NCBI RefSeq assembly: GCF_003383095.1
Contig: NZ_PSYW01000003.1
Coordinates: 310,001-374,000, forward strand
Direction of reading: 5' to 3'
Source of the DNA: Haloferax sp. Atlit-12N
Lineage (GTDB): Archaea > Halobacteriota > Halobacteria > Halobacteriales > Haloferacaceae
Length of the DNA stretch: 64,000 bases
The stretch's first letter is position 1; each line of letters begins with the position of its first letter. A program made the translations under genes and the position numbers. The notes beneath the pieces are model-generated. The model was not told where the DNA came from. It made no database searches and was given only the letters and a program-made list of their open reading frames with translations. This document shows, piece after piece, positions 1 through 64,000 of the stretch.

Positions 1-112
1 AAACTAAGTAATCGGTCTTCCTATCCTGTTTATCCGCGTTCGGGTCATCAACCTCGACTACGCGTTGAGGCGGACACCCACTCCGCGGGTAGACACCGAG
101 AAGATCAGATAC

Positions 113-1375
113 ATGAGCTCATCCACACGCGACACGCCTTCGAACGAACGACGTATCACCGACCTCGAAGTCATCCCGGTTGCACACACCGAACCCCCGC
201 TTCGGAACTCCTGGGGCGCACACACGAACGTCGCCGCACGGACCATCATTCGACTCACGACCGCTGACGGACAAGTCGGGATTGGCGAGACGTACGGCGA
301 CCAGAAAATCATCGACGCACTTGAGCGCGCCCGAAGTCTCGTCGAGGGAATGAACCCTCACGCTCGGAAACCGCTCGAACTCCGGCTTCAGGACCCCATG
401 ACCTACGGCGCGCTGGACACCGCGCTGTTAGACGTCATCGGCAAGGAAGTCGGCGAACCGGTGTACAATCTCCTCGGCGGGAAGGTCCGCGACGAAGTCG
501 AGTACTCCGGATACCTCTTTTACAAGTACGAAACTGAGGCCCCCGACGAGTCGCATATCGCTCCCCACGCTGTCGATTCGCCGGAAACGATGGTCGAAGA
601 GGCGCGGGCGTTCGTGGACCGCCACGGCTTTTCGACCCTCAAGATGAAAGGCGGCGTGTTAGAGCCCGACGAGGAGGTTCGCACGTTGAAACGGTTAGCT
701 GATGAGTTCGGCTCGGAGACTCCGTTCCGTATCGACCCGAACGGCGCGTGGAGCGTCGAGACGGCCTCACGCGTCGCCCGCGAACTCGAGCGTTCGGACC
801 TCCGAGTTCAGTTCCTCGAAGACCCGGTCCCGACGATGAACGCCCACGCCCGGTTGAAGCGTAACACCCCGCTGCCGGTGGCGACCAACATGTTCGTGGT
901 CGACTTCGACCAGATTGCGCCGGCGGTCCGGACTGATGCGGTGGACGTCATCTTGAGCGACCATCACTACTGGAGCGGTCTGACCGGAAACGTCCGTCTC
1001 GACGATGTCGCCGAGACGTTCGACCTCAGTGTCGGGATGCACTCGAACTCACATCTGGGTGTGAGTATGGCGGCGATGACGCACGTCGCGGCGGCCATGT
1101 CGAACCTGCAGTACGCCCCCGACACGCACTATCCGTGGATGGTCGACGATGTCGTTTCGACGCCGTTCACGTTCGAAGACGGTTCGATTCCGGTTCCTGA
1201 CGACCCCGGATTGGGCGTCGACCTCGACGAGTCGAAACTCGAACGACTAGCGGAGCGCTACGAGGAGACGGACCCGTTGGCGTACTCCGACGTCAGTTCG
1301 ATGGCTGCCGAATACGCCGCCGGCGAAAGCTCCGTGGGCCGGTCCGACTGGCTTCCGAACAAGCCTCGCTGGTAA
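113..1375 (+). CDS. gudD: Glucarate dehydratase (enolase superfamily)
   Basis: This 420-aa protein probably dehydrates D-glucarate to 5-dehydro-4-deoxyglucarate in the cytoplasm. It carries the full glucarate dehydratase residue set: K177-x-K179, metal ligands D208 (IDPNGAW), E236 and N259 (ATNM), D283 in SDHHYW and H310 in MHSNSHLG. The asparagine as third metal ligand is diagnostic of this subgroup. An in-frame TTG at 65 would add 16 residues, but the ATG at 113 matches the family N-terminus better. A TATA-like TTTAT at 29-33 would give a leader of about 55 nt. The next two pathway steps are encoded at 4608-7100 on the same strand, separated from this gene by a lipoprotein gene and a regulator. 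Function assignment is by motif and context. Confidence 0.88.
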   Translation: MSSSTRDTPSNERRITDLEVIPVAHTEPPLRNSWGAHTNVAARTIIRLTTADGQVGIGETYGDQKIIDALERARSLVEGMNPHARKPLELRLQDPMTYGALDTALLDVIGKEVGEPVYNLLGGKVRDEVEYSGYLFYKYETEAPDESHIAPHAVDSPETMVEEARAFVDRHGFSTLKMKGGVLEPDEEVRTLKRLADEFGSETPFRIDPNGAWSVETASRVARELERSDLRVQFLEDPVPTMNAHARLKRNTPLPVATNMFVVDFDQIAPAVRTDAVDVILSDHHYWSGLTGNVRLDDVAETFDLSVGMHSNSHLGVSMAAMTHVAAAMSNLQYAPDTHYPWMVDDVVSTPFTFEDGSIPVPDDPGLGVDLDESKLERLAERYEETDPLAYSDVSSMAAEYAAGESSVGRSDWLPNKPRW

Positions 1376-1560
1376 CTGTCGCCGTCGCTGTCCGTTTTCG
1401 AACTGGAGAAGACGAGACCGAAGAGAACGAGTTACCGCGACGTTCGTACCGTGTGGCTGATCATGACTGACTACGCGGGTCCGTGATGTTGGGGCAGACG
1501 CGGCAGTTCACGTCCTCGGTTAGTGAGCTACGACTGGGTCTCGTCTTCGGCTAACATTCC

Positions 1561-3030
1561 TTAGTTTTGCTCCAAGATTCCGTCGATCTTCGACTGGGCT
1601 TCGTCCAGGGCCGCTTGGGCGGTCTTGTCCTGGAGCCAGACGCTCTGGAGTTGACTGATCAGCGCGTCGTACGTCTGAATCTGCTTCGGCCACAGCTCGA
1701 CCTTGGCGATTTCGGCGTTCCGCCGGGCCTTTTCGCCGTGACGTGCGTCGGCCAGAACCTCGGTGTTCCACGCCTCTTTGTTCGCCGGGTAGTTCCCTTC
1801 CATGTCGTACTCTTGGGCGCTCGCAACCGCGCTCCGAGAGCCGTCCATGTACACCATTGCGGCTCGCTTCGCCTCCGGGGGTGCGGCACGATTGACCGCA
1901 AGGAAGTCGGTGTTCATGTAGCTGACTCGCTCGTTCCCGGCGGATTTCGGGGGCAGTGCGACGTCGTACTTGTCGGTGTCGTCGCCCCACTCCTCGTAGG
2001 CGAGTTGCATCATCCCCGGCTTGCCGACGTAGCCCGCGAGCTTCCCGCTGAGGAAGAGGTCGGCGAGTCCGCCCTCCCCGTACTGGGCCACGTTGGGGAC
2101 CAGTTCCTCGTCGATGAGCGTGCGCTGCCACTCGAGGGCTGCGACCGCCTCGTCGGAGTTCACGACGACCGTTCCGTCGCCCTGCACGAAGCTTCCTCCT
2201 CGCGACCACGTCATCAGGAGCCACGGGTAGATGGGGTAGCGGTTGCCCTTCCCCCACCACGCGAAGCCGAAGTAATCCTCACTGTGCGAACTCGCCTCTT
2301 CGCAGACCTCTCGGACGTCTTCCCAGGTCGACTCCTCCAAAAAGTCTCCCTCGAACCCGAGCTCCTTGAGCACTTTCGGACTGTAGTTGAACCAGTGTGC
2401 CTCGCTCAGCGCGACGCCGATGTAGGTGTGTTCGCCTTCGAGCGACGGGTCGATACCCGTGGTCAGCTGGTCCTTGAAGTAAGGCGGGAACAGGCCGTAC
2501 GCACTATCGTCCCACAGCTCGTCGACCGGCTCTAGCCATCCTTCCGCGACGAAGTCCATGAAGAACTCCTGCGAGATCTGCATGAGGACCGGGTTCTTCG
2601 AACCGGCTGAAAGCAGCGTCCGCATCTTCGACACGGCGTTCGTCGACGGTACCGTTACCGGCGTCGTCTCGATACCAACCTGTTCTGTGAACTTGTCCGA
2701 GAACCACTCCGTGGCCGGGTCGTTCTTCATCGAACCGAGGTTCATCCGCTCGATACCGGACGCTACCTCGTTTTCGTCGTACTCCGGCGGTGCCCACTCC
2801 TCGCCGGTGATTCGCTCCACAACCGGACTGGGCGCGTTGATGTCGAGACTCCAGTCGCCGAGTGTCCCCGCCGGCCCCGGCGTCGATCCGCTCCCGCCGT
2901 TGCCTGAACTACCTCCGTTCCCGCTGTTCCCCGAGCTCCCACCACCGAGACAACCCCCGATGGCTGTCACACCTGCAGCGCTTGTTAGACTTAGCAGTTT
3001 GCGGCGGGACAGCTTGCCATCTGGTATCAT
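1561..3030 (-). CDS. Sugar ABC transporter substrate-binding lipoprotein (family 1 SBP)
   Basis: This 489-aa protein should be an extracellular, lipid-anchored solute receptor of an ABC importer. The N-terminus has a twin-arginine motif (SRRKLLSL) followed by a lipobox (IGGC) and a Gly/Ser/Asn linker, typical of haloarchaeal lipoproteins. The body resembles family 1 (maltose/UgpB-type) binding proteins. No permease or ATPase gene adjoins it, so it is an orphan receptor that must use membrane components encoded elsewhere. The Ugp/Mal-type set at 49736-52644 is one candidate. An AT-rich TATA-like element at about 3056-3066 lies some 30 nt before the ATG. Its place between glucarate dehydratase and an IclR regulator suggests a sugar or sugar-acid ligand, but the ligand cannot be read from sequence. 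Confidence 0.8.
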   Translation of the reverse strand: MIPDGKLSRRKLLSLTSAAGVTAIGGCLGGGSSGNSGNGGSSGNGGSGSTPGPAGTLGDWSLDINAPSPVVERITGEEWAPPEYDENEVASGIERMNLGSMKNDPATEWFSDKFTEQVGIETTPVTVPSTNAVSKMRTLLSAGSKNPVLMQISQEFFMDFVAEGWLEPVDELWDDSAYGLFPPYFKDQLTTGIDPSLEGEHTYIGVALSEAHWFNYSPKVLKELGFEGDFLEESTWEDVREVCEEASSHSEDYFGFAWWGKGNRYPIYPWLLMTWSRGGSFVQGDGTVVVNSDEAVAALEWQRTLIDEELVPNVAQYGEGGLADLFLSGKLAGYVGKPGMMQLAYEEWGDDTDKYDVALPPKSAGNERVSYMNTDFLAVNRAAPPEAKRAAMVYMDGSRSAVASAQEYDMEGNYPANKEAWNTEVLADARHGEKARRNAEIAKVELWPKQIQTYDALISQLQSVWLQDKTAQAALDEAQSKIDGILEQN

Positions 3031-3656
3031 ACGGATAAATGATGATATTGTAGGGTATTAAAATTTGGTATCTCGATAAAACTACGATTTTATTGCATAT
3101 AATTTGTTTTCGCACGTGCGTCCGAAACGGCAGTCCCGCAGCCCGATGCTGCTTGGCGGTACTCGTCCGAACCTGCGCCCTCTGAATCTGGTCCTTTGGA
3201 CGATCTCGATTTGTGATTCACCGGCGGTTTGCTGTGTTCCACTATGAGTGGATCTACTGGTCTTCTACTAGTGTTCTTTCTTGGCGAACAAAACCCCAGA
3301 GCCGACTGATAAATGCGTGTGAATGTCTATCGTGGCTCTCTTTCGCATAGGAGTGACTGATAAAGGAGAGTCTTCAATTACAAACGTATTTTTGTAATTT
3401 CCATCGAGTCTCTATCGAGATTCCGCTTCTCTCCTGTGAGTGGACACCGAAATATGAGCGTAGAACGCTTGAAACAGCTAATTCTTTTCTCGCGAACGGT
3501 TTTCGCCGACAATCCACAGTTCTACTGGCAAATCATATCGTGTCTCCTCATCCGCGCCGCTGCTCATCGGTTCCACTGAGAACGGTCTGTTCGCCTCTCT
3601 ATCCGTTCTTTCTTGAAGAACAACTGTTATGATGCTCGACGGTGAACGCTGTCAGT
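3031..3656. other. Long AT-rich intergenic region between lipoprotein and IclR genes
   Basis: About 600 nt without a credible gene. It holds the promoter of the lipoprotein gene on the left (minus-strand TTTTAATA near 3056-3066). It also holds the promoter of the IclR gene on the right (TTAT near 3627-3630, about 29 nt before the ATG at 3657). A small inverted repeat, TCCACT/AGTGGA, lies at 3238-3252, and a stronger one at 3376-3399 is listed separately. The size of the gap is compatible with divergent regulation. Confidence 0.5.
3376..3399. promoter_or_regulatory. Inverted repeat, candidate operator
   Basis: Perfect 9-bp arms AATTACAAA (3376-3384) and TTTGTAATT (3391-3399) flank a 6-bp spacer. 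It sits in the long divergent gap between the lipoprotein gene and an IclR-family regulator gene. IclR proteins bind such palindromes, so autoregulation is plausible. A related half-site (ATTACA) occurs in the inverted repeat upstream of the pectate lyase at 44179. Confidence 0.4.
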
Positions 3657-4421
3657 ATGGGGCGTAGCAGCTCAAGAACAATCGGGACATTGGAAAATGC
3701 GTGTCGTATTATCGGCGTTCTCCGCGAGACCGAGGGTGCCGGCGTGACAGAAATCGCCGACGAACTCGACTTCGCCAAGAGCGCCGTTCACGGGCATCTG
3801 GCGACGCTTCGAAGCGAGGGGTTCGTCGTAAAAGACGACCACACGTACCGGCTGAGCCTTCGGTTCCTCCAGATCGCTGAGGAAGTGAAAAACTACACCG
3901 CGGACCACACCATCGTCAAGGAAGAACTCGCGCAACTCGCTGAAGCCACCGGCGAGGTCGTCCACTTCGGGACCGAAGAGCAGGGTCGCGTCGTGTATCT
4001 TGCAAAGGTGCGGGGAAACGTCGCCGTCGAAACCGCGTCGAAGGTTGGCAACCGAATGCCAATGCATTCCACCTCTCTCGGAAAGGCCATCCTCGCCGAG
4101 ATGCCGTCGGAACGCCGCGACGAGATCATCGAGCGACACGAGTTAACCAAGGAGACCGACCGAACGATAACCGACCCGGATGCGCTCAGAGCGGACCTCG
4201 AAGAGACCCGGGAACGAGGGTATTCGATCGACGACGAGGAGAACATCCGCGGCGTTCGGTGTATCGGCATGGTCGTGTCCGCCCCCGACGGTGAGGTCAT
4301 GGGCGCGCTGAGTATCTCCGGACCCTCGAAGCGAATGACCGACAAACGGATGCGCGACGAGCTTTACGAGCAGGTCGCGCAGTCGGCCAACGTCATCGAG
4401 GTTAACTCCCGATACTCTTGA
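3657..4421 (+). CDS. IclR family transcriptional regulator
   Basis: This 254-aa protein has an N-terminal winged helix (GVTEIADELDFAKSAVHGHLATL) and a C-terminal IclR effector-binding domain with the typical segment around 'STSLGKAILAEMP'. A GTG at 3642 would add five residues. I prefer the ATG at 3657 because a TATA-like TTAT lies about 29 nt upstream, the usual leaderless spacing. It precedes the semialdehyde dehydrogenase and DapA-family genes and probably senses a sugar acid or a pathway intermediate. A second IclR gene at 47569 flanks the other end of the pectin region. Confidence 0.88.
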   Translation: MGRSSSRTIGTLENACRIIGVLRETEGAGVTEIADELDFAKSAVHGHLATLRSEGFVVKDDHTYRLSLRFLQIAEEVKNYTADHTIVKEELAQLAEATGEVVHFGTEEQGRVVYLAKVRGNVAVETASKVGNRMPMHSTSLGKAILAEMPSERRDEIIERHELTKETDRTITDPDALRADLEETRERGYSIDDEENIRGVRCIGMVVSAPDGEVMGALSISGPSKRMTDKRMRDELYEQVAQSANVIEVNSRYS

Positions 4422-4607
4422 AGACCCGTCTGTTGCCGCTCGAGCGGTGAGTCACCCTCGCGCCCCAGTCCGTGTTTGGGGGCTCGGTCGTCCCCGCGCG
4501 ACTGATTCAACCCCGGTCGGCCGATGGGCGGTTCGCTCGACGAAAACGGGGCTCACGGCCGGTCCACCAAAACATTGGTAATCGGGGCTGGCGAACTAGC
4601 GGCCGCC

Positions 4608-6059
4608 ATGGAACAAGCCTTTGGCAACTTCGTCAATGGAGAGTGGGTCGACGCTGAATCCGGCGACACGTTCGAGGTAGTGAACCCCGCGGACACTACC
4701 GATGTCGTCGCTCGATTTCAGCGCTCGACCGCCGCGGACGCCGAAGATGCAATCGAGGCGGCCATCGCTGCACAGCACGAGTGGGCGAATCGACCCGGTC
4801 CGGAGCGCGGCGCGATCCTGAATCGTGCTTCTCAGGAACTCGCATCGCGGAAGGAGGAGGCGACCGAGATGCTCGTTCGTGAGGAGGGGAAAGCCCGGTC
4901 CGAGGCGGCCGGTGAGGTACAGCGCGCTATCGACATCTTCGCGTACTACGCGCAGAAATCGCTCGACCTCGGCGGCGTGGTCAAATCTCCGAGCGGGCGA
5001 AACAAGGAGTTATCTACCAAGCGAGAACCGCTCGGCACCGTCAGCATCATCACGCCGTGGAACTACCCGATTGCGATTCCGGCGTGGAAGCTCGCCCCGG
5101 CGCTCGCCGCCGGCAACACCGTCGTCGCCAAACCCGCGTCGGAAGCACCTAACTCCACGCGGATACTCGTCGAGTGTCTCGCCGAGGCCGGGCTTCCGGA
5201 CGGCGTCGTGAACTTCGTCACCGGGCCGGGAAGCGAACTCGGCGCTCCGCTGACCACGCACTCGGAGATCGACGCGGTCTCGTTCACCGGGAGTACGTCG
5301 GTCGGGACCAGCGTCGCGCAAGCCGCCTCTGAGGGGCTCAAACGCGTTCAATGCGAGATGGGCGGGAAGAACCCGACCGTCGTCATGCCGAGCGCCGACA
5401 TCGTCGAGGCGGTCGAAATCCTCGGCGTCGGCGCGTTCGGGACGACCGGACAGTCCTGTACCGCCGCCTCCCGCGCCATCGTCCACGAGGACGTCTACGA
5501 CGAGTTCGTCGATGCGATGGTGGAGTACGCCGAGGATATCGTGGTCGGTCCGGGTCTCGACGACCCAGACGTCGGACCGCACGTCTCGCAGGGAGAACTC
5601 GATTCGACGCTGGAATACATCGATATCGGTGTGGACGAGGGCGCGACGCTCGAAACCGGTGGCGAACGACTCGCCGACGGCGAGTATGACGACGGATACT
5701 ACGTGCGTCCCGCGGTCTTCTCGGACGTAGATAACGACATGCGAATCGCACAGGAAGAGATATTCGGTCCCGTCCTCTCGGTCATCGAGGCGAGCGACTT
5801 CGAGGACGCGCTCGAACTGGCGAACGACGTCGAGTTCGGGCTCTCGGCGAGCATCGTGACGCAAGACCTGACCGAAGCGAACGAGTTCCTCGACCGAATC
5901 GAGGCCGGCGTCGCCAAAGTCAATGAGAAAACGACCGGCCTCGAACTCCACGTCCCCTTCGGGGGGTACAAGCAGTCGTCTACGAACACGTACCGCGAGC
6001 AGGGCGATGCGGGCCTCGACTTTTTCACCGCCACGAAGACCATCTACCGGAACTACTGA
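4608..6059 (+). CDS. 2,5-dioxovalerate (2-oxoglutarate semialdehyde) dehydrogenase, ALDH family
   Basis: This 483-aa protein is an NAD(P)-dependent aldehyde dehydrogenase. The catalytic set is intact: N152 in PWNYP, K175 in AKP, the FTGSTSVG turn, E250 in EMGGKN and the nucleophile C284 in GQSCTA. Its place directly before a DapA-family dehydratase and near glucarate dehydratase points to oxidation of 2-oxoglutarate semialdehyde to 2-oxoglutarate, the last step of oxidative glucarate and pentose pathways. An upstream in-frame start at 4524 would add 28 non-conserved residues. The ATG at 4608 begins at the normal ALDH N-terminus. Substrate is inferred from context. Confidence 0.88.
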   Translation: MEQAFGNFVNGEWVDAESGDTFEVVNPADTTDVVARFQRSTAADAEDAIEAAIAAQHEWANRPGPERGAILNRASQELASRKEEATEMLVREEGKARSEAAGEVQRAIDIFAYYAQKSLDLGGVVKSPSGRNKELSTKREPLGTVSIITPWNYPIAIPAWKLAPALAAGNTVVAKPASEAPNSTRILVECLAEAGLPDGVVNFVTGPGSELGAPLTTHSEIDAVSFTGSTSVGTSVAQAASEGLKRVQCEMGGKNPTVVMPSADIVEAVEILGVGAFGTTGQSCTAASRAIVHEDVYDEFVDAMVEYAEDIVVGPGLDDPDVGPHVSQGELDSTLEYIDIGVDEGATLETGGERLADGEYDDGYYVRPAVFSDVDNDMRIAQEEIFGPVLSVIEASDFEDALELANDVEFGLSASIVTQDLTEANEFLDRIEAGVAKVNEKTTGLELHVPFGGYKQSSTNTYREQGDAGLDFFTATKTIYRNY

Positions 6060-6161
6060 GCGGTTCATACAGCCGGTATTTTTTGAGTTCAAGCGCCCGA
6101 TGCCGTGCGAATCGTTCACTAGACGGTGGATTTATGCTCTGCTACGCTCACATCCGAACTG

Positions 6162-7100
6162 ATGCCGTTAGCAGAAACTGCGGTTATGGAGCGACTGCGG
6201 GGTGTCGCCGCCGGACTCCTGACACCGTTCGACGAGCGTGGTGATGTCGACTACTCGAAACTCGAGGGAAACGCGCGGTCACTTTACGATAGCGGCCTGC
6301 GTACGTTCCTCGCGTCGGCGAACATCAGCGAGTATCACTCGCTCACTCAGGGCGAGCGGATCAAATCGACCGAGACGAGCATCGATGCGTTACCCTCGGA
6401 CGCCTGTGCTCTCGCCGGTGTCGGCGGTCCAACGACCGAGGCGCAAGAACTCATCGACGCCTACGATCGTCTCGGCGTTGACGGACATATGGTGATGCCG
6501 CCGGACCACACGTACGTCCACGAGCGCGGCCTGCTGTCCTACTTCGAGGAACTCGCGTCCGTGACCGAGACGCCGTTCGTACCGTACGTCCGTGGGTTCG
6601 ACCCCTCAGTCTCGTTCCTGGCGGACCTCACGCGAATCGAGAACGTCGTCGGTATCAAGTACGCGCTGAAAGACCCCGTCAAACTCGGTGCCGCAGTCAG
6701 CGCTGGCTTGGACGACGTGGTCTGGGTGAACGGCCTCGCGGAACCGTATGCTGTCAGTTACTGGAACGAGGGCATCGAAGGGTTTTCCGCGGGCGTGAGC
6801 AACTTCCGGCCGGAAGTCGGCCTCGCACTATTTGACGCGCTCACCGAGGAGAACTGGGAGCGCGCCCGGGAGCTTCGGAACATCTGTTTGCCCTACCAGA
6901 ACTTCCGCGACCGGACCGGACAGAACAACAGCCTCGACGGGGCCATCAGCGTCCCGGCGGTGAAAAAGGGACTCGAACTCGCGGGTCTTCACGGTGGGGA
7001 CGTCCGCGAGCCGATCCGCCCGCTTTCGTCCGAAGACGAGGCGGAAGCCGAGGAGATATACCAGCAGTTAGACGACGATATCGCCCGCCTCATCGACTGA
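6162..7100 (+). CDS. 5-dehydro-4-deoxyglucarate dehydratase-like, DapA/NAL family
   Basis: This 312-aa (beta/alpha)8 protein belongs to the dihydrodipicolinate synthase / N-acetylneuraminate lyase family. The Schiff-base lysine is K166 in GIKYA, with a conserved tyrosine at Y142 (PYVRG). Between glucarate dehydratase and semialdehyde dehydrogenase, the expected reaction is decarboxylating dehydration of 5-dehydro-4-deoxyglucarate to 2-oxoglutarate semialdehyde. Aldolase activity on 2-keto-3-deoxy sugar acids is the alternative. The ATG at 6162 is chosen because TTTATG at 6131-6136 gives leaderless spacing and the paralogue at 11918 also begins MPLAE. The paralogue is strikingly similar, especially over the last 100 residues. 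Confidence 0.82.
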   Translation: MPLAETAVMERLRGVAAGLLTPFDERGDVDYSKLEGNARSLYDSGLRTFLASANISEYHSLTQGERIKSTETSIDALPSDACALAGVGGPTTEAQELIDAYDRLGVDGHMVMPPDHTYVHERGLLSYFEELASVTETPFVPYVRGFDPSVSFLADLTRIENVVGIKYALKDPVKLGAAVSAGLDDVVWVNGLAEPYAVSYWNEGIEGFSAGVSNFRPEVGLALFDALTEENWERARELRNICLPYQNFRDRTGQNNSLDGAISVPAVKKGLELAGLHGGDVREPIRPLSSEDEAEAEEIYQQLDDDIARLID

Positions 7101-7198
7101 CGCGACTTGCGTCTCGAGTACCGCTGGTTTCCGTTCGTGTGGGATACCGCTCGGATTCCACACTCTCTCAATCCGAACTGTGTGGTGTCGTGAGGCGG

Positions 7199-7206
7199 TT
7201 TTTTTT
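7199..7206 (+). terminator. T-run terminator
   Basis: Eight consecutive T residues about 100 nt after the DapA-family stop codon, in the gap between convergent genes. Archaeal termination commonly uses such T-runs. Confidence 0.45.
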
Positions 7207-7240
7207 AGCGCTTCTATGAGAATAGTCGCTAGCAGGGCGG

Positions 7241-8308
7241 TTAGTGCCTGTTCCGAACGGTGTCGACGACGCCGCGGAGGTACCCGATGGTGAAGCCACG
7301 CGCTCGGTGCCGCCAGTCGTCGTCACCTTCCATCTTCGGGACGTGGTCGGGGATGACGGCACCCTGATAGCCGACCTCGTCGAGTGTTTCGACGGCCTCG
7401 ACCGTGTTGAAGTTCCCCTCGTCGACGAACGTCTCGTTGAACTTCGGAACCGTCCCGACGACGTCGCGGAAGTGGATGAACACGATCTGGTCGCGTTCGG
7501 CGAACCGACGAAGGACCTCCGTAACGTCTTCTCCCATCTGAGAGAAGCAGCCGAGACAGAGTTTGAGGCCGTGATTATCGCTCGGCACGTGTTCCATCGC
7601 GCGCTCGAAGTTCTCCACGTTGCGGAACAACCGCGGGATGCCGCCCACCGATTCGAGCACCGGCGGGTCGACAGGGTGGAGCGCCATCCGAACGCCCGCC
7701 TCCTCGGCGACCGGAATCACTTCTTCCAAAAACGCCTCATAGTTGGCCCAGAACTCCTCTTCCTCGTAAGCGCGGTCGAGTCCGGGCGCGAGTTCGTCGG
7801 GGTCGTCGAGTTCGTCGAGGTCGAACGCAGTGCCTTCGGCACCGCCGCGGAGTTCGACCGGCGTGGTCCGCATGGGCACGACGCCCCGCGGGTTCCACTG
7901 GTAGCCGAGAATCGGGATATCTGCCTCGCCGAGGTTGCGGAGAAGCGTCTTTATCTGTTCGAGGGCTTCCTCCTCGCCCTCTCGGCCGAACATGATGTCG
8001 CCGTAGAGCGAGTACGGGAGCGATTGAATGCCCGTGAGTCGCAGGCCGTGGGACTCGACCTGCTCCCGTGCGGCTCTGAGTTCGGCAGTCGAAGGAATCG
8101 AGTCGCGACCGACCGCGACGGTGTCGCTGCCGTCTCGGTCGTTGAATTCGTCGGGTTCCTCGTCGGTGTCGGCGTGGTCGACGAAGATGTCGGTTGCACC
8201 CAGTTGTCGGATGTACTTGAGTCGGTGGTCGGAGAGCGTTCGGGTTCGCACGCCGACCCGGATATCGCTGTCAGTCTCTGTACTAACCTCTGGTACACTC
8301 GTGGCCAT
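7241..8308 (-). CDS. uxuA: D-mannonate dehydratase
   Basis: This 355-aa TIM-barrel protein dehydrates D-mannonate to 2-keto-3-deoxygluconate, a step of the glucuronate branch of hexuronate catabolism. The family's metal-site residues are visible: H211 in MALHPVDPP, C251 in the LCLGCFSQMG segment, H279 in FIHFRDV and D321 in PDHVPKM. A strong minus-strand TATA (TTTTATAT, 8333-8340) lies about 29 nt before the ATG. It is the last gene of a minus-strand set with a ThuA-like gene, a 646-aa gene and a DapA-family gene. The gap upstream contains one copy of a 17-bp palindrome repeated nearby. Confidence 0.92.
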   Translation of the reverse strand: MATSVPEVSTETDSDIRVGVRTRTLSDHRLKYIRQLGATDIFVDHADTDEEPDEFNDRDGSDTVAVGRDSIPSTAELRAAREQVESHGLRLTGIQSLPYSLYGDIMFGREGEEEALEQIKTLLRNLGEADIPILGYQWNPRGVVPMRTTPVELRGGAEGTAFDLDELDDPDELAPGLDRAYEEEEFWANYEAFLEEVIPVAEEAGVRMALHPVDPPVLESVGGIPRLFRNVENFERAMEHVPSDNHGLKLCLGCFSQMGEDVTEVLRRFAERDQIVFIHFRDVVGTVPKFNETFVDEGNFNTVEAVETLDEVGYQGAVIPDHVPKMEGDDDWRHRARGFTIGYLRGVVDTVRNRH

Positions 8309-8331
8309 ACCGGTAGTATCCGACCTATGGA

Positions 8332-8340
8332 GATATAAAA
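8332..8340 (-). promoter_or_regulatory. TATA-like promoter of uxuA
   Basis: Minus-strand GATTTTATA ends the AT-rich stretch about 29 nt before the uxuA ATG, the position expected for a leaderless haloarchaeal transcript. Confidence 0.55.
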
Positions 8341-8502
8341 TCGGGGGTCGGACCAGTTACGTCCGCTTTCCTACAGCGGTAACGAGGCAGTACCGCTGGG
8401 GACAAACGACTGGTGGACAACCATCTCAGAGACGGTCGTTTCGGGCACCGCCGTGCGAGAACTTCTCTGGCTTTCGAGGCCGAACCGTGACGCGTCGAAA
8501 CT

Positions 8503-8519
8503 GTTCCCGAAAGGGGAAC
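8503..8519. promoter_or_regulatory. 17-bp palindrome GTTCCC-N5-GGGAAC, copy 1
   Basis: Perfect 6-bp arms with a 5-bp spacer (GAAAG), located between the ThuA-like stop codon and the uxuA start, 195 nt upstream of the uxuA ATG. Further copies are at 9346, 9554, 9681 and, with one mismatch, 38418. All are intergenic, which argues for an operator. Confidence 0.55.
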
Positions 8520-8547
8520 GTGGATTACCTAATCCTCCCGAGTTTCC

Positions 8548-9270
8548 TCATTCCCCGACGGGTTCGAGCGGGTCGGTCTTTCCCCACCGCGCCGACGCGC
8601 CCTCGGTCGGGGCCGCCCACTCGACGGCGTTGTCGATGACTTGTTTGACCTCGTCCTGGTGGAAGATGGGGTACTCCTCGTGGCCCGGACGGAAGGCGAA
8701 GATTCGCCCGCGGCCGCGGCGGTAGCAGACGCCCGAGCGGAACACGTCGCCGCCCTCGAACCACGAGATGAAGACGGTTCTGTCGGGTTCCGGGATGTCG
8801 TAGGGCTCGCCGTAGGTCTCCGTCGCCGGGATGACGAACTGTTCGTCGAGGCCGTCGGCGATGGGATGGCCGGGGTCCGCGACCCAGACGCGTTCGCGCT
8901 CGCCGCCGTGGCGGTATTTGATGTTGCAGGTCGTGCCCATCAGCCGCGTGAACGGCTTCGAGTTCTTCCCCGAGTGCAGCGGGATGAAGCCCATCCCCTC
9001 GTGGACGCGGTCGACGACGCGCTCGGCGACAGCGTCTGTCACCTCGTCGTTGGCGCAGTGGGACCACCAGACCAACACGTCCGTCGCGTTCAGCGTCTCC
9101 TCGTCTAAGCCGTGTTCGGGTTCCTGTAGCGTCGCCGTTCGCACCTCGCGGTCCGGTCCCTCCAGATGCTCCGCGATGGTTCCGTGGATTCCCTTCGGAT
9201 ACCGCTCTGCTACGGCCGGTTCCTCCCGTTCGTGGACGTTCTCGTTCCAGACAGTGACTCGTGTCGGCAT
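8548..9270 (-). CDS. ThuA-like trehalose-utilisation family protein
   Basis: This 240-aa cytoplasmic protein has the class I glutamine-amidotransferase-like fold of the ThuA family ([10 protein letters not shown] start, [56 protein letters not shown]). ThuA homologues are linked to disaccharide or sugar-derivative catabolism, but their reaction is not settled. The ATG at 9270 is chosen over an upstream in-frame start because ThuA homology begins there and a TATA-like GATAAATT (9294-9301) lies 27 nt away. Three copies of the GTTCCC palindrome lie upstream at 76-411 nt. A second ThuA-type gene is at 20228. Confidence 0.8.
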
Positions 9271-9345
9271 GCGCCATAGTGTCCGCCCCCGTTGATAAAT
9301 TCTCTCACCACGCGTGACTGCGGTCTTCGTCAACGCGTAAAATGC

Positions 9346-9362
9346 GTTCCCTTGACGGGAAC
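9346..9362. promoter_or_regulatory. 17-bp palindrome GTTCCC-N5-GGGAAC, copy 2
   Basis: Perfect arms with spacer TTGAC, 76 nt upstream of the ThuA-like ATG and about 45 nt upstream of its TATA element. That position fits an activator or an upstream repressor site. Confidence 0.55.
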
Positions 9363-9553
9363 AACGCTTAATGAGCAAGAAGAACGGCTATCGACGACGA
9401 ATATGGCACTTCTGTTTTCGTAGTTGCTGAAATCCGAAAACCCAACCCAATTTCTCGGCCCGATTGCGTTACAGAAATACGACTGTAATATCTATCTGAT
9501 GAGTGCCTCCGACGGCTCTCGACCCGGACTCACCGGATACTTCCTGATTAATA

Positions 9554-9570
9554 ATTCCCAACACGGGAAC
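9554..9570. promoter_or_regulatory. 17-bp palindrome, copy 3 (one mismatch)
   Basis: ATTCCC and GGGAAC flank AACAC. It lies in the same 493-nt gap as copies 2 and 4, where no credible gene is visible. Confidence 0.45.
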
Positions 9571-9680
9571 AGCGTTCGTCTCGGAGTTTCCGTTGTGAGA
9601 CGGCACGATTGCTAATCACCGGTTTCGAGACTTCTCAGTCGCTCTTTCGAATAGTGAGATTCCACACGACGAATACTGTC

Positions 9681-9697
9681 GTTCCCGTGATGGGAAC
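9681..9697. promoter_or_regulatory. 17-bp palindrome GTTCCC-N5-GGGAAC, copy 4
   Basis: Perfect arms with spacer GTGAT. The symmetry extends by one more base pair on each side (C at 9680, G at 9698). It lies just downstream of the 646-aa gene and 411 nt upstream of the ThuA-like ATG. Confidence 0.55.
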
Positions 9698-9763
9698 GAA
9701 TCTACGGTTTTCGAATCCTCGTACGCGTCTTCCGAACCCCACGCGGCGCGGCCGGTGTACCGC

Positions 9764-11704
9764 CTACGGCTCCGTCTCCGACCACGGGTGGTCGTAACTC
9801 GGGTCATCGACGAAGCGGTCGAGGTCCGCGCGAATCGACATCCGGCTTCCGGCGGGGAGTCGGACTCGGAGCGCGTCCGTACCTTCGTCGTCGGCCGTAT
9901 CGGCGTCTGCTCCGCCTTCGTCGACACCACGTTCCACCCCGTCGGTCTCGACCGTAGTAAATCGGTGTTCGCCGTACGCGCCCGCTTGGACGACGACTTC
10001 CTCTTCCCTTGCTCCGGTGTTGACCAGCGTCAGTTCGATTCCGTCTTTCGTCACCGACTCCACGAGCGCGGCGACGCCCGCCGGCAGTCCCGGCCGCTCC
10101 CTGCGTGCGTCGAAGTGCCGGACCTGCGCCATCACGAGGCCGCCGTAGTAGACGGGCTGTGGCGCTCCCATCGTGAGTTGGAGCAGCGCCTTGTGGAACG
10201 CCGGGTTCCGGTCCCTGAGGTAGTCTTCGTCCACGGTCGTCGGCTCGTTCCCTTCGGCGTCGAACAGGCGTAGTCGCTCGTCGACGTGCTCGCGCGTCGC
10301 TTCGAGGATTCGGTCCGGGTAGTCCGGGAACTCCCCATCGAGGTAGGCGAGCCACGCGTACTCGTGACCGTCGCCGTGTTTCGTCTTCGCGCGCGGGTCG
10401 ACCCGCCGCCAGTCCTGTTCTCCCCAGTCGCGGAGCCGACGGACTCGGTTTCGGTCCTCGTCGCGCATCGACATGTACCAGAGGTGAACCGCGTAGGGGT
10501 CGTCCGTGTGCGGCTGGAACTCGTACCAACCGTCCCGCCACAGCACCTCTCCGTCGTCTTCTGTGAGAACACCCGACGCGTCGTAGTGGTAGTCACCCTC
10601 GTCTCCGTACTTGTGTGGGATGTGGAGGGTGCTGTGTACGTCGTTTTCGGCGACCTCGATGCCGTTTTCGATGAGGATGTCGAGTTGCGACCGCGGGAAG
10701 TCGAGATACTCTCTGTCGCCTTCGAGCAGGACCGCGTTCTCGGCGGCGACCGTCGGCCCGATGCCGATGTAGTGCCACCCGCCCCACGACCAGCCGTAGT
10801 AGCCGCCGTACCACGAGCCGTCGGTGTACTCGCCGATTTCACCGGAGCGCCCGACGTTGTCGGGGATGATGCCGCCGTTTTCGGCCGTCCGCTCCCGCCA
10901 CGCGTCGAGGTAGTCGGTGACCCACTCGCGGTAGCGGTCGTCTCCCGTGTGGAGGTAGGCGTTCGTCATCAGGCTCGTGATGTTGAGGTTCAGTGGGATG
11001 TCTCCCTTCGCGCAGCGCTCGTTCAACACTTCGAACAGGCGCTCTTCGTTCGCCGGGTCGAGGAGGTCCGCGGCCTCGTCGAACTCGAGGTCCCGCCACG
11101 GGAGGCCGTGCCTGGCCCAGCGGTAGTCCGCGCCGTATGGGTGGTGTTCGTAGGCGGAGAAGTCGCAGAACTCCGGGCCCATGCTCCCGTTCATCGGCCC
11201 GCGAACCACGCGGTTCTCGGCGTCGTAGTTCCCCGTTTCCGAGTCGGCGGTGTAGAAATCCGCGAACTTCTTCGCCCGGTCGACGACCGCGGCGTCGTCG
11301 GGCGCGGCGAGACCCATGTTGTACGTGTAGAGGTTGCCCTCGCCGAGGTGGAACCAGTCGCGGCACTGTTCGAACTCGTCGACGACCATCGGGTGGCCGA
11401 ACGGCGTCTCCGTCTCCGCGCCGCGTTCGAGCGCGGCCTCGTACACGCGGCGGGCGTGGTCGAGCAGGCGTTCGTCGCCGCCCATCGCGTACACGAGCGG
11501 CCAGTTGTAGAACCCCTCGACCACGTCGTCGAAGCCGTCGACGCCCACGTGGTCGTCCGGCGGCCAGAACGGTTCCCCGTCGGGGCCGGTGTAGTCGGCG
11601 ACGAACCGGTCGACCGCGTCGGCCGTCAGGTCGAAGAGTGCTCGCTGTTTGTGCGCCCACGTCGGCGGCCGAGTCGCCTCGGCGGTCGCTTCGAACTCGC
11701 GCAT
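9764..11704 (-). CDS. Unrecognised 646-aa protein, probable alpha/alpha-barrel carbohydrate-active enzyme
   Basis: I do not recognise the family. There is no signal peptide or membrane segment, so it should be cytoplasmic. The sequence is rich in Trp, Tyr and acidic residues with helical-hairpin spacing (for example FYNWPLVYAMGGDERLLDHA, CRDWFHLGEGNLYTYNMG, ADYRWARHGLPWRDLEFDE and YGGYYGWSWGGWHYIG). This resembles (alpha/alpha)-toroid glycosidases and lyases. The C-terminal 110 residues look like a beta-rich cap with an acidic low-complexity insert. It lies between a DapA-family gene and a ThuA-like gene on the same strand in a uronate region. Oligogalacturonide or other oligosaccharide cleavage is a reasonable guess only. 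Confidence 0.75.
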   Translation of the reverse strand: MREFEATAEATRPPTWAHKQRALFDLTADAVDRFVADYTGPDGEPFWPPDDHVGVDGFDDVVEGFYNWPLVYAMGGDERLLDHARRVYEAALERGAETETPFGHPMVVDEFEQCRDWFHLGEGNLYTYNMGLAAPDDAAVVDRAKKFADFYTADSETGNYDAENRVVRGPMNGSMGPEFCDFSAYEHHPYGADYRWARHGLPWRDLEFDEAADLLDPANEERLFEVLNERCAKGDIPLNLNITSLMTNAYLHTGDDRYREWVTDYLDAWRERTAENGGIIPDNVGRSGEIGEYTDGSWYGGYYGWSWGGWHYIGIGPTVAAENAVLLEGDREYLDFPRSQLDILIENGIEVAENDVHSTLHIPHKYGDEGDYHYDASGVLTEDDGEVLWRDGWYEFQPHTDDPYAVHLWYMSMRDEDRNRVRRLRDWGEQDWRRVDPRAKTKHGDGHEYAWLAYLDGEFPDYPDRILEATREHVDERLRLFDAEGNEPTTVDEDYLRDRNPAFHKALLQLTMGAPQPVYYGGLVMAQVRHFDARRERPGLPAGVAALVESVTKDGIELTLVNTGAREEEVVVQAGAYGEHRFTTVETDGVERGVDEGGADADTADDEGTDALRVRLPAGSRMSIRADLDRFVDDPSYDHPWSETEP

Positions 11705-11770
11705 GCCAACATACCCCGCGTCTCGGGTGATGAATATTTGGGTCGCGCGAGATACTGGTAGCTGTCCAGT

Positions 11771-11793
11771 CCGGCCCGCGGTGCGCAGGCCGG
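11771..11793. repeat. Short inverted repeat (stem-loop)
   Basis: CCGGCC (11771-11776) and GGCCGG (11788-11793) flank an 11-nt loop in the gap between two minus-strand genes. It could form a stem in the mRNA that separates expression of the two. Evidence is the symmetry alone. Confidence 0.3.
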
Positions 11794-11917
11794 CCGTCTC
11801 GTCGCTGGACCGTCGGTTCAGTCGTCACTCTCCCGCCGACACCGCGACGCGACTCGGTCCCGTCCGTGGCCGTCGCTCTCGCCGCTGTCGGTCGGCAGCG
11901 TCTTCCGTCGTCCGCGT

Positions 11918-12856
11918 TCAGTCGATGAGGCGCTCGATGTCGTCGTCGAGTTGGTCGTACAGTTCCTCGGCGCGGCGCTCGTCTTCAGCCGACAGCGACC
12001 GAATCGGCTCGCGGACTCCCCCGCCGCGCAGGCCGGCCAGTTCGAGGCCCTTCTTCACCGCTGGGACGCTGATGGCGCCGTCGAGGCTGTTGTTCTGCCC
12101 GGTCTGGTCGCGGAAGTTCTGGTAGGGCAGACAGATGTTCCGAAGCTCGCGGGCGCGCTCCCAGTTCTCCTCGGTGAGTGCCTCGAACAGCGCGAGGCCT
12201 ACCTCCGGCCGGAAGTTGCTCACACCCGCCGAGAACCCCTCGATACCCTCGTTCCAGAACGAGACGGCGAAGGGTTCCGCGAGGCCGTCCACCCAGACCA
12301 CGTCGTCGCCGGTAGTGCTGGCGGCCGCGCCGAGTTTGACGGCGTCTTCGATGGCGTACTTGATGCCGACCACGCCGTCGAGTCCGGCGAGGTCGCGGAG
12401 GTAGCCGATTGAGGGGTCAAAGCCCTTCACGTACGGCACCAGCGGAGCGGACGAGGCCTCGGCGAGCTTCTCGTAGTAGCGAAGCAGGCCGCGCTCGTGG
12501 ATGTAGGTGTGGTCCGGCGGCATTATCATCATCCCGTCGACGCCGATGCGGTCGTAGGCGTCGATGAGTTCTCGCGCGCCCGCGGTGCTCCCGCCGACGC
12601 CGGCGAGGACACACACGTCGGACGGGAGCGCGTCGACCGCCGTCTCCGTCACCGCGATTCGCTCCTGCTGGGTCAGCGAGTGGTATTCACTGATGTTTGC
12701 CGACGCGAGGAACGTGCGGATTCCCTCGTCGTAGAGCGTTGTTGCGTTCGCTGCCAGTTCGTCGTGTTCGATGTCGAGGTCGTCGTCGAACGGGGTGAGG
12801 AGCCCGGCGGCGACGCCGCGCAGGTGCTCGCGCACACCGCTCTCTGCGAGTGGCAT
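11918..12856 (-). CDS. DapA/NAL family dehydratase or aldolase, paralogue of 6162-7100
   Basis: This 312-aa protein has the same length and architecture as the DapA-family protein at 6162. It has the same MPLAE start, LASANISEYHSLTQ segment and Schiff-base lysine in GIKYA, and is almost identical over its last 100 residues. The start at 12856 matches the paralogue and is supported by minus-strand GATTTTAT (12881-12888) 28 nt upstream. In this cluster it could act on a 2-keto-3-deoxy sugar acid made by the divergently encoded enolase-superfamily enzymes. Whether it duplicates or differs from the glucarate-pathway enzyme cannot be told from sequence. Confidence 0.82.
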   Translation of the reverse strand: MPLAESGVREHLRGVAAGLLTPFDDDLDIEHDELAANATTLYDEGIRTFLASANISEYHSLTQQERIAVTETAVDALPSDVCVLAGVGGSTAGARELIDAYDRIGVDGMMIMPPDHTYIHERGLLRYYEKLAEASSAPLVPYVKGFDPSIGYLRDLAGLDGVVGIKYAIEDAVKLGAAASTTGDDVVWVDGLAEPFAVSFWNEGIEGFSAGVSNFRPEVGLALFEALTEENWERARELRNICLPYQNFRDQTGQNNSLDGAISVPAVKKGLELAGLRGGGVREPIRSLSAEDERRAEELYDQLDDDIERLID

Positions 12857-12880
12857 ACCCGAACCACCGGGCACTCGCGC

Positions 12881-12888
12881 ATAAAATC
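12881..12888 (-). promoter_or_regulatory. TATA-like promoter of the second DapA-family gene
   Basis: Minus-strand GATTTTAT is centred 28 nt before the ATG at 12856. With TTATC at 12942-12946 serving the plus-strand gene, the 114-nt gap forms a compact divergent promoter. Confidence 0.5.
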
Positions 12889-12970
12889 TTCGGACAGGGG
12901 GGTCGCGCGAGACGCCGAGCGCCCGAGGACCGTCAAAACAGTTATCTGCCCCATCTCTGTAGTCGAAGCC

Positions 12971-14023
12971 ATGCCGCGTCAGACAGACTCGTCTCCAATC
13001 GCCGTCGGAGTCGTCGGCCTCGGTAGCCTCGGTCGCCGGCTCTGTCAACAGTTCGTCGAACTCCCCCGGTCGGAACTCGTCGCCATCTCCGACGTGGACC
13101 CCGACGGTCTCGCCGAGGTCGGCGACTCCTTCGACGTTCCCGAGGCGCACCGCTACCGGTCGTTCGAGGCGTTCCTCGACTCGGCCCCGATGGACGCCGT
13201 CGCGGTCGCGACGCCCAACGGCCTCCACTACGAACAGACCTCGGCCGTGCTCGACCGCGGCCTGCACGTCCTCTGCGAGAAGCCGCTCGCGACCGACGCC
13301 GAGGAGGCCTACGAACTCACGACCCGCGCCGAGGCGAGCGACCAAACCGTGATGGTCGGCTACCAGCGACACTTCAACCCGGCCTACAAGCGCGCTCACA
13401 AGGAGTGGGCTGACGGCGACCGCGTCCCGCGATTTATCACCGGCGAGGTGACTCACGACTGGCAGTCCTACTACGAGAAGGAAGACGACTGGCGGATGAA
13501 ACCCGAGTTGAGCGGCGGCGGCCACCTCCTGAACGTCGGCACCCACGTCATCGACGCCATCCTCTGGACGACCGGCCTCACGCCCACCCACGTCAACGCC
13601 TACGTCGACTTCCACGACGACGAGCAGGTGTTCGACCGCCAGTCCTCCATCATCATCGAGTTCGCGGAGGGCGCGGTGGCGAACGTCTCCGACACGGGCG
13701 TCGTCGCGCGGACCCGCGAGCACGTCCACATCTGGGACGACGAGGGGGCGATATACCTCGAAGGCCACGAGTGGGACGACCGGACCGGCTACGTTATCGA
13801 CGACGAAGGGACCGAACACCACCCCTACGACGGCTACGAGCGGTGGCTGAGCAAGGGCACCGCGTTCCTCGACGCGATAGAGACCGGCGAGACGCCGCCC
13901 GCGACCGCCCGCGACGGCCTCAAGGCGGTCCTCATCACCATGGCGGCCTACGAGTCGGGCCGGCGGAACGAGCGCGTCGCCCTCGACGAACTCTACCCGT
14001 TCGCCTCTGACGTCTTCCAGTAG
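12971..14023 (+). CDS. Gfo/Idh/MocA family oxidoreductase
   Basis: This 350-aa NAD(P)-dependent sugar dehydrogenase has a Rossmann motif near the N-terminus (GVVGLGSLGRRL). It also has the family signature CEKPLAT and the catalytic-domain GGGHLLNVGTHVID with its conserved histidine. The ATG at 12971 is 29 nt after a TATA-like TTATC and starts just before the Rossmann fold. It is the first gene of a plus-strand run with two enolase-superfamily enzymes, a GH4 glycosidase and an F420-type oxidoreductase. It probably oxidises or reduces a uronic-acid-derived sugar. It is one of five members in the window. Confidence 0.87.
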   Translation: MPRQTDSSPIAVGVVGLGSLGRRLCQQFVELPRSELVAISDVDPDGLAEVGDSFDVPEAHRYRSFEAFLDSAPMDAVAVATPNGLHYEQTSAVLDRGLHVLCEKPLATDAEEAYELTTRAEASDQTVMVGYQRHFNPAYKRAHKEWADGDRVPRFITGEVTHDWQSYYEKEDDWRMKPELSGGGHLLNVGTHVIDAILWTTGLTPTHVNAYVDFHDDEQVFDRQSSIIIEFAEGAVANVSDTGVVARTREHVHIWDDEGAIYLEGHEWDDRTGYVIDDEGTEHHPYDGYERWLSKGTAFLDAIETGETPPATARDGLKAVLITMAAYESGRRNERVALDELYPFASDVFQ

Positions 14024-14115
14024 CGCGCCGCCTTTCTCTCCCGGTTGTCTCCTTCCCCTTCCCGAGTCCCGCTTGCGAGGCGGAGTTTTATCGTGATGGC
14101 CGAGTCTGTAGAGGT

Positions 14116-15357
14116 ATGCGAATCGCGACTATCAGCGGATACGCTCTCTCGTCACCCATCGAACCGCCGCAGGACCGCCCCTTCCACGGTGGCACCCGTC
14201 GCCTGCTCAAACGCGACGTGGTGCTTGTCGTCGTCGAATCGGCCGACGGCACCCGCGGCATCGCAACCGCCGGTGCGAGCAGTTCCGCGATGCGGGAGTA
14301 TTTCGAGGGCGACTCGCAGGGAACCTTCGCGGACGTCGTCAACGGCGCAGTCGCCGACGCGCTCGAAGGCGAGACCGTCGAGGAAGTCGAAGACGCCCAC
14401 GCGATACTCCGCGACACCGACCTGCCCGACCGACTCCGCCACGAGGCCATCTCGGCGCTCGACGTGGCGCTGTACGACATCCGCGGGAAGGAGGTCGGCG
14501 CGCCCATCTACGAACTCCTCGCCGACGAGTACGGCACCGACCCGACGACGGAGATGCCCCTGTACGCGAGCGCCGGGATGTACATGGAACCCGAGGGCTA
14601 CGCCGAACAGGCGGCGACCATCCGCGACCTCGGCTTCTTCGGCTACAAGTACCGACCGGGCATCGGCCCCGACGGGGACCGCCGAACAATCGAACTCCTC
14701 GCCGACGTCGCGGGCGACATGGAAGTGATGCTCGACGTGCACACGTGGTGGAAGATTCGGGACGGCTACGACCGCGAGACGGTCGAGGACCTCGTCACCT
14801 TCGCCGCCGAGCGGGACTGCTACTGGGTCGAAGAGCCGGTCTCGCCCGACGACCACGCGGGCTACATCGAACTCGCGGAGACGGGCGCGCAGCTGGCCGG
14901 CGGCGAGAGCGAACCGACGCCCGAGGGACTCGTCGCGCTCGGCGAGACGGGCGCGGTGGACTTCCTGCAGGGCGACGTTCGCCACCACTGCGGCTACACC
15001 GGCTGTCGTCCCGCGGTCGAGTCCTGCGTCGGCCGCGACGTGGAGTTCGTCCCGCATAACTTCGGGACGTGGGTCGGCCTGCTCGCCAACGCACATCTCG
15101 TCGCGGCCGCGCCCGAGGTGTCGCTCCTCGAATACCCGGTCTTCGAGGACGACCCGCTCCTCGACGCCGACACCGACCCCGGCATGTACCCCTTCGACCT
15201 CGCGTTCGACATCATCGAGGGCCAACCCGCCGTCGAGGACGGCGTCCTCTCGCTGTCCGACGAGCCGGGGCTTGGCGTCGAGGTGAACCTCGACGTGCTC
15301 GACGACTACCCGTTCCGCGACGGGCCGTGGACCGAGTTCCACTACGACGAGGACTGA
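14116..15357 (+). CDS. Enolase-superfamily sugar-acid dehydratase, divergent active site
   Basis: This 413-aa protein belongs to the mandelate racemase branch. Putative metal ligands are D207 (MLDVH), E239 or E240 (WVEEPV) and E264 (GGESE). A general base pair is suggested by D287 (GDVRHH) and H314 (PHNFG). The usual K-x-K is replaced by K178-Y-R180 in GYKYR, and an extra H209 follows the first ligand (DVHTWW). These features resemble acid-sugar dehydratases of rhamnonate or galactonate type more than racemases. The substrate is not determinable. TTTTA at 14086-14090 gives leaderless spacing to the ATG. A second enolase-superfamily gene follows after 119 nt. Confidence 0.82.
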   Translation: MRIATISGYALSSPIEPPQDRPFHGGTRRLLKRDVVLVVVESADGTRGIATAGASSSAMREYFEGDSQGTFADVVNGAVADALEGETVEEVEDAHAILRDTDLPDRLRHEAISALDVALYDIRGKEVGAPIYELLADEYGTDPTTEMPLYASAGMYMEPEGYAEQAATIRDLGFFGYKYRPGIGPDGDRRTIELLADVAGDMEVMLDVHTWWKIRDGYDRETVEDLVTFAAERDCYWVEEPVSPDDHAGYIELAETGAQLAGGESEPTPEGLVALGETGAVDFLQGDVRHHCGYTGCRPAVESCVGRDVEFVPHNFGTWVGLLANAHLVAAAPEVSLLEYPVFEDDPLLDADTDPGMYPFDLAFDIIEGQPAVEDGVLSLSDEPGLGVEVNLDVLDDYPFRDGPWTEFHYDED

Positions 15358-15476
15358 GTCGGCGATTCGCACGCGCCTCGTCGCCTTTCGTCTGCCTCGC
15401 CACTCCCCGACCCGGCTGTCTCGCCGCGTTCGCCGTCTGCACAAGCTATAATGCGTCTCTCCGTGGTACATTTTTC

Positions 15477-16613
15477 ATGCACGTAACCGACATCGAAGTC
15501 ATCCCGATATCGCACCGCCTCCCCGACGGGCAGGGCCTCGGCGACGCCCGCGGGTTCGGCCACGACAGGGCGACGACACTCATCCGCGTCGACACCGACA
15601 CCGGCGAGGTCGGCTGGGGCGAGGCGTTCGCGCCGGGGAGCGTCGTCGCGCCCGTCGTCGACGAGTTCTTCCGCGACGACGTGGTCGGCATGGACCCCTT
15701 CGACGTGCGGCGACTCGCCGAGGAGTCGTACACCGACCCGTACCACTTCGGCGGGAGCGTCTTCGTCCAGAGCGCCCTCAGCGGCATCGACGTGGCGCTG
15801 TGGGACCTCGTCGGCAAGGCGACCGGCAAGCCCGTCCACCGGCTCCTCGGCGGGACGCCCCGCGAGACGCTCACGGCCTACGCCTCGACGATGTACTTCA
15901 CCGAGGAGGACCGAGACATCGCCGAGCCGATTCGCGACGCCGTCGACGAGGGCTTCTCGGCGGCCAAGATAAAAATCGGCAGCGGCACCGACTCCGACGT
16001 GGAGCGGGTTCGAACCGCCCGCCAACTTCTCGGCGACGACGCGCGACTGATGGTCGACATCAACGGGAACTACCGGCCGCGACAGGCGATTCGAACCGCG
16101 AAGGCCATCGAGGAGTTCGACATCACGTGGATGGAAGAGCCGGTCCCGCCGGAGAACCTCTCGGGCTACCGCGAGGTCAAACGCGGCGCCGACGTGCCTC
16201 TCGCGGCCGGCGAGGCGCACTACGGCCGGTTCGAGTTCAAGCGCCTCGTGGACGACCGGACGGTCGACGTGGTCCAGCCGAACCTCGGCAGGTGCGGCGG
16301 GCTCTCGGAGGCGAGCCGAATCGCCGACCTCGCCAGCACGGAGAACGTGGCGGTCCGGCCGCACATCTGGAACAGCGCTGTCGGCCTCGCCGCGGCGGTC
16401 CAGTTCGCGGCGTCGGTCTCGGACTACCCGCACACGCGGCACGTCCCGGACCCGATGATGGTCGAGTTCGACCGGAGCGAGAACCCGCTCCGCGACGAGA
16501 TTCTGCAAACCCCGTTCGACCCGACTGGCGGCGAAGTGGACGTGCCACAGGCACCCGGACTGGGCGTCGAAATCGACGAAGACGCGCTTGAGCGGTACCG
16601 AGCTGACCGCTGA
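15477..16613 (+). CDS. Enolase-superfamily sugar-acid dehydratase (MR/MLE type)
   Basis: This 378-aa protein is a mandelate racemase / muconate-lactonizing enzyme family member. It has K164-x-K166 (KIKIG), metal ligands D194 (VDINGNY), E220 or E221 (MEEPV) and E246 (AGEAHYG), and the D264 (DVVQPN) and H296 (PHIWN) dyad. It resembles galactonate, gluconate or arabinonate dehydratases. TATAAT at 15447-15452 lies about 30 nt upstream of the ATG. Immediate neighbours are another enolase-superfamily gene and a universal stress protein gene. A sugar-acid dehydration is likely and the exact acid is unknown. Confidence 0.87.
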   Translation: MHVTDIEVIPISHRLPDGQGLGDARGFGHDRATTLIRVDTDTGEVGWGEAFAPGSVVAPVVDEFFRDDVVGMDPFDVRRLAEESYTDPYHFGGSVFVQSALSGIDVALWDLVGKATGKPVHRLLGGTPRETLTAYASTMYFTEEDRDIAEPIRDAVDEGFSAAKIKIGSGTDSDVERVRTARQLLGDDARLMVDINGNYRPRQAIRTAKAIEEFDITWMEEPVPPENLSGYREVKRGADVPLAAGEAHYGRFEFKRLVDDRTVDVVQPNLGRCGGLSEASRIADLASTENVAVRPHIWNSAVGLAAAVQFAASVSDYPHTRHVPDPMMVEFDRSENPLRDEILQTPFDPTGGEVDVPQAPGLGVEIDEDALERYRADR

Positions 16614-16729
16614 GCGCTGGTCGCTCCGTCGTCTCCCCCGCGCGCCGCACCGCCGAACCGACCCCGCGCTGTTCCGACTCGCGGCGACTCGCGGGATAGT
16701 TTTATGCGTTAAAGCACCGTGGCACCGGT

Positions 16730-17194
16730 ATGCAGTCATCGCTAGTGGTAGTCGACAGTACGGACTCCAACGAGCGCCTCCTTACTGAGGCGGGACAAAT
16801 CGCGGCCGGCACGGACACACCGCTCGTACTCCTCACGCGAATCACCGAGGACGAGATCGTCGAGAACGCCGAGACGTTGCAGGCGATGAGCGACGCCGCC
16901 AACACGCCGCTGGAGTCGAACTCCGCGCGGGAAGTCGCCACCCGCTTCGCGTCGCAGGCCGCCGATGAGGCGTTCGAGTCGGTGGACGGAACCGTCGAGT
17001 ACGACGCCGTCACCGTCGTGGCCGACGAGGGCGAGTTCGCGGACGAGGTGATTCGCGTCGCCGACGAGCGCGGCTGTGACCACGTCTACGTCGCCGGGCG
17101 ACAGCGCTCGCCGACCGGGAAGGCGCTGTTCGGCGACACCGCACAGCGCGTCGTCCTCAACTTCGACGGGCCGGTCACCATCCTGACCGAGTGA
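16730..17194 (+). CDS. Universal stress protein (UspA family)
   Basis: This 154-aa soluble protein has the Usp alpha/beta fold. It ends with the ATP-binding type signature GRQRSPTGKALFGDTAQRV followed by the terminal strand GPVTILTE. TTTTAT at 16700-16705 is 25-30 nt before the ATG, indicating a leaderless mRNA. Its location inside a sugar-acid gene run suggests coregulation rather than a known enzymatic role. Confidence 0.88.
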   Translation: MQSSLVVVDSTDSNERLLTEAGQIAAGTDTPLVLLTRITEDEIVENAETLQAMSDAANTPLESNSAREVATRFASQAADEAFESVDGTVEYDAVTVVADEGEFADEVIRVADERGCDHVYVAGRQRSPTGKALFGDTAQRVVLNFDGPVTILTE

Positions 17195-17257
17195 CGGCGC
17201 ACCCGGACCCCCCGAAACGACAGCTATTTGCGACCGCGACCCGTCTCGTGTTATCAC

Positions 17258-18691
17258 ATGTATCAGCTGTCGGAGCAAGCGGAGCCTGTACCGTCGGGTT
17301 CGTCCCGAACCATCGACATCGGCTACATCGGCGGCGGGAGTCAGGGGTGGGCCCACACGCTCATCAACGACCTCGCGCAGTGTCCTGACCTCGCGGGGAG
17401 CGTCACGCTGTACGACGTGAACTACGAGATGGCGTCGAAGAACGCCCTCCTCGGCAACCGCGTGATGGACCGCGATGAGGCGGTCGGTGACTGGTCGTTC
17501 GAGGCGACCCGGAGCATGGACAAGGCGCTCGACGGGGCCGATTTCGTCATCTGCTCGATTCAGGACCCGCCGGGCGAGACGTTCGTCCACGACATCGACG
17601 TGCCCCAGGAGTACGGCATCTATCAGACGGTCGCCGACACCGTCGGCCCCGGCGGGGCGATTCGGGCGCTGCGAGCGATTCCGCAGTACCGCGAAATCGC
17701 CGCGACGGTCCGCGAGCGCTGTCCGGACGCGTGGGTCATCAACTACACCAACCCGATGACGGTCTGCACGCGGACGCTCTACGAGGAGTTCCCGGACATC
17801 AAGGCCATTGGGCTCTGTCACGAGGTGTTCAAGACGCAGAAGCTGTTCGCCGAGATGGCGGAGCGCTACATCGACGACGCCGAGGACGTCGCCCGCGACG
17901 AGGTTCGGGTCAACGTCAAGGGGGTCAACCACTTCACGTGGGTCGACGAGGCGCGGTGGCGCGACCGCGACGTGTTCCAGTACCTCGACGAGGAACTCGA
18001 CCGGCGAAAGTCGCTTTTCGACCGCGAGCCGGGCGACCTCGACGCCGAATCCTACTGGGTGAACAACGAGGAGGTCGCCCTCGACCTCTACGACCGCTTC
18101 GGCGTCCTCGGCGCGGCGGGCGACCGTCACCTCGTGGAGTTCGTCCCGTGGTATCTGAGCATCGACGAACCCGAGGAAATCCAGCGCTACGGTATCCGAC
18201 TCACGCCGAGTTCGGCCCGCGTCTCCGACGACGAGGGTCCGGACGAGATGGAGCGCTACCTCGAAGGCGACGCGGAGTTCGAGTTCCACGAGTCGGGCGA
18301 GGAGGCGGTCGACATCATGCGGGCGCTCTCCGGCGAGGGAACGTTCGTCACGCATCTCAACTACCCCAACGAGGGGCAGGTCGACGGTCTCCCCGAGGGC
18401 GCGGTGGTGGAGACGAACGCGCTCCTCTCCGGCGACGACGTGACACCCCTCTGTGCGGGCGGCCTCCCCGACGAGGTCGAGAGCATGGTCGAAACCCACG
18501 TCACGAATCAGGAGACGCTCGTGCGCGCGGGCTTCGAGGGCGACCTCGACCTCGCGTTTCAGGCGTTCCTCAACGAACCGCTCGTCACCGTCTCGCGCGA
18601 CGAGGCACAGGAGCTGTTCGCGAAACTCGTCGAACTGGAGCGCGAGTACTTCGCCGACTACGACCTCGACGCGTCGGTCCTGCAGGCGTAA
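17258..18691 (+). CDS. GH4 family glycosidase, probable alpha-galacturonidase or alpha-glucosidase
   Basis: This 477-aa protein belongs to the NAD- and Mn-dependent GH4 family. It has the N-terminal dinucleotide motif GYIGGGSQGW (22-31), the NYTNPM segment (162-167) and the metal-binding C187-H188 in GLCHEV. NHFTW follows at 224-228. GH4 enzymes hydrolyse by an oxidation-elimination mechanism, and some are alpha-galacturonidases. The surrounding pectin genes favour that activity here. The ATG at 17258 is preferred to an upstream in-frame start at 17228. There is no signal peptide, so it acts in the cytoplasm on imported oligosaccharides. Confidence 0.84.
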   Translation: MYQLSEQAEPVPSGSSRTIDIGYIGGGSQGWAHTLINDLAQCPDLAGSVTLYDVNYEMASKNALLGNRVMDRDEAVGDWSFEATRSMDKALDGADFVICSIQDPPGETFVHDIDVPQEYGIYQTVADTVGPGGAIRALRAIPQYREIAATVRERCPDAWVINYTNPMTVCTRTLYEEFPDIKAIGLCHEVFKTQKLFAEMAERYIDDAEDVARDEVRVNVKGVNHFTWVDEARWRDRDVFQYLDEELDRRKSLFDREPGDLDAESYWVNNEEVALDLYDRFGVLGAAGDRHLVEFVPWYLSIDEPEEIQRYGIRLTPSSARVSDDEGPDEMERYLEGDAEFEFHESGEEAVDIMRALSGEGTFVTHLNYPNEGQVDGLPEGAVVETNALLSGDDVTPLCAGGLPDEVESMVETHVTNQETLVRAGFEGDLDLAFQAFLNEPLVTVSRDEAQELFAKLVELEREYFADYDLDASVLQA

Positions 18692-18743
18692 GCCGGCGTT
18701 TCGAACCCCTGCGAACACGTCACCTCCCCGCTTTCGGGGTCAG

Positions 18744-18750
18744 CTATTTA
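18744..18750 (+). promoter_or_regulatory. TATA-like promoter of the F420-type oxidoreductase gene
   Basis: CTATTTA is centred about 29 nt before the ATG at 18776. The same CAGCTATTT context precedes the genes at 17258 and 29059. Confidence 0.5.
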
Positions 18751-18775
18751 TCCCGCCGTCCAGTCGGTACACGCG

Positions 18776-19858
18776 ATGTCGAGCGCCAATAGCCGCGGTT
18801 TGAGCTTCGGCTGTCAAGTTGTCAGCTACGGAAACGTCGAGGAAACCATCCAGCGAGCGGTCCGAGCCGAGACGGCCGGGTTCGACACCGTCACCGTCCC
18901 GGACCACCTGTTTCATCCGACCGGCTCCGAGGAGTATCTGGTGGACCCGCCGTGGGAGGCGTTCTCCGTCCTCGGGGCGATAGCCCAGCGCACCGATGAG
19001 GTGACTCTCATGCCCGGCGTCGCCGACTCGGTGCGCCGGCACCCGACCGAACTCGCGCACGTCACGGCCACGCTGGACCGGATGACGGACGGTCGAGCCG
19101 GTCTCGGCATCGGGGCCGGCGAGGCGTTCAACTTCGCCCCGATTTCGGACATCGACTGGGACGACCCGTACACCCGGTTCAGGGAGTGCGTCGCCGTCAT
19201 CGACGGGCTGTGGAACTCGACGGTAGACGAGCCGTTTTCCTTCGCGGGGGACTACTTCGACCTCGACGACGCGCACATGGGGCTGAAGCCCGCACAGGAC
19301 CCGCGCCCGCCGCTCTGGATAGGCGGCTACGGCGAGAGCATGCGCGGTCTGACGGGCGCGGTCGCGGACGGCTGGTTCCCGTGGATTTACTCGCCCGACG
19401 AGTACGCGGCCGACCTGCAGAAAGTCCTCGACGTGGCCGCAGACCGCGGCCGCGACCCCGAGGCCATCGACCGCGCCGTCATGGTTCCGACGACAGTCTC
19501 CGACGACGGCGACGAGGCGCGCGCGGCCGGCATCGAGCGTAACCGCGTGAATCTCGCGCTCCGGCCGCCGCTCCTCGCCGACATGGGCTACGAGGATATC
19601 GCGGAGTCGACGCCAATCATGTGGCAGATGGCGTTCGACGAGCAACAGGAACGGCAACTGTCGGCGGCGGCCGAGCGCATCCCCGACGAGGCTGTTGACG
19701 ACATCTGCGTCGCCGGCGACCCCGCCCGCGCCATCGAGCGCATCGAGGCGTTCCGCGACGCGGGCGTCGATAACCTCGTTCTCATCCCGGTCGGTGACTA
19801 CGAGGAGACGATGCGGCACTACGAAAACGAGATTATCCCGTACTTCAGCGAGCGGTAG
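18776..19858 (+). CDS. LLM-class, F420-dependent-type oxidoreductase
   Basis: This 360-aa TIM-barrel protein resembles the bacterial-luciferase-like family, in particular F420-dependent glucose-6-phosphate dehydrogenase relatives. Typical segments are FGCQVVSYG, FDTVTVPDHLFHP, LMPGVADSVRRHPTELAH and RAGLGIGAGEAFNF. Haloarchaea make F420, so the cofactor is plausible. It ends the plus-strand sugar-acid run and may oxidise a sugar or uronate intermediate. The substrate is unknown. Confidence 0.84.
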   Translation: MSSANSRGLSFGCQVVSYGNVEETIQRAVRAETAGFDTVTVPDHLFHPTGSEEYLVDPPWEAFSVLGAIAQRTDEVTLMPGVADSVRRHPTELAHVTATLDRMTDGRAGLGIGAGEAFNFAPISDIDWDDPYTRFRECVAVIDGLWNSTVDEPFSFAGDYFDLDDAHMGLKPAQDPRPPLWIGGYGESMRGLTGAVADGWFPWIYSPDEYAADLQKVLDVAADRGRDPEAIDRAVMVPTTVSDDGDEARAAGIERNRVNLALRPPLLADMGYEDIAESTPIMWQMAFDEQQERQLSAAAERIPDEAVDDICVAGDPARAIERIEAFRDAGVDNLVLIPVGDYEETMRHYENEIIPYFSER

Positions 19859-19914
19859 CGCGGCGGGACGAACCGGAGCGTCGGTCGCCGACACCGGCTG
19901 ATGCGGTCAGTCGG

Positions 19915-20157
19915 TCACTCCTGTGCGCCGTCGCTGACGCCGGCCTCTTGTCGGCCGTCGTCGTCTCCTCTACTCGCGTCGATTCGCGGCTCCACGCCGA
20001 ATCGGTAGTACACCGTCCAGACGGCTGCGACGACGGCGACGATGGCGAACAGCGTCGGCGACCACTCCATGCCGAACTGCTGGGCCAGCCACATTCCCGA
20101 GAGCATGACGCCGAGGACGAACACGAACACGGTCAGGTCGGCGGCTCGAAGGTTCAT
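19915..20157 (-). CDS. Small two-helix membrane protein
   Basis: This 80-aa protein has two hydrophobic helices at about residues 8-26 and 33-50 separated by a short loop, and an acidic, charged C-terminal tail of about 25 residues. No family is recognised. A minus-strand CGTTTATC lies about 35 nt before the ATG. It follows a ThuA-like gene on the same strand. Confidence 0.65.
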   Translation of the reverse strand: MNLRAADLTVFVFVLGVMLSGMWLAQQFGMEWSPTLFAIVAVVAAVWTVYYRFGVEPRIDASRGDDDGRQEAGVSDGAQE

Positions 20158-20227
20158 GTATCGACGTTCGGAACCGACCGGGATAAACGTTCACACGCCG
20201 CCGCCGGCGACGCCGCGGTCGACCCGC

Positions 20228-20881
20228 TCAGGCGCGGACCAGCCAGCCGACGGCGTTGCGGAGCAGTCGCCGGTAGTCCTCGTTCTCGAAGGCCTCGGCG
20301 GTGTGGCCGAGCGATGCGTAACAGACTCGCCCCGCACCGTACTCGCGGACCCACGCGACCGGGTAGTCGGTGAGGTCGGGATGGTCCATACGCGCGAGCA
20401 CGGTCACGTCGTCGTCCACGTCGACCTGATACGGCTCGTCGAGCACCTCGAAGTCTGAGACGCCGTCAGTCACGGCGTGGTCGGAGACGATTTCGACGCC
20501 GAACGTCGACCGCTCGGGGTGGGTGAGGAAATGGCCGCCGATGAGGTCGCGGAGGTCGGGAAACGGCTCGTCGCGTTTGTCGAGGCCGCCGTCGCCGTCG
20601 TGGACGTTGATGAGGTCGGCGGCGCAGTGGAGACCGAGATACGCCCCGCCGTCGCGGACGAACCCGAGGAGGCCGTCCAACTGCGCGGGTGTCAGGGTCG
20701 CGTCCGTCAGGTAGTCCACGACGAGGTCGTAACCCCCGAGGTCGGCGAGGGCGTCTTTGTCGGTTGTCGCGGTCACCTCGGCGGCGTCGCCGATGGCGGA
20801 CTCGATGTGCGGTCGCATCTCCTCGAAGTCGTGGAACGAGAAGGTCGTCTCTCCGATGACTAACGCTGACGGCTGTTGCAT
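20228..20881 (-). CDS. ThuA-domain protein
   Basis: This 217-aa protein has the ThuA-type amidotransferase-like fold: a DLVVDYL strand, GAYLGLHCAADL with a nucleophile-elbow-like Cys, GGHFLTHPE, DHPVAWVREYGAGRVCYASLGHTAEAF-type segments and LLRNAVGWL at the end. It differs clearly from the other ThuA-like protein at 8548. It lies next to a CBM9-like gene and divergent from the UxaA operon. The likely role is in sugar-derivative catabolism. The chemistry is unknown. Confidence 0.8.
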   Translation of the reverse strand: MQQPSALVIGETTFSFHDFEEMRPHIESAIGDAAEVTATTDKDALADLGGYDLVVDYLTDATLTPAQLDGLLGFVRDGGAYLGLHCAADLINVHDGDGGLDKRDEPFPDLRDLIGGHFLTHPERSTFGVEIVSDHAVTDGVSDFEVLDEPYQVDVDDDVTVLARMDHPDLTDYPVAWVREYGAGRVCYASLGHTAEAFENEDYRRLLRNAVGWLVRA

Positions 20882-20974
20882 GGACTGCCGTTCTCGGCCC
20901 GTGTGAAAAGCCGTTTCGGTGCCACCACGACCTGCTCGGTACGACCGTCTGGGGCAACCCTCCGAGGCGACCGC

Positions 20975-21658
20975 TCACTCGAACTCGATGCGCCCGAAGA
21001 ACGACGGCGAGTGGTACGTCGGCTCCGGCAGTTCGATGCGGTTCCACGTCCCCTTCTGCGCGTCGGGGAGGCCGCTCCGGTAGAAGTTCCCGCGCCAGAC
21101 TGTCCCCGAGTCGAGTTCGAGCGGGAGGTCGGTCAGCGACCGGAGCGTCGAAAGCGGGAGCCGCGCCGCGAGCCACCACGAGTCGTCGTCCGGGGACGCG
21201 GTCTTCGTGGGGCCGGGGACGGACGTTTCCACCTCGACGGCCGCCGCATCGGTCGGCGAGACGGGGTCGCGGCCGATGTCGCGCTCGCGCCAGTTCGGCT
21301 CCTGCCACGCGAGTTTGAACGTACCGCAGCAGTTCGCCTCGAAGTTGAAGTACCGTCCCGGCGAGCCGTCCTCGGGCGGGGCCGGCGTGGCGAACAGTTC
21401 GACCGAACTATCCTCGAACGTCGGCCCGTTCAGCTCCGTCACGTCGGCGGTTATCTCGTCGTCTTCGACGTGGAACTGCAGGTAGAGCGCTTCCGCGTCG
21501 AACAGCGCCCTAACCGTCGTCTCCGGACCGGGCTCGTCGCCCCACGCGTACTCGTCCAGTCGGGCGACGTTCGCCCGCTCCCACACCGTCCCGTCGACCG
21601 CACCAGTCAGCGGGACCGCTCTGGCCGCGTCGATGCGGCTGACTTCGTAGGTTCGCAT
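20975..21658 (-). CDS. CBM9-like carbohydrate-binding protein
   Basis: This 227-aa protein resembles stand-alone family 9 carbohydrate-binding-like domains. It has GAVDGTVWERA near the N-terminus, ALYLQFHVEDDEI, SSVELFATP, YFNFEANCCGTFKLAW and WWLAARLPL. It lacks a signal peptide, so if it binds sugars it does so in the cytoplasm or is a structural module. The start is taken as the ATG at 21658, three codons inside a longer frame. It is divergent from the UxaA operon by 86 nt. Confidence 0.75.
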   Translation of the reverse strand: MRTYEVSRIDAARAVPLTGAVDGTVWERANVARLDEYAWGDEPGPETTVRALFDAEALYLQFHVEDDEITADVTELNGPTFEDSSVELFATPAPPEDGSPGRYFNFEANCCGTFKLAWQEPNWRERDIGRDPVSPTDAAAVEVETSVPGPTKTASPDDDSWWLAARLPLSTLRSLTDLPLELDSGTVWRGNFYRSGLPDAQKGTWNRIELPEPTYHSPSFFGRIEFE

Positions 21659-21744
21659 ACGACACACTCACTCGACCCGCCCGCAAGAGCGTTCCGCCCG
21701 CGCCCGACGAAACCACTTTGTCGGGCGCTACCGAATCGCGTGGT

Positions 21745-22935
21745 ATGAGACGAGAGTTCACCGGCTACCGCCGGGAGAGCGGCCGCATCGGGGTCAGAAA
21801 CCACGTCGCCGTCCTTCCGACCTCGGTCGCGTCGTCGTGTGTCGCCCGCGGCATCGCGGCCGAGGCGGGGGCGTGGGCACGCGCGACGCCGCACCAGATG
21901 GGAGCGAACCAACCGGACGAGGCGCGGGCACAGACCGAGCGGGTGCTGGTCGGCGTCGGGCGAAATCCGAACGTCGGCGCGGCGCTCGTCGTCGAGTTCG
22001 GAACCGAGGACATCGACGCCGACGACATCGCCGACCGAATCGCCCGCGACGGGAAGCCGGTGGAGACGCTGTCGGTCCGCGAGGTCGGCGGGACGGCCGC
22101 GGCCCTCCAGCGCGGGCGAACCGCCCTCGACTCGCTGAACGAGGCAGCCGCGGACGCCCGTCACGAGTCGGCCGACGCGAGCGAACTCGTCGTCGGCGTC
22201 GAGTGCGGCGGGAGCGACGCCACCTCGGGTATCGCCGCCAACCCCGCCGTCGGCGACGCCTGCGACCGTCTCGTCGCGGCCGGGGGAACCGCCTCGTTCA
22301 GCGAGACGCCGGAGTTCATCGGCGCGGAGCACGTCCTCGCGGAGCGGTGCGCCGACGAGGAGACCCGCCGCAGACTGCTCGACCGCGTCGAGCGTCGCGA
22401 GGCGACCGCCGACCTGATGGGCGTCGACCTCCGGGGCGCACAGCCCTCGCCCGGCAATCAGGAGGGCGGGCTCACGACCATCGAGGAAAAGAGCCTCGGA
22501 GCCATCTCCAAGGGTGGGACGACTCCCGTGCGCGGCATCGTCGACTACGCCGAGCGCCTGCCGGTCGGCGGCGGCCTCGTCTTGATGGACACGCCGGGCT
22601 ACGACGTGGAGAGCGTCGTCGGCAAGGTCGCCGGCGGGGCGCAGATTATCGTCTTCACCACCGGCCGCGGGAGTACCACCGGCAACCCCGTCGCGCCTGT
22701 GGTGAAGGTCACGGGCAACCCCCGGACGTGGGAGCGCATGCGGTCGAACATGGACGTGAACGCCGGGGCGGTGGTCGAGGGCGACGCGACGATTTCCGAG
22801 GTTGGTGAGCGCATCTTCGACGAGGTGCTCGCTGTCGCCGACGGGAAGCGAACCGGGGCCGAGACGCGCCGGATGGAGGAGTTTGCCATCACGGAGGTCC
22901 ACCCGCGCGAACTCGCGGAGGTGCGGGGCACATGA
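21745..22935 (+). CDS. UxaA-family dehydratase large subunit A (C-terminal motif half kept)
   Basis: This 396-aa protein is homologous to the catalytic part of altronate/galactarate dehydratases. It keeps the family's later motifs: ECGGSDATSG (C154), ETPEFIGAEH, the SPGNQEGGLTTIEEKSLG stretch and GGAQIIVFTTGRG. The earlier motifs are degenerate: the usual HxHGC(G/S)Q is HQMGANQ (50-56), GLGCE is EFGTE, and IQxxGGT is VREVGGT. The next-but-one gene shows the opposite pattern. Its stop overlaps the start of the SAF-domain gene by 4 nt (ATGA), so the three are translated together. It probably forms one enzyme with them, dehydrating an aldonic or aldaric acid. Confidence 0.86.
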   Translation: MRREFTGYRRESGRIGVRNHVAVLPTSVASSCVARGIAAEAGAWARATPHQMGANQPDEARAQTERVLVGVGRNPNVGAALVVEFGTEDIDADDIADRIARDGKPVETLSVREVGGTAAALQRGRTALDSLNEAAADARHESADASELVVGVECGGSDATSGIAANPAVGDACDRLVAAGGTASFSETPEFIGAEHVLAERCADEETRRRLLDRVERREATADLMGVDLRGAQPSPGNQEGGLTTIEEKSLGAISKGGTTPVRGIVDYAERLPVGGGLVLMDTPGYDVESVVGKVAGGAQIIVFTTGRGSTTGNPVAPVVKVTGNPRTWERMRSNMDVNAGAVVEGDATISEVGERIFDEVLAVADGKRTGAETRRMEEFAITEVHPRELAEVRGT

Positions 22936-23243
22936 AGGGTCGCGTCCTCGACGGGGCCGCCCTCGTGCTGGCCGATGGCGACAGCGTGGCGACGGCGCTC
23001 GAAGACCTCGACGCCGGGCGCGAGGTCCGCGATGGAGACCAGGCGGTGACGCTCGCGGACGACGTTCCGTTCGGTCATAAATTCGCCCTCGAACCGCTGT
23101 CGGCCGGCGAGACGGTTCAGAAATACGGCGAGGTCATCGGGCGGGCCACGGAGGCGGTCGCGGCCGGCGAATGGGTCCACACGCACAACTGCGAGAGCAC
23201 TCGCGGCCGCGGCGATGTGGCGGCGACGGAGGCGGAGCGATGA
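22932..23243 (+). CDS. UxaA-family small subunit (SAF domain)
   Basis: This 103-aa protein corresponds to the N-terminal SAF domain of altronate/galactarate dehydratases. It has GHKFAL, the KYGEVIGRATEAVAAGEWVH segment and THNCESTRGRGD, all typical. In bacteria this domain is often fused to the large part. Here it is a separate gene that overlaps both large-subunit genes by 4 nt, with ATGA at each junction. Strict translational coupling argues for a three-subunit complex. Confidence 0.88.
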   Translation: MKGRVLDGAALVLADGDSVATALEDLDAGREVRDGDQAVTLADDVPFGHKFALEPLSAGETVQKYGEVIGRATEAVAAGEWVHTHNCESTRGRGDVAATEAER

Positions 23244-24394
23244 CCGAAAACCGCCTCTCCAACCGAATCGGCCGCGACTCGTTCGCTGGCTACCCCCGAC
23301 CCGACGGCCGCCTCGGCATCCGCAATCGGGTGCTCGTTCTCCCGTCGGTCATCTGCTCGCACGTCGTCGCCGAGGAGATAGCCGCCCGTTCGCCGGGTGC
23401 GGTGGCCGCGCCCCACGACCACGGCTGTGGGCAACTGGGCGCGGACGCCGAACAGACCGAGCGGACGCTCGTCGGCCTCGCCGGCAATCCCAACGTCGCA
23501 GGGACGGTCGTCGTCGGTCTCGGCTGTGAGACGGTCCGGAGCGACGTCGTCGCGGCGGCGGTCGAAGAACGCGGGCTTCCGGTCCGCGAACTCACGATAC
23601 AGGACACCGGGGGGACCGACGCCTGCGCCGACCGCGGCGTGGCCGCCGTTGCCGACCTCCGCGAGTCGGCGGCCGCGCAGGAGCCAGCGGAGGCAGACGA
23701 CTCGACCACAACAGCCGACGAACCGGCGGCGACCCTCGGCGACCTCACAGTCGGCGTCGTCGTCGATGACCTCGCGGACTCGACCAGACGGCACGCGCAC
23801 CCGCTCGTCGCCGAGTTGGTCGAGCGAGTCGCGGCGGCCGGCGGCCGGGTCATCGTCGCCGGCAATGAACGGTTCGCTGCGCACCCCGACGAGACGCGGG
23901 CACTCGTCGGCGACGCGGCCGCCGACCGACTGCTTGACGCGGCGGACAGACCTGCGAGAGCGACGCGCGTCGGAACGGAGGCGGCGACCCAAGGATTTGA
24001 GGCCGCGACGGGATTCATCGGCGACGCACCGGTCGCGGGTATCGCGGCGTACGGGGAGCGAGTCGGCGATGAGGGCGGCGGCGTGACGATTCTCGACGCG
24101 CCCTCCCGGGTCGAAGAGGCCGCAACCGGCCTCGCCGCCGCGGGCGCGCACCTCGTCCTCCACGTCACGGGACAGGGGACGCCCGCCGGCCATCCCATCG
24201 TCCCAGTGGTGAAGCTCTCCGGCGACGCGGACACCCTCGCGGCCGTCCCCGACGACATCGACCTCGACGCCCGCGAGGCGGACGCGGACGACCTCGAATC
24301 GCTCCTTCTCGCCGTCGCCGACGGTGACCGGACGTGTGCCGAGCAACACGGACTCACGGAGTTCGCCATCGCCCGGGCCGGCCCGTCGACCTGA
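23240..24394 (+). CDS. UxaA-family dehydratase large subunit B (N-terminal motif half kept)
   Basis: This 384-aa protein is the second UxaA-like large subunit. It keeps the early motifs lost in subunit A: PDGRLGIRNRVLVLP, HDHGCGQ (59-65, C63), GLGCE (C96) and IQDTGGT. The later motifs are gone: no CGGSD, no ETPE-IGAEH, no SPGN-GGLT-IEEKSLG. In their place is a low-complexity acidic linker at about 145-165 and a poorly conserved region. The start ATG overlaps the SAF gene stop (ATGA). The pattern suggests a heteromeric active site made from this subunit's N-terminal half and subunit A's C-terminal half. Confidence 0.84.
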   Translation: MTENRLSNRIGRDSFAGYPRPDGRLGIRNRVLVLPSVICSHVVAEEIAARSPGAVAAPHDHGCGQLGADAEQTERTLVGLAGNPNVAGTVVVGLGCETVRSDVVAAAVEERGLPVRELTIQDTGGTDACADRGVAAVADLRESAAAQEPAEADDSTTTADEPAATLGDLTVGVVVDDLADSTRRHAHPLVAELVERVAAAGGRVIVAGNERFAAHPDETRALVGDAAADRLLDAADRPARATRVGTEAATQGFEAATGFIGDAPVAGIAAYGERVGDEGGGVTILDAPSRVEEAATGLAAAGAHLVLHVTGQGTPAGHPIVPVVKLSGDADTLAAVPDDIDLDAREADADDLESLLLAVADGDRTCAEQHGLTEFAIARAGPST

Positions 24395-24488
24395 GCCCGT
24401 TCCGGCAATTCGGACGTGTCAGTGAGATGAATATGTCGTCTTCCGCCTCGCCAATCTTTATTGGGTGGTAGTGTCACACCGAGTCGTA

Positions 24489-25733
24489 GTGGTAGTCAAT
24501 CAGCAGGCTCGACCAGCGAGTCGTGGACAGCGAAGCGCACTCGCGCTCATCGGTATCTCGCGCGTCGCGTGCGGGTCGCTCTTCGGGACGGCGATGGCGC
24601 TCTACATCGGAGAACAGGGGTCGCCGTTCGCGGTGAGCCTCGCGTACGCGGCGTTCTCCTTCGGACTGTTCGTGTTCGCCCCGGTCTGGGGCGCAATCGC
24701 CGACATCACGGGACGACGGCGCGCGATACTCATCGGCACCGCGTTTCTCTCGACGCTCGCCGTCGTTCCGTTGACGGTCAGCGCCTCGGTTCCGCTCCAA
24801 ATCGTCTGTCGGGGCCTCTTCGCGGTGTTCACCGCCGGTTTCCAGTCGGTGATTCTCACTATCGTGAGCGAGTCGGGCGGCGAGTCGGAGCGCGGACGCT
24901 CCATCGGTTTCTACAGCAGCGCCCGCTCTACCGGGGCTATCAGCGGTCGGCTGTTCGTCGGCTATCTCGTCGGCCTGCTCGTGCCGACCGACCTCTATCT
25001 CGTCGTCGTCGGTCTCGGACTCGTGGCGACGCTCCTCACGCTCCGCATCGCCGACCCGACACCGCCGTCCGAAGAGACACTGACCACGGGTCGACTCCTG
25101 GGGGAAGTCCGCGGACGACTCCTCCCCGGCGGCGCGCGGCGGGAACTGTTCGAGCGGACCGGACTCGGCTGGCTGTACGTCGGTATCGTCCTCCGGAACA
25201 TGACCGAGAAGGGCTTCATCTCGGTCGTCCCGGTGTTCCTCGTCGCCGACGTGGGGCTCTCGAACGTCGTCATGGGTGCCGTGCTTGCGGTCAGTCCCGC
25301 GGTCCGGGTGGTCTCGATGTACGGCTTCGGCCGCCTGAGCGACAGTATCGGGCGGAAGAAACTCATCGTCGGCGGCCTCGCCGGCAGCGGCATACAGGCG
25401 CTCGTCGTCGTGCTCGCGCTTCTCCCCGACGGGCAGCTCGCCCGCATCGGTATCAGCAGCACCGCCTTCGTCGTCCACGCGGTCACGTTCTCGATGCTCA
25501 CTGTGGGTACCATCGCCTTCGTCGCAGATGTGGCCCCGGTCGACCGCGAGTCCGAACTGATGGGACTTCGCTCGACCGCCCGCGGTCTCGGCGGCGTTCT
25601 CGGACCGCTTCTCGTCGGCGTGCTCGCCACCCGGTTCGACTACGCCACGGCGTTCGTCTGCACCAGCGTCCTCGCGTTCGTTGCCGCCGGGCTGGTCGGA
25701 CGGACGCTCACCGAGAGTTTCTCACCCGAGTGA
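24489..25733 (+). CDS. MFS transporter
   Basis: This protein of about 414 aa is a 12-helix major facilitator with the loop 2-3 motif in GAIADITGRRRAIL and a second copy in GRLSDSIGRKKLIV. Start choice is uncertain: the frame opens with several GTG codons (24465, 24471, 24489). I take 24489 because CTTTATT at 24455-24461 lies about 30 nt upstream. It follows the UxaA operon by 94 nt and may import or export a sugar acid. The substrate cannot be inferred from sequence. Confidence 0.82.
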   Translation: MVVNQQARPASRGQRSALALIGISRVACGSLFGTAMALYIGEQGSPFAVSLAYAAFSFGLFVFAPVWGAIADITGRRRAILIGTAFLSTLAVVPLTVSASVPLQIVCRGLFAVFTAGFQSVILTIVSESGGESERGRSIGFYSSARSTGAISGRLFVGYLVGLLVPTDLYLVVVGLGLVATLLTLRIADPTPPSEETLTTGRLLGEVRGRLLPGGARRELFERTGLGWLYVGIVLRNMTEKGFISVVPVFLVADVGLSNVVMGAVLAVSPAVRVVSMYGFGRLSDSIGRKKLIVGGLAGSGIQALVVVLALLPDGQLARIGISSTAFVVHAVTFSMLTVGTIAFVADVAPVDRESELMGLRSTARGLGGVLGPLLVGVLATRFDYATAFVCTSVLAFVAAGLVGRTLTESFSPE

Positions 25734-25805
25734 GCCGCGCCACGCCGTACGACCGCCCGACGCGCTGGTAAACGCTTATCACGCCGCCCGCTGACGTTCG
25801 AGTCG

Positions 25806-25856
25806 ATGACGCCTACAGTCGCCACTTCCCCTTCGCCCGACGGTGAGCGCCGATGA
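25806..25856 (+). CDS. Putative 16-aa leader peptide (uORF)
   Basis: ATG at 25806 opens a 16-codon frame (MTPTVATSPSPDGERR) whose TGA overlaps the start of the Gfo/Idh/MocA gene at 25853 as ATGA. A TATA-like CTTATC near 25775-25780 lies 28-29 nt before this ATG, the normal leaderless spacing. The mini-ORF would therefore be the first thing translated. This would explain how the downstream gene, otherwise about 75 nt from the promoter, is initiated. It is too short for homology evidence. Confidence 0.4.
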   Translation: MTPTVATSPSPDGERR

Positions 25857-26878
25857 CCGAGACGCCGATTCGGGTCGGCATCGTCGGCTGTGCGAGTATG
25901 GGCCGGTCCCACGCCGAAGCGCTTGCGGACATCGACGGTGCCGAACTCGTTGGCTGTGCGGACCACACCCCGGAGACCGCCCAGTCGTTCGGCGAGACGC
26001 ACGGCTGTCCGTCGTACACCAGTCACGCCGACCTGTTCGCCGACGCCGCGCTCGACGCCGTCTGCGTCTGCACGCCCAACGGGGCCCACCGCGACATCGT
26101 CGTCGACGCCGCGGCGGCGGGCATCGACGTGCTCTGCGAGAAACCGCTGGAAATCACGCCCGGCCGCGTCGACGATATGGTCGCCGCCTGCCGCGACGCC
26201 GGCGTCACCCTCGCTTGCATCCTTCAGCGGCGGCTGTTTCCCACGATGCAGTTCGCCCGCGAGGTGGTCGGCGACGGTCGGCTCGGACGGCTCGTGTTCG
26301 CCGACGTGCGAGTGAAGTGGCACCGCGACCGGTCGTACTACGACGACTCGTCGTGGCACGGGAGCGCGGACCTCGACGGCGGCGTCCTGTTCACGCAGGC
26401 GCTCCACGGTATCGACCTGCTCCAGTGGGTCGCGGGCGACGTGTCACGGGTTGCCGGCACCGGCGACGCGCTGTATCACGACATCGAAGCTCCCGATACG
26501 GCCGCGCTCTCGCTCCGGTTCGAAGACGGCGCGCTCGGGCAGGTGTCGGCGACGACGGCGACGCGGCCCCAACAGGCCATCAGCCTCGAATTTAACGGGA
26601 CGGAGGGAACGCTCCGCGTCACCGAAACGGGCGTCGAACTGTTCGAGGTGAACGGGGAGAAACAGCCCGTCGAACTCCCCGACCCGCGTCCCGACGGCCC
26701 GCACGTCGCCCAGATACGCGACTTCGTTGAGGCCGTCTCCGAGGGGCGACCGCCGATGGTGCCGCCGGACGAGGCGAGAAAGGGAGTAGACATCGTCTTC
26801 GCCGCCGAGCGCTCGGACAGTCGCGGCGAGTGGGTGTCGGTGTCGTCTGTCGGCAACCTCGGCGACGTGGACGACTGA
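25853..26878 (+). CDS. Gfo/Idh/MocA family oxidoreductase
   Basis: This 341-aa NAD(P)-dependent dehydrogenase has the Rossmann motif GIVGCASMGRSH, the CEKPLE signature and a catalytic-domain segment LDGGVLFTQALHGID with a conserved histidine. It lies between an MFS transporter and a pectate lyase. It likely acts on a sugar or uronate derivative. Its ATG overlaps the end of a 16-codon frame by 4 nt. Confidence 0.87.
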   Translation: MTETPIRVGIVGCASMGRSHAEALADIDGAELVGCADHTPETAQSFGETHGCPSYTSHADLFADAALDAVCVCTPNGAHRDIVVDAAAAGIDVLCEKPLEITPGRVDDMVAACRDAGVTLACILQRRLFPTMQFAREVVGDGRLGRLVFADVRVKWHRDRSYYDDSSWHGSADLDGGVLFTQALHGIDLLQWVAGDVSRVAGTGDALYHDIEAPDTAALSLRFEDGALGQVSATTATRPQQAISLEFNGTEGTLRVTETGVELFEVNGEKQPVELPDPRPDGPHVAQIRDFVEAVSEGRPPMVPPDEARKGVDIVFAAERSDSRGEWVSVSSVGNLGDVDD

Positions 26879-26964
26879 GTTCGCTTTCCTGACCGACGCG
26901 GCGTTTTCGCGGAACCAGACACTCCCAGAGACGCGGGTATTCGACCGTTTACGTCTCGATAATG

Positions 26965-26988
26965 ATTGTTCACCAACAATTTTTATTA
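26965..26988 (+). promoter_or_regulatory. Inverted repeat and TATA-like element upstream of pectate lyase
   Basis: ATTGTT (26965-26970) and AACAAT (26975-26980) flank a 4-nt spacer and abut the T-rich TATA-like sequence at 26981-26987. That lies about 38 nt before the pectate lyase ATG. A palindrome touching the TATA box is a natural repressor position. Confidence 0.4.
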
Positions 26989-27022
26989 CGGGGCGGGTTC
27001 TGAATCCTGTTGGTGTCATAAC

Positions 27023-28885
27023 ATGACTCCCAACAGACGCACGTTCTTGCGTGCACTCGGAGCAGGTAGTATCGGTACCGTCGCGACGTTCAGCGGAACC
27101 GCTGCGGCGGCGACCACCGTCACCGTTGAGGGGGCGGGCGAAGACATCTGGAACGCCGCGGACGGGTTCCACTACTATTACGAGGAAGTGAGCGGCGACT
27201 TCGACGTCGTCGTCCACAACACCGCCTTGGAGAACACCGATAGCTGGGCCAAAGCGGGCCTCATGGTCCGGCAGACGCTGAACGCCGACGCCGAGAACGC
27301 CATGGTTCGCCGCCGACCCAACGGCGAGGCGTCGCTCCAGTGGCGCTCGGCCGCCGGCGCGGACACGGTCAGCACGACGTCCGACGGCGGGAGCGGCGAG
27401 AGCGAGGTGAGCGGCGGGTCGATTACCGCCGACTGGCTCCGCCTCACACGAAGCGGTGACACGATTTCCGCCTACGGGTCGACCGACGGGAACAACTGGA
27501 CGCTCATCGCCGACATCGAACCCGGCGAAATCGACTTTGCGGAGGACGCCTACGTCGGCCTCGCGGTGACGAGCCACAGCGCCGGCACGCTCTCGACGGC
27601 CGAGTTCGAGAGTCTCACCGGCCTGTCGCCGTCGAGCAACGGCGACGTAGGCGACGTGGACGTGGCCGGTAGCGTCTCGACCAGCGACGGCGACGGTGGG
27701 TCTGGCGACGGCGGCTCGGACGACGGGTCCGGCGGCGACACGTCCGGCGGGTCCTACTTCGACGTGGACGCCGGATTCGCGGATGCCTCGTGGTTCGACG
27801 ACAGCGTGACCGTCCACCGCGTCCAGGAGGCGACCGAGAGCGCCGTCCGCGCGGCGTTCGAGGCCAGCGGCCCGCGCCTCGTCGTCTTCGAGGCGAGTGG
27901 CGTCGTTGACCTCGGCGGCGGCGACCTCTCTATCACGAACGACAACTGCTGGGTGGCCGGTCAAACGGCTCCCTCGCCGGGAATCACCTTCATCAACGGG
28001 ATGATTCAGGTCGACGCGAACGACTGCGTCGTCCAACACCTCCGCATCTTCCGCGGGGAGGACGGCGGCGCGGCCGAGGGTGCGGACCCGATGAACAGCG
28101 CCGACGATACCTCGAACGTCATCTTCGACCACTGCAGCGCCTACTGGGGCCGCGACGAGAACCTCTCTGTCGGCTACAACACGAGCGACACGACCTTCGC
28201 GAACTGTCTCGTCGCCGAGGGCCTCGACGAACCGGAGGAGAACTCCAACGGCTCGCTCGTCGGCAACGGCGCGGAGAACGTCGCCATCCTCGGGACGGTC
28301 TACGCCGCGAACAACGACCGCAACCCGCGGCTGAAAGACGACACCCAGTCGGTCATCGCCAACAGTATCGTCTACTACTTCGACAAGGCAATCTGGGCGT
28401 CCCCCGGCGCTCAGTCCAGTGTCGTCGGCAACGCGTATCTCGGGCGGTTCGACTGGTCCGACGCGATTGTCAAGGGTGACGGCAGCGTCTACATCGAAGA
28501 CAACATCGTCGCCGACCCCGGCCTGAACGGGCGGACGTTCTGTTCGGCCACGCAACTCGGTTCTCGTCCCCTGTGGCCCAGCGGACTCACGGCGATGCCC
28601 GCCACCGATGTCGAGAGCCATAACCTCGCGTACGCGGGCGCTCGCCCGGCCGACCGCATCAGCCACGAACAGCGCGTCATCGACAACATCCGCAACCGGA
28701 GCCTCGATACCGATGTCTCGGACCCGGCGAACGCACCCGGCATCCCCGGCAACGAGGGCGAAGTCGGCGGCTACCCCGACCACGGCGGAAGCACGCGCTC
28801 GCTTTCGGTCCCCGACAGCGGCCTGCGCGACTGGGTCGACCAGTGGGCGCTCGCCGTCGAAGAGTCGGGCGCGAGCCCCCCCTGA
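27023..28885 (+). CDS. Tat-exported pectate lyase, PL1-like, with N-terminal jelly-roll-type domain
   Basis: This 620-aa extracellular enzyme should cleave pectate by beta-elimination. It has a Tat signal (NRRTFLRALG, residues 4-13, then an Ala-rich cleavage region). A concanavalin-like, DUF1349-type domain spans about 33-205 (FHYYYEEVSGDFDVVV, KAGLMVR, VRRRPNGEA, WLRLTRSGD). A Gly/Ser/Asp linker lies near 225-250 and a right-handed beta-helix lyase domain begins at about 255 (AGQTAPSPGITF, DHCSAYWGRDENLSVGY, RNPRLKDD). The linker is typical for salt-exposed secreted proteins. The ATG at 27023 immediately precedes the Tat motif. A paralogue with a different linker domain is at 44179. Confidence 0.85.
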   Translation: MTPNRRTFLRALGAGSIGTVATFSGTAAAATTVTVEGAGEDIWNAADGFHYYYEEVSGDFDVVVHNTALENTDSWAKAGLMVRQTLNADAENAMVRRRPNGEASLQWRSAAGADTVSTTSDGGSGESEVSGGSITADWLRLTRSGDTISAYGSTDGNNWTLIADIEPGEIDFAEDAYVGLAVTSHSAGTLSTAEFESLTGLSPSSNGDVGDVDVAGSVSTSDGDGGSGDGGSDDGSGGDTSGGSYFDVDAGFADASWFDDSVTVHRVQEATESAVRAAFEASGPRLVVFEASGVVDLGGGDLSITNDNCWVAGQTAPSPGITFINGMIQVDANDCVVQHLRIFRGEDGGAAEGADPMNSADDTSNVIFDHCSAYWGRDENLSVGYNTSDTTFANCLVAEGLDEPEENSNGSLVGNGAENVAILGTVYAANNDRNPRLKDDTQSVIANSIVYYFDKAIWASPGAQSSVVGNAYLGRFDWSDAIVKGDGSVYIEDNIVADPGLNGRTFCSATQLGSRPLWPSGLTAMPATDVESHNLAYAGARPADRISHEQRVIDNIRNRSLDTDVSDPANAPGIPGNEGEVGGYPDHGGSTRSLSVPDSGLRDWVDQWALAVEESGASPP

Positions 28886-29027
28886 CCCGCCGAGGCGAAC
28901 GAGCGCTCGTCGGCACGAAGACCGACCGAGCCGCGACTCGTATCGAGACGCGACCAGCCGCCGTGTGTGCCATCTTTTCCAGTCGTAACGGTCGACCGTG
29001 ACAGCCGCGTATCTGTGGCCGTCAACA

Positions 29028-29034
29028 GCTATTT
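29028..29034 (+). promoter_or_regulatory. TATA-like promoter of the oxidoreductase at 29059
   Basis: GCTATTT within CAGCTATTTGAG is centred about 28 nt before the ATG, matching the CAGCTATTT context before 17258 and 18776. Confidence 0.5.
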
Positions 29035-29058
29035 GAGCCTCTTCCGCGTCGCCCCGGT

Positions 29059-30180
29059 ATGGAGAGTGTGACTCTCGGTATCATCGGTTGTGGAGCCATC
29101 AGCGACGTGTACTTCGAGGCGGGGAACCGCTTCGACGCCCTCGACATCGTCGCCTGCGCCGACCTCGACACGGAGCGCGCGGAATCGAAGGCAGACGAGT
29201 ACGGCGTGCCTCGCGTTCTCCCGACAGAAGACCTGCTCGCGGACCCCGAAATCGACGTGGCGGTCGTGCTCACGCCGGCGGGAACCCACGGTGACCTCGT
29301 GTCGGCCGCGCTTCAGGCTGGCAAGCACACCTACACCGAAAAGCCGCTCGCGGCGACGAAGGCCGAAGGCGAGGCGATTCTGGAGACCGCCGCCGAGCGC
29401 GGACTGACCGTCGGCGTCGCGCCCGACACCGTCCTCGGAACCGGCATCCAGACCTGCCGCGACCTCATCGACGAGGGCCGCATCGGCGACCCCGTCGGCG
29501 CGACGGCGTTCTGGTCGAACCATGGCCACGAACACTGGCACCCGGACCCCGACGGCTTCTACGCGGAAGGCGGCGGCCCGCTTTTCGACATGGGGCCGTA
29601 CTACCTCACGTCGCTCGTGACGCTCCTCGGCCCGATTCAGTCGGTCGCCGGCACCGCGAACACGCCGTTCGCAGAGCGCGAGATAACGAGCGAGCCGCGC
29701 CGCGGTGAGCGGATTCCGGTGTCGGTGCCGACCCACGAGACGGCCGTCGTGACCTTCGAAAACGGCGCGACGGGGACGCTCTTGACGAGTTTCGACGTGT
29801 GGGGGTCCGAACTACCGGGGTTCGAGATTTACGGCACCGAGGGGACGCTGAGCGTCACCAACCCCAACCGGTTCGACGGGACGCCTCGCATCCATCTCAG
29901 CGACGACGACGACGGCGAGTGGCGCGAGATTCCCGTCGAGCGCGACCACCCCGGCCAACAGCGCGGCCTCGGCCTCGTCGACCTCGCGTACTCGCTCGAC
30001 TCCGACTGGGACCACCGGACCAGCGGCGACCTCGGATTCCACGTCCTCGAAGCGATGGACGGCATCCGCGAGTCCGCCGAGGAGGGCGCGTACGTCGAAC
30101 TCTCAGCGCAGTGCGAGCGCCCGCCGTCGGTCCCCGACGGCTTCCCGACTGACGTCGGCCCGGCGGGCGACGCGGAGTGA
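29059..30180 (+). CDS. Gfo/Idh/MocA family oxidoreductase
   Basis: This 373-aa protein has the Rossmann motif GIIGCGAISDVY, TEKPLAA in place of CEKPL, and GGPLFDMGPYYLTSL in the catalytic domain. It follows a pectate lyase gene on the same strand. It likely oxidises or reduces a galacturonate-derived sugar. The stop codon overlaps a GTG that opens a repeat-containing 45-codon frame. Confidence 0.86.
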   Translation: MESVTLGIIGCGAISDVYFEAGNRFDALDIVACADLDTERAESKADEYGVPRVLPTEDLLADPEIDVAVVLTPAGTHGDLVSAALQAGKHTYTEKPLAATKAEGEAILETAAERGLTVGVAPDTVLGTGIQTCRDLIDEGRIGDPVGATAFWSNHGHEHWHPDPDGFYAEGGGPLFDMGPYYLTSLVTLLGPIQSVAGTANTPFAEREITSEPRRGERIPVSVPTHETAVVTFENGATGTLLTSFDVWGSELPGFEIYGTEGTLSVTNPNRFDGTPRIHLSDDDDGEWREIPVERDHPGQQRGLGLVDLAYSLDSDWDHRTSGDLGFHVLEAMDGIRESAEEGAYVELSAQCERPPSVPDGFPTDVGPAGDAE

Positions 30181-30314
30181 ACTCGGGAGTGAACGCAGGA
30201 ATCGGTTTGGGAGTGAAAACGGGCGTCAGTACGGGAGCGAAAACAGGAGTCGGTACGGAAGCGAAAACTGGCGTCGGTGTCGGTACCGGTTTCGGTGTTG
30301 GCGACAGCGTCTGA
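30177..30314 (+). CDS. Possible 45-aa repeat peptide coupled to the upstream oxidoreductase gene
   Basis: GTG at 30177 overlaps the TGA of the preceding gene (GTGA) and opens 45 codons ending in TGA at 30312. The product is made of 8-residue units rich in Gly, Val, Thr and Lys (GVKTGVST, GAKTGVGT, EAKTGVGV). It has few acidic residues, unlike neighbouring proteins, and no recognised family. The overlap is the form seen in coupled genes here, but the DNA repeat could also be non-coding. It is followed by a convergent ATPase gene at 30342. Confidence 0.35.
   Translation: MNSGVNAGIGLGVKTGVSTGAKTGVGTEAKTGVGVGTGFGVGDSV
30185..30280 (+). repeat. 24-nt tandem repeat, four imperfect units
   Basis: Units at 30185-30208, 30209-30232, 30233-30256 and 30257-30280 share the pattern GGGAGYGAAAACNGGMGTCGGT with substitutions. 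The period is a multiple of three, and three of the units keep a GAAAAC core. There are no spacers, so this is not a CRISPR array. It lies in the short gap between convergent genes. Confidence 0.75.
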
Positions 30315-30341
30315 ACAGCAGTCTCAATCGAGGTTTCTCTT

Positions 30342-31457
30342 TCAGTCGGCCGGCTGTTCCGCGTCGTCGGCGACGTCGATGTCGAGGTCGTCGGTGAGCG
30401 GCTCGCTGTTCCGGTAGTCGATTCTGTCGTGCGCGTCGAAGCAGGCCGCCTCGTGGCGGTCAGACGGGCCGCTCATGCCGGAGAGGTCCGGTGTGTTCGA
30501 CGTGCAGTACTCCCGCGCCTCGGGACAGCGGGTGTGGAACCGACAGCCGCTCGGCGGGTTCTCCGGGTCCGGGATGTCGATTTTCCTGACCGGGGGCGTC
30601 TCGATGGGGTCGTTTATCTCCGAGAGGCCGGAGGTCGCCCACAGGAGGCTCTTGGTGTACGGGTGCTGGGGGTTCTTGATAATCTCGTCCGCCGGGCCGA
30701 TTTCGACGATGCGGCCGAGGTACATGACGGCGATGCGGCCGTCGGCGCGACCGGCGAGATACCGAGCGTTCGCCATGTTGTGCGAGATGAAGACGAACGA
30801 GGTGCTGAACATCTCCTGCAGTTCGAGGAGGAGGTCCATCAGGTTCACCCGCAGCGACACGTCGAGGGCGCTCACAGCCTCGTCGGCGAGGATGAGGTCC
30901 GGTTCGAGGAGCATCGACCGGACGATGACGGTCCGCTGGGCCTCTCCGCCGCTCAGTTGGTGGGGGTACCGCGAGGCGTAGTCGTCGGCGGGGGTGAGCC
31001 CGACGGTGTCGAGCATCTGGTGGACGAGTTCCCGCCGTTCGACGAGGTTGAGCTCCGGCCGCCACTTCTTCAGCGCCGGGTTGAGGTTCTTGAATATCGT
31101 CCGGTTGGGGTCAAGCGAGTTCCCGGCGTCCTGGTGGACCATCTGGAGCGACTTCCGAATCTCCTTGTACGGGATGTCGCCGGGTTCGAGGTCGGACTTC
31201 CAGATGTCCTGTCCGCGGAAGCGGACCGCCCCCGAGGTAGGGCGTTGGAGGCCGATCATGGCCTTTCCGAGCGTCGTCTTGCCACAGCCGGACTCGCCGA
31301 CGAGTGCGACCACGTCGTTCTCGCCGATGTCGAGCGAGACGTTGTCGACGGCGCGGACGACGCCCTTGTCGTCGCCGAGGAAGCGGTCGAGGATGCCCTC
31401 GTTGCCGCCGAAGTGGACGCTCAGGTCGTCGACGCGGAGCAGGGGGTCGTCGCTCAT
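30342..31457 (-). CDS. Oligopeptide/oligosaccharide ABC transporter ATPase (OppF/DppF type)
   Basis: This 371-aa ATPase has a Walker A (GESGCGKTT), the signature LSGGEAQR, a Walker B (LILADEAVSALDVS) and an H-loop. It also has the C-terminal Opp-type extension with cysteines (CRFHTRCPEAREYC) that can hold an iron-sulfur cluster in this subfamily. Its start overlaps the OppD-type stop by 4 nt. With the genes up to 37613 it forms one importer. The pectin setting suggests oligogalacturonides rather than peptides. Confidence 0.9.
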   Translation of the reverse strand: MSDDPLLRVDDLSVHFGGNEGILDRFLGDDKGVVRAVDNVSLDIGENDVVALVGESGCGKTTLGKAMIGLQRPTSGAVRFRGQDIWKSDLEPGDIPYKEIRKSLQMVHQDAGNSLDPNRTIFKNLNPALKKWRPELNLVERRELVHQMLDTVGLTPADDYASRYPHQLSGGEAQRTVIVRSMLLEPDLILADEAVSALDVSLRVNLMDLLLELQEMFSTSFVFISHNMANARYLAGRADGRIAVMYLGRIVEIGPADEIIKNPQHPYTKSLLWATSGLSEINDPIETPPVRKIDIPDPENPPSGCRFHTRCPEAREYCTSNTPDLSGMSGPSDRHEAACFDAHDRIDYRNSEPLTDDLDIDVADDAEQPAD

Positions 31458-32515
31458 TTCGAGACCTCCTTCTTGAGGGGAATCGTCTCACGGGCTTCGT
31501 CGGTGTAGAAGCACGCGGCTCCGTGGTCCTCGGACACCTCGATGAGGTCCGGGTTCGTCGCCCGGCACTGCTCGTCGGCGAGCGGGCACCGGGTGTGGTA
31601 CGAACAGCCCTTCGGAACGTTCAGCGGGTCGGGACTCGTCCCCTCGATGGACGCCATCTCGTCGAGGTCGGCGTCGATGTCGGGTATCGAGTTGAGTAGC
31701 TCCCGCGTGTAGGGATGGGCGGGGTCCATGACGATGTCCTGCACCGGGCCGAGTTCGAGCAGTTCGAAGGCGTACATCACCGCGAGGCGGTCGGAGATGC
31801 GCGCGACGTGGCTCAGGTCGTGCGTCACGATGACGATGGTGAGGTCGTACTCGGCTTTCAGCTCCGAGAGGAGCTTCAGAATCGACTGCTGCATCAGGAG
31901 GTCGAGCGCGGCGGTCGGCTCGTCCATCACGAGTACGTCGGGGTCGAGGATGAGGCTCAGCGCGATGAGCGCGCGCTGTTTCATCCCGCCGGATAGCTCG
32001 TGGGGGTACGCGTCGAGGACGCGGTCCGGTTCGAGGTGCACGTCGGAGATGAGCTGTCGGGCGCGCTCCATCCCTTCTTGGATGTCGTAGTCGTGCGCTC
32101 GGAGCGTCTCGACGAAGTGGTCGCCGATGCTGAGCGTCGGGTTGAACGAGTCGAGGGCCCCCTGTACGACCATCGAGACGCGCTCCCAGCGGAACCGGCG
32201 AAGCTCCTCTTTGCTCAGGTCGTTGACCTTGATTGGCTCGCCGCCCTCCGGCGGGTTGAACACCACGTCGCCCGTGAGCGTCCCGGGCGAGTCGATGGCG
32301 TCGAGCATGGAGTCCGCCAGCATCGACTTGCCGGAGCCGGACTCGCCGACGACGCCGAGAACCTCGCCGCGGCGGACGTTAATCGACACGTCGTCGAGGA
32401 CTCGCGCGTCCCCGCGCTCCATCGCGAACGCGACGCTCGCGTTCGTTATTTCGAGTACGTTGTGTTCGGCCGTTGGCTCTTCAGGCATCTTCTGTTTGGT
32501 GTGTTGTGTCGCCAT
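31454..32515 (-). CDS. Oligopeptide/oligosaccharide ABC transporter ATPase (OppD/DppD type)
   Basis: This 353-aa ATPase has a Walker A (GESGSGKSM), LSGGMKQR, a Walker B (VLVMDEPTAALD) and the C-terminal cysteine motif CSYHTRCPLADEQC. The ATG at 32515 (MATQHTK) is chosen over an upstream in-frame start. A minus-strand ATTAAGTA at 32620-32627 is the nearest promoter-like element and would leave a leader of roughly 80 nt. It is translated together with the OppF-type gene through an ATGA overlap. Confidence 0.9.
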   Translation of the reverse strand: MATQHTKQKMPEEPTAEHNVLEITNASVAFAMERGDARVLDDVSINVRRGEVLGVVGESGSGKSMLADSMLDAIDSPGTLTGDVVFNPPEGGEPIKVNDLSKEELRRFRWERVSMVVQGALDSFNPTLSIGDHFVETLRAHDYDIQEGMERARQLISDVHLEPDRVLDAYPHELSGGMKQRALIALSLILDPDVLVMDEPTAALDLLMQQSILKLLSELKAEYDLTIVIVTHDLSHVARISDRLAVMYAFELLELGPVQDIVMDPAHPYTRELLNSIPDIDADLDEMASIEGTSPDPLNVPKGCSYHTRCPLADEQCRATNPDLIEVSEDHGAACFYTDEARETIPLKKEVSK

Positions 32516-32619
32516 GGTCAGTCCCTCTCGTCGGTTCGTACGGCGGGCGAGCGACCCCACCCGTCACGCGTGCCTATCGTCAACATGTGACCGTAGTAGG
32601 AATCTATCACGTTCAATAC

Positions 32620-32627
32620 TACTTAAT
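32620..32627 (-). promoter_or_regulatory. TATA-like element ATTAAGTA upstream of the ATPase pair
   Basis: The same octamer occurs on the minus strand at 35338-35345 upstream of the permease gene of this transporter. This suggests that the two halves of the locus have their own matched promoters. Confidence 0.45.
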
Positions 32628-32730
32628 ACTTTCCGCCGGCGCAGTTGACGCGCGCCGATTTCGTGGTCTTCGGCCAGTTCGACCGGCGATACCGGCAAAC
32701 TATAAGTTCGTCCGCGATGTCCGTGCTGAC

Positions 32731-32949
32731 ATGGCGCAAGCGCAAACGCGACAGAACGTGCTGTGGACAGTTCGCTCCAAAATCGGCGGTATCACCTCGA
32801 CGGTGATTCTCCTCGGAGCGCTGTTAATTCTCTTCGGTGCCGCCCTTCAGACCGGCGTCTGGGCGGGAATGTTCGGAATAATCGGCGGATTGCTGGTGTT
32901 CGTCGCCGTCGCGTTCCGGGTACTGATCTGGGCGTACCGGCTGTTCTGA
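32731..32949 (+). CDS. Small two-helix membrane protein (72 aa)
   Basis: This protein has a charged N-terminus of about 20 residues, then two hydrophobic helices (GITSTVILLGALLILFGAAL and GMFGIIGGLLVFVAVAFRVL). AACTATAAG at 32698-32706 gives leaderless spacing to the ATG. No family is recognised. It runs opposite to the surrounding transporter genes, and its stop codon directly abuts that of a 33-aa membrane peptide gene on the minus strand. Confidence 0.65.
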   Translation: MAQAQTRQNVLWTVRSKIGGITSTVILLGALLILFGAALQTGVWAGMFGIIGGLLVFVAVAFRVLIWAYRLF

Positions 32950-33051
32950 TTACATCATGGTGAATCCGTAGTACACCCCGATGAGCAGGATTACGAGTAT
33001 CACGAGGCCGAGCAGGTACCGCGTCGTATTTCCTTCTTTCTCCACTTTCAT
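32950..33051 (-). CDS. 33-aa single-pass membrane peptide
   Basis: ATG at 33051 to TAA at 32950. The product starts MKVEKEGNTTRY (charged, cytoplasmic) and continues with one hydrophobic helix (LLGLVILVILLIGVYYGF) ending in MM. A minus-strand GGTTAAC lies about 40 nt upstream. It sits between the permease and ATPase genes of the Opp-type importer on the same strand. Small single-pass proteins can modulate transporters, but that role is conjecture here. Confidence 0.5.
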   Translation of the reverse strand: MKVEKEGNTTRYLLGLVILVILLIGVYYGFTMM

Positions 33052-33141
33052 GGTTGAAGTCCGTTTCGTAGGTCAACAGCGCGTGTGTTAACCTTTTCCC
33101 TGAGACAGCGTGGCACGACCGCTCTCGGGTCGAGATAATCG

Positions 33142-33149
33142 AAAAAAAA
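33142..33149 (-). terminator. T-run terminator after the fused permease
   Basis: Eight A residues on the plus strand (T8 on the minus strand) about 34 nt after the permease stop codon. Confidence 0.45.
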
Positions 33150-33182
33150 CAGCGACGCGGAACGGACCGGCTGGTCCGGTGG

Positions 33183-35309
33183 TTAGTCCGCGGCCGATGC
33201 GGGACCGTCGCCGCCTTCCGAACCGCCGCTACCGCCTTCCATGTCGTCGGTCGAGACGGTGGCCGCGTGGCGAGCGCGCAGACGGGGGTTGAACAGTCGG
33301 TCCGTCCCCTGCGCGAACAGCTGGAGGCCGTACGTCATCGTGACGATGAACAGTATCGGCGCGAGCAGCCAGTGGAAGCGGTCCATGCCGGACAGCGCCC
33401 CGCCGTTGCGGGCGATGTTGAGGACGACGCCCCAGTTGCTCGTCGTGAACGGCAGCACGCCGATGAAGTACAGGCCGACGGACTCCATCAGGATGTTCCG
33501 CATGGAGCCGACGGTCCCCATCGTCAGCATCGGCATGAGCCGGGACATGACGTTCTTCGAGAGGATGCTCGACGTGGGTAGTCCCAGCACGCGCGAGGCC
33601 TCGACGTGGGACTCACCGCGGATGGTGAGCACCTGCGAGCGAAGCTGTCGGGCCAAGCGTGGCCAGTTGTCGATGGCCAGCACGAACCCAACGAACACCG
33701 GACTCTTCGGTTCGAGAATCACGGCGAGGACGATGACGAGCGCGAGGCCGGGGATGTTCATCATCACGTCGGTCACCGTCATGAGCACCTTGTCGATGAC
33801 GCCGCCGAGGTAGCCGGACGTGACGCCGAAGAAGATGGCGAGCCCGAGCGTGACGAGTGCCCCCGACAGCATCATGACGAGCATCGGGCGGGTCGCGAGC
33901 ACCTGCTGTGCGAGGAGGTCGCGGCCGATGTCGTCGGTGCCGAGCGGGTAGCGCATGTTCTCCAGCGGTTGCAGGAGAATCGGCCCCTGCATCGGTCTGA
34001 CCTCGGGGACGATGTACGGCCCGAACAGCCCGAGGAACCCGAAGATGCTGAGGATTATCGCGCCAACCCGCGCCCGCGGCGAGGTCCAGATGATGCGGAA
34101 CGGGGTCAGGAGGCTCTGGTCGATTCGCTCTTTGATGTACTCGCCGCGCGAGAAGTCGGAGCTATCGACGTCGAAGCTCATCGCGCCGCTCGCCGAGATG
34201 CGGTTGCCCTCGATGCGGTCGTCGATGGTCTCGGTCTCGTCCGCGCCGCCGCCTCGCAGGCGGTTGACGAACCGCTGGAGGGTTTCGCGGTACGACCGCG
34301 AGTAGGACTCGCGCTGGGTGTGCCCGGCGCGCGGGTCGATGAAGCCGTAGGTGAAGTCGGCGATGAGCAGGCCGACGACGGTGACGATGGTGAAGAGGAT
34401 GACCGCCGCCATGACCGTCGTGTAGTCCCGCGCCATCGTGGCCTCGTAGAAGTAAAAGCCCATGCCGCGGTAGCGGAATATCTGCTCCATGATGACCGAA
34501 CCGCCGAACAGGCTGGCGAGGCCGGCCATGAGACCGGTGTACATCGGGAGCATCGAGTTCCAGCCGATGTACCGTAGCTGAATCCGGCTGTCGGGCAGTC
34601 CCCTGAGTTCCGCCACGTCGACGTAGTCCTCACCGATGATGCGGGTACAGTGCGCGCGGAACTCGAGGCCGCCCCACGAGGTCAGCGCGAACGACATGAT
34701 GGGCAGCGCCGCGTGTCGCAGCACGCTGGCCATGAACTCGATGTTGAACCCGGGCGTGAGCGCGTTGTCGTACCGCCCCCCATTGGGGAAGAACTCGGTG
34801 CCGAATCCGAGCGTGAAAAGCAGTACGAGCCCGACGATGTAGTACGGGACGGCGTCGGAGAAGATGACGAAGTAACTCCCGACCACGTCCCAGGTGTCTC
34901 CCTCGTGGACGGCGAGGAAGCCGCCGATGAGGAACACCATGATGGTGCCGATGACGAGGGCGAAAAGCGAGACGAACATCGTCCACGGGATCGCCGGTCC
35001 GAGCACGCTCCAGACCGGGTCCGAGTAGAAGATAGACCGCCCGAAGTCTAGTTGCGCAACCGATACGATGTATTCGACGTACGCCTGCAGCATCGGCTTG
35101 TCCGGGTTGACGTTCGAGTACATCTCGACCATCTGGTTGAGGCGGGTCGACGAAACCGCCCCCCCGGACCGCTGTCTAATCTGCGCGGCGATGTAGTCCA
35201 TCGGCCCGCCCGGTATGAGCCGAACCGTCACGAACGAGAACGTGATCGCCGCCCAGACCGTTATCAGGGCCTGCGCTATCCGGCGCACGTAGTAATTTTT
35301 CTCGACCAT
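33183..35309 (-). CDS. Fused DppB-DppC-type ABC transporter permease
   Basis: This 708-aa protein contains both membrane subunits normally encoded separately. Residues 1 to about 330 match DppB/OppB (GGPMDYI near the N-terminus and an EAA-like region GEDYVDVAELRGLPDSRI). After a hydrophilic linker at about 330-400, the rest matches DppC/OppC (YPLGTDDIGRDLLAQ, then RGESHVEASRVLGLPTSSI). The C-terminal tail is Gly/Ser/Asp-rich. There is no internal stop or restart, and the linker reads as normal acidic haloarchaeal sequence, so the fusion looks genuine. It is flanked by the binding-protein and ATPase genes. Confidence 0.88.
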   Translation of the reverse strand: MVEKNYYVRRIAQALITVWAAITFSFVTVRLIPGGPMDYIAAQIRQRSGGAVSSTRLNQMVEMYSNVNPDKPMLQAYVEYIVSVAQLDFGRSIFYSDPVWSVLGPAIPWTMFVSLFALVIGTIMVFLIGGFLAVHEGDTWDVVGSYFVIFSDAVPYYIVGLVLLFTLGFGTEFFPNGGRYDNALTPGFNIEFMASVLRHAALPIMSFALTSWGGLEFRAHCTRIIGEDYVDVAELRGLPDSRIQLRYIGWNSMLPMYTGLMAGLASLFGGSVIMEQIFRYRGMGFYFYEATMARDYTTVMAAVILFTIVTVVGLLIADFTYGFIDPRAGHTQRESYSRSYRETLQRFVNRLRGGGADETETIDDRIEGNRISASGAMSFDVDSSDFSRGEYIKERIDQSLLTPFRIIWTSPRARVGAIILSIFGFLGLFGPYIVPEVRPMQGPILLQPLENMRYPLGTDDIGRDLLAQQVLATRPMLVMMLSGALVTLGLAIFFGVTSGYLGGVIDKVLMTVTDVMMNIPGLALVIVLAVILEPKSPVFVGFVLAIDNWPRLARQLRSQVLTIRGESHVEASRVLGLPTSSILSKNVMSRLMPMLTMGTVGSMRNILMESVGLYFIGVLPFTTSNWGVVLNIARNGGALSGMDRFHWLLAPILFIVTMTYGLQLFAQGTDRLFNPRLRARHAATVSTDDMEGGSGGSEGGDGPASAAD

Positions 35310-35337
35310 CCTTGCTAGTTCTTACCTCTCATGTGGG

Positions 35338-35345
35338 TACTTAAT
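35338..35345 (-). promoter_or_regulatory. TATA-like element ATTAAGTA upstream of the permease
   Basis: It lies about 32 nt before the permease ATG and is identical to the octamer upstream of the ATPase genes. Confidence 0.5.
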
Positions 35346-35401
35346 CATTATGAATAGGGCTACTTTCGACCGCAATCGACCGAACTGTCTCGCCGTCGTC
35401 G

Positions 35402-35432
35402 CGTCCGGAGGCGGCGCGTTGCGCCCCCGGAC
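35402..35432. repeat. GC-rich stem-loop between binding-protein and permease genes
   Basis: GTCCGG (35402-35407) pairs with CCGGAC (35427-35432), with further G-C pairs inside. A stem 85 nt after the binding-protein stop could protect or end that transcript, giving more receptor than permease. Confidence 0.35.
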
Positions 35433-35516
35433 GGGGAGTTCACCGCATGGCTGATACGTTCTGACTGATCTCGGTGAGACGACGGTTTCTCGTTCAGGTG
35501 GCGGCGCCCGGTTCGG

Positions 35517-37613
35517 TTACTGCCCTCCCTCCGCCGGGTGGAAGTACTCGGTTCCCATCTTGGCCATGTACTGGCAGTAGGAGTACTGGCCGATTTCGAC
35601 GATTTCGTAGCGGTACGCCGGATTCAGGTTGTTGTTCGGCGGCTTCGTCGCCCAGTTGTCGTGATTCAGCCAGTAGCCACCCGTGCCGCCCTCCTCGTTG
35701 ATGAGCATCATCGGGAGCGACTGGTTGAATATCCACGAGACTTCCGCGACCTTCTGTCTGCGCTCTTCGTCGGACATCTGCGTCCGAAGCTCGTTGAGCT
35801 TGTTGATGACGTCGACCTCTTGGAGGTCACCGGTCGGGTCGCCGATTGGGTACGGCACCTCGACCACGCGGTCCATCGCCCAGCTGTCGTTGCTCGGAAG
35901 CGGCTGTCCAGACAGCGACTCTTGGACCCGGAAGGAGTTCGAGAAGCCGAGGAACGGCGGGCCGGACTTCGCGCCGCCCCAGTTGTCGAACAGCAGCTCC
36001 CAGTCGCCGGACTCCATCGTCTTCCCGGCGCGGATGGTCGCCTCCTGTGCGGTCACTTCGGTCTGGAGACCGAAGCTGTCCAGGTAGGACTTCGCGATCT
36101 GCGCGAACCGCAGAGCCATCGGCTCCTCGTCGGACGTCGCCGTGTAGAACCGCAGGGTGACGTTCTCGCCGTTCGGGTCTTTCCAGCGGTTGCCCGACTT
36201 CGAGAAGCCGGCGGCCTCGAGGAGTTCGGTCGCCCGCTGTTCGTCCACGTCGTCTTCCGTGTGGGCGTACCGTTCGAGCTTCGCGAGGTCGCCGCTCGGC
36301 CAGTTCGAGTTCCCGCCGAACCATGGCACTTCCTTGTCCTGCCCGATGCCGGACGGAATGCGGTCTTCGACCCAGTAGGTGCCGTAGTCCGGAACCCACT
36401 CGACGAGGGGCTTCCGGGGGACGATGTGGTGAATCGCCTTCCGGACGCGCGGGTCGCCGGTGATGTCGCTCTGACAGTTGAGCAGGACGCCCATCGCCCC
36501 GCTGCGCATCTGCGGCGTGATCTGGTCCTCGGAGAGGCTGTCGGCCGGCCCCCACCCGTTCTCCTTGAGTCGGTCACGGGCGGACTGTGACTCCGGCGGG
36601 TAGCTCACGTCGATGACGCCCTCCTGCATCGCCTTGGTCCGCTGTTGCTGGTTCGGGTAGCGGTGCCAGTCGAGGCTGTAGTCTATCATGTCGCCCGTAA
36701 TCTCGCCGTTCGACCACTCGGCGTCGCTGAAGGGGCTGACGTAGTCGTCGTAGGGTTCGAAGTGCGCGACGTTCTCCTCTCCGCTGACGAACTCCCAGAC
36801 GGAGTTCCCCGGCACGTTCGCGTTGTCCCAGACGTTCTTTTGAACCGCCTGCATCATCTCCTGCTGGGCAGAGGTCCGCTCCGAGTCGGTGGTGGCGTCG
36901 TCGAACATCTCGGCGTACTTCCCCCAGATGTCCCGGTGCGCCCAGAGCCACGCGCGGCGCTTCATGTGACCGAACTCGAATATCTCCCGGCTGATGTCTG
37001 GCTCGACCAGATCGAACGTGAGTTCGTACTTCCCGGTCGTCTCCACGTTCTCGTACAGCGGTTGCGCGCCGTAGCCCTTGTGGACGGTCTGCATCAGCTT
37101 GCCGATCTTGAGCTGAGTCGCCACGTCCTCCGCGGTCAGGTCGTCGCCGTTGTGCCACGTGTAGCTGTCGCGGACGTTCCACGCGACCTGTCCGTTGTCG
37201 GCGTACTCCCAGTCTTCGATGACCATCCCTTTCGTCTTGTTCGACACCTTGTCGTGGACGGCCAACTGGTCGAACATCGCCCAGTACCACCGGAACGAGA
37301 AGTTCGCGGCGTTGCCGTACGGGTTGAATCGGGCGTTCGTCGGTGCGAGCGAGATGATGTGGTCGAGCGTTCGTCCCGACGACTGGCCGGTCGAATCGCC
37401 CTCGGTCGTCGTGCTCCCGCCGCCGCCACCCTCGTTCTCGAGCGGAGTCGGCGTGTCTTCGTTACCACCACTGCTACAACCGGCCAGCGCGGCGGCACCG
37501 GCCGTGGCACCGAACGCGTTTCGAAGCAGACGCCGGCGTGTCTGTGGCGATACGTCTTCCCACTCGTCGTCGCTGATCCACTTGTCGGACTCAGCGCTGC
37601 TTTGCGAATCCAT
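35517..37613 (-). CDS. Opp/Dpp-type ABC transporter substrate-binding lipoprotein
   Basis: This 698-aa family 5 solute-binding protein has an N-terminal Tat motif (TRRRLLRNAFG), a lipobox (LAGC) and a Gly/Ser/Thr/Glu linker. It is larger than most peptide-binding proteins (500-600 aa), as seen for some oligosaccharide receptors. The ATG at 37613 is preferred over the GTG one codon upstream. A minus-strand GTATATATG (37640-37648) lies about 31 nt before it. In this setting oligogalacturonide binding is plausible. Peptide binding cannot be excluded. Confidence 0.85.
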   Translation of the reverse strand: MDSQSSAESDKWISDDEWEDVSPQTRRRLLRNAFGATAGAAALAGCSSGGNEDTPTPLENEGGGGGSTTTEGDSTGQSSGRTLDHIISLAPTNARFNPYGNAANFSFRWYWAMFDQLAVHDKVSNKTKGMVIEDWEYADNGQVAWNVRDSYTWHNGDDLTAEDVATQLKIGKLMQTVHKGYGAQPLYENVETTGKYELTFDLVEPDISREIFEFGHMKRRAWLWAHRDIWGKYAEMFDDATTDSERTSAQQEMMQAVQKNVWDNANVPGNSVWEFVSGEENVAHFEPYDDYVSPFSDAEWSNGEITGDMIDYSLDWHRYPNQQQRTKAMQEGVIDVSYPPESQSARDRLKENGWGPADSLSEDQITPQMRSGAMGVLLNCQSDITGDPRVRKAIHHIVPRKPLVEWVPDYGTYWVEDRIPSGIGQDKEVPWFGGNSNWPSGDLAKLERYAHTEDDVDEQRATELLEAAGFSKSGNRWKDPNGENVTLRFYTATSDEEPMALRFAQIAKSYLDSFGLQTEVTAQEATIRAGKTMESGDWELLFDNWGGAKSGPPFLGFSNSFRVQESLSGQPLPSNDSWAMDRVVEVPYPIGDPTGDLQEVDVINKLNELRTQMSDEERRQKVAEVSWIFNQSLPMMLINEEGGTGGYWLNHDNWATKPPNNNLNPAYRYEIVEIGQYSYCQYMAKMGTEYFHPAEGGQ

Positions 37614-37639
37614 CACACAGTACCCATTATGACTATCCC

Positions 37640-37648
37640 ATATATACC
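37640..37648 (-). promoter_or_regulatory. TATA-like promoter of the binding-protein gene
   Basis: Minus-strand GTATATATG is about 31 nt before the ATG. It lies inside a wider inverted repeat, CCATTAT (37624-37630) and ATAATGG (37654-37660), which could be an operator overlapping the promoter. Confidence 0.5.
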
Positions 37649-37767
37649 CATCGATAATGGTAATTATCTACTGACAGTATTTGATTACGCGGCCGCGCTC
37701 GTGACCCTCGCGACGCGCGGGGCGGTCCCCCAAAGGACTATTATCCCGTTTTGCGAAATCGCCGGTA

Positions 37768-38010
37768 ATGGGAACCTCAGAACAGTCGTACTTCAAATGT
37801 TGGATCTGCCGAAAGAAGATGCTGTGGACGAGCGTGCTCTCGTTCACGCTGCTCATCGTCGTGCTCGGCCTCCTCGCGATGACGGGCATCGAGCGCGGGA
37901 CCGCGTCGTACGTCGTCCTCATGATGGACTTCGCCCTCGCCGGCGTACTCCTCGCGACCGTCGGCGTCGTCTTCTGGCGCTGCGGCTATCTGAGTGACGC
38001 CCTCGAGTGA
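37768..38010 (+). CDS. Small membrane protein with N-terminal CxxC
   Basis: This 80-aa protein carries C11-W-I-C14 near the N-terminus followed by two hydrophobic helices (WTSVLSFTLLIVVLGLLAM and VLMMDFALAGVLLATVGVVFW). The CxxC could bind metal or be redox-active. CTATTATC at 37738-37745 gives leaderless spacing. The family is not recognised. It is divergent from the binding-protein gene of the importer. Confidence 0.65.
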   Translation: MGTSEQSYFKCWICRKKMLWTSVLSFTLLIVVLGLLAMTGIERGTASYVVLMMDFALAGVLLATVGVVFWRCGYLSDALE

Positions 38011-38500
38011 ACGCGTTCGGCTTCTGTTTTCTCCCGTCGTCTCTGCCGACTCGGATCATCGCTGTTCTTCATATCATAGTATCACTTTCACCTCCATCTC
38101 GCCGCCGTCTTTCGGTTTCCGCGTCTAATCTGTAATATAGGTGTTAGTTTTTGTTCGCGTATGGGGAACTCAACAGCCGAATTCGGTTGGTCGTCCTCAC
38201 TGAGTAGCGTCCCAGTCAACGCTGTGAACAGCAAAATCACTACTTCTAGGGACTCTACTGGCAGAAATCGGACTCTATTCGGTTCGCTACGCGCCGTGAC
38301 GACGCTACAACCGTAATGCTCCTTTTCCCGATTTCAGACCGGTTCGTTCTCCATCGAAAACGACCGAAAATGGGTGAGTGGTGGGTTCTGCGTCCTGTTT
38401 TCTTCACAACCGATTCTGTTCGCCCACGGGGAACAATTCTCCCGGTCCGCAACGCCGACACGCACTTGTGAACCCACCGCGTTCGTCGGAACGACACCGA
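38011..38500 (+). other. Intergenic region upstream of the esterase gene
   Basis: About 490 nt with no credible gene and scattered AT-rich stretches. One near-copy of the 17-bp palindrome lies at 38418-38434. No other feature is clear. Confidence 0.4.
38418..38434. promoter_or_regulatory. 17-bp palindrome, copy 5 (one mismatch)
   Basis: GTTCGC and GGGAAC flank CCACG, 67 nt upstream of the esterase ATG. It is the only copy outside the 8.5-9.7 kb cluster and again lies upstream of a carbohydrate gene. Confidence 0.42.
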
Positions 38501-39556
38501 ATGACTGGCTTCGACTACGACGACTGGTTCGACGGCGTCCTCCGAGCGACCGACCGCTCGGTCGAGTACGCGGGTGAGACGGGACCGGAGTTCGAGGCGT
38601 GGCAGGAGTCGTTCCGCGACGAACTACGCGACGTGCTCGGATTTCCGGCGATGCGTGACCGAGCCGTCGAGGGCATCGATCCGAATCGACGGGAGCGACC
38701 GGAAGCGGCGGTTCAACACCGGAGTTACGAGCGACAGACGTGGAGCGTCCGCACCGAACGGGGGTTCCGCGTCCCGTTCTACCTGCTTCTCCCCGACTCG
38801 GTGGACCCGCCATATCCGGTTGTCGTCGCGCTGCACGGCCACACCGAACACGGCAAAGACCTCGCCGCCGGCGTCGCGGAGGGCGAGGCGGCCAGCCGCC
38901 ACATCGACGACGACCGGCGGGACATCGCCCGACAGGCGGCCCGGCGGGACTTCGCCGTCGTCGCCCCAGACATGCGTGCCTTCGGCGAACTGCGTCCCGA
39001 CGCGGCCGACGAGTCGGACGAGTCCGATGCTGTCAACCCATGTACGTACTGGCAGAAACGCGCCCAGCTCCTCGGCCGGTCGCTCGTCGGTGAGCGCGTG
39101 TGGGACGTGCGTCGCCTAGTCGACTTCGTCGAGGGGCATCCCGCGCTCGATGCCGACCGACTAGCCGTCTGCGGCCACTCCGGCGGCGGAACCATCGCGC
39201 TCCTCGCGGGCGCGCTCGACGACCGAATCAGGCACGTCGTCGCCTGCGCGTCGGTCTGCCCGTTCGAGGACTCCATCGTCCCCATCGACCACTGCCTGTG
39301 CAACTACGTTCCCGGCCTCCGACGCCTCGGCGAAGTGTGGGATATCGCCGGCCTCGTCGCTCCGCGGTCGCTCCGCATCGTTGCGGGCGAATCCGACCCC
39401 ATCTTCCCGATAGCCGGGACGAGACGGGCGTTCGACCGAATCCGCGGGCGGTACCGCGCCGCGGATGCCGAGGGGAAGTGCAGCCTCTTCGTCGGCGACG
39501 GTGGCCACCGCTTCTTCGAGGCCGGCGCGTGGCCCTTCCTGCGCGACCGGCTCTGA
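38501..39556 (+). CDS. Alpha/beta-hydrolase, probable carbohydrate esterase
   Basis: This 351-aa protein resembles acetyl-xylan-esterase / dienelactone-hydrolase-like enzymes. The oxyanion region is LHGHTEHGK (111-119). The triad is S227 in GHSGGG, D299 in GESDPIF and H336 in DGGHRFF. It has no signal peptide, so it works in the cytoplasm. Placed 110 nt before a GH28 gene, it is a candidate for removing acetyl or methyl groups from imported pectic oligosaccharides. The start ATG at 38501 begins a conserved-looking N-terminus. An upstream in-frame extension looks non-coding. Confidence 0.8.
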   Translation: MTGFDYDDWFDGVLRATDRSVEYAGETGPEFEAWQESFRDELRDVLGFPAMRDRAVEGIDPNRRERPEAAVQHRSYERQTWSVRTERGFRVPFYLLLPDSVDPPYPVVVALHGHTEHGKDLAAGVAEGEAASRHIDDDRRDIARQAARRDFAVVAPDMRAFGELRPDAADESDESDAVNPCTYWQKRAQLLGRSLVGERVWDVRRLVDFVEGHPALDADRLAVCGHSGGGTIALLAGALDDRIRHVVACASVCPFEDSIVPIDHCLCNYVPGLRRLGEVWDIAGLVAPRSLRIVAGESDPIFPIAGTRRAFDRIRGRYRAADAEGKCSLFVGDGGHRFFEAGAWPFLRDRL

Positions 39557-39633
39557 GCCGACGCGCTGTCCCGACCCGCTTCCGCTCTCGCCTCGCGTCT
39601 CCGATACCGGTGCCTCGTGGTACCCCGGCACAA

Positions 39634-39641
39634 CGTTTATC
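39634..39641 (+). promoter_or_regulatory. TATA-like promoter of the GH28 gene
   Basis: CGTTTATC is about 28 nt before the GTG start at 39666, which supports that start and a leaderless mRNA. Confidence 0.5.
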
Positions 39642-39665
39642 AACGCGCTCGCGGATGCTTGAGGC

Positions 39666-41204
39666 GTGACTCTCGAACAGCGGAACGTGCGCGACTACGG
39701 TATCGAAGACGACGATTCGCTCGACACGGCGGCGATTCAGGCGGCGCTCGACGACTGCGCCGGCGAGGGCGGCGAGGTGTATCTCCCGCCGGGGACGTAC
39801 CGAAGCGCCCCGCTCCGCGTCGGCGACGACACGACGTTCAGACTGGCAAACGGGGCGGAACTCCAGTTCGTCCAGGACTTCACCGAGTTCCCGACGGTCG
39901 AGAGCCGCTGGGAGGGGTGGGACCAAGACGGCTTCCACCCGTGTCTCCACGTGGCCGACGCCGAGAACGTCACCATCACCGGCGAGGGCGTCATCGACGG
40001 CGGCGGCTCCTACTGGTGGGAGTTCGTGTCGTTACCGCCCGAGCAGTACCCCTCCGAACTCACCGAGCGACTCGAGGAGATTCGACGTGGCAACCAGCAG
40101 GACGAGGTGAGCACGTTCACGGTGCGCCCGCCACTGCTCCAGATAGACGGCTGTGAGAACGTGACCGTCTCCGGCGTGACGCTCCGGAACTCCCCGTTCT
40201 GGAACACCCACGTGGTCTACTCCGACGACGTGACGATTCACGACGTGTCGATTCAGAACCCGCCGGACGCCCCGAACGGCGACGGCATCGACATCGACTC
40301 CTCGCGCTTTGTCAGGGTCAGCGACACCCACATCGACGCCGGCGACGACGCCATCTGCCTGAAGTCCGGCAAGGACGAGCAGGGCCGCGAGGTCGGACGC
40401 CCGACCGAGAACGTCGTCGTGACCAACTGCACGGTCGAACACGGCCACGGCGGCGTCGTCATCGGGAGCGAGACGGCCGGCGACGTGCGGCACGTCACCG
40501 TCACGAACTGCACCTTCACCGACACCGACCGCGGCATCCGCATCAAGTCCAAGCGCGGCCGCGGCGGGACGGTCGAGGACCTCCGGTTCGACACTATCAT
40601 CATGCGCCGCGTCGCCTGCCCGTTCGTCATCAACGGCTACTACCAGACGGACATCGACAGCGACCCCAAGCCCGTCACCGAGGCGACGCCGAACGTCCGC
40701 AACGTCAACTTTCACCACATCTCCGCCGAGGAGGTCGAGTCGGCGGCGTTCCTCGCGGGCCTCCCCGAACAGCGGTTCGAGGGAATCTCCTTTACCGACG
40801 TGGACATCGACGCGACCCGCCCGTTCGACGCCTCGGACCTCTCGCCCGCGATGGCGAAGGGCTACGACCAGCGACACGGCGTCTTCTGTAAGTCGCTCGG
40901 CAGCGTCTCGTTCAAGGACGTTCGCGTGACGGTCCCCGATGGGAGCGGGACCCCGCTGACCGCGGAAGCGAGTTCGACCGTCGTCCTCGACGGGTTCGAG
41001 GCCGAGGCCGACGAGGCCCCGGCTGTCGTGGCGGACGGCGTCGAGAACCTCCGAATCGGCGGCTGCGTCGCCCCCGACGACGGCGAACCGTTCGCTCACG
41101 TCCGCGACGAGGGCGACGGCGAATCCTCGGTGCTCCTCGCTGGCAACTACGGCGACATGGCCGAGGCCGTCGTTTCAGTACAGCCAGAGACGGTCGAGCG
41201 GTAG
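39666..41204 (+). CDS. GH28 polygalacturonase-like glycosidase, intracellular
   Basis: This 512-aa right-handed beta-helix enzyme has the full GH28 catalytic set: NGDGIDID (204-211), GDDAICLKSG with D227 and D228, GHGG (260-263) and R292-I-K294. It should hydrolyse galacturonic acid linkages, most likely exo-acting on short oligomers. No Tat or Sec signal is present, and the mature fold starts at once (VRDYGIEDDDSLDTAAIQ), so it acts inside the cell. The start codon is GTG. It follows an esterase gene and precedes a bidirectional terminator. Confidence 0.9.
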   Translation: MTLEQRNVRDYGIEDDDSLDTAAIQAALDDCAGEGGEVYLPPGTYRSAPLRVGDDTTFRLANGAELQFVQDFTEFPTVESRWEGWDQDGFHPCLHVADAENVTITGEGVIDGGGSYWWEFVSLPPEQYPSELTERLEEIRRGNQQDEVSTFTVRPPLLQIDGCENVTVSGVTLRNSPFWNTHVVYSDDVTIHDVSIQNPPDAPNGDGIDIDSSRFVRVSDTHIDAGDDAICLKSGKDEQGREVGRPTENVVVTNCTVEHGHGGVVIGSETAGDVRHVTVTNCTFTDTDRGIRIKSKRGRGGTVEDLRFDTIIMRRVACPFVINGYYQTDIDSDPKPVTEATPNVRNVNFHHISAEEVESAAFLAGLPEQRFEGISFTDVDIDATRPFDASDLSPAMAKGYDQRHGVFCKSLGSVSFKDVRVTVPDGSGTPLTAEASSTVVLDGFEAEADEAPAVVADGVENLRIGGCVAPDDGEPFAHVRDEGDGESSVLLAGNYGDMAEAVVSVQPETVER

Positions 41205-41223
41205 GCGACGCCCGACACACTCG

Positions 41224-41236
41224 TTTTTCCGAAAAA
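41224..41236. terminator. Bidirectional T5/A5 terminator
   Basis: TTTTT and AAAAA flank CCG in the 48-nt gap between convergent genes, giving a T-run for each strand. Confidence 0.5.
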
Positions 41237-41252
41237 GACGCTTCTGCGCGCT

Positions 41253-42602
41253 TCAGTCCCGAAGCGACGGCGCGGCGAACTGCCCGTCTTCGAACGCAAT
41301 CGGCGAGGCTTCTTCGACCACGCGGAGGTCGTCGCGGTCGCGGGCCTCCTCGACGAGCGCCGGCGAGGCGTACAGCCGAGCGAGGTGCATGGTGTCGGCC
41401 GCGCGGACGACCCGGACTGTGTCGGGGTCGACGACGCCGATGGTCGACAGCGCGGCGACCACGCCCGCGCGGTCGGTCTCGACGACTGGCGGGAGTTTCA
41501 CGCCGCGGATGGTGCTCGCGGTGAGCGCGTTGATGAGCGTCGTCTGCGCCTCCAACTCGGCGACGATGTCCTCGTGAATCACGTCTGCCGACCCGACACC
41601 CATCGCGTTGCCGTGGGTCTTCTCGGTCAGACCGTGGGTGTAGATGCGCTTGATGTTCGGCTTCTCGGGGGCAGGCTCGTTGATGGAAAACGGCCGGCGG
41701 CCGATGACGTTCGTGTCCATCCCCTGCCCGCTAATCTCTTTGCCCTGTCGGTCGAACACGACCAAATCGAGCTCCTCGAACGGGAGCTTCGGCATCAGTT
41801 CGTACGCGGTTTCGAGCAGTTCGCGCTCGCGGTCGAGGAAGCCTGACGGGGGAACGCCCTCGATGAGCGTGGTGTCGTCGTGTTGGTCTTCCACGATGGC
41901 GACGCCGCCCACGATGGGAAGCGAGTCCAGCAGTTGCTCGGTTATCTCGGGAATCATCCGCCGGAACGACCAGTCGACGGCCCACTTGTGGGCGATTTGC
42001 GCGCCGCGCTGTTTGCCCATCCCGATGACGAGCATCTTCGACAGCCCGCTTTCGACCTCGCCGTCGAAGTCGGTGTGGGGCTTGACGCGGTTGATGGGGA
42101 TGATGGCGTCCGCACCCGCGGCGTTGGCGTCGGCGACGACGGGCACGTCGCGGTCCGGCGTGCGCCCGACCTCTACGACCTCCATGCTGGACCGAATCTC
42201 GCAGCCGATTCGCTCCTCGGTCACGCCGAGTTCGTTCAGCATCTCCTGCTGTCCCTCGCCGGTCGCGCCGCCGTGGCTTCCCATCGCGGGGAACACGAAC
42301 GGCTCGTAGCCCGCCTCGGAGACGGCCTCGACGACGCCCGCGACGATGTCGGGTATATTCGCGATACCGCGGCTTCCGACGCCGAGTGCGACCTCGCCGC
42401 CGTCGGGAACGTCCGCGAACGACAGCGCGGCGACGGCCTTCGCGGCCGCCTCTGGAACCTCGGCCGCCGGAATCGGATTCGTCTCCCAGACCTGTTCGAT
42501 GATACCTAACTCGGGGAGCGGGGGGTTACCGCACGCTTCGAGGATAACGTCTTCCGGGACTGAGAGCCAGTCTACGGGGTTCTCGTCGCCATCTGTGTGC
42601 AT
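41253..42602 (-). CDS. LarA-like (DUF2088) protein, candidate nickel-dependent hydroxyacid racemase/epimerase
   Basis: This 449-aa protein belongs to the family related to the lactate racemase LarA N-domain. Characteristic segments are FPAMGSHGGATGEGQ, the NRVKPHTDFDGEVESGL stretch and GMGKQRGAQIAHKW. Conserved histidines there match the metal/cofactor region of LarA. Larger LarA homologues epimerise various 2-hydroxy acids. In a uronate region a sugar-acid epimerase is attractive but unproven. I choose the ATG at 42602 over one at 42629 because minus-strand GTTTTAT (42628-42634) lies 29 nt upstream of it. That TATA overlaps the longer start. Confidence 0.78.
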   Translation of the reverse strand: MHTDGDENPVDWLSVPEDVILEACGNPPLPELGIIEQVWETNPIPAAEVPEAAAKAVAALSFADVPDGGEVALGVGSRGIANIPDIVAGVVEAVSEAGYEPFVFPAMGSHGGATGEGQQEMLNELGVTEERIGCEIRSSMEVVEVGRTPDRDVPVVADANAAGADAIIPINRVKPHTDFDGEVESGLSKMLVIGMGKQRGAQIAHKWAVDWSFRRMIPEITEQLLDSLPIVGGVAIVEDQHDDTTLIEGVPPSGFLDRERELLETAYELMPKLPFEELDLVVFDRQGKEISGQGMDTNVIGRRPFSINEPAPEKPNIKRIYTHGLTEKTHGNAMGVGSADVIHEDIVAELEAQTTLINALTASTIRGVKLPPVVETDRAGVVAALSTIGVVDPDTVRVVRAADTMHLARLYASPALVEEARDRDDLRVVEEASPIAFEDGQFAAPSLRD

Positions 42603-42627
42603 GCGAAACTCGACGGCCGAGTTCGAC

Positions 42628-42634
42628 ATAAAAC
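42628..42634 (-). promoter_or_regulatory. TATA-like promoter fixing the LarA-like start
   Basis: Minus-strand GTTTTAT is 29 nt before the ATG at 42602 and overlaps the alternative ATG at 42629. The shorter start is therefore favoured. Confidence 0.5.
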
Positions 42635-42653
42635 TGTTCGTCGGGGGGAGTTC

Positions 42654-43802
42654 CTACACGCTGAGGTCGTCGAGGACGACGCGGCGGCCCTCCTCTGAGG
42701 ACCGATAGCTCGCCTCGGTGAGTTGGACGCCGCGCGCCCCGGCGGTGAAGTCCCACGGGAACGGCTCGTCGGCGACGACGTGGCGGATGAACTTCTCCCA
42801 CTGGAGCTTGAACGCGTTCTCGAACACCTGATTGTTCGGGACGCCCGTCCAGTCCTCGTAGAAGTCGTGTTCCTTCGGTGTGTCGGGGTTCCACTCCGGT
42901 TTCGGCGTGTTCGCGTGGCCCTGCGTCTTGCAGTCGCGCAGGCCGGCGACGGCGCTTCCGTCGGTCCCGTCGACCTTGATTTCGAGGAGGTCGTCGCGGT
43001 TGACGCGGACGGTCCACGAGGAGTTGAGCTGGGCGACGATGTTGTCTTCCAGTTCCATGATGGCGTAGGCGGCGTCGTCCGCGGTCGCCTCGTACGGCTC
43101 GCCGTCCTCGTCGATTCGCTCGTCGATGTGGGTCTTCTGGAGACAGCGGACGGACTCCACCTCGCCGAACAGGTTCTCCAGCACGTAGCTCCAATGGGAG
43201 AACATGTCGTCGACGATGCCGCCGCCGTCCTCGGCGCGGTAGTTCCACGAGGGGCGCTGTGCCTCTTGGCCGTGGCCGGTGAACACCCAGTAACCGAACT
43301 CGACGCGCACCGAGAGAATGTCGCCGAAGAAGTCCTGTTCGATGAGTCGCTGGAGCTTCAACAGCCCCGGCAGCCAGAGTTTGTCTTGGACGATACCGTG
43401 TTTCACGTCGCTCTCTTCGGCCATCCCGGCCACGTCGAGCGCGGCGCTGAGGTCGCTCGCCAGCGGCTTCTCGCAGTAGACGTGCTTTCCGGCGTCGATG
43501 GCTTTCATGACGCTGTCCGGGCGGCGGGGGGTTATCTGGGAGTCGAAGTACACCTCGTCGTCGCCGTCGAGACACGTCTCGAGGTCGGGGTCGACGGTCC
43601 AGCGGTCGATGCCGTGTTCCTCGCTCAGTTCGCGGAGTTTGCGTTCGTTGCGGCCGACGAGAATCGGGTCCGGCATGACTCGCTCCCCGTTGGGGAGTTC
43701 CACGCCGCCCTCCTCGCGTAGCGCGACGATGGAGCGGATGAGATGCTGATTCGTTCCCATCCGGCCGGTCACGCCGTTCATGATGATACCTAGCTCTTGC
43801 AT
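42654..43802 (-). CDS. Gfo/Idh/MocA family oxidoreductase
   Basis: This 382-aa protein has an atypical N-terminus (ELGIIMNGVTGRMGTNQHL) in place of the usual GxGxxG. It then has CEKPLAS and a catalytic-domain segment GGGIVDDMFSHWSYVLE. The fold of the family is clear. The altered loop suggests different cofactor contacts. The ATG at 43802 is chosen. The frame extends far upstream without conserved features. It lies 52 nt upstream of the LarA-like gene on the same strand, so the two may work on the same intermediate. Confidence 0.84.
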   Translation of the reverse strand: MQELGIIMNGVTGRMGTNQHLIRSIVALREEGGVELPNGERVMPDPILVGRNERKLRELSEEHGIDRWTVDPDLETCLDGDDEVYFDSQITPRRPDSVMKAIDAGKHVYCEKPLASDLSAALDVAGMAEESDVKHGIVQDKLWLPGLLKLQRLIEQDFFGDILSVRVEFGYWVFTGHGQEAQRPSWNYRAEDGGGIVDDMFSHWSYVLENLFGEVESVRCLQKTHIDERIDEDGEPYEATADDAAYAIMELEDNIVAQLNSSWTVRVNRDDLLEIKVDGTDGSAVAGLRDCKTQGHANTPKPEWNPDTPKEHDFYEDWTGVPNNQVFENAFKLQWEKFIRHVVADEPFPWDFTAGARGVQLTEASYRSSEEGRRVVLDDLSV

Positions 43803-43991
43803 GTGCTGACTCGTTGCACCAATCTGCTGGTCGGAGTGTAATAACCTTTTGCATGGCTTCGGTTTCCGCCGGAACGATTCGCGCGCCTGACCGTCGTCTG
43901 CGCCCGCGAGCCGCCGATTCGACGGTGTCCGAGAGAACGGTAATCGACGACGTGTGTGATCGGACATCTCTATTCGAATATACCGAACTTT

Positions 43992-44038
43992 ATAAGATAC
44001 GACACATGTATTACAAGCATATGGGTGTAATATCTTAT
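43992..44038. promoter_or_regulatory. Nested inverted repeats upstream of the second pectate lyase
   Basis: Outer arms ATAAGATA (43992-43999) and TATCTTAT (44031-44038) enclose inner arms TATTACA (44009-44015) and TGTAATA (44026-44032). The region is in the 376-nt divergent gap between an oxidoreductase and a pectate lyase gene. The inner arm shares ATTACA with the palindrome next to the first IclR gene, so an IclR-type operator is possible. Confidence 0.42.
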
Positions 44039-44178
44039 GTCTCATCTCGTTATTTCGAACCAGCCGCGGCGTCAACCGTTCGTGCCTCACGAACTTTATA
44101 TACTCTGCCGGTGCCGGATTCAGGCTGCCATAAATTATAACAATCGTTGAATATGTTGTCTGTTCGAGTGATGCACTC

Positions 44179-46278
44179 ATGAGACCCGATAGACGGACGT
44201 TCCTCCGCGTGCTCGGAGCAGGAAGTATTGGTGCGGCGACGACTGGCCTCTTCGGTGGCAGCGCCGCGGCCGCGACCGTGATTTCGATGCAGGGCGGCGG
44301 CGACGACATCTGGGGTACTGCCGACGCGTTCCACTACTACTACACAGAACTGAGCGGCGACTTCGACGTCGCCGTCCAGAACACCGGCATCGACAACATC
44401 GAAAGCTGGACGAAGACGGGCCCGATGGTCCGCGAGTCGCTCGACCCCGACTCGAAGAACGTCATGGTCCGTCGCCGGCCCAACGGCGAGGCGTCGATGC
44501 AGTACCGGCCCGAAGACGGTGCCGAGACGAACAGCGTCGGCGGCACACAGGCTGACTGGCTCCGTCTCAAGCGAAGCGGTGACACGATAGAGACGTACCA
44601 CTCCACGGACGGCGAGACGTGGACGTCGATTAACACGCTCGACGCCACCGACATCTCGCTGGGCGACAGCGTCTACGTCGGTCTGGCGGTCACCAGCCAC
44701 CTCTCGGGGACGCTCGCGACGGCGACGTTCCAGAGCCTTTCTGGCGTCGACCCCGACCAGAACCGCGATATCGGCGACGTCGAAGTCGCGGGAAGCGTGG
44801 AGAACACGACGGGCGTCCCGCTCGTCTCGACCGACGACGTGACCGACATCGGCCCCGGATCCGCGACGCTCACCGGCGAACTCGGCGACCTCGGTGGTGC
44901 TGATTCCGCGGACTGTTACTTCGAGTATCGGGAGGTACCCACTGAATCGTGGAAGACCACGGACCCGACGGAACTCACCTCACCGGGCGCGTTCAGCGTC
45001 GAGGCGGACGACCTGACGGAACGTCGCTACTACGAGGTGCGCGCGGTGGCAGACACGGCCGACGGAGACACCGCGCGAGGCGCAGTCTCCACGTTCAACA
45101 CCTCGAACCCGTCGAACAGCAAGGTTCCGGCCCACGCCGGTCCGGACAGCGCGTCGCATTTCGGACCGAGCGACGGGTTCGCCGAGGCTGCACCGTGGCT
45201 CGACGACGACACGCCGGTCATCGTGATAACCGAGCCGACGCGTCGCCAACTCGAAAAGGCGGTCACCATCGACGGCGAGCGACTGGTCGTCTTCGAGACC
45301 AGCGGAACGATCGACCTCGGCGTGCGCGACCTCCCGATTCCGTACGACAAGTGCTACATCGCGGGCCAGACCGCGCCCTCGCCGGGCGTCACGTTCGTCA
45401 AGGGTCGCGTGAATATCGGGGCGAGCGACTGCGTCCTCCAGCACGTCCGGGTGCGACTCGGCGACGCGGGCATCGAGGAACCGACCGAGGACTGGGCGCT
45501 CGACACGGTCAACACGGCCGACGAGACGACGAACAACGTCATCGACCACGTCTCCGCCTCGTGGAGCGTCGACGAGTGCCTCTCGGTCGGCTACGAGACT
45601 GCGGAGACGACTGTCTCGAACTGCCTCGTCGCCGAGGCGCTCGACGACTCGGTCCACCCGAAGGGCGAACACGGCTACGGCTCGCTCATCGGCAACGACG
45701 CGAAGAACGTCGCCATGCTGGGGAACGTCTGGGCGTTCAACACCGACCGCCATCCCAGACTCAAGGAGGGGACCGAGAGCGTCGTCGTCAACAACGTGAT
45801 GTACGACCACGAGGACGGTACGTGGATGGACCCCGACACCGAGGCGAGCATCGTCGGCAACGCCTATCTCCGGCCCAACTCGAATAAGGCGAACGTCTTC
45901 ACCGAGGACGACGTGGACACCGCCGTGGCGTACCTCGAAGACAACCGCACCGACGGCGACGTGCCGATGGTCGACGAGAACGTGACCGTGGTCGACGAGC
46001 GGCCGCTGTGGCCCGACGGACTGGCAGCGATGTCGTCGGACCGGACGTTCGACCACAACCTCGCGAACGTCGGCGCGCGCCCGGCCGACCGCACAGCGAC
46101 CGACGAACGCATCCTCGAAAACGTCGAAAACGGGGAGAGCTACCTCGTCGACAGTCAGGAGCAGGTCGGCGGCTACCCGAACCTCGCGGTCAACAGCCAC
46201 GAGCTGAACGTCCCCAATGGCGGGACTCGACCGTGGCTCCGGTCGTGGTCTCGTCGGGTCGAGACACCCTCACAATGA
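44179..46278 (+). CDS. Tat-exported pectate lyase, PL1-like, with jelly-roll-type and FN3-like domains
   Basis: This 699-aa paralogue of the lyase at 27023 has a Tat signal (DRRTFLRVLG), a DUF1349-type domain at about 33-205 and the same VRRRPNGEA and ADWLRL segments. An FN3-like beta-sandwich lies at about 215-305 (GSATLTGELGDLG, YYEVRAVADT). The beta-helix lyase domain starts near 330 (AGQTAPSPGVTF, DHVSASWSVDECLSVGY, HPKGEHGYGSLIGN, RHPRLKEG). The extra KGEHGYG stretch is typical of PL1 enzymes of this type. It should act on pectate outside the cell. The ATG at 44179 directly precedes the Tat motif. Confidence 0.86.
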   Translation: MRPDRRTFLRVLGAGSIGAATTGLFGGSAAAATVISMQGGGDDIWGTADAFHYYYTELSGDFDVAVQNTGIDNIESWTKTGPMVRESLDPDSKNVMVRRRPNGEASMQYRPEDGAETNSVGGTQADWLRLKRSGDTIETYHSTDGETWTSINTLDATDISLGDSVYVGLAVTSHLSGTLATATFQSLSGVDPDQNRDIGDVEVAGSVENTTGVPLVSTDDVTDIGPGSATLTGELGDLGGADSADCYFEYREVPTESWKTTDPTELTSPGAFSVEADDLTERRYYEVRAVADTADGDTARGAVSTFNTSNPSNSKVPAHAGPDSASHFGPSDGFAEAAPWLDDDTPVIVITEPTRRQLEKAVTIDGERLVVFETSGTIDLGVRDLPIPYDKCYIAGQTAPSPGVTFVKGRVNIGASDCVLQHVRVRLGDAGIEEPTEDWALDTVNTADETTNNVIDHVSASWSVDECLSVGYETAETTVSNCLVAEALDDSVHPKGEHGYGSLIGNDAKNVAMLGNVWAFNTDRHPRLKEGTESVVVNNVMYDHEDGTWMDPDTEASIVGNAYLRPNSNKANVFTEDDVDTAVAYLEDNRTDGDVPMVDENVTVVDERPLWPDGLAAMSSDRTFDHNLANVGARPADRTATDERILENVENGESYLVDSQEQVGGYPNLAVNSHELNVPNGGTRPWLRSWSRRVETPSQ

Positions 46279-46333
46279 CCGCGTGAGGCCGACGAACCGC
46301 CTGCCGCCGACTATCTTGCTTGTACCCGCATAT

Positions 46334-46342
46334 TTTTAAATT
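46334..46342 (+). promoter_or_regulatory. TATA-like promoter of the oxidoreductase at 46363
   Basis: TTTTAAATT lies about 25 nt before the ATG, indicating a separate leaderless transcript despite the 84-nt gap to the lyase. Confidence 0.5.
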
Positions 46343-46362
46343 ATTTTCGGTGAAGTACGTGT

Positions 46363-47469
46363 ATGGGTACGAATATCGGATACATCGGTATCGACCACCA
46401 CCACCGGGACCCCTACTTCGCCGTCGCGAGCGAGTTAGACGCGACGATTACCGCGGTCTGCGAACCCGGACGACGGGTCGATGTGGAGAACATCGCGGCG
46501 ATGGACGACCGCCCCGACGAAATCACGACCGAGGGGCAGGACATGGCGGACCTCGTCGGCGGCGCGGCGGTCTACGAGGACCCCCACGAACTCGTCTCCG
46601 ACGCCGACGTCGACGTGGCGTGGATAACCTACCGGAGCGACGAGACCCCGTCAATCATCGAGAGCGCCGTCGAGAACGGCGTTCACGTCGTCAGCGAGAA
46701 ACCCATCGCTCGGACCGCCGCCGATCTCGAAGACATCGCCGACCGGGCCAACGAACTCGGCGTGACCGTCTCGCCGACGATGTACTACCGGCGCAACCCC
46801 GTCGCGATGGCGCTCCGCGACCGGGTCTCTGAGGGCTTCTTCGGCGACGTGTGGACGCTCGACGGCCGCTTCAACGCCAGCCAGCTCTCCTACCGGGACA
46901 CCGACCACTACCTCTACGACCGGGAGACGAGTCGTGGCGGCGCACTCCAGTGGATTGGCCCGCACTGGGTCGACGTGATGCCGTGGATTCTCGACGACCC
47001 CATCGCGCGGGTGAACGCCCGGTTCCACGACGCGGTCGAGACGGACGTAGAAGCCGGGGCCGTCCTCCAGTTCGAGACCGAAAGCGGGACGCTCGGCACG
47101 TACCACACCGGCTACTACCTGAGCGACCGCGGCAAGGACACGCACCTCGGGCTCTACGGCACCGAGGGACAGGCGCTGACGCCGCTGCACCACGACTCGC
47201 TGCAGCACGAACCGACGGTCCCGCTGGACATCACCTCGGAGCATCCCGACTGGACCGCCGCGCCGAAGCGGACCGTCGAGTTCGAGTTCACCTACGACCG
47301 GTTCCCGGCCTGGGGCGACTTCGTGCAGGACTACTTCGAGGACTACTTCGCGGGCTACGAGACCGGCGACGTGCCCGCGACCGTCGACGACGCCGTGCAA
47401 CTGCTGCGCGTCCTCGATGCGGCCTACGAGTCCGGCGAGCGCGGCGGATGGGTCGAAGTCGAGGGGTGA
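46363..47469 (+). CDS. Gfo/Idh/MocA family oxidoreductase
   Basis: This 368-aa protein has a modified N-terminal strand (NIGYIGIDHHHRDPYF) where the usual GxGxxG is replaced by a His-rich loop. SEKPIAR stands in the signature position, and GGALQWIGPHWVDVMPW is in the catalytic domain. It is a clear family member with a divergent cofactor loop. It lies between a pectate lyase and an IclR regulator. Confidence 0.84.
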   Translation: MGTNIGYIGIDHHHRDPYFAVASELDATITAVCEPGRRVDVENIAAMDDRPDEITTEGQDMADLVGGAAVYEDPHELVSDADVDVAWITYRSDETPSIIESAVENGVHVVSEKPIARTAADLEDIADRANELGVTVSPTMYYRRNPVAMALRDRVSEGFFGDVWTLDGRFNASQLSYRDTDHYLYDRETSRGGALQWIGPHWVDVMPWILDDPIARVNARFHDAVETDVEAGAVLQFETESGTLGTYHTGYYLSDRGKDTHLGLYGTEGQALTPLHHDSLQHEPTVPLDITSEHPDWTAAPKRTVEFEFTYDRFPAWGDFVQDYFEDYFAGYETGDVPATVDDAVQLLRVLDAAYESGERGGWVEVEG

Positions 47470-47538
47470 CCCCGGTCGCCGCCGCCCAGACGCCGTCACG
47501 CCGAGACCGCGTCCTCTTAGCCGTTCGACCATCCTGAA

Positions 47539-47546
47539 CTTTAAAT
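47539..47546 (+). promoter_or_regulatory. TATA-like promoter of the second IclR gene
   Basis: CTTTAAAT is about 27 nt before the ATG at 47569. Confidence 0.5.
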
Positions 47547-47568
47547 ACGTAGCCGAAAATATTGAGGT

Positions 47569-48336
47569 ATGCCAACGGATAACTCGACTAAGACGCTCCG
47601 GACGACCGCCACCTCGATAGAGATTCTGAAGCAACTCGAAGCGATAGACGGCGCGCGAGTCTCCGAAATCGCCGAGCGGATGGACAAGCCCAAGAGCACG
47701 ATTCACGGCCACCTCGCGACGCTCAAGCAGGAGCAGTTCGTCATCAAGGAGGGCGACTTCTACTTCATCGGTCCGGAACTGCTCCGGTTGGGGAACCAAG
47801 TCCGGACGCGAGAGCCGGCGTTCGTCCTCGCGCGACAGTTCACGGAGCGTCTGTTCGAAGAGACTCGACTCCGGTCGATTTTCACCGTCGAGATGGGTGG
47901 GAAGGCCGTCTTCCTGCACACCGCGTCGGGGAGTAAGATGGGGTGGTCCCACGAGCAACTCGGCAACCGACTGTTCCTGCACAACACCGCCGTCGGGAAG
48001 GCGATTCTCGCGGAGCTTCCGGAGCCGCGCATCGAACAGATAATCGACCGGTGGGGCCTCCCACAGGAGACGGAAAACACCACGACCGACCGCGAGGCAC
48101 TGTTCGAGGAGTTAGAGCGCGTCCGCGAGCAGGGCTACGCGGTCAACCGCGCCGAGAACTTCAACGAACTCTACGCCATCGGCGTCGCCGCGACGCGCCG
48201 CTCGGGCGACGTTATCGGCGGGTTCAGCGTCACGGGCCCGGCCCACTCGGTGACCGGCGAGGACCGGAAGGCCGAACTCGCGCACACGGTCAAAGACATC
48301 GTCAGCGAGTTCGAACTGGAGCTCGCGCTCGCGTGA
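47569..48336 (+). CDS. IclR family transcriptional regulator
   Basis: This 255-aa protein has a winged helix (RVSEIAERMDKPKSTIHGHLATL) and the IclR effector domain (FLHNTAVGKAILAELPEP). It is a clear relative of the IclR protein at 3657. It closes the pectin region and probably controls the adjacent lyase and oxidoreductase genes in response to a uronate-derived signal. Confidence 0.88.
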   Translation: MPTDNSTKTLRTTATSIEILKQLEAIDGARVSEIAERMDKPKSTIHGHLATLKQEQFVIKEGDFYFIGPELLRLGNQVRTREPAFVLARQFTERLFEETRLRSIFTVEMGGKAVFLHTASGSKMGWSHEQLGNRLFLHNTAVGKAILAELPEPRIEQIIDRWGLPQETENTTTDREALFEELERVREQGYAVNRAENFNELYAIGVAATRRSGDVIGGFSVTGPAHSVTGEDRKAELAHTVKDIVSEFELELALA

Positions 48337-48996
48337 CCCGGGCGGGACCATCCCGCGTCGTTTCCTGCCGACCGTTCCCCGGTCGTTCGGAACTGTCGAA
48401 CATTATATACCTGCAATAGTTACAACCGTTCTCTTCGCTGTATTATTACTGTGAATCAACAAATTACGCTCGTACGCCTGTAATATATTCTCGTAACGCA
48501 CCACCGTGCTGAGCGAGTGTTCGGACGCAGTGACTGCACGCTTTCGATTACGGCCGGCGAATTTTTCTCATCTGATAAAATACTAATTCACAATATCATC
48601 AGAATTCAGTAATTTTAGTCTCCAATGCGCTATCTCTCGCTTCGTGTCCGGAAAATATCCGAGAAGTCACTACTCGAACGCTGAAACGACTGAAAATACT
48701 AGGCAAACCGTTCGGACCAGTTCTCGGGTCAGACTTTCGGCATCAGTCAACGAAATCTCGTACTGCTACGGCTTGCTCCCGAATACATCCGTAAACACCG
48801 AAAAAACAGTCGTTACGGCTCATACGTCTCTCTCGGTTTCCGAACCATGAATGGGGATTCGAGATGACACCGCAAACATACCATCTTTATAGGTATATCT
48901 GATTATTTACTATTCCGCCGCTGTGTACGCTCGGCACCCGTCGGTTCGTTCGACGGCCGCCACTTTTTCTTCCGAGGAGTCGTTATCGCCGACGCT
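48337..48996. other. AT-rich intergenic region with no clear gene
   Basis: About 660 nt without a convincing coding frame, lower in GC than the flanks. A short inverted repeat, ATACC and GGTAT, flanks CTTTATA near 48875-48895 and could be a promoter with operator. The frame at 48644-48850 lacks acidic bias and a good start and is not taken as a gene. The region separates the pectin cluster from unrelated genes and may be a boundary. Confidence 0.45.
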
Positions 48997-49173
48997 ATGG
49001 GCGTGATGAGCAAGCTTCGACGGCTGCTCGGCCTCGTAAAGGGACGCGAAGACGAAGTCGCCAAACAGGTCGGAAAGCGAACGAAGGTGAGCGAGGAGAA
49101 GGCCAAGAAAGGAATCGAAAAGGCGACTGACGCGGTCGAATCCGGCTCGAACGGCGATTCGGGGAACGGATAG
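48997..49173 (+). CDS. Small helical charged protein (58 aa)
   Basis: ATG at 48997, TAG at 49171. The product begins MGVMSKLRRLLGLVKG and continues as a Lys/Glu-rich amphipathic helix (VAKQVGKRTKVSEEKAKKGIEKATDAVES) with a Gly/Ser/Asn tail. It resembles short CsbD-like or antitoxin-like helical proteins only in a general way. No family is assigned. Confidence 0.55.
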   Translation: MGVMSKLRRLLGLVKGREDEVAKQVGKRTKVSEEKAKKGIEKATDAVESGSNGDSGNG

Positions 49174-49298
49174 CGACTGACACCGGTGGTGGTGTGGCGG
49201 TTCGCGACGGTCCGTAGCGGATCGTCGGCCGGGTGCCAGCCGGGTTCCTCCGTGCGTTGCGGCGGACCACTCATAACGGTCGGCTTCGCACACGGACT

Positions 49299-49700
49299 AT
49301 GCCCGAATCTCACGCGCCGTCGCTCGACGGACGAGTCTTCAAGTCGGTCGCCAACGCCGAGGGCGGCGACGTCGGCGGCGACACCTACTTCTGGTTCGAC
49401 CAGTCCGACGACCTGATTCACGCGACGTACCGCGGCGGAACCGTCAGGCTGGGCCATCTCGTCGGCCTCCACCTCGGCGACACGCTCGACTTCCGATACT
49501 CGCACGTCACCGAAGACGGGACCACCGCGACCGGCCACTCGACGGACCGCATCGAGCGACTGGACGACGGCCGTCTCCGCCTCCACGAGGATTGGTCGTG
49601 GGACTCGAAACCGGGCTCCGGAACGAGCGTCCTCGAAGAACTCACCGACGAGGTACGGGCGGGCCTCGACCTGTCGCCCGAGCCGTTCGACGGGCGGTAG
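49299..49700 (+). CDS. Small beta-rich protein of uncharacterised family
   Basis: This 133-aa protein has FKSVANAEGGDVGGDTYFWF, IHATYRGGTVRLGHLVG, LDFRYSHV and RLHEDWSWDS. This pattern is shared with a family often labelled N-acetylglutamate synthase in databases, a label I do not trust. TCATAA at 49271-49276 gives leaderless spacing to the ATG at 49299. There are no contextual clues to function. Confidence 0.72.
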   Translation: MPESHAPSLDGRVFKSVANAEGGDVGGDTYFWFDQSDDLIHATYRGGTVRLGHLVGLHLGDTLDFRYSHVTEDGTTATGHSTDRIERLDDGRLRLHEDWSWDSKPGSGTSVLEELTDEVRAGLDLSPEPFDGR

Positions 49701-49735
49701 CGACGCGCCCCGCGCTCGCTTCGCCGCTCGCCTCG

Positions 49736-50869
49736 TCAATCGGCCACGACGCTCTCGGTCGCTCGCTCGGGCACCGACGAGTGGTACACGGCGTCGCCGC
49801 TCGAATCGAACAGGTGCAGGCGGTCCGCATCGACGGCGAGTTCGACGGTGTCTCCGGCCGTAATCCGGCTTCGCGGCTCGACCTTGACCCGAATCTCCTC
49901 GTCGCCGAGGCGACAGTGCAGAAGCAGGAGCTCTCCGAGCGGTTCGGTGACTGTCACCTCGGCGGTGAACGACTCCGACGCCCCGGCGGTGTTCGAGACG
50001 AGAGACACGTCTTCGGGTCTGACGCCGAGCGTGAGTCCGTCGTCGTCCACGTCGTCCAGTCCGGAGCCGTCGGGGAGCGTGAGCGAGAGCCCCGGCGCTT
50101 CGGCGACGTGTTCACCGCGTTGCCGTCGGACCGCCACGGGAACGAAGTTCATCGCGGGCTCGCCGACGAAGCCGGCGACGAACTGGTTCGTCGGGTAGTC
50201 GTACAGCGTCTGCGGCGGTGCGACCTGCTGGAGTGTCCCGTCTTCGAGCACGGCGACTCTGTCGCCGAGCGTCATCGCCTCCGTCTGGTCGTGGGTGACG
50301 TAGACGGTCGTCGTTTCGAGGTCGCGGTGGAGTTTGAGCAGTTCGGCGCGCATCTGCACCCGGAGCTTCGCGTCGAGGTTGGACAGCGGCTCGTCCATCA
50401 GGAACACGTCCGGTTCGCGGACGAGCGCCCGCCCGATAGCGACTCGCTGCCGCTCCCCACCGGAGAGTTCCTTCGGTTTCCGGTCACGGAGGTGTGCGAT
50501 GTCGAGCGTCTCTGTGGCGTCTTCGACGCGCCGCTCGATTTCGTCGGCGGAGAACTCGCTCGCCGATTTCATACCGAACTTCATGTTCTCCGCCGCCGTC
50601 ATGTGCGGGTACAGCGCGTAGTTCTGAAACACCATTGCGATGCTTCGGTCCTTCGGCGGCACCTCGTTGACGACGCGGTCGCCGATGGCGATAGAGCCGT
50701 CCGTCACCGATTCGAGGCCGGCGAGCATTCGGAGCGTCGTGGATTTCCCGCACCCCGAGGGGCCGACGACGACGAGGAACTCGCCGTCTTCGATTTCGAG
50801 GTCGATACCCTTCACGGCGCGCACGTCGTCGTACGTCTTCCGTAGGTTCTGAATCGTGATGTCTGACAT
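49736..50869 (-). CDS. ABC transporter ATPase, UgpC/MalK type
   Basis: This 377-aa ATPase has a Walker A (GPSGCGKST), LSGGERQRVAIGRALVREP, a Walker B (FLMDEPLSNLDAKLR) and the C-terminal TOBE-like regulatory domain (TLGVRPEDVSL). This is the CUT1 sugar / glycerol-phosphate class. It is the last gene of a four-gene importer with a binding protein and two permeases, separated from the second permease by 10 nt. In haloarchaea such ATPases may also serve orphan binding proteins. Confidence 0.92.
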   Translation of the reverse strand: MSDITIQNLRKTYDDVRAVKGIDLEIEDGEFLVVVGPSGCGKSTTLRMLAGLESVTDGSIAIGDRVVNEVPPKDRSIAMVFQNYALYPHMTAAENMKFGMKSASEFSADEIERRVEDATETLDIAHLRDRKPKELSGGERQRVAIGRALVREPDVFLMDEPLSNLDAKLRVQMRAELLKLHRDLETTTVYVTHDQTEAMTLGDRVAVLEDGTLQQVAPPQTLYDYPTNQFVAGFVGEPAMNFVPVAVRRQRGEHVAEAPGLSLTLPDGSGLDDVDDDGLTLGVRPEDVSLVSNTAGASESFTAEVTVTEPLGELLLLHCRLGDEEIRVKVEPRSRITAGDTVELAVDADRLHLFDSSGDAVYHSSVPERATESVVAD

Positions 50870-50879
50870 GATGAGTTCG

Positions 50880-51746
50880 CTATTTCTGTTGGATGGTGAG
50901 CGTTCGTAGGAGCGGTCGGTGCAGCACGATGAGTACCACGAGCGGCGGGAGCAACGCGAGGACCGCGCCGGCCATGATGAGTCCCCACTGCGTCAGCCCC
51001 GCCTGCGCGGAGCCCTGGAGGTACCGAATCCCCACTTGGACGACCTGACTGCTCTTGTCGGTCACGACGACCAGCGGCCAGAGGAACTGGTTCCACGTGT
51101 AGATGAACGTGATAACGCACACCCCGGCAATCATCCCTCTCGACATCGGGATGAGCACCCTGAACAGGAAGGTAAGCGGGCCGACGCCGTCGAGGCGCGC
51201 GACCTCGACGAGCGAGGCCGGGATTCCCATGAACTGCTGGCGAAAGAGGAACACGGCCGTCGCGCTCGCGATGTACGGCCCGGTCAACGCCAACAGGGAG
51301 TTCGTCCACCCGAGGTCGGCCATCAACTGGAACAGCGGGACGATTCGAACCGGCACCGGCAACAACAGCGTCAGCAGGATGAACATGAACACCGCCCGCT
51401 CGTACGGGAAGCGGTAGTAGACGAGCGCGAGCGCCGCGAACAGCGAGAGCGTAACCTTCCCGACGACGACGATGACGCTCATCACGAACGAGTTCAGCAT
51501 GTACGTGCTGAAGTCGTAGTTCACGAGCGCGTCCGAGTAGTTCGACAGCCCCTTCGACCCGAGGCCGAGGTTCGTCACCTGATACACCTCCGTCGTCGAC
51601 TGCGTGCTCATGATAATCGCGAGCAGCAGCGGCGACGCCATCAGGAGGATTGCGAAGACGATGCCGCCGTGCAGCAGCGCGTCGTCCGGCAGGCGGTGCG
51701 CGAGCTTTCCCGCGTCGAACGTCGTGGTGTCTGTCTCTGTGGCCAT
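50880..51746 (-). CDS. ABC transporter permease, UgpE/MalG type
   Basis: This 288-aa protein has six predicted helices and the EAA loop (VEVARLDGVGPLTFLFRVLIPMSRG). It belongs to the CUT1 family. It is separated by 4 nt from the partner permease gene and by 10 nt from the ATPase gene. Confidence 0.92.
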   Translation of the reverse strand: MATETDTTTFDAGKLAHRLPDDALLHGGIVFAILLMASPLLLAIIMSTQSTTEVYQVTNLGLGSKGLSNYSDALVNYDFSTYMLNSFVMSVIVVVGKVTLSLFAALALVYYRFPYERAVFMFILLTLLLPVPVRIVPLFQLMADLGWTNSLLALTGPYIASATAVFLFRQQFMGIPASLVEVARLDGVGPLTFLFRVLIPMSRGMIAGVCVITFIYTWNQFLWPLVVVTDKSSQVVQVGIRYLQGSAQAGLTQWGLIMAGAVLALLPPLVVLIVLHRPLLRTLTIQQK

Positions 51747-51750
51747 CTCG

Positions 51751-52644
51751 TTATCCTCCGTACCGCCCGTAGCCCGACGCGAACCGAAGCTGGATGTACA
51801 TCAGAATCGACACGACGACGAACAGAATCACGGACTGCGCGGACGCCAGTCCGAGGCTGTTGAACTGGAAGGCGTCGCGGTAGAGCTTGAATATCAGGAA
51901 GTTCGTGGCGTCGCTCGGCCCGCCGCTCGTCATCAGGTCCACGAGCGGGAACGTCGAGAAGAACGCGTATATCGTGTTCATGACGACGAGGAACGTCATC
52001 GTCGGCGCAATCATCGGCACATACACCTTGTACAGCATTCTGAACCGACCGACGCCGTCGATGCGCGCGTTCTCCGTCAGTATCTCGGGGATGTTGTTCA
52101 GCGCGGCGACGATGAAGATGATGTTGTAGCCGAGTTGCTTCCAGATGACGACGACCGCGAGGATGGCGAACGCCTGCGGGCCGTCGTTGAACCAGTCCAA
52201 AGTGAGCGGCGTCAGGAGTTCGAGGTAGTGGGTGAAGATGCCGAGATTCGGGTGCAGGATGAAGTTCAGGAGAATCGCGGCGACCGCCGGCGGGAGCGCG
52301 TACGGCCAAATCGCGGCGACGAGGTAGACGGACGACCGGACGTCGACGGAGAATATCAGGTAGCCGATCAACAGCGAGACGCCGAGTGTCCCGAAGACGA
52401 CGACCGCTGCGAACGCGACCGTGATGAAGAAACTGTACTGGTAGACGCCCGACGTGAGCAGGCTGACGAAGTTCCCGAGCCCGGTCCACGTCTGTCGCTG
52501 TCCGAGAAACAGCGTCTCGTAGAGACTGAGACGGAAGGTTTCGAGCGCGGGGTAGTACAGGAACGCGACGAGTACCGCCGCTGTCGGGAGTAACAACAGC
52601 GCCGCCTGAAGCGTCGAATCGTACGGTTTTGTGGCAGTAGACAT
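51751..52644 (-). CDS. ABC transporter permease, UgpA/MalF type
   Basis: This 297-aa protein has six predicted helices and the EAA loop (LTENARIDGVGRFRMLYKVYVPM). The N-terminus MSTATKPYDSTLQAALLLLPTAA fits the family. It is the first permease of the importer, 23 nt after the binding-protein gene. Confidence 0.92.
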   Translation of the reverse strand: MSTATKPYDSTLQAALLLLPTAAVLVAFLYYPALETFRLSLYETLFLGQRQTWTGLGNFVSLLTSGVYQYSFFITVAFAAVVVFGTLGVSLLIGYLIFSVDVRSSVYLVAAIWPYALPPAVAAILLNFILHPNLGIFTHYLELLTPLTLDWFNDGPQAFAILAVVVIWKQLGYNIIFIVAALNNIPEILTENARIDGVGRFRMLYKVYVPMIAPTMTFLVVMNTIYAFFSTFPLVDLMTSGGPSDATNFLIFKLYRDAFQFNSLGLASAQSVILFVVVSILMYIQLRFASGYGRYGG

Positions 52645-52667
52645 GTGACTGACGTGTCGGGGGGTGC

Positions 52668-54158
52668 CTACTGGCTCCCGTCGTAGTTGCCGTTGTACCC
52701 TTCGAGGGCCTCGCCGACCTGCGTGTCCATCCGCGACAGTCCCTCTTCGACGCCGAGTTGGTCGTTGATGATGCTGACCGATATCTCCTCGTTAATCGAC
52801 CTGGTCTTGGGGAACACGCCCATCACCGCGCCGCGCGTCGCGGGGGTGTCCTCGGTGTCCTGTAGCTGGTCGAACGCCGTGCTGAAGTTGGGGTTGTTCT
52901 CGAACCACCCGTCGTCCGTGAGCTGGTCGATGGAGCTCTGTCGGACCGGGAAGTAGCCGCTGTTGCGGTGCCAGCGCGCCTGCTGTTCGGTCTGGGTGAC
53001 GTAGGCGATGAACTCACCCGCGGCCTGCTTCTTCTCGTCGGAGAGGGCGTCGGGCACCCACAGCGACCCCCCGCCGATGACGACGCCGGTGTTCGCGCCG
53101 TCGGGCGTCGGCAGGTAGCCGGAGCCGAGTTCGAAGCCGTTCTCCTTCGCGCCGGACTGCATCGAGACGATGTTGGACGTGGAGTCCCACAGCATCGGCA
53201 CCTTCTGGGTGAGGAACGCCTGTCGCGCTTCGCCCCACGCCTCGATGCCGGGGTTGAGATAGAGGCCGTCTTGGGCCATCCCCTTCCACCAGGAGTAGAC
53301 GCTGCGCCCCGCCTCGGAGTTGAAGAACGTCTGGTCGGGCCGACCGTCGCGGCCGTTCTCCTGGTTCACGAGCACCTGGTCCTGCTTCGCGAACTGCTGT
53401 TCGATCTGCATCCACGTGTGGTTCGGCCAGCTGATTCCGCTCTCCATGTCGGTCTGGTCGACGATGGTCTGTGCGGCCTGCCGGACCTCCGCGAGGCTCC
53501 GCGGCGGGCTTTCGGGGTCGAGGCCGGCCTCCTCGAACGCGCTCTTGTTGTAGAGCATGATGGTGTTCGAGGAGTTGAACGGCATCGAGTTCAGCGTCCC
53601 ATCCATGCGGTAATAGTTCAAGACTGACGGCAGGAAGTCGTCAAAGTCGATTTGGCCTTCTGGCAGAATCTCCTCGACCGGCGTGAACGAGCCGCTGTCG
53701 AGCGCGAGCCGCGTCCCGACCTCGAATATCTGGACGATGCCCGGCGGGTCACCCGCCCGCGACGCCTGCAGCGACTGGTTGAGGTTCTGCCGGTAGCCGC
53801 CGTTGTTGACTGCCTCGATGGTGACGCCGTCGCGTTGCTGTGAGAACTCGGCGGCCATGTCTCCCAGCGTCTGGCCGAGTTCGCCGCCGAAGATGTGCCA
53901 AAACGAGACGGTCACGTCCTGCGCGCCGGACGACCCGGCCGTCGTCCCCGACTGGTCGGTGCTCCCGCTCCCGCCTTCGGTTTGGGTCGGTGAGTTGCTC
54001 CCACCGGAACAGCCCGCGAGTCCCGCGACGCCGACAGCCCCCGCCGTTGCGAGGAATCCGCGTCGACTGGTTGTGCGCCCGATAGCTCGGTTCGTCGTTT
54101 CGGCTCGCTCGCCGACAGGGCCATTTTCAGGCATGTACTGGGACATATCCGAACACAT
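52668..54158 (-). CDS. ABC transporter substrate-binding lipoprotein, UgpB type
   Basis: This 496-aa family 1 binding protein has a Tat motif (TSRRGFLATAG), a lipobox (LAGC) and a Gly/Ser/Thr linker. SFWHIFGGELGQTL and FEVGTRLALDSG-type segments resemble UgpB. The ATG at 54158 is taken, with TAATTATTTG near 54185-54194 as a possible TATA. MSQY at 54146 is an alternative. A glycerophosphodiesterase gene lies just upstream on the same strand, so glycerol-3-phosphate or a glycerophosphodiester is the likely ligand. Confidence 0.86.
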   Translation of the reverse strand: MCSDMSQYMPENGPVGERAETTNRAIGRTTSRRGFLATAGAVGVAGLAGCSGGSNSPTQTEGGSGSTDQSGTTAGSSGAQDVTVSFWHIFGGELGQTLGDMAAEFSQQRDGVTIEAVNNGGYRQNLNQSLQASRAGDPPGIVQIFEVGTRLALDSGSFTPVEEILPEGQIDFDDFLPSVLNYYRMDGTLNSMPFNSSNTIMLYNKSAFEEAGLDPESPPRSLAEVRQAAQTIVDQTDMESGISWPNHTWMQIEQQFAKQDQVLVNQENGRDGRPDQTFFNSEAGRSVYSWWKGMAQDGLYLNPGIEAWGEARQAFLTQKVPMLWDSTSNIVSMQSGAKENGFELGSGYLPTPDGANTGVVIGGGSLWVPDALSDEKKQAAGEFIAYVTQTEQQARWHRNSGYFPVRQSSIDQLTDDGWFENNPNFSTAFDQLQDTEDTPATRGAVMGVFPKTRSINEEISVSIINDQLGVEEGLSRMDTQVGEALEGYNGNYDGSQ

Positions 54159-54277
54159 AATTTAAATTTTACCATTATATCGCAAATAATTAGACATATG
54201 TTGTCCTCTGGTGTGGCTCGTACCGCTCTGATTGGGGTATAAAAAGGCGGCCGACAGCCTCGGGAATCGAGTGGAGT

Positions 54278-54955
54278 TCACGAGTGCGACTCCACGGCGA
54301 CGACGTCCCATCGGTCGACGGTGAGGGCGTCGACGCCGAGCGACTGGAGGGTCGTCGCGGTCACTTCGTCGTCGACGGTCCACGCGTCGACGAGCAGGCC
54401 GGCGTCGTGCGCGGGCTCCACGAGGTCCGTGGAGGTGCACAGGCCGTGTTCGACGTGGACGAAATCACAGCCCCGTTCTGTCGCCCACGCCAACTCCGCG
54501 GAAACGTCGTCGCGGAACGAGTAGCCGACCTCGGCCGACGTCGGCGTCTCCAGCGCGATACTGACCGCCTCGCGCGACGGCGACGAGAGGACGACCCGTT
54601 CGTCGAGCGCCTCGACGGCCGCTAAGGCGTCTTCGACGAGCTCCGGGTCGCGGGTATCGAGGTTCATGCCGGTGCCCGCGGGCCACGCCTTGACCACGTG
54701 GTCGAACCGCGGAATCGTCGCCTCCGAGCCGTCGACTCGAAGCGTCGTGAGGTCGTCGACGGCGGTTTCGGCGAGTCGACCCGAGGCCGTCGTCAGCCGA
54801 GACAGGTCGTCGTCGTGAAACGCCACCAGTTCCCCGGTGCCACAGCGCATCACGTCCACCTCGACGAGGTCGACATGGGGCGCGGACTGCTCGATTGCCG
54901 AAATCGTGTTCTCTGGATACTGGCCCGCACAGCCTCGATGCCCGATAGTGAGCAT
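54278..54955 (-). CDS. ugpQ: Glycerophosphodiester phosphodiesterase
   Basis: This 225-aa GDPD-family enzyme has GHRGCAGQYPENT at the N-terminus and EVDVMRCGTGELVAFHDDDLSR carrying the metal and acid-base residues. It should release glycerol-3-phosphate from glycerophosphodiesters. The ATG at 54955 (MLTIGHRG) is supported by minus-strand GATAAGT 27 nt upstream. Linkage to a UgpB-type importer supports a phosphodiester uptake unit. It could equally process archaeal lipid headgroup products. Confidence 0.86.
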   Translation of the reverse strand: MLTIGHRGCAGQYPENTISAIEQSAPHVDLVEVDVMRCGTGELVAFHDDDLSRLTTASGRLAETAVDDLTTLRVDGSEATIPRFDHVVKAWPAGTGMNLDTRDPELVEDALAAVEALDERVVLSSPSREAVSIALETPTSAEVGYSFRDDVSAELAWATERGCDFVHVEHGLCTSTDLVEPAHDAGLLVDAWTVDDEVTATTLQSLGVDALTVDRWDVVAVESHS

Positions 54956-55069
54956 ACGATACGTCACTGGCAACGACTTATCAACCGTACTATGATAGCA
55001 ACGTACTGAACAGATTACTATTGAGACAACATAGCAGTCACAATATACGAGCCACGGCCAATCCGGTGT

Positions 55070-55834
55070 ATGGTTGACGACCGTTACCTGTGGACCGCGA
55101 CTCGGGCGGCCGAGGTCGCCGGCGACGAGTTACGGGCCCGCTTCGAGTCGAGGTCTCGCGGGCGGTCCCGCGACCGCCCGGCGGACGAGGCCGCCGAAGA
55201 GCGCATCATCGACGTGATAGCCGCCGCGTTCCCGGACGACAACGTCGTCTCCGAGGAGGGTTCTCCGGAGTTCCGCCCGAAGCCGCGCTGGGTCGTCGAC
55301 CCCCTCGACGGCACGGTCAACTTCCACAACGGCGTGCCGCATTTCTCCGTCTCTATCATGTACGAGGGGGCGACGCGGCCCGACGTCGGCGTCGTCAACT
55401 ACGTCCCGGCGGACCAGTTGTACGTCGCAATCGAGGGTGAAGGCGCGTTCGTCAACGGCCGGGAACTCTCGGTCTCGAACGCCGCGGAGCTGTCGGACGC
55501 GCTCGTCGTGACCGGGTTCGACTCGCTGGCCCGAGCGAACGGCGACGGCGCGTACCTCGAAGCGCTCTGCGCATCGACGCGAGGCGTTCGCCGGATGGGG
55601 TCGGCCGCCGCGGAGTTGGCGCTCGTCGCCGCCGGCCGGTTCGACGTGTATTTCGAGCAGAACCTCGATATGTGGGACACGAGGACCGGCCCGCTCCTCG
55701 TCCGCGAGGCCGGCGGGGAAGTGACGCACGTCGAAGCGATAGACGACGTGACCGGCGACACCGTCGTCGCGTCCAATCAGGCGCTCCACCGGCAGGTCAT
55801 CTCGCTCATGTCTCGGCACAGCGCCCTCGGATGA
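55070..55834 (+). CDS. Inositol monophosphatase / fructose-1,6-bisphosphatase family protein
   Basis: This 254-aa Mg-dependent phosphatase has E62/E63 (SEEGSPE), the DPLDGTVNFHNG loop with D77, D80 and T82, and the C-terminal MWDTRTGPLLVREAGGEVT motif. It may dephosphorylate inositol-1-phosphate, fructose-1,6-bisphosphate or another sugar phosphate. AATATA at 55042-55047 gives leaderless spacing. It is divergent from the phosphodiesterase gene. Confidence 0.9.
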   Translation: MVDDRYLWTATRAAEVAGDELRARFESRSRGRSRDRPADEAAEERIIDVIAAAFPDDNVVSEEGSPEFRPKPRWVVDPLDGTVNFHNGVPHFSVSIMYEGATRPDVGVVNYVPADQLYVAIEGEGAFVNGRELSVSNAAELSDALVVTGFDSLARANGDGAYLEALCASTRGVRRMGSAAAELALVAAGRFDVYFEQNLDMWDTRTGPLLVREAGGEVTHVEAIDDVTGDTVVASNQALHRQVISLMSRHSALG

Positions 55835-55889
55835 GCGGCATGTCTCGGGTGGTTCAGCGGTTCGACGGCTCGGCGGTTCACCCGCCCCC

Positions 55890-56948
55890 TCAGCCGTCTC
55901 TCGCTTCTCGGCGCTTGACGGCGTCCACGTCGAAGTCGTTGACCGCGCGGTTCGGTTCGAGGCCCGCCCGCTCGACCACTTCGATGTCGGCCGCCGGCGA
56001 CTGCCCGTCGGTCGTCAGGTAGTCGCCGGTGAGGACGCCGTCCGCGCCGGCTTCGAACGGCAGGTGTTGCTCGTCGGGCGCGAGGTTCGCCTCCCGGCCA
56101 CCGGTCAGTCGGACGCGCGCGTCGGGGTGGAGCAGTCGGTAGACGGCGACGGTCTTGACGAGTTCCGTCGTCGTGATGTCCGCGTGGTCGGCGTCGCCGA
56201 GCGGCGTCCCGGGAACGGGGTTGAGCACGTTCACCGGGAGCGACTCGACGCCGACTTTCTGGAGTTCGATGGCGGCGTCGACGCGGTCCGCCGGCGTCTC
56301 ACCCATCCCGAGGATGACGCCGGCACAGAGGTCCATCCCCGCGTCTTTGGCCCGCCGGAGCGTCACGAGTCGGTCCTCGAAGTCGTGGGTTCCGACCACC
56401 TCGTCGAAGTACCGCGGCGAGGTCTCGATGTTGTGGTTGTAGTGGTTCACGCCCTCGTCGGCGAGGATTCGCGCTTCCTCCTCGGTGAGCAGACCGAGCG
56501 AGGCGTCGATTTCGACGCTCGTCTCGTCGCGGACGAGTCGAATCGCCGCCAGCACCTCTGCCCACTCGTTGGGCCGGCGCTCCTTCGAGACGCCCTTCTC
56601 GGCGACGACGATGCCGAACCGCTGTGCGCCGTCGCGCTCGGCGCGTCGCGCGGCGTCCAACACCGCCTCCGGTCCGAGAAAGCCGTGCGTCTCGATACCG
56701 GTGTCGAAGTGCGCCGACTGCGCGCAGAACCCGCAGTCCTCGGCGCAGTCGCCGGCCTTGGCGTTGACGATGGAACAGGCGTCCACGGTCCCGTCGGAGC
56801 GGACCGAGCGGACGTAATCAGCCCCCGCCGCGAGCGCCTCGACCGGTTGGGCGATGAGCGCCACGCCGTCGGTTCGGTCGAGTTCCTCGCCGCCGAGCAC
56901 TCGCCGCACCGCGTCGTCGACAGTTGGGTTTCCAGTCTCGTAAACCAT
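55890..56948 (-). CDS. bioB: Biotin synthase
   Basis: This 352-aa radical-SAM enzyme inserts sulfur into dethiobiotin. It has the iron-sulfur motif C68-x3-C72-x2-C75 (DCAEDCGFC), then NHNIETSPRYF and the RLTGGREANL segment with the arginine that binds the auxiliary cluster. No other biotin genes adjoin. A minus-strand TTTTTGAAC about 27 nt before the ATG suggests its own promoter. Confidence 0.93.
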   Translation of the reverse strand: MVYETGNPTVDDAVRRVLGGEELDRTDGVALIAQPVEALAAGADYVRSVRSDGTVDACSIVNAKAGDCAEDCGFCAQSAHFDTGIETHGFLGPEAVLDAARRAERDGAQRFGIVVAEKGVSKERRPNEWAEVLAAIRLVRDETSVEIDASLGLLTEEEARILADEGVNHYNHNIETSPRYFDEVVGTHDFEDRLVTLRRAKDAGMDLCAGVILGMGETPADRVDAAIELQKVGVESLPVNVLNPVPGTPLGDADHADITTTELVKTVAVYRLLHPDARVRLTGGREANLAPDEQHLPFEAGADGVLTGDYLTTDGQSPAADIEVVERAGLEPNRAVNDFDVDAVKRREARDG

Positions 56949-57089
56949 ACTTCACATCTCAGTTGACGAGTTCAAAAACCCGTTGCCTCGTCGACATTCT
57001 CACCCTGGCCACCGACTCCCCGACAGGGTGCCTGCCCTGCTGGCATCACAACACTATTCGAGCTACTGACGAAACTCGTAGCCAGTTCT

Positions 57090-59222
57090 ATGGCTCTCTC
57101 GGACCCCGATGTCTCCGACTTGGTCGACTCGCTCTCTCTCGACGAGAAGTGCTCGCTCGTGCGCGGGGCGGCCGACCCCGAGGGGACGGCGACCGGCTAC
57201 GTGCCCGGCGTCCCCCGACTCGACATCCCCGAACTTCGCCTCGCCGACGGGCCGCTCGGGATTCGTATCCCCGGCCGCTCGTCGACCGCCTTTCCGGCTT
57301 CCATCGCCGTGGCGGCGACGTTCGACCCCGAACTCGCACGGCGACAGGGCGTCGCGATGGCCCGCGAGGCCAAAGCCAGCGGTCAGCACGCGGTCCTCGG
57401 CCCCGGGCTGAACCTCATTCGCGTCCCCAACTGCGGGCGTAACTTCGAGTACTACGCCGAGGACCCCGTCGTGACGGCCGACTTCGCCGCCGCGGTCGTG
57501 GAGGGAATCCAGTCCGAGGATGTCCTCGCCACGCCGAAGCACTACGTCGCCAACAACCAGGAGACGAAGCGACTCGTCGTCAGCGCCGAAGTCGGCGAGC
57601 GGGCGCTCCGAGAGCTCTACCTCCCCGGATTCGAGGCGGCCGTCGAGGCGGGCGCGGGGTCGGTCATGACCGCGTACAACCGCGTCAACGGAACCCACAT
57701 GAGCGACCACCGACGACTCGTCACCGAGGTACTGAAAGACGAGTGGGGCTTCGACGGCTACGTCGTCTCCGACTGGTTCGGCACCGCGAGCGCCGTCGGT
57801 GCGGCCACCGCCGGCCTCGACCTCGAAATGCCGGGTATCTCGCTCGAAGCGCTCCACGAGGCGTTCGGGATCGACCCCGACGCCGAGATGCTTGAGGAGG
57901 GCGACGACGAGAGCATCCCGGCCGGCGAGACCACGACGCCCAGGTTCGCGACCGAGCTGAAATCCGCGGTCGAGTCAGGCGCGGTCCCGGCCGACCGCCT
58001 CGACGACATGGTCGCGCGAATCCTCGGGCAGATGGCTCGAATCGGCCTCCTCGACGGCGACTGGGGCGACGGCGGCGCGCTCGACACGCCCGACCACCGC
58101 GACCTCGCCGAGACGCTCGCCGCCCGCGGGACCGTCCTCCTGAAGAACGACGACGGGGCGCTCCCGCTCTCTGACGACGCCGACGTTGCGCTCGTCGGCC
58201 CCGGCGTCGCGGAGGCGATGCTCGGCGGCGGCGGCTCCTCCGAAGTCAACCCCGCCCGCGAGGTTTCGGCGCTCGAAGGAATCCGCGCCCGAACCGACGG
58301 CTCGGTCGCGTTCGAACCCGGCGTCGAACGCGTCGTCACGCCCTCGTTCTTCGACGATGGACCCGCGGACGGCGGCGACCACGCCGACGACTTCCCCGGC
58401 GGGAAGACGCCCGACATCGACGCGGCGGCCGACTGCGCCCGCGAGGCCGACGTCGCGGTCGTCGTCGTCAGGGACGCGACCACGGAGGGCGCGGACCGCG
58501 AGACGCTCCGACTCCCCGGCGGACAGGACGAACTCGTCGAGGCCGTCGCCGATGCCGCCGACCGAACCGTCGTCGTCGTCCAGTCCGGCGGCCCGGTCGA
58601 ACTGCCGTGGCGCGACTCGGTCGACGCCGTCGTCGAGTCGTGGTACCCCGGACAGGCCGACGGCGACGCGCTCGCGTCGGTCCTCTACGGCGACGTCGAC
58701 CCCTCGGGTCGCCTCCCAGTCACGTTCGCACCCGAGGACTCGTACCCCACGGCCGCCGAGGAACGATTCCCGGGCGTCGACGACGAGGCGCAGTACGACG
58801 AGGGCGTCTTCGTCGGCTACCGGCACTTCGACGCCGCCGACGCGGACGCCGAGCCGACCTACCCCTTCGGACACGGCCTCTCGTATGCGACCTTCGAGTA
58901 CGGCGACGCGGAGGTGCGCGGCGACGACGCGGTCGCAGTCGCGGTGACGAACGCGTCCGACCGCGACGGGAGAGAAGTCGTGCAGGCGTACGTCCGCCCG
59001 CCGGCCGTCGCGGGCGTCGAGCGCCCGACGCGAGAACTCGCCGGCTACGCGGCCGTCGAAGTCGCCGCCGGCGAGACCGAGACGGTCGAACTCTCGCTGT
59101 CCGAGCACGCGTTCCGCAGATACGACGAGTCCGACGGGTGGACCGTCGACGCCGGTGAGTACGTCGTGGAGGTCGGCCGTTCGTCCCGCGACGTTCGGGC
59201 CGAGACGACGGTGTCGCGGTAG
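57090..59222 (+). CDS. GH3 family beta-glycosidase
   Basis: This 710-aa protein has the GH3 N-domain with GPGLNLIRVPNCGRNFEYY, K150-H151 (ATPKHYVANNQE) and the nucleophile D228 in GFDGYVVSDWF. A second alpha/beta domain follows (GTVLLKNDDGALPL), then a C-terminal FN3-like domain (REVVQAYVRPP). No signal peptide is seen, so it is likely cytoplasmic. It hydrolyses beta-glucosides or beta-xylosides of imported oligosaccharides. Acidic inserts (for example near residue 270 and near 420-440) fit salt adaptation. Confidence 0.9.
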   Translation: MALSDPDVSDLVDSLSLDEKCSLVRGAADPEGTATGYVPGVPRLDIPELRLADGPLGIRIPGRSSTAFPASIAVAATFDPELARRQGVAMAREAKASGQHAVLGPGLNLIRVPNCGRNFEYYAEDPVVTADFAAAVVEGIQSEDVLATPKHYVANNQETKRLVVSAEVGERALRELYLPGFEAAVEAGAGSVMTAYNRVNGTHMSDHRRLVTEVLKDEWGFDGYVVSDWFGTASAVGAATAGLDLEMPGISLEALHEAFGIDPDAEMLEEGDDESIPAGETTTPRFATELKSAVESGAVPADRLDDMVARILGQMARIGLLDGDWGDGGALDTPDHRDLAETLAARGTVLLKNDDGALPLSDDADVALVGPGVAEAMLGGGGSSEVNPAREVSALEGIRARTDGSVAFEPGVERVVTPSFFDDGPADGGDHADDFPGGKTPDIDAAADCAREADVAVVVVRDATTEGADRETLRLPGGQDELVEAVADAADRTVVVVQSGGPVELPWRDSVDAVVESWYPGQADGDALASVLYGDVDPSGRLPVTFAPEDSYPTAAEERFPGVDDEAQYDEGVFVGYRHFDAADADAEPTYPFGHGLSYATFEYGDAEVRGDDAVAVAVTNASDRDGREVVQAYVRPPAVAGVERPTRELAGYAAVEVAAGETETVELSLSEHAFRRYDESDGWTVDAGEYVVEVGRSSRDVRAETTVSR

Positions 59223-59235
59223 CCAGTCGAACGAG

Positions 59236-59586
59236 CTATTCGGAGCGCTCCAACTGTTCGCGCCGCCGTTCGAACTCGTCGTCCGAGAGTTCGCCCCGCG
59301 CGTAGCGGGTTCGGAGGACCGACAGCGGCCGTTCGTCGGGTTCGCTCTCCCGCCGCTTCCCGAGGGCAAAGACGAGGTACAGCGGAACCGCGAGCAGTAG
59401 CCCCATCCAGAGGAGTCCCCAGAGGCCCATCCCGCCGCCGAAGAGCCCCCAGCCACCGCCCATCATGCCGCCGCCGTATCCGCCGCCCATGGCGGCGGCC
59501 GTACCGGTCGCCGCGACCAGTAGCGGGACCGCGAGCATCGCGAGGCGGCGAGCAGTACGTCCGAGGTGCATGTCACGTCGTGTCAT
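59236..59586 (-). CDS. SHOCT-domain membrane protein with Gly/Met-rich segment
   Basis: This 116-aa protein has an N-terminal signal-like helix, a Gly/Met-rich stretch (GGGYGGGMMGGGWG), one membrane helix (GLLWMGLLLAVPLYLVFAL) and a C-terminal SHOCT motif (LRTRYARGELSDDEFERRREQL). The methionines suggest copper contact, in keeping with the downstream CopB gene. An ATG five codons in (59571) is an alternative start. Confidence 0.72.
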   Translation of the reverse strand: MTRRDMHLGRTARRLAMLAVPLLVAATGTAAAMGGGYGGGMMGGGWGLFGGGMGLWGLLWMGLLLAVPLYLVFALGKRRESEPDERPLSVLRTRYARGELSDDEFERRREQLERSE

Positions 59587-59642
59587 ATTTCGAATTAGTG
59601 AGTTTCGGTGTTCTGTCGAGGCGATTCAGTCGGTCAGAGCCG

Positions 59643-59960
59643 TCAGCAGTGGCCCTGACCGTACATGCCGCCGCCCTGTCCGTACCTTCCGTGGTCGTGG
59701 TTGCCGTCAGCCATGTCTCGGGCCATCTCGTCGATGGTCACGCCCATGTGCGACTCCATCCATTCGACGCTCCCCGGTCCCATGTGTTCGGTCATCTGCG
59801 ACTCCATCCACGCCGCCCACTCGGCGGCGGTTCCACTAGTCGGGGCCGCGTCGTCGACAGCCGTTTCGTCACCGTGTGCGCTGACAGCGGGCGCGGCGAC
59901 CGCGAGTCCGACGATTGCGAGCGCCGCGAGCAGCCAGCGGCCGAGTTTGACGTTGGTCAT
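59643..59960 (-). CDS. Secreted Met/His-rich protein, probable copper binding
   Basis: This 105-aa protein has a signal sequence (WLLAALAIVGLAVAAPAVSAHG) and a mature part with many Met and His residues (WMESQMTEHMG, WMESHMGVTIDEMARDMADG, NHDHGRYGQGGGMYGQGHC) ending in a single Cys. This composition is typical of extracytoplasmic copper-handling proteins. It lies in the copper group ahead of the SHOCT gene. The exact role is unknown. Confidence 0.7.
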   Translation of the reverse strand: MTNVKLGRWLLAALAIVGLAVAAPAVSAHGDETAVDDAAPTSGTAAEWAAWMESQMTEHMGPGSVEWMESHMGVTIDEMARDMADGNHDHGRYGQGGGMYGQGHC

Positions 59961-60178
59961 TGTGTTTCTCCTCGGTTGGTCGTAGGGCCGCTCCGGAGTT
60001 ATCGGGATGGGTGTGAACCCTGCGCTGAGAACGTCCGAGAACGTTTATACAGAGTTCTAATCGTTTTTCAGAAACGAGACCGTTCATCCGCGCCGAATTC
60101 GTCGGTGTCGGGTCTTCCCACGCACTTTCACGCACCGGTTCGGGCAACCCGCGGGCGAGAAGACGCCGCGGCAGTCGG

Positions 60179-60778
60179 CTACGGCGCTTGGTTCTGCTGT
60201 AACTCGTCGCTCGGATAGATTCGATACGTTCGCCCCTGGCGCTCGCGGTACAGCAACCCGCGTTTTTCCAGGGAACTCACCGTCTGGCTCACCTTGCTCT
60301 TCGAGAAGTCAGAGCGGTCTCGGAGTTCTATCTGCGTGATGCCCGGAGAGGTGAGAACCGGTTCGAGCACCCGGCGCTCGTCCTCCGGCAGGAGGTCCAG
60401 CACGCGAGTCCGCGGGTGCGACCCCGAGGTACTCGTCTCCTCCGATTCCTCGGCTTCCACCGGCGGTTCGGACCGCTCTCGGTCGGTCGGATTTGCTGTC
60501 CGGTCCTGAACGCGCTCGCTCGCGTCCGCACCGTCGAGCGCGTCTCGAACCGCGAGATACCCGCCGCCGATGACGGTCGCGGCGAGGACCGTCCCGAGGA
60601 CGTACCACAGCGGGTTCGTTCCGTGGACGGCCCCCATCGACGTTCCCATGTCCATCATCGACCCCATCTGCTCGAACGCCTGCTGTCGCTGGTACGCCTG
60701 CCAACTGAGCGCTCCGCCGATGAGAACGGTGCCAGCGACGAGCGCGCCGACGACCGCGTCTGCTCGTCGCCGATTCAT
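60179..60778 (-). CDS. Membrane-anchored winged-helix regulator
   Basis: This 199-aa protein has two N-terminal helices (VVGALVAGTVLIGGALSWQAY and LWYVLGTVLAATVIGGGYLAV). They flank an external loop rich in Met (MGSMMDMGTSMG) with His. Then come an acidic linker and a C-terminal winged helix (SPGITQIELRDRSDFSKSKVSQTVSSLEKRGLLYRERQGRTYRIYP). A Met-rich outer loop tied to a DNA-binding domain suggests a one-component copper sensor for the adjacent genes. A GTG three codons upstream is an alternative start. Confidence 0.76.
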   Translation of the reverse strand: MNRRRADAVVGALVAGTVLIGGALSWQAYQRQQAFEQMGSMMDMGTSMGAVHGTNPLWYVLGTVLAATVIGGGYLAVRDALDGADASERVQDRTANPTDRERSEPPVEAEESEETSTSGSHPRTRVLDLLPEDERRVLEPVLTSPGITQIELRDRSDFSKSKVSQTVSSLEKRGLLYRERQGRTYRIYPSDELQQNQAP

Positions 60779-61094
60779 CCGTCCCACCTCGGTTTACCGT
60801 GGTGCTCGTTCATGCACGGTGATTGGAGCGACACCGGTGTACCAGTTGTGATTGCTGCGTCCACACCCGCGTGCGCCCGGTAGGGTTCGGGATGACCGGC
60901 GATGTTTTCGATTCCAAGATATCGACCGTCTCAGAGCCGATGTTTCGAAGGGAAAATCCGCATAAGGCCGGGGAGCGTACGTTTCCGTGTACGTCGGCGG
61001 CTCCCTTGCCGCTCTCCCCCGAATCCCCTTCGCCTGACCGCGCCGCGCTGTTTCAGGCGGACAAGATACGGAAAACGGCCCCACCCTCCAATCC
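60779..61094 (+). other. Divergent region between regulator and copper ATPase genes
   Basis: About 316 nt with no credible gene. It should hold the promoters of both the membrane regulator and the CopB gene. No clear palindrome was found by eye. Confidence 0.4.
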
Positions 61095-63128
<2,034 letters not shown>

Positions 63129-63309
63129 CGCTGGCGACCGTCTGCAATACGGCTTCCGGTCGGCGGCTCGAACACACCCTCTCATTCCGCGCGTTTTCGC
63201 ACGTAGGGTACACGTTCATTAGTCGCCACCGCGAGTCTCGATTAATATGTTCTCACATGACAATACCTCGCGGACCGCCGCACCCTGGTCGTCGGCGCTC
63301 GTTTTCCTC

Positions 63310-63315
63310 GGAGGT
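63310..63315 (+). promoter_or_regulatory. Shine-Dalgarno GGAGGT before the tail-tube gene
   Basis: GGAGGT lies 8 nt before the ATG at 63324. This contrasts with the leaderless genes elsewhere in the window and fixes the start. A TATA-like TTAATAT at 63243-63249 would give a leader of about 50 nt. Confidence 0.6.
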
Positions 63316-63323
63316 CGCTGACG

Positions 63324-63947
63324 ATGGCCACTCGGACAGACCCGTACAGACAGCTACGGTTCATCCTCGAAATCGGAGGACTCGTGACCGCCGGTTTCAG
63401 CCGCTGTGACCTTCCGTCGGCGACCTCGGCGGTCGTCGAATACCGCGAGGGGGCGGACCCGCCGACGCCGCGGAAACTTCCCGGACTGAACGAGTACGGG
63501 CCGCTCGTGCTCGAAGTTGGCGTGACAGACCGGTCGCTCGAACTGTCCGAGTGGCGGACGCTCGTCGAACAGGGCCGGATGGACGAGGCACGGCGGGACG
63601 CCGCGGTCGTGTTGCTGGACGCGACGGGCAACCCCGCCGCTCGCTGGGTCTTCCGCGAGGCGTGGCCCTCGAAGTACGACGCGCCCCGATTGGACGCGAT
63701 GGCCTCCGAAGTCGCCGTCGAGCGCCTCGTCGTCGTCCACGAGGGCTTCGCCCGCGTCGCGGTCGAAACCGGTGACGACGAGGACGACGAGAGTGAGAAC
63801 GATACCGAGGACACCGAGAGCGATGGTGGTACCACCCCGTCACTGCCGGACCTCGACTTCCCGGTCGGCGAGGGACTGCCGCAGGGCATCGACGAACCGC
63901 GACTGAAAGTGAGTCGCGCCGGTGATGAGGAGTCCGACGAGACGTGA
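63324..63947 (+). CDS. Tail-tube-like protein of a contractile injection system / phage tail
   Basis: This 207-aa protein matches the tail-tube family of contractile injection systems (T4 gp19 / Pvc1-like). It has YRQLRFILEIGGLVTAGFSRCDL at the N-terminus, then VEYREGADPPTPRKLPGL, NEYGPLVLEVGVTD, AAVVLLDATGNPAARWVF, EAWPSKYDAPRLDAMASEVAVERL and VVVHEGFARV. The order of segments is that of the family. The C-terminal 50 residues are an acidic extension (Asp/Glu/Ser) not normal for tube proteins, possibly a haloarchaeal adaptation. Its stop overlaps the next start (GTGA), so it begins an operon running off the window. Confidence 0.85.
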   Translation: MATRTDPYRQLRFILEIGGLVTAGFSRCDLPSATSAVVEYREGADPPTPRKLPGLNEYGPLVLEVGVTDRSLELSEWRTLVEQGRMDEARRDAAVVLLDATGNPAARWVFREAWPSKYDAPRLDAMASEVAVERLVVVHEGFARVAVETGDDEDDESENDTEDTESDGGTTPSLPDLDFPVGEGLPQGIDEPRLKVSRAGDEESDET

Positions 63948-64000
63948 CCGCGACCGAGCCCGACCCCTACGGCGCACACCGGTTTCGGGTCCGATGCGAC
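63944..64000 (+). CDS. Second tail-tube-like protein, 5' part only (cut by window edge)
   Basis: GTG at 63944 overlaps the TGA of the previous gene and opens a frame to the window end. The 19 visible residues (MTATEPDPYGAHRFRVRCD) contain DPY-x3-RFRV-x2-D, matching the start of tube proteins, where a DP-rich segment precedes the FxV strand. Paired tube genes are normal at the head of contractile injection clusters. Confidence 0.6.
   Translation, partial: MTATEPDPYGAHRFRVRCD

Follow-up and report, generated by a model that had tools for sequence, protein, structure and literature searches.

In the E. coli Dpp complex, according to PMC12136057, the permease subunits DppB and DppC are separate chains. 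For the DNA studied here, a 64,000-nucleotide stretch of the Haloferax sp. Atlit-12N genome (hereafter the window), an earlier note had described both subunits as fused into one polypeptide and proposed that the fusion may mark a distinct, perhaps oligogalacturonide-specific, importer lineage. The locus raises the question of whether such a one-chain permease is real, what importer it belongs to and what, if anything, the fusion says about substrate.

A complete importer with a one-chain permease

The importer genes of the window are:

35517..37616, minus strand: substrate-binding lipoprotein (SBP) of the SBP_bac_5 family, upstream of the permease (Pfam), with N-terminal twin arginines and a LAGC lipobox-like motif (by eye)
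33183..35309, minus strand: fused DppB-DppC permease, 708 aa, with a B-type half (~4–330), linker (~331–395), C-type half (~395–680) and acidic tail (translation, Pfam, NCBIfam, PDB matches, AlphaFold2)
31454..32560, minus strand: OppD-type ATPase with oligo_HPY domain, downstream of the permease, C-x5-C-x6-C-x17-C motif (Pfam/NCBIfam)
30342..31457, minus strand: OppF-type ATPase with oligo_HPY domain, downstream of the permease, C-x5-C-x6-C-x20-C motif (Pfam/NCBIfam)

Because the SBP gene lies upstream and the OppD and OppF genes downstream on the same strand, the importer gene set is complete. Both ATPases carry Walker A, an LSGG signature, the oligo_HPY C-terminal domain and a four-cysteine motif, the spacing of which was compared with that of DppD as described in PMC12136057. 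Judged from its domains (B- and C-type BPD_transp_1, SBP_bac_5 and two oligo_HPY ATPases, all present), the locus is an Opp/Dpp-type ABC importer; we call it a variant because the usual separate B and C polypeptides are absent here.

The permease frame runs from an ATG at 35309 to a stop at 33183–33185 with zero internal stops, and the plus strand in the same frame position is interrupted by stops. Two BPD_transp_1 stretches fall within it (Pfam): residues 4–330 match B-type and 405–680 C-type models (NCBIfam), the E. coli sequences align correspondingly (DppB, 8z1v_A, at 7–331; DppC, 8z1v_B, at 402–677), and both EAA-type loops are there (GEDYVDVAELRGLPDSRI and GESHVEASRVLGLPTSSI). The earlier note had the coordinates and length of the frame right, its strand, which went unstated, being minus; its claim of both helix sets and both loops in one frame agrees with these matches and motifs, and its linker of about 70 residues with the 65–70 or so measured between the domains. 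None of the named Opp subfamilies (NCBIfam equivalogs such as Opp4B, Opp2B, NikB and DppB) matched at the curated cut-off, the best score being 169.8 bits against a required 450, and the protein is therefore filed under none of them.

The B-C fusion is real and not a sequencing artefact. An error hiding a stop, which the earlier note had named as the finding that could overturn it, is excluded because the same fused frame is open in eight other genomes carrying its orthologues (together clade 1, described below) and on the complete chromosome of Halosimplex aquaticum. A pseudogene is likewise ruled out by these open orthologues and by a whole-frame pN/pS of 0.06–0.36.

Junction and predicted structure

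34116..34319, minus strand: linker (~331–398), predicted as a short helix (340–351) followed by an acidic disordered stretch; its single internal ATG is codon 377

An AlphaFold2 model of the fused permease, built from 19 sequences, reached moderate confidence (mean pLDDT 71.5, pTM 0.70), and linker residues 325–386, the short helix among them, lay below a pLDDT of 50. Each half of the model fits solved DppB or DppC chains, at an aligned identity of 20–26% per half. Chain 9j4r_A, FbpB of the Thermus thermophilus ferric importer FbpBC, spans both model halves at once (VIA Z 24.0, 433 residues, model 19–673, rmsd 4.5).

Many unfused DppB relatives terminate ..DPRAG..ESY; the fused frame continues past RESY via SRSYRETLQRFVNRLRGG and then an acidic stretch into the DppC start. 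A basic stretch shortly after the old DppB end is common to the linkers of other fusions as well (compared by eye). Taken on its own, the linker has a pN/pS that climbs to 1.11 against Halosimplex, and with the whole frame so low its sequence is free to vary while the frame stays open; constraint on the linker is weak.

Orthologues and repeated fusion in haloarchaea

Clade-1 orthologues were found in 9 of 391 haloarchaeal genomes (that of the window included), all of them fused and 86–100% identical: seven of the 15 Haloferax genomes, Halogeometricum pallidum (G358) and G121, a genome of the same family. The fused orthologue of Halosimplex aquaticum, from a named collection, is 76% identical, and the clade-1 orthologues altogether span four genus-level lineages at 76–100% identity. 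No unfused orthologue was found in Haloferax, where the eight genomes without the fusion yielded either paralogues, the best at E 8e-87, or no match at 1e-60. The earlier note had suggested that the fusion may mark a distinct importer lineage and had held that unfused orthologues in the same strain lineage would speak against this; clade 1 is indeed a distinct orthologous fused lineage. The window's own genome holds 26 matches to the fused permease protein, itself included.

The same fusion, which the note had proposed to seek in other haloarchaea, occurs in at least 27 of the 391 genomes, nine of clade 1 and 18 others (L055–L069, L072, L081 and L085), a lower bound given that two candidates were scored per genome and that a part of the listed matches was fetched. 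These other fused permeases likewise have both halves joined by a linker in one frame; they are 36–42% identical to the clade-1 protein (13 rows aligned), do not form one clade with it and have other glycan neighbours in the loci sampled. A maximum-likelihood tree built from 27 fused rows and 21 unfused ones placed the fused rows in about seven groups scattered among the unfused, a tentative count of origins, with values of 39–67 at several deep nodes. An AU test under LG+F+G4 rejected a single clade of all fusions (P = 0.004; 38 rows, the 48 less ten closely related ones). On the evidence of the tree and the AU test, the B-C fusion arose several times in haloarchaea.

No fused relative was found outside the Halobacteria in 51 matching genomes of other phylum classes at E 1e-30 (up to four candidates scored per genome). 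A candidate from Leifsonia flava (L053) proved to be unfused. Among the 40 PLSDB records listed, 38 annotate two permeases and one is unannotated; that of Haloarcula marina has a lone 'ABC transporter permease subunit', which means that databases already contain such a fused gene without comment. This fusion was not found in the literature on permease fusion, haloarchaeal pectin transport or DUF7315/microproteins, as covered by titles and the starts of abstracts with few subscription journals.

ATPase genes are fused at some loci as well. Permeases and ATPases are both fused at L056 (4218–6407 and 8460–10571) and L085 (2179–4290 and 6258–8444), where three polypeptides (binding protein, fused permease and fused ATPase) would therefore suffice. 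OppD and OppF are fused and B and C separate at L070, L075, L077, L078, L082, L083, L084, L086 and L087.

Pectin and uronate genes accompany clade 1

The window holds the following sugar-acid genes:

17228..18691, plus strand: GH4 glycosidase; H. pallidum and Halosimplex also have GH4 adjoining the fused permease
21718..24394, plus strand: galactarate/altronate dehydratase-like genes, three frames
26966..28885, plus strand: PelZ-like pectate lyase, below the NCBIfam cut-off
39666..41204, plus strand: GH28 polygalacturonase-like enzyme (Pfam/NCBIfam matches)
44179..46278, plus strand: second PelZ-like pectate lyase, below the NCBIfam cut-off

UxuA-like and KdgD-like enzymes are additionally encoded. 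In each genus that could be examined, the clade-1 fusion sits with pectin/uronate genes: PelZ adjoins the importer in G121, with GH28 at a distance of 14 kb; a PL2 pectate lyase, together with the GH4 gene, adjoins the fused permease in Halosimplex; and in H. pallidum the importer with its GH4 gene lies near the end of contig C38 and a GH28 gene near the start of contig C39, which suggests that the two are neighbours across contigs. GH28 was present in all nine tested clade-1 genomes and in none of the eight Haloferax genomes without the fusion, a pattern that may, within Haloferax, reflect one inheritance event.

This association does not extend to the fusion in general. Neither PelZ nor GH28 appeared in the 18 stretches fetched around non-clade-1 fused loci; these other lineages adjoin sulfatases or enzymes for xylan/arabinan, and of the six loci sampled, L055, L057 and L059 have sulfatases and L062, L065 and L081 have GH10, GH3, arabinofuranosidase or GH4 genes. 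Conversely, the importers of six haloarchaeal pectin loci (L075, L077, L078, L082, L083 and L084; pectate lyase beside all, GH28 in four of six) belong to the same Opp/Dpp family yet have separate B and C genes, a fused OppD-OppF instead and a distant branch of the permease tree. The fusion was accordingly rejected as a marker of pectin uptake. Thus the oligogalacturonide link of the earlier note holds for clade 1 through its pectin/uronate neighbours and fails for the fusion as such, which is not always found by pectinase genes. Clade 1 is likely an oligogalacturonide importer, a call drawn from gene neighbours because its closest relatives of solved structure import peptides and the permease reached the cut-off of no named NCBIfam subfamily.

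Two further genes of these neighbourhoods have relatives elsewhere. A second SBP gene, ~50% identical to that of the window, lies beside GH28 in G121 (L134, 15037–17085). A nickel-pincer-dependent isomerase gene (NCBIfam group 22; 41253–42629, minus strand) lies near the window's importer, and G260 has a copy with 83% identity close to another fused permease (L059, 13858–15207, minus strand).

Small membrane-protein frames at the importer

Three short frames with hydrophobic stretches lie within or beside the operon, the least expected part of our findings:

32950..33051, minus strand: micro33, 33 aa, a single hydrophobic stretch, same strand as the operon, in the gap from permease to OppD
32731..32949, plus strand: small72, 72 aa, two hydrophobic stretches, antisense within the operon and tail to tail with micro33
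37768..38010, plus strand: small80, 80 aa, two hydrophobic stretches, in divergent orientation to the SBP gene

All three were present in each of the nine clade-1 loci scanned (L045–L052 and L054), with further small80 matches at L135 (second copy of G040) and L056. Across the 391 genomes, micro33 occurred in nine, exactly those of clade 1, whereas the small72 and small80 families were found in 60 and 92, respectively. The pN/pS was 0.16–0.37 for micro33, which has few sites, and 0.09–0.58 for small72. Neither the small72 nor the small80 family matched at a Pfam cut-off, nine plasmid records label small72 relatives 'hypothetical protein', and treatment of the two as one family was not supported (hhalign probability 4.7%).

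Both families, with distant relatives in the case of small72, tend to lie near Dpp genes. A listed Dpp permease match stood within 8 kb of 42 of 87 small72 matches and of 48 of 131 small80 matches, nine matches in each count being clade 1 itself. Distances were taken to the permease matches listed, two candidates per genome, and for small80 some C-half rows were left out and three loci added; the small72 matches of G056 and G311 were counted as far, yet adjoin Dpp genes. Chance proximity to Dpp is about 1% by a hand estimate (two loci, each about 18 kb long, in 4 Mb). Among the best 30 loci of each family, a Dpp part was within 1.5 kb in 15 for small72 and present in 17 for small80, SBP counted. 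We tentatively suggest that haloarchaeal Dpp-type glycan importers, fused and unfused, could carry overlooked small membrane accessory proteins of the 72-aa and 80-aa families, and that micro33 could be an additional subunit dedicated to the fused oligogalacturonide importer.

Another 80-aa frame with a hydrophobic stretch lies at 19915–20157 (minus strand) of the window; its conservation is 62–90% in L047, L049 and L050, and weaker matches occur elsewhere.

Proposed working and alternative explanations

In view of the observed fusion, its conservation, its domains and its gene context, the frame is probably the complete transmembrane part of one Opp/Dpp-type importer that, with the adjacent SBP, OppD and OppF, would take up short uronides. 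The N-terminal half would act as B subunit and the C-terminal half as C subunit, forming a pseudo-symmetric pore in one chain with the halves tethered on the cytoplasmic side; at the junction, the ancestral end of DppB (..DPRAG..RESY) would lead into a short amphipathic stretch and the acidic linker, after which DppC begins. PelZ and GH28 enzymes would release short uronides outside the cell, the SBP lipoprotein would capture these and dock on the fused permease, ATP hydrolysis by OppD and OppF, bound through one EAA loop each, would drive import, and GH4 and the dehydratases would process the product. Since B and C halves are fused in one chain, their ratio is 1:1, and the likely benefit of the fusion is this equal supply together with correct pairing amid the many related B/C pairs in the genome; the mutual orientation of the halves would presumably be fixed as well.

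The nearest solved relatives of the fused permease are dipeptide and oligopeptide importers, and Opp-family importers serve peptides in most organisms, which would fit an importer for peptides or some other solute that lies by chance in a sugar-acid region. We consider this improbable: pectinase or GH4 genes accompany the fusion in every clade-1 lineage, including Halosimplex with its different pectinase family, PL2, and other haloarchaeal relatives of the permease also adjoin glycan genes. Alternatively, two proteins might be made from the fused frame, through an internal start at codon 377 or cleavage of the linker, which is fast-changing and predicted to be unstructured. The ATG at codon 377 (window 34181 down) coincides with the expected position of a DppC start and is shared by Haloferax, H. 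pallidum and G121; however, Halosimplex has CTG there and no ATG anywhere at residues 326–420, and a separate start for DppC is therefore not conserved. As no GGAGG-like site was seen by eye in the 30 bases preceding the codon either, the making of two proteins appears very unlikely.

The fusion itself might be neutral, arising when the stop codon of DppB, next to a DppC gene in the same frame, was lost by chance, and kept as harmless. Its repeated origin and the weak linker constraint would be expected under such a course, and for some related unfused pairs the alignment runs on in a single frame across the one stop that separates them. The fused state has nonetheless outlasted genus-level divergence in two clades, clade 1 and that of L060–L069 and L081, and the basic stretch shared by the linkers also argues against neutrality, an explanation that we hold to be conceivable but rather doubtful.

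Relation to known systems and significance

The importer locus of the window combines oligo_HPY ATPases with an SBP_bac_5 binding protein, as is general for the Dpp/Opp family, and its B/C permease folds and ATPase partners are those of E. coli DppBCDF/OppBCDF and M. tuberculosis DppABCD/OppABCD (PDB 8z1v, 8z21, 8wd9 and 8j5q). Unlike E. coli DppB and DppC, the Haloferax permease is one chain with a linker of 65–70 residues. FbpB (PDB 9j4r) also has two permease halves in one polypeptide, an arrangement seen here from sequence and predicted structure, but it is an iron importer, only 14% identical to the fused permease, whose halves are of Opp/Dpp B and C types. With an SBP_bac_5 binding protein and Opp-type rather than ferric-type halves, the locus does not encode an FbpB-type ferric importer. 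The importer type is thus already known, as are one-chain permeases from FbpB, and the Opp/Dpp B-C fusion is a variant of moderate importance.

Repeated fusion of the permease halves supplies naturally occurring single-chain forms of an importer that is otherwise studied as a set of five subunits; such forms would be useful for structural work and for asking why the subunits elsewhere stay separate. The small membrane proteins hint at possible accessory parts of archaeal importers, and clade 1 is a testable candidate for the uptake of pectin fragments by Haloferax.
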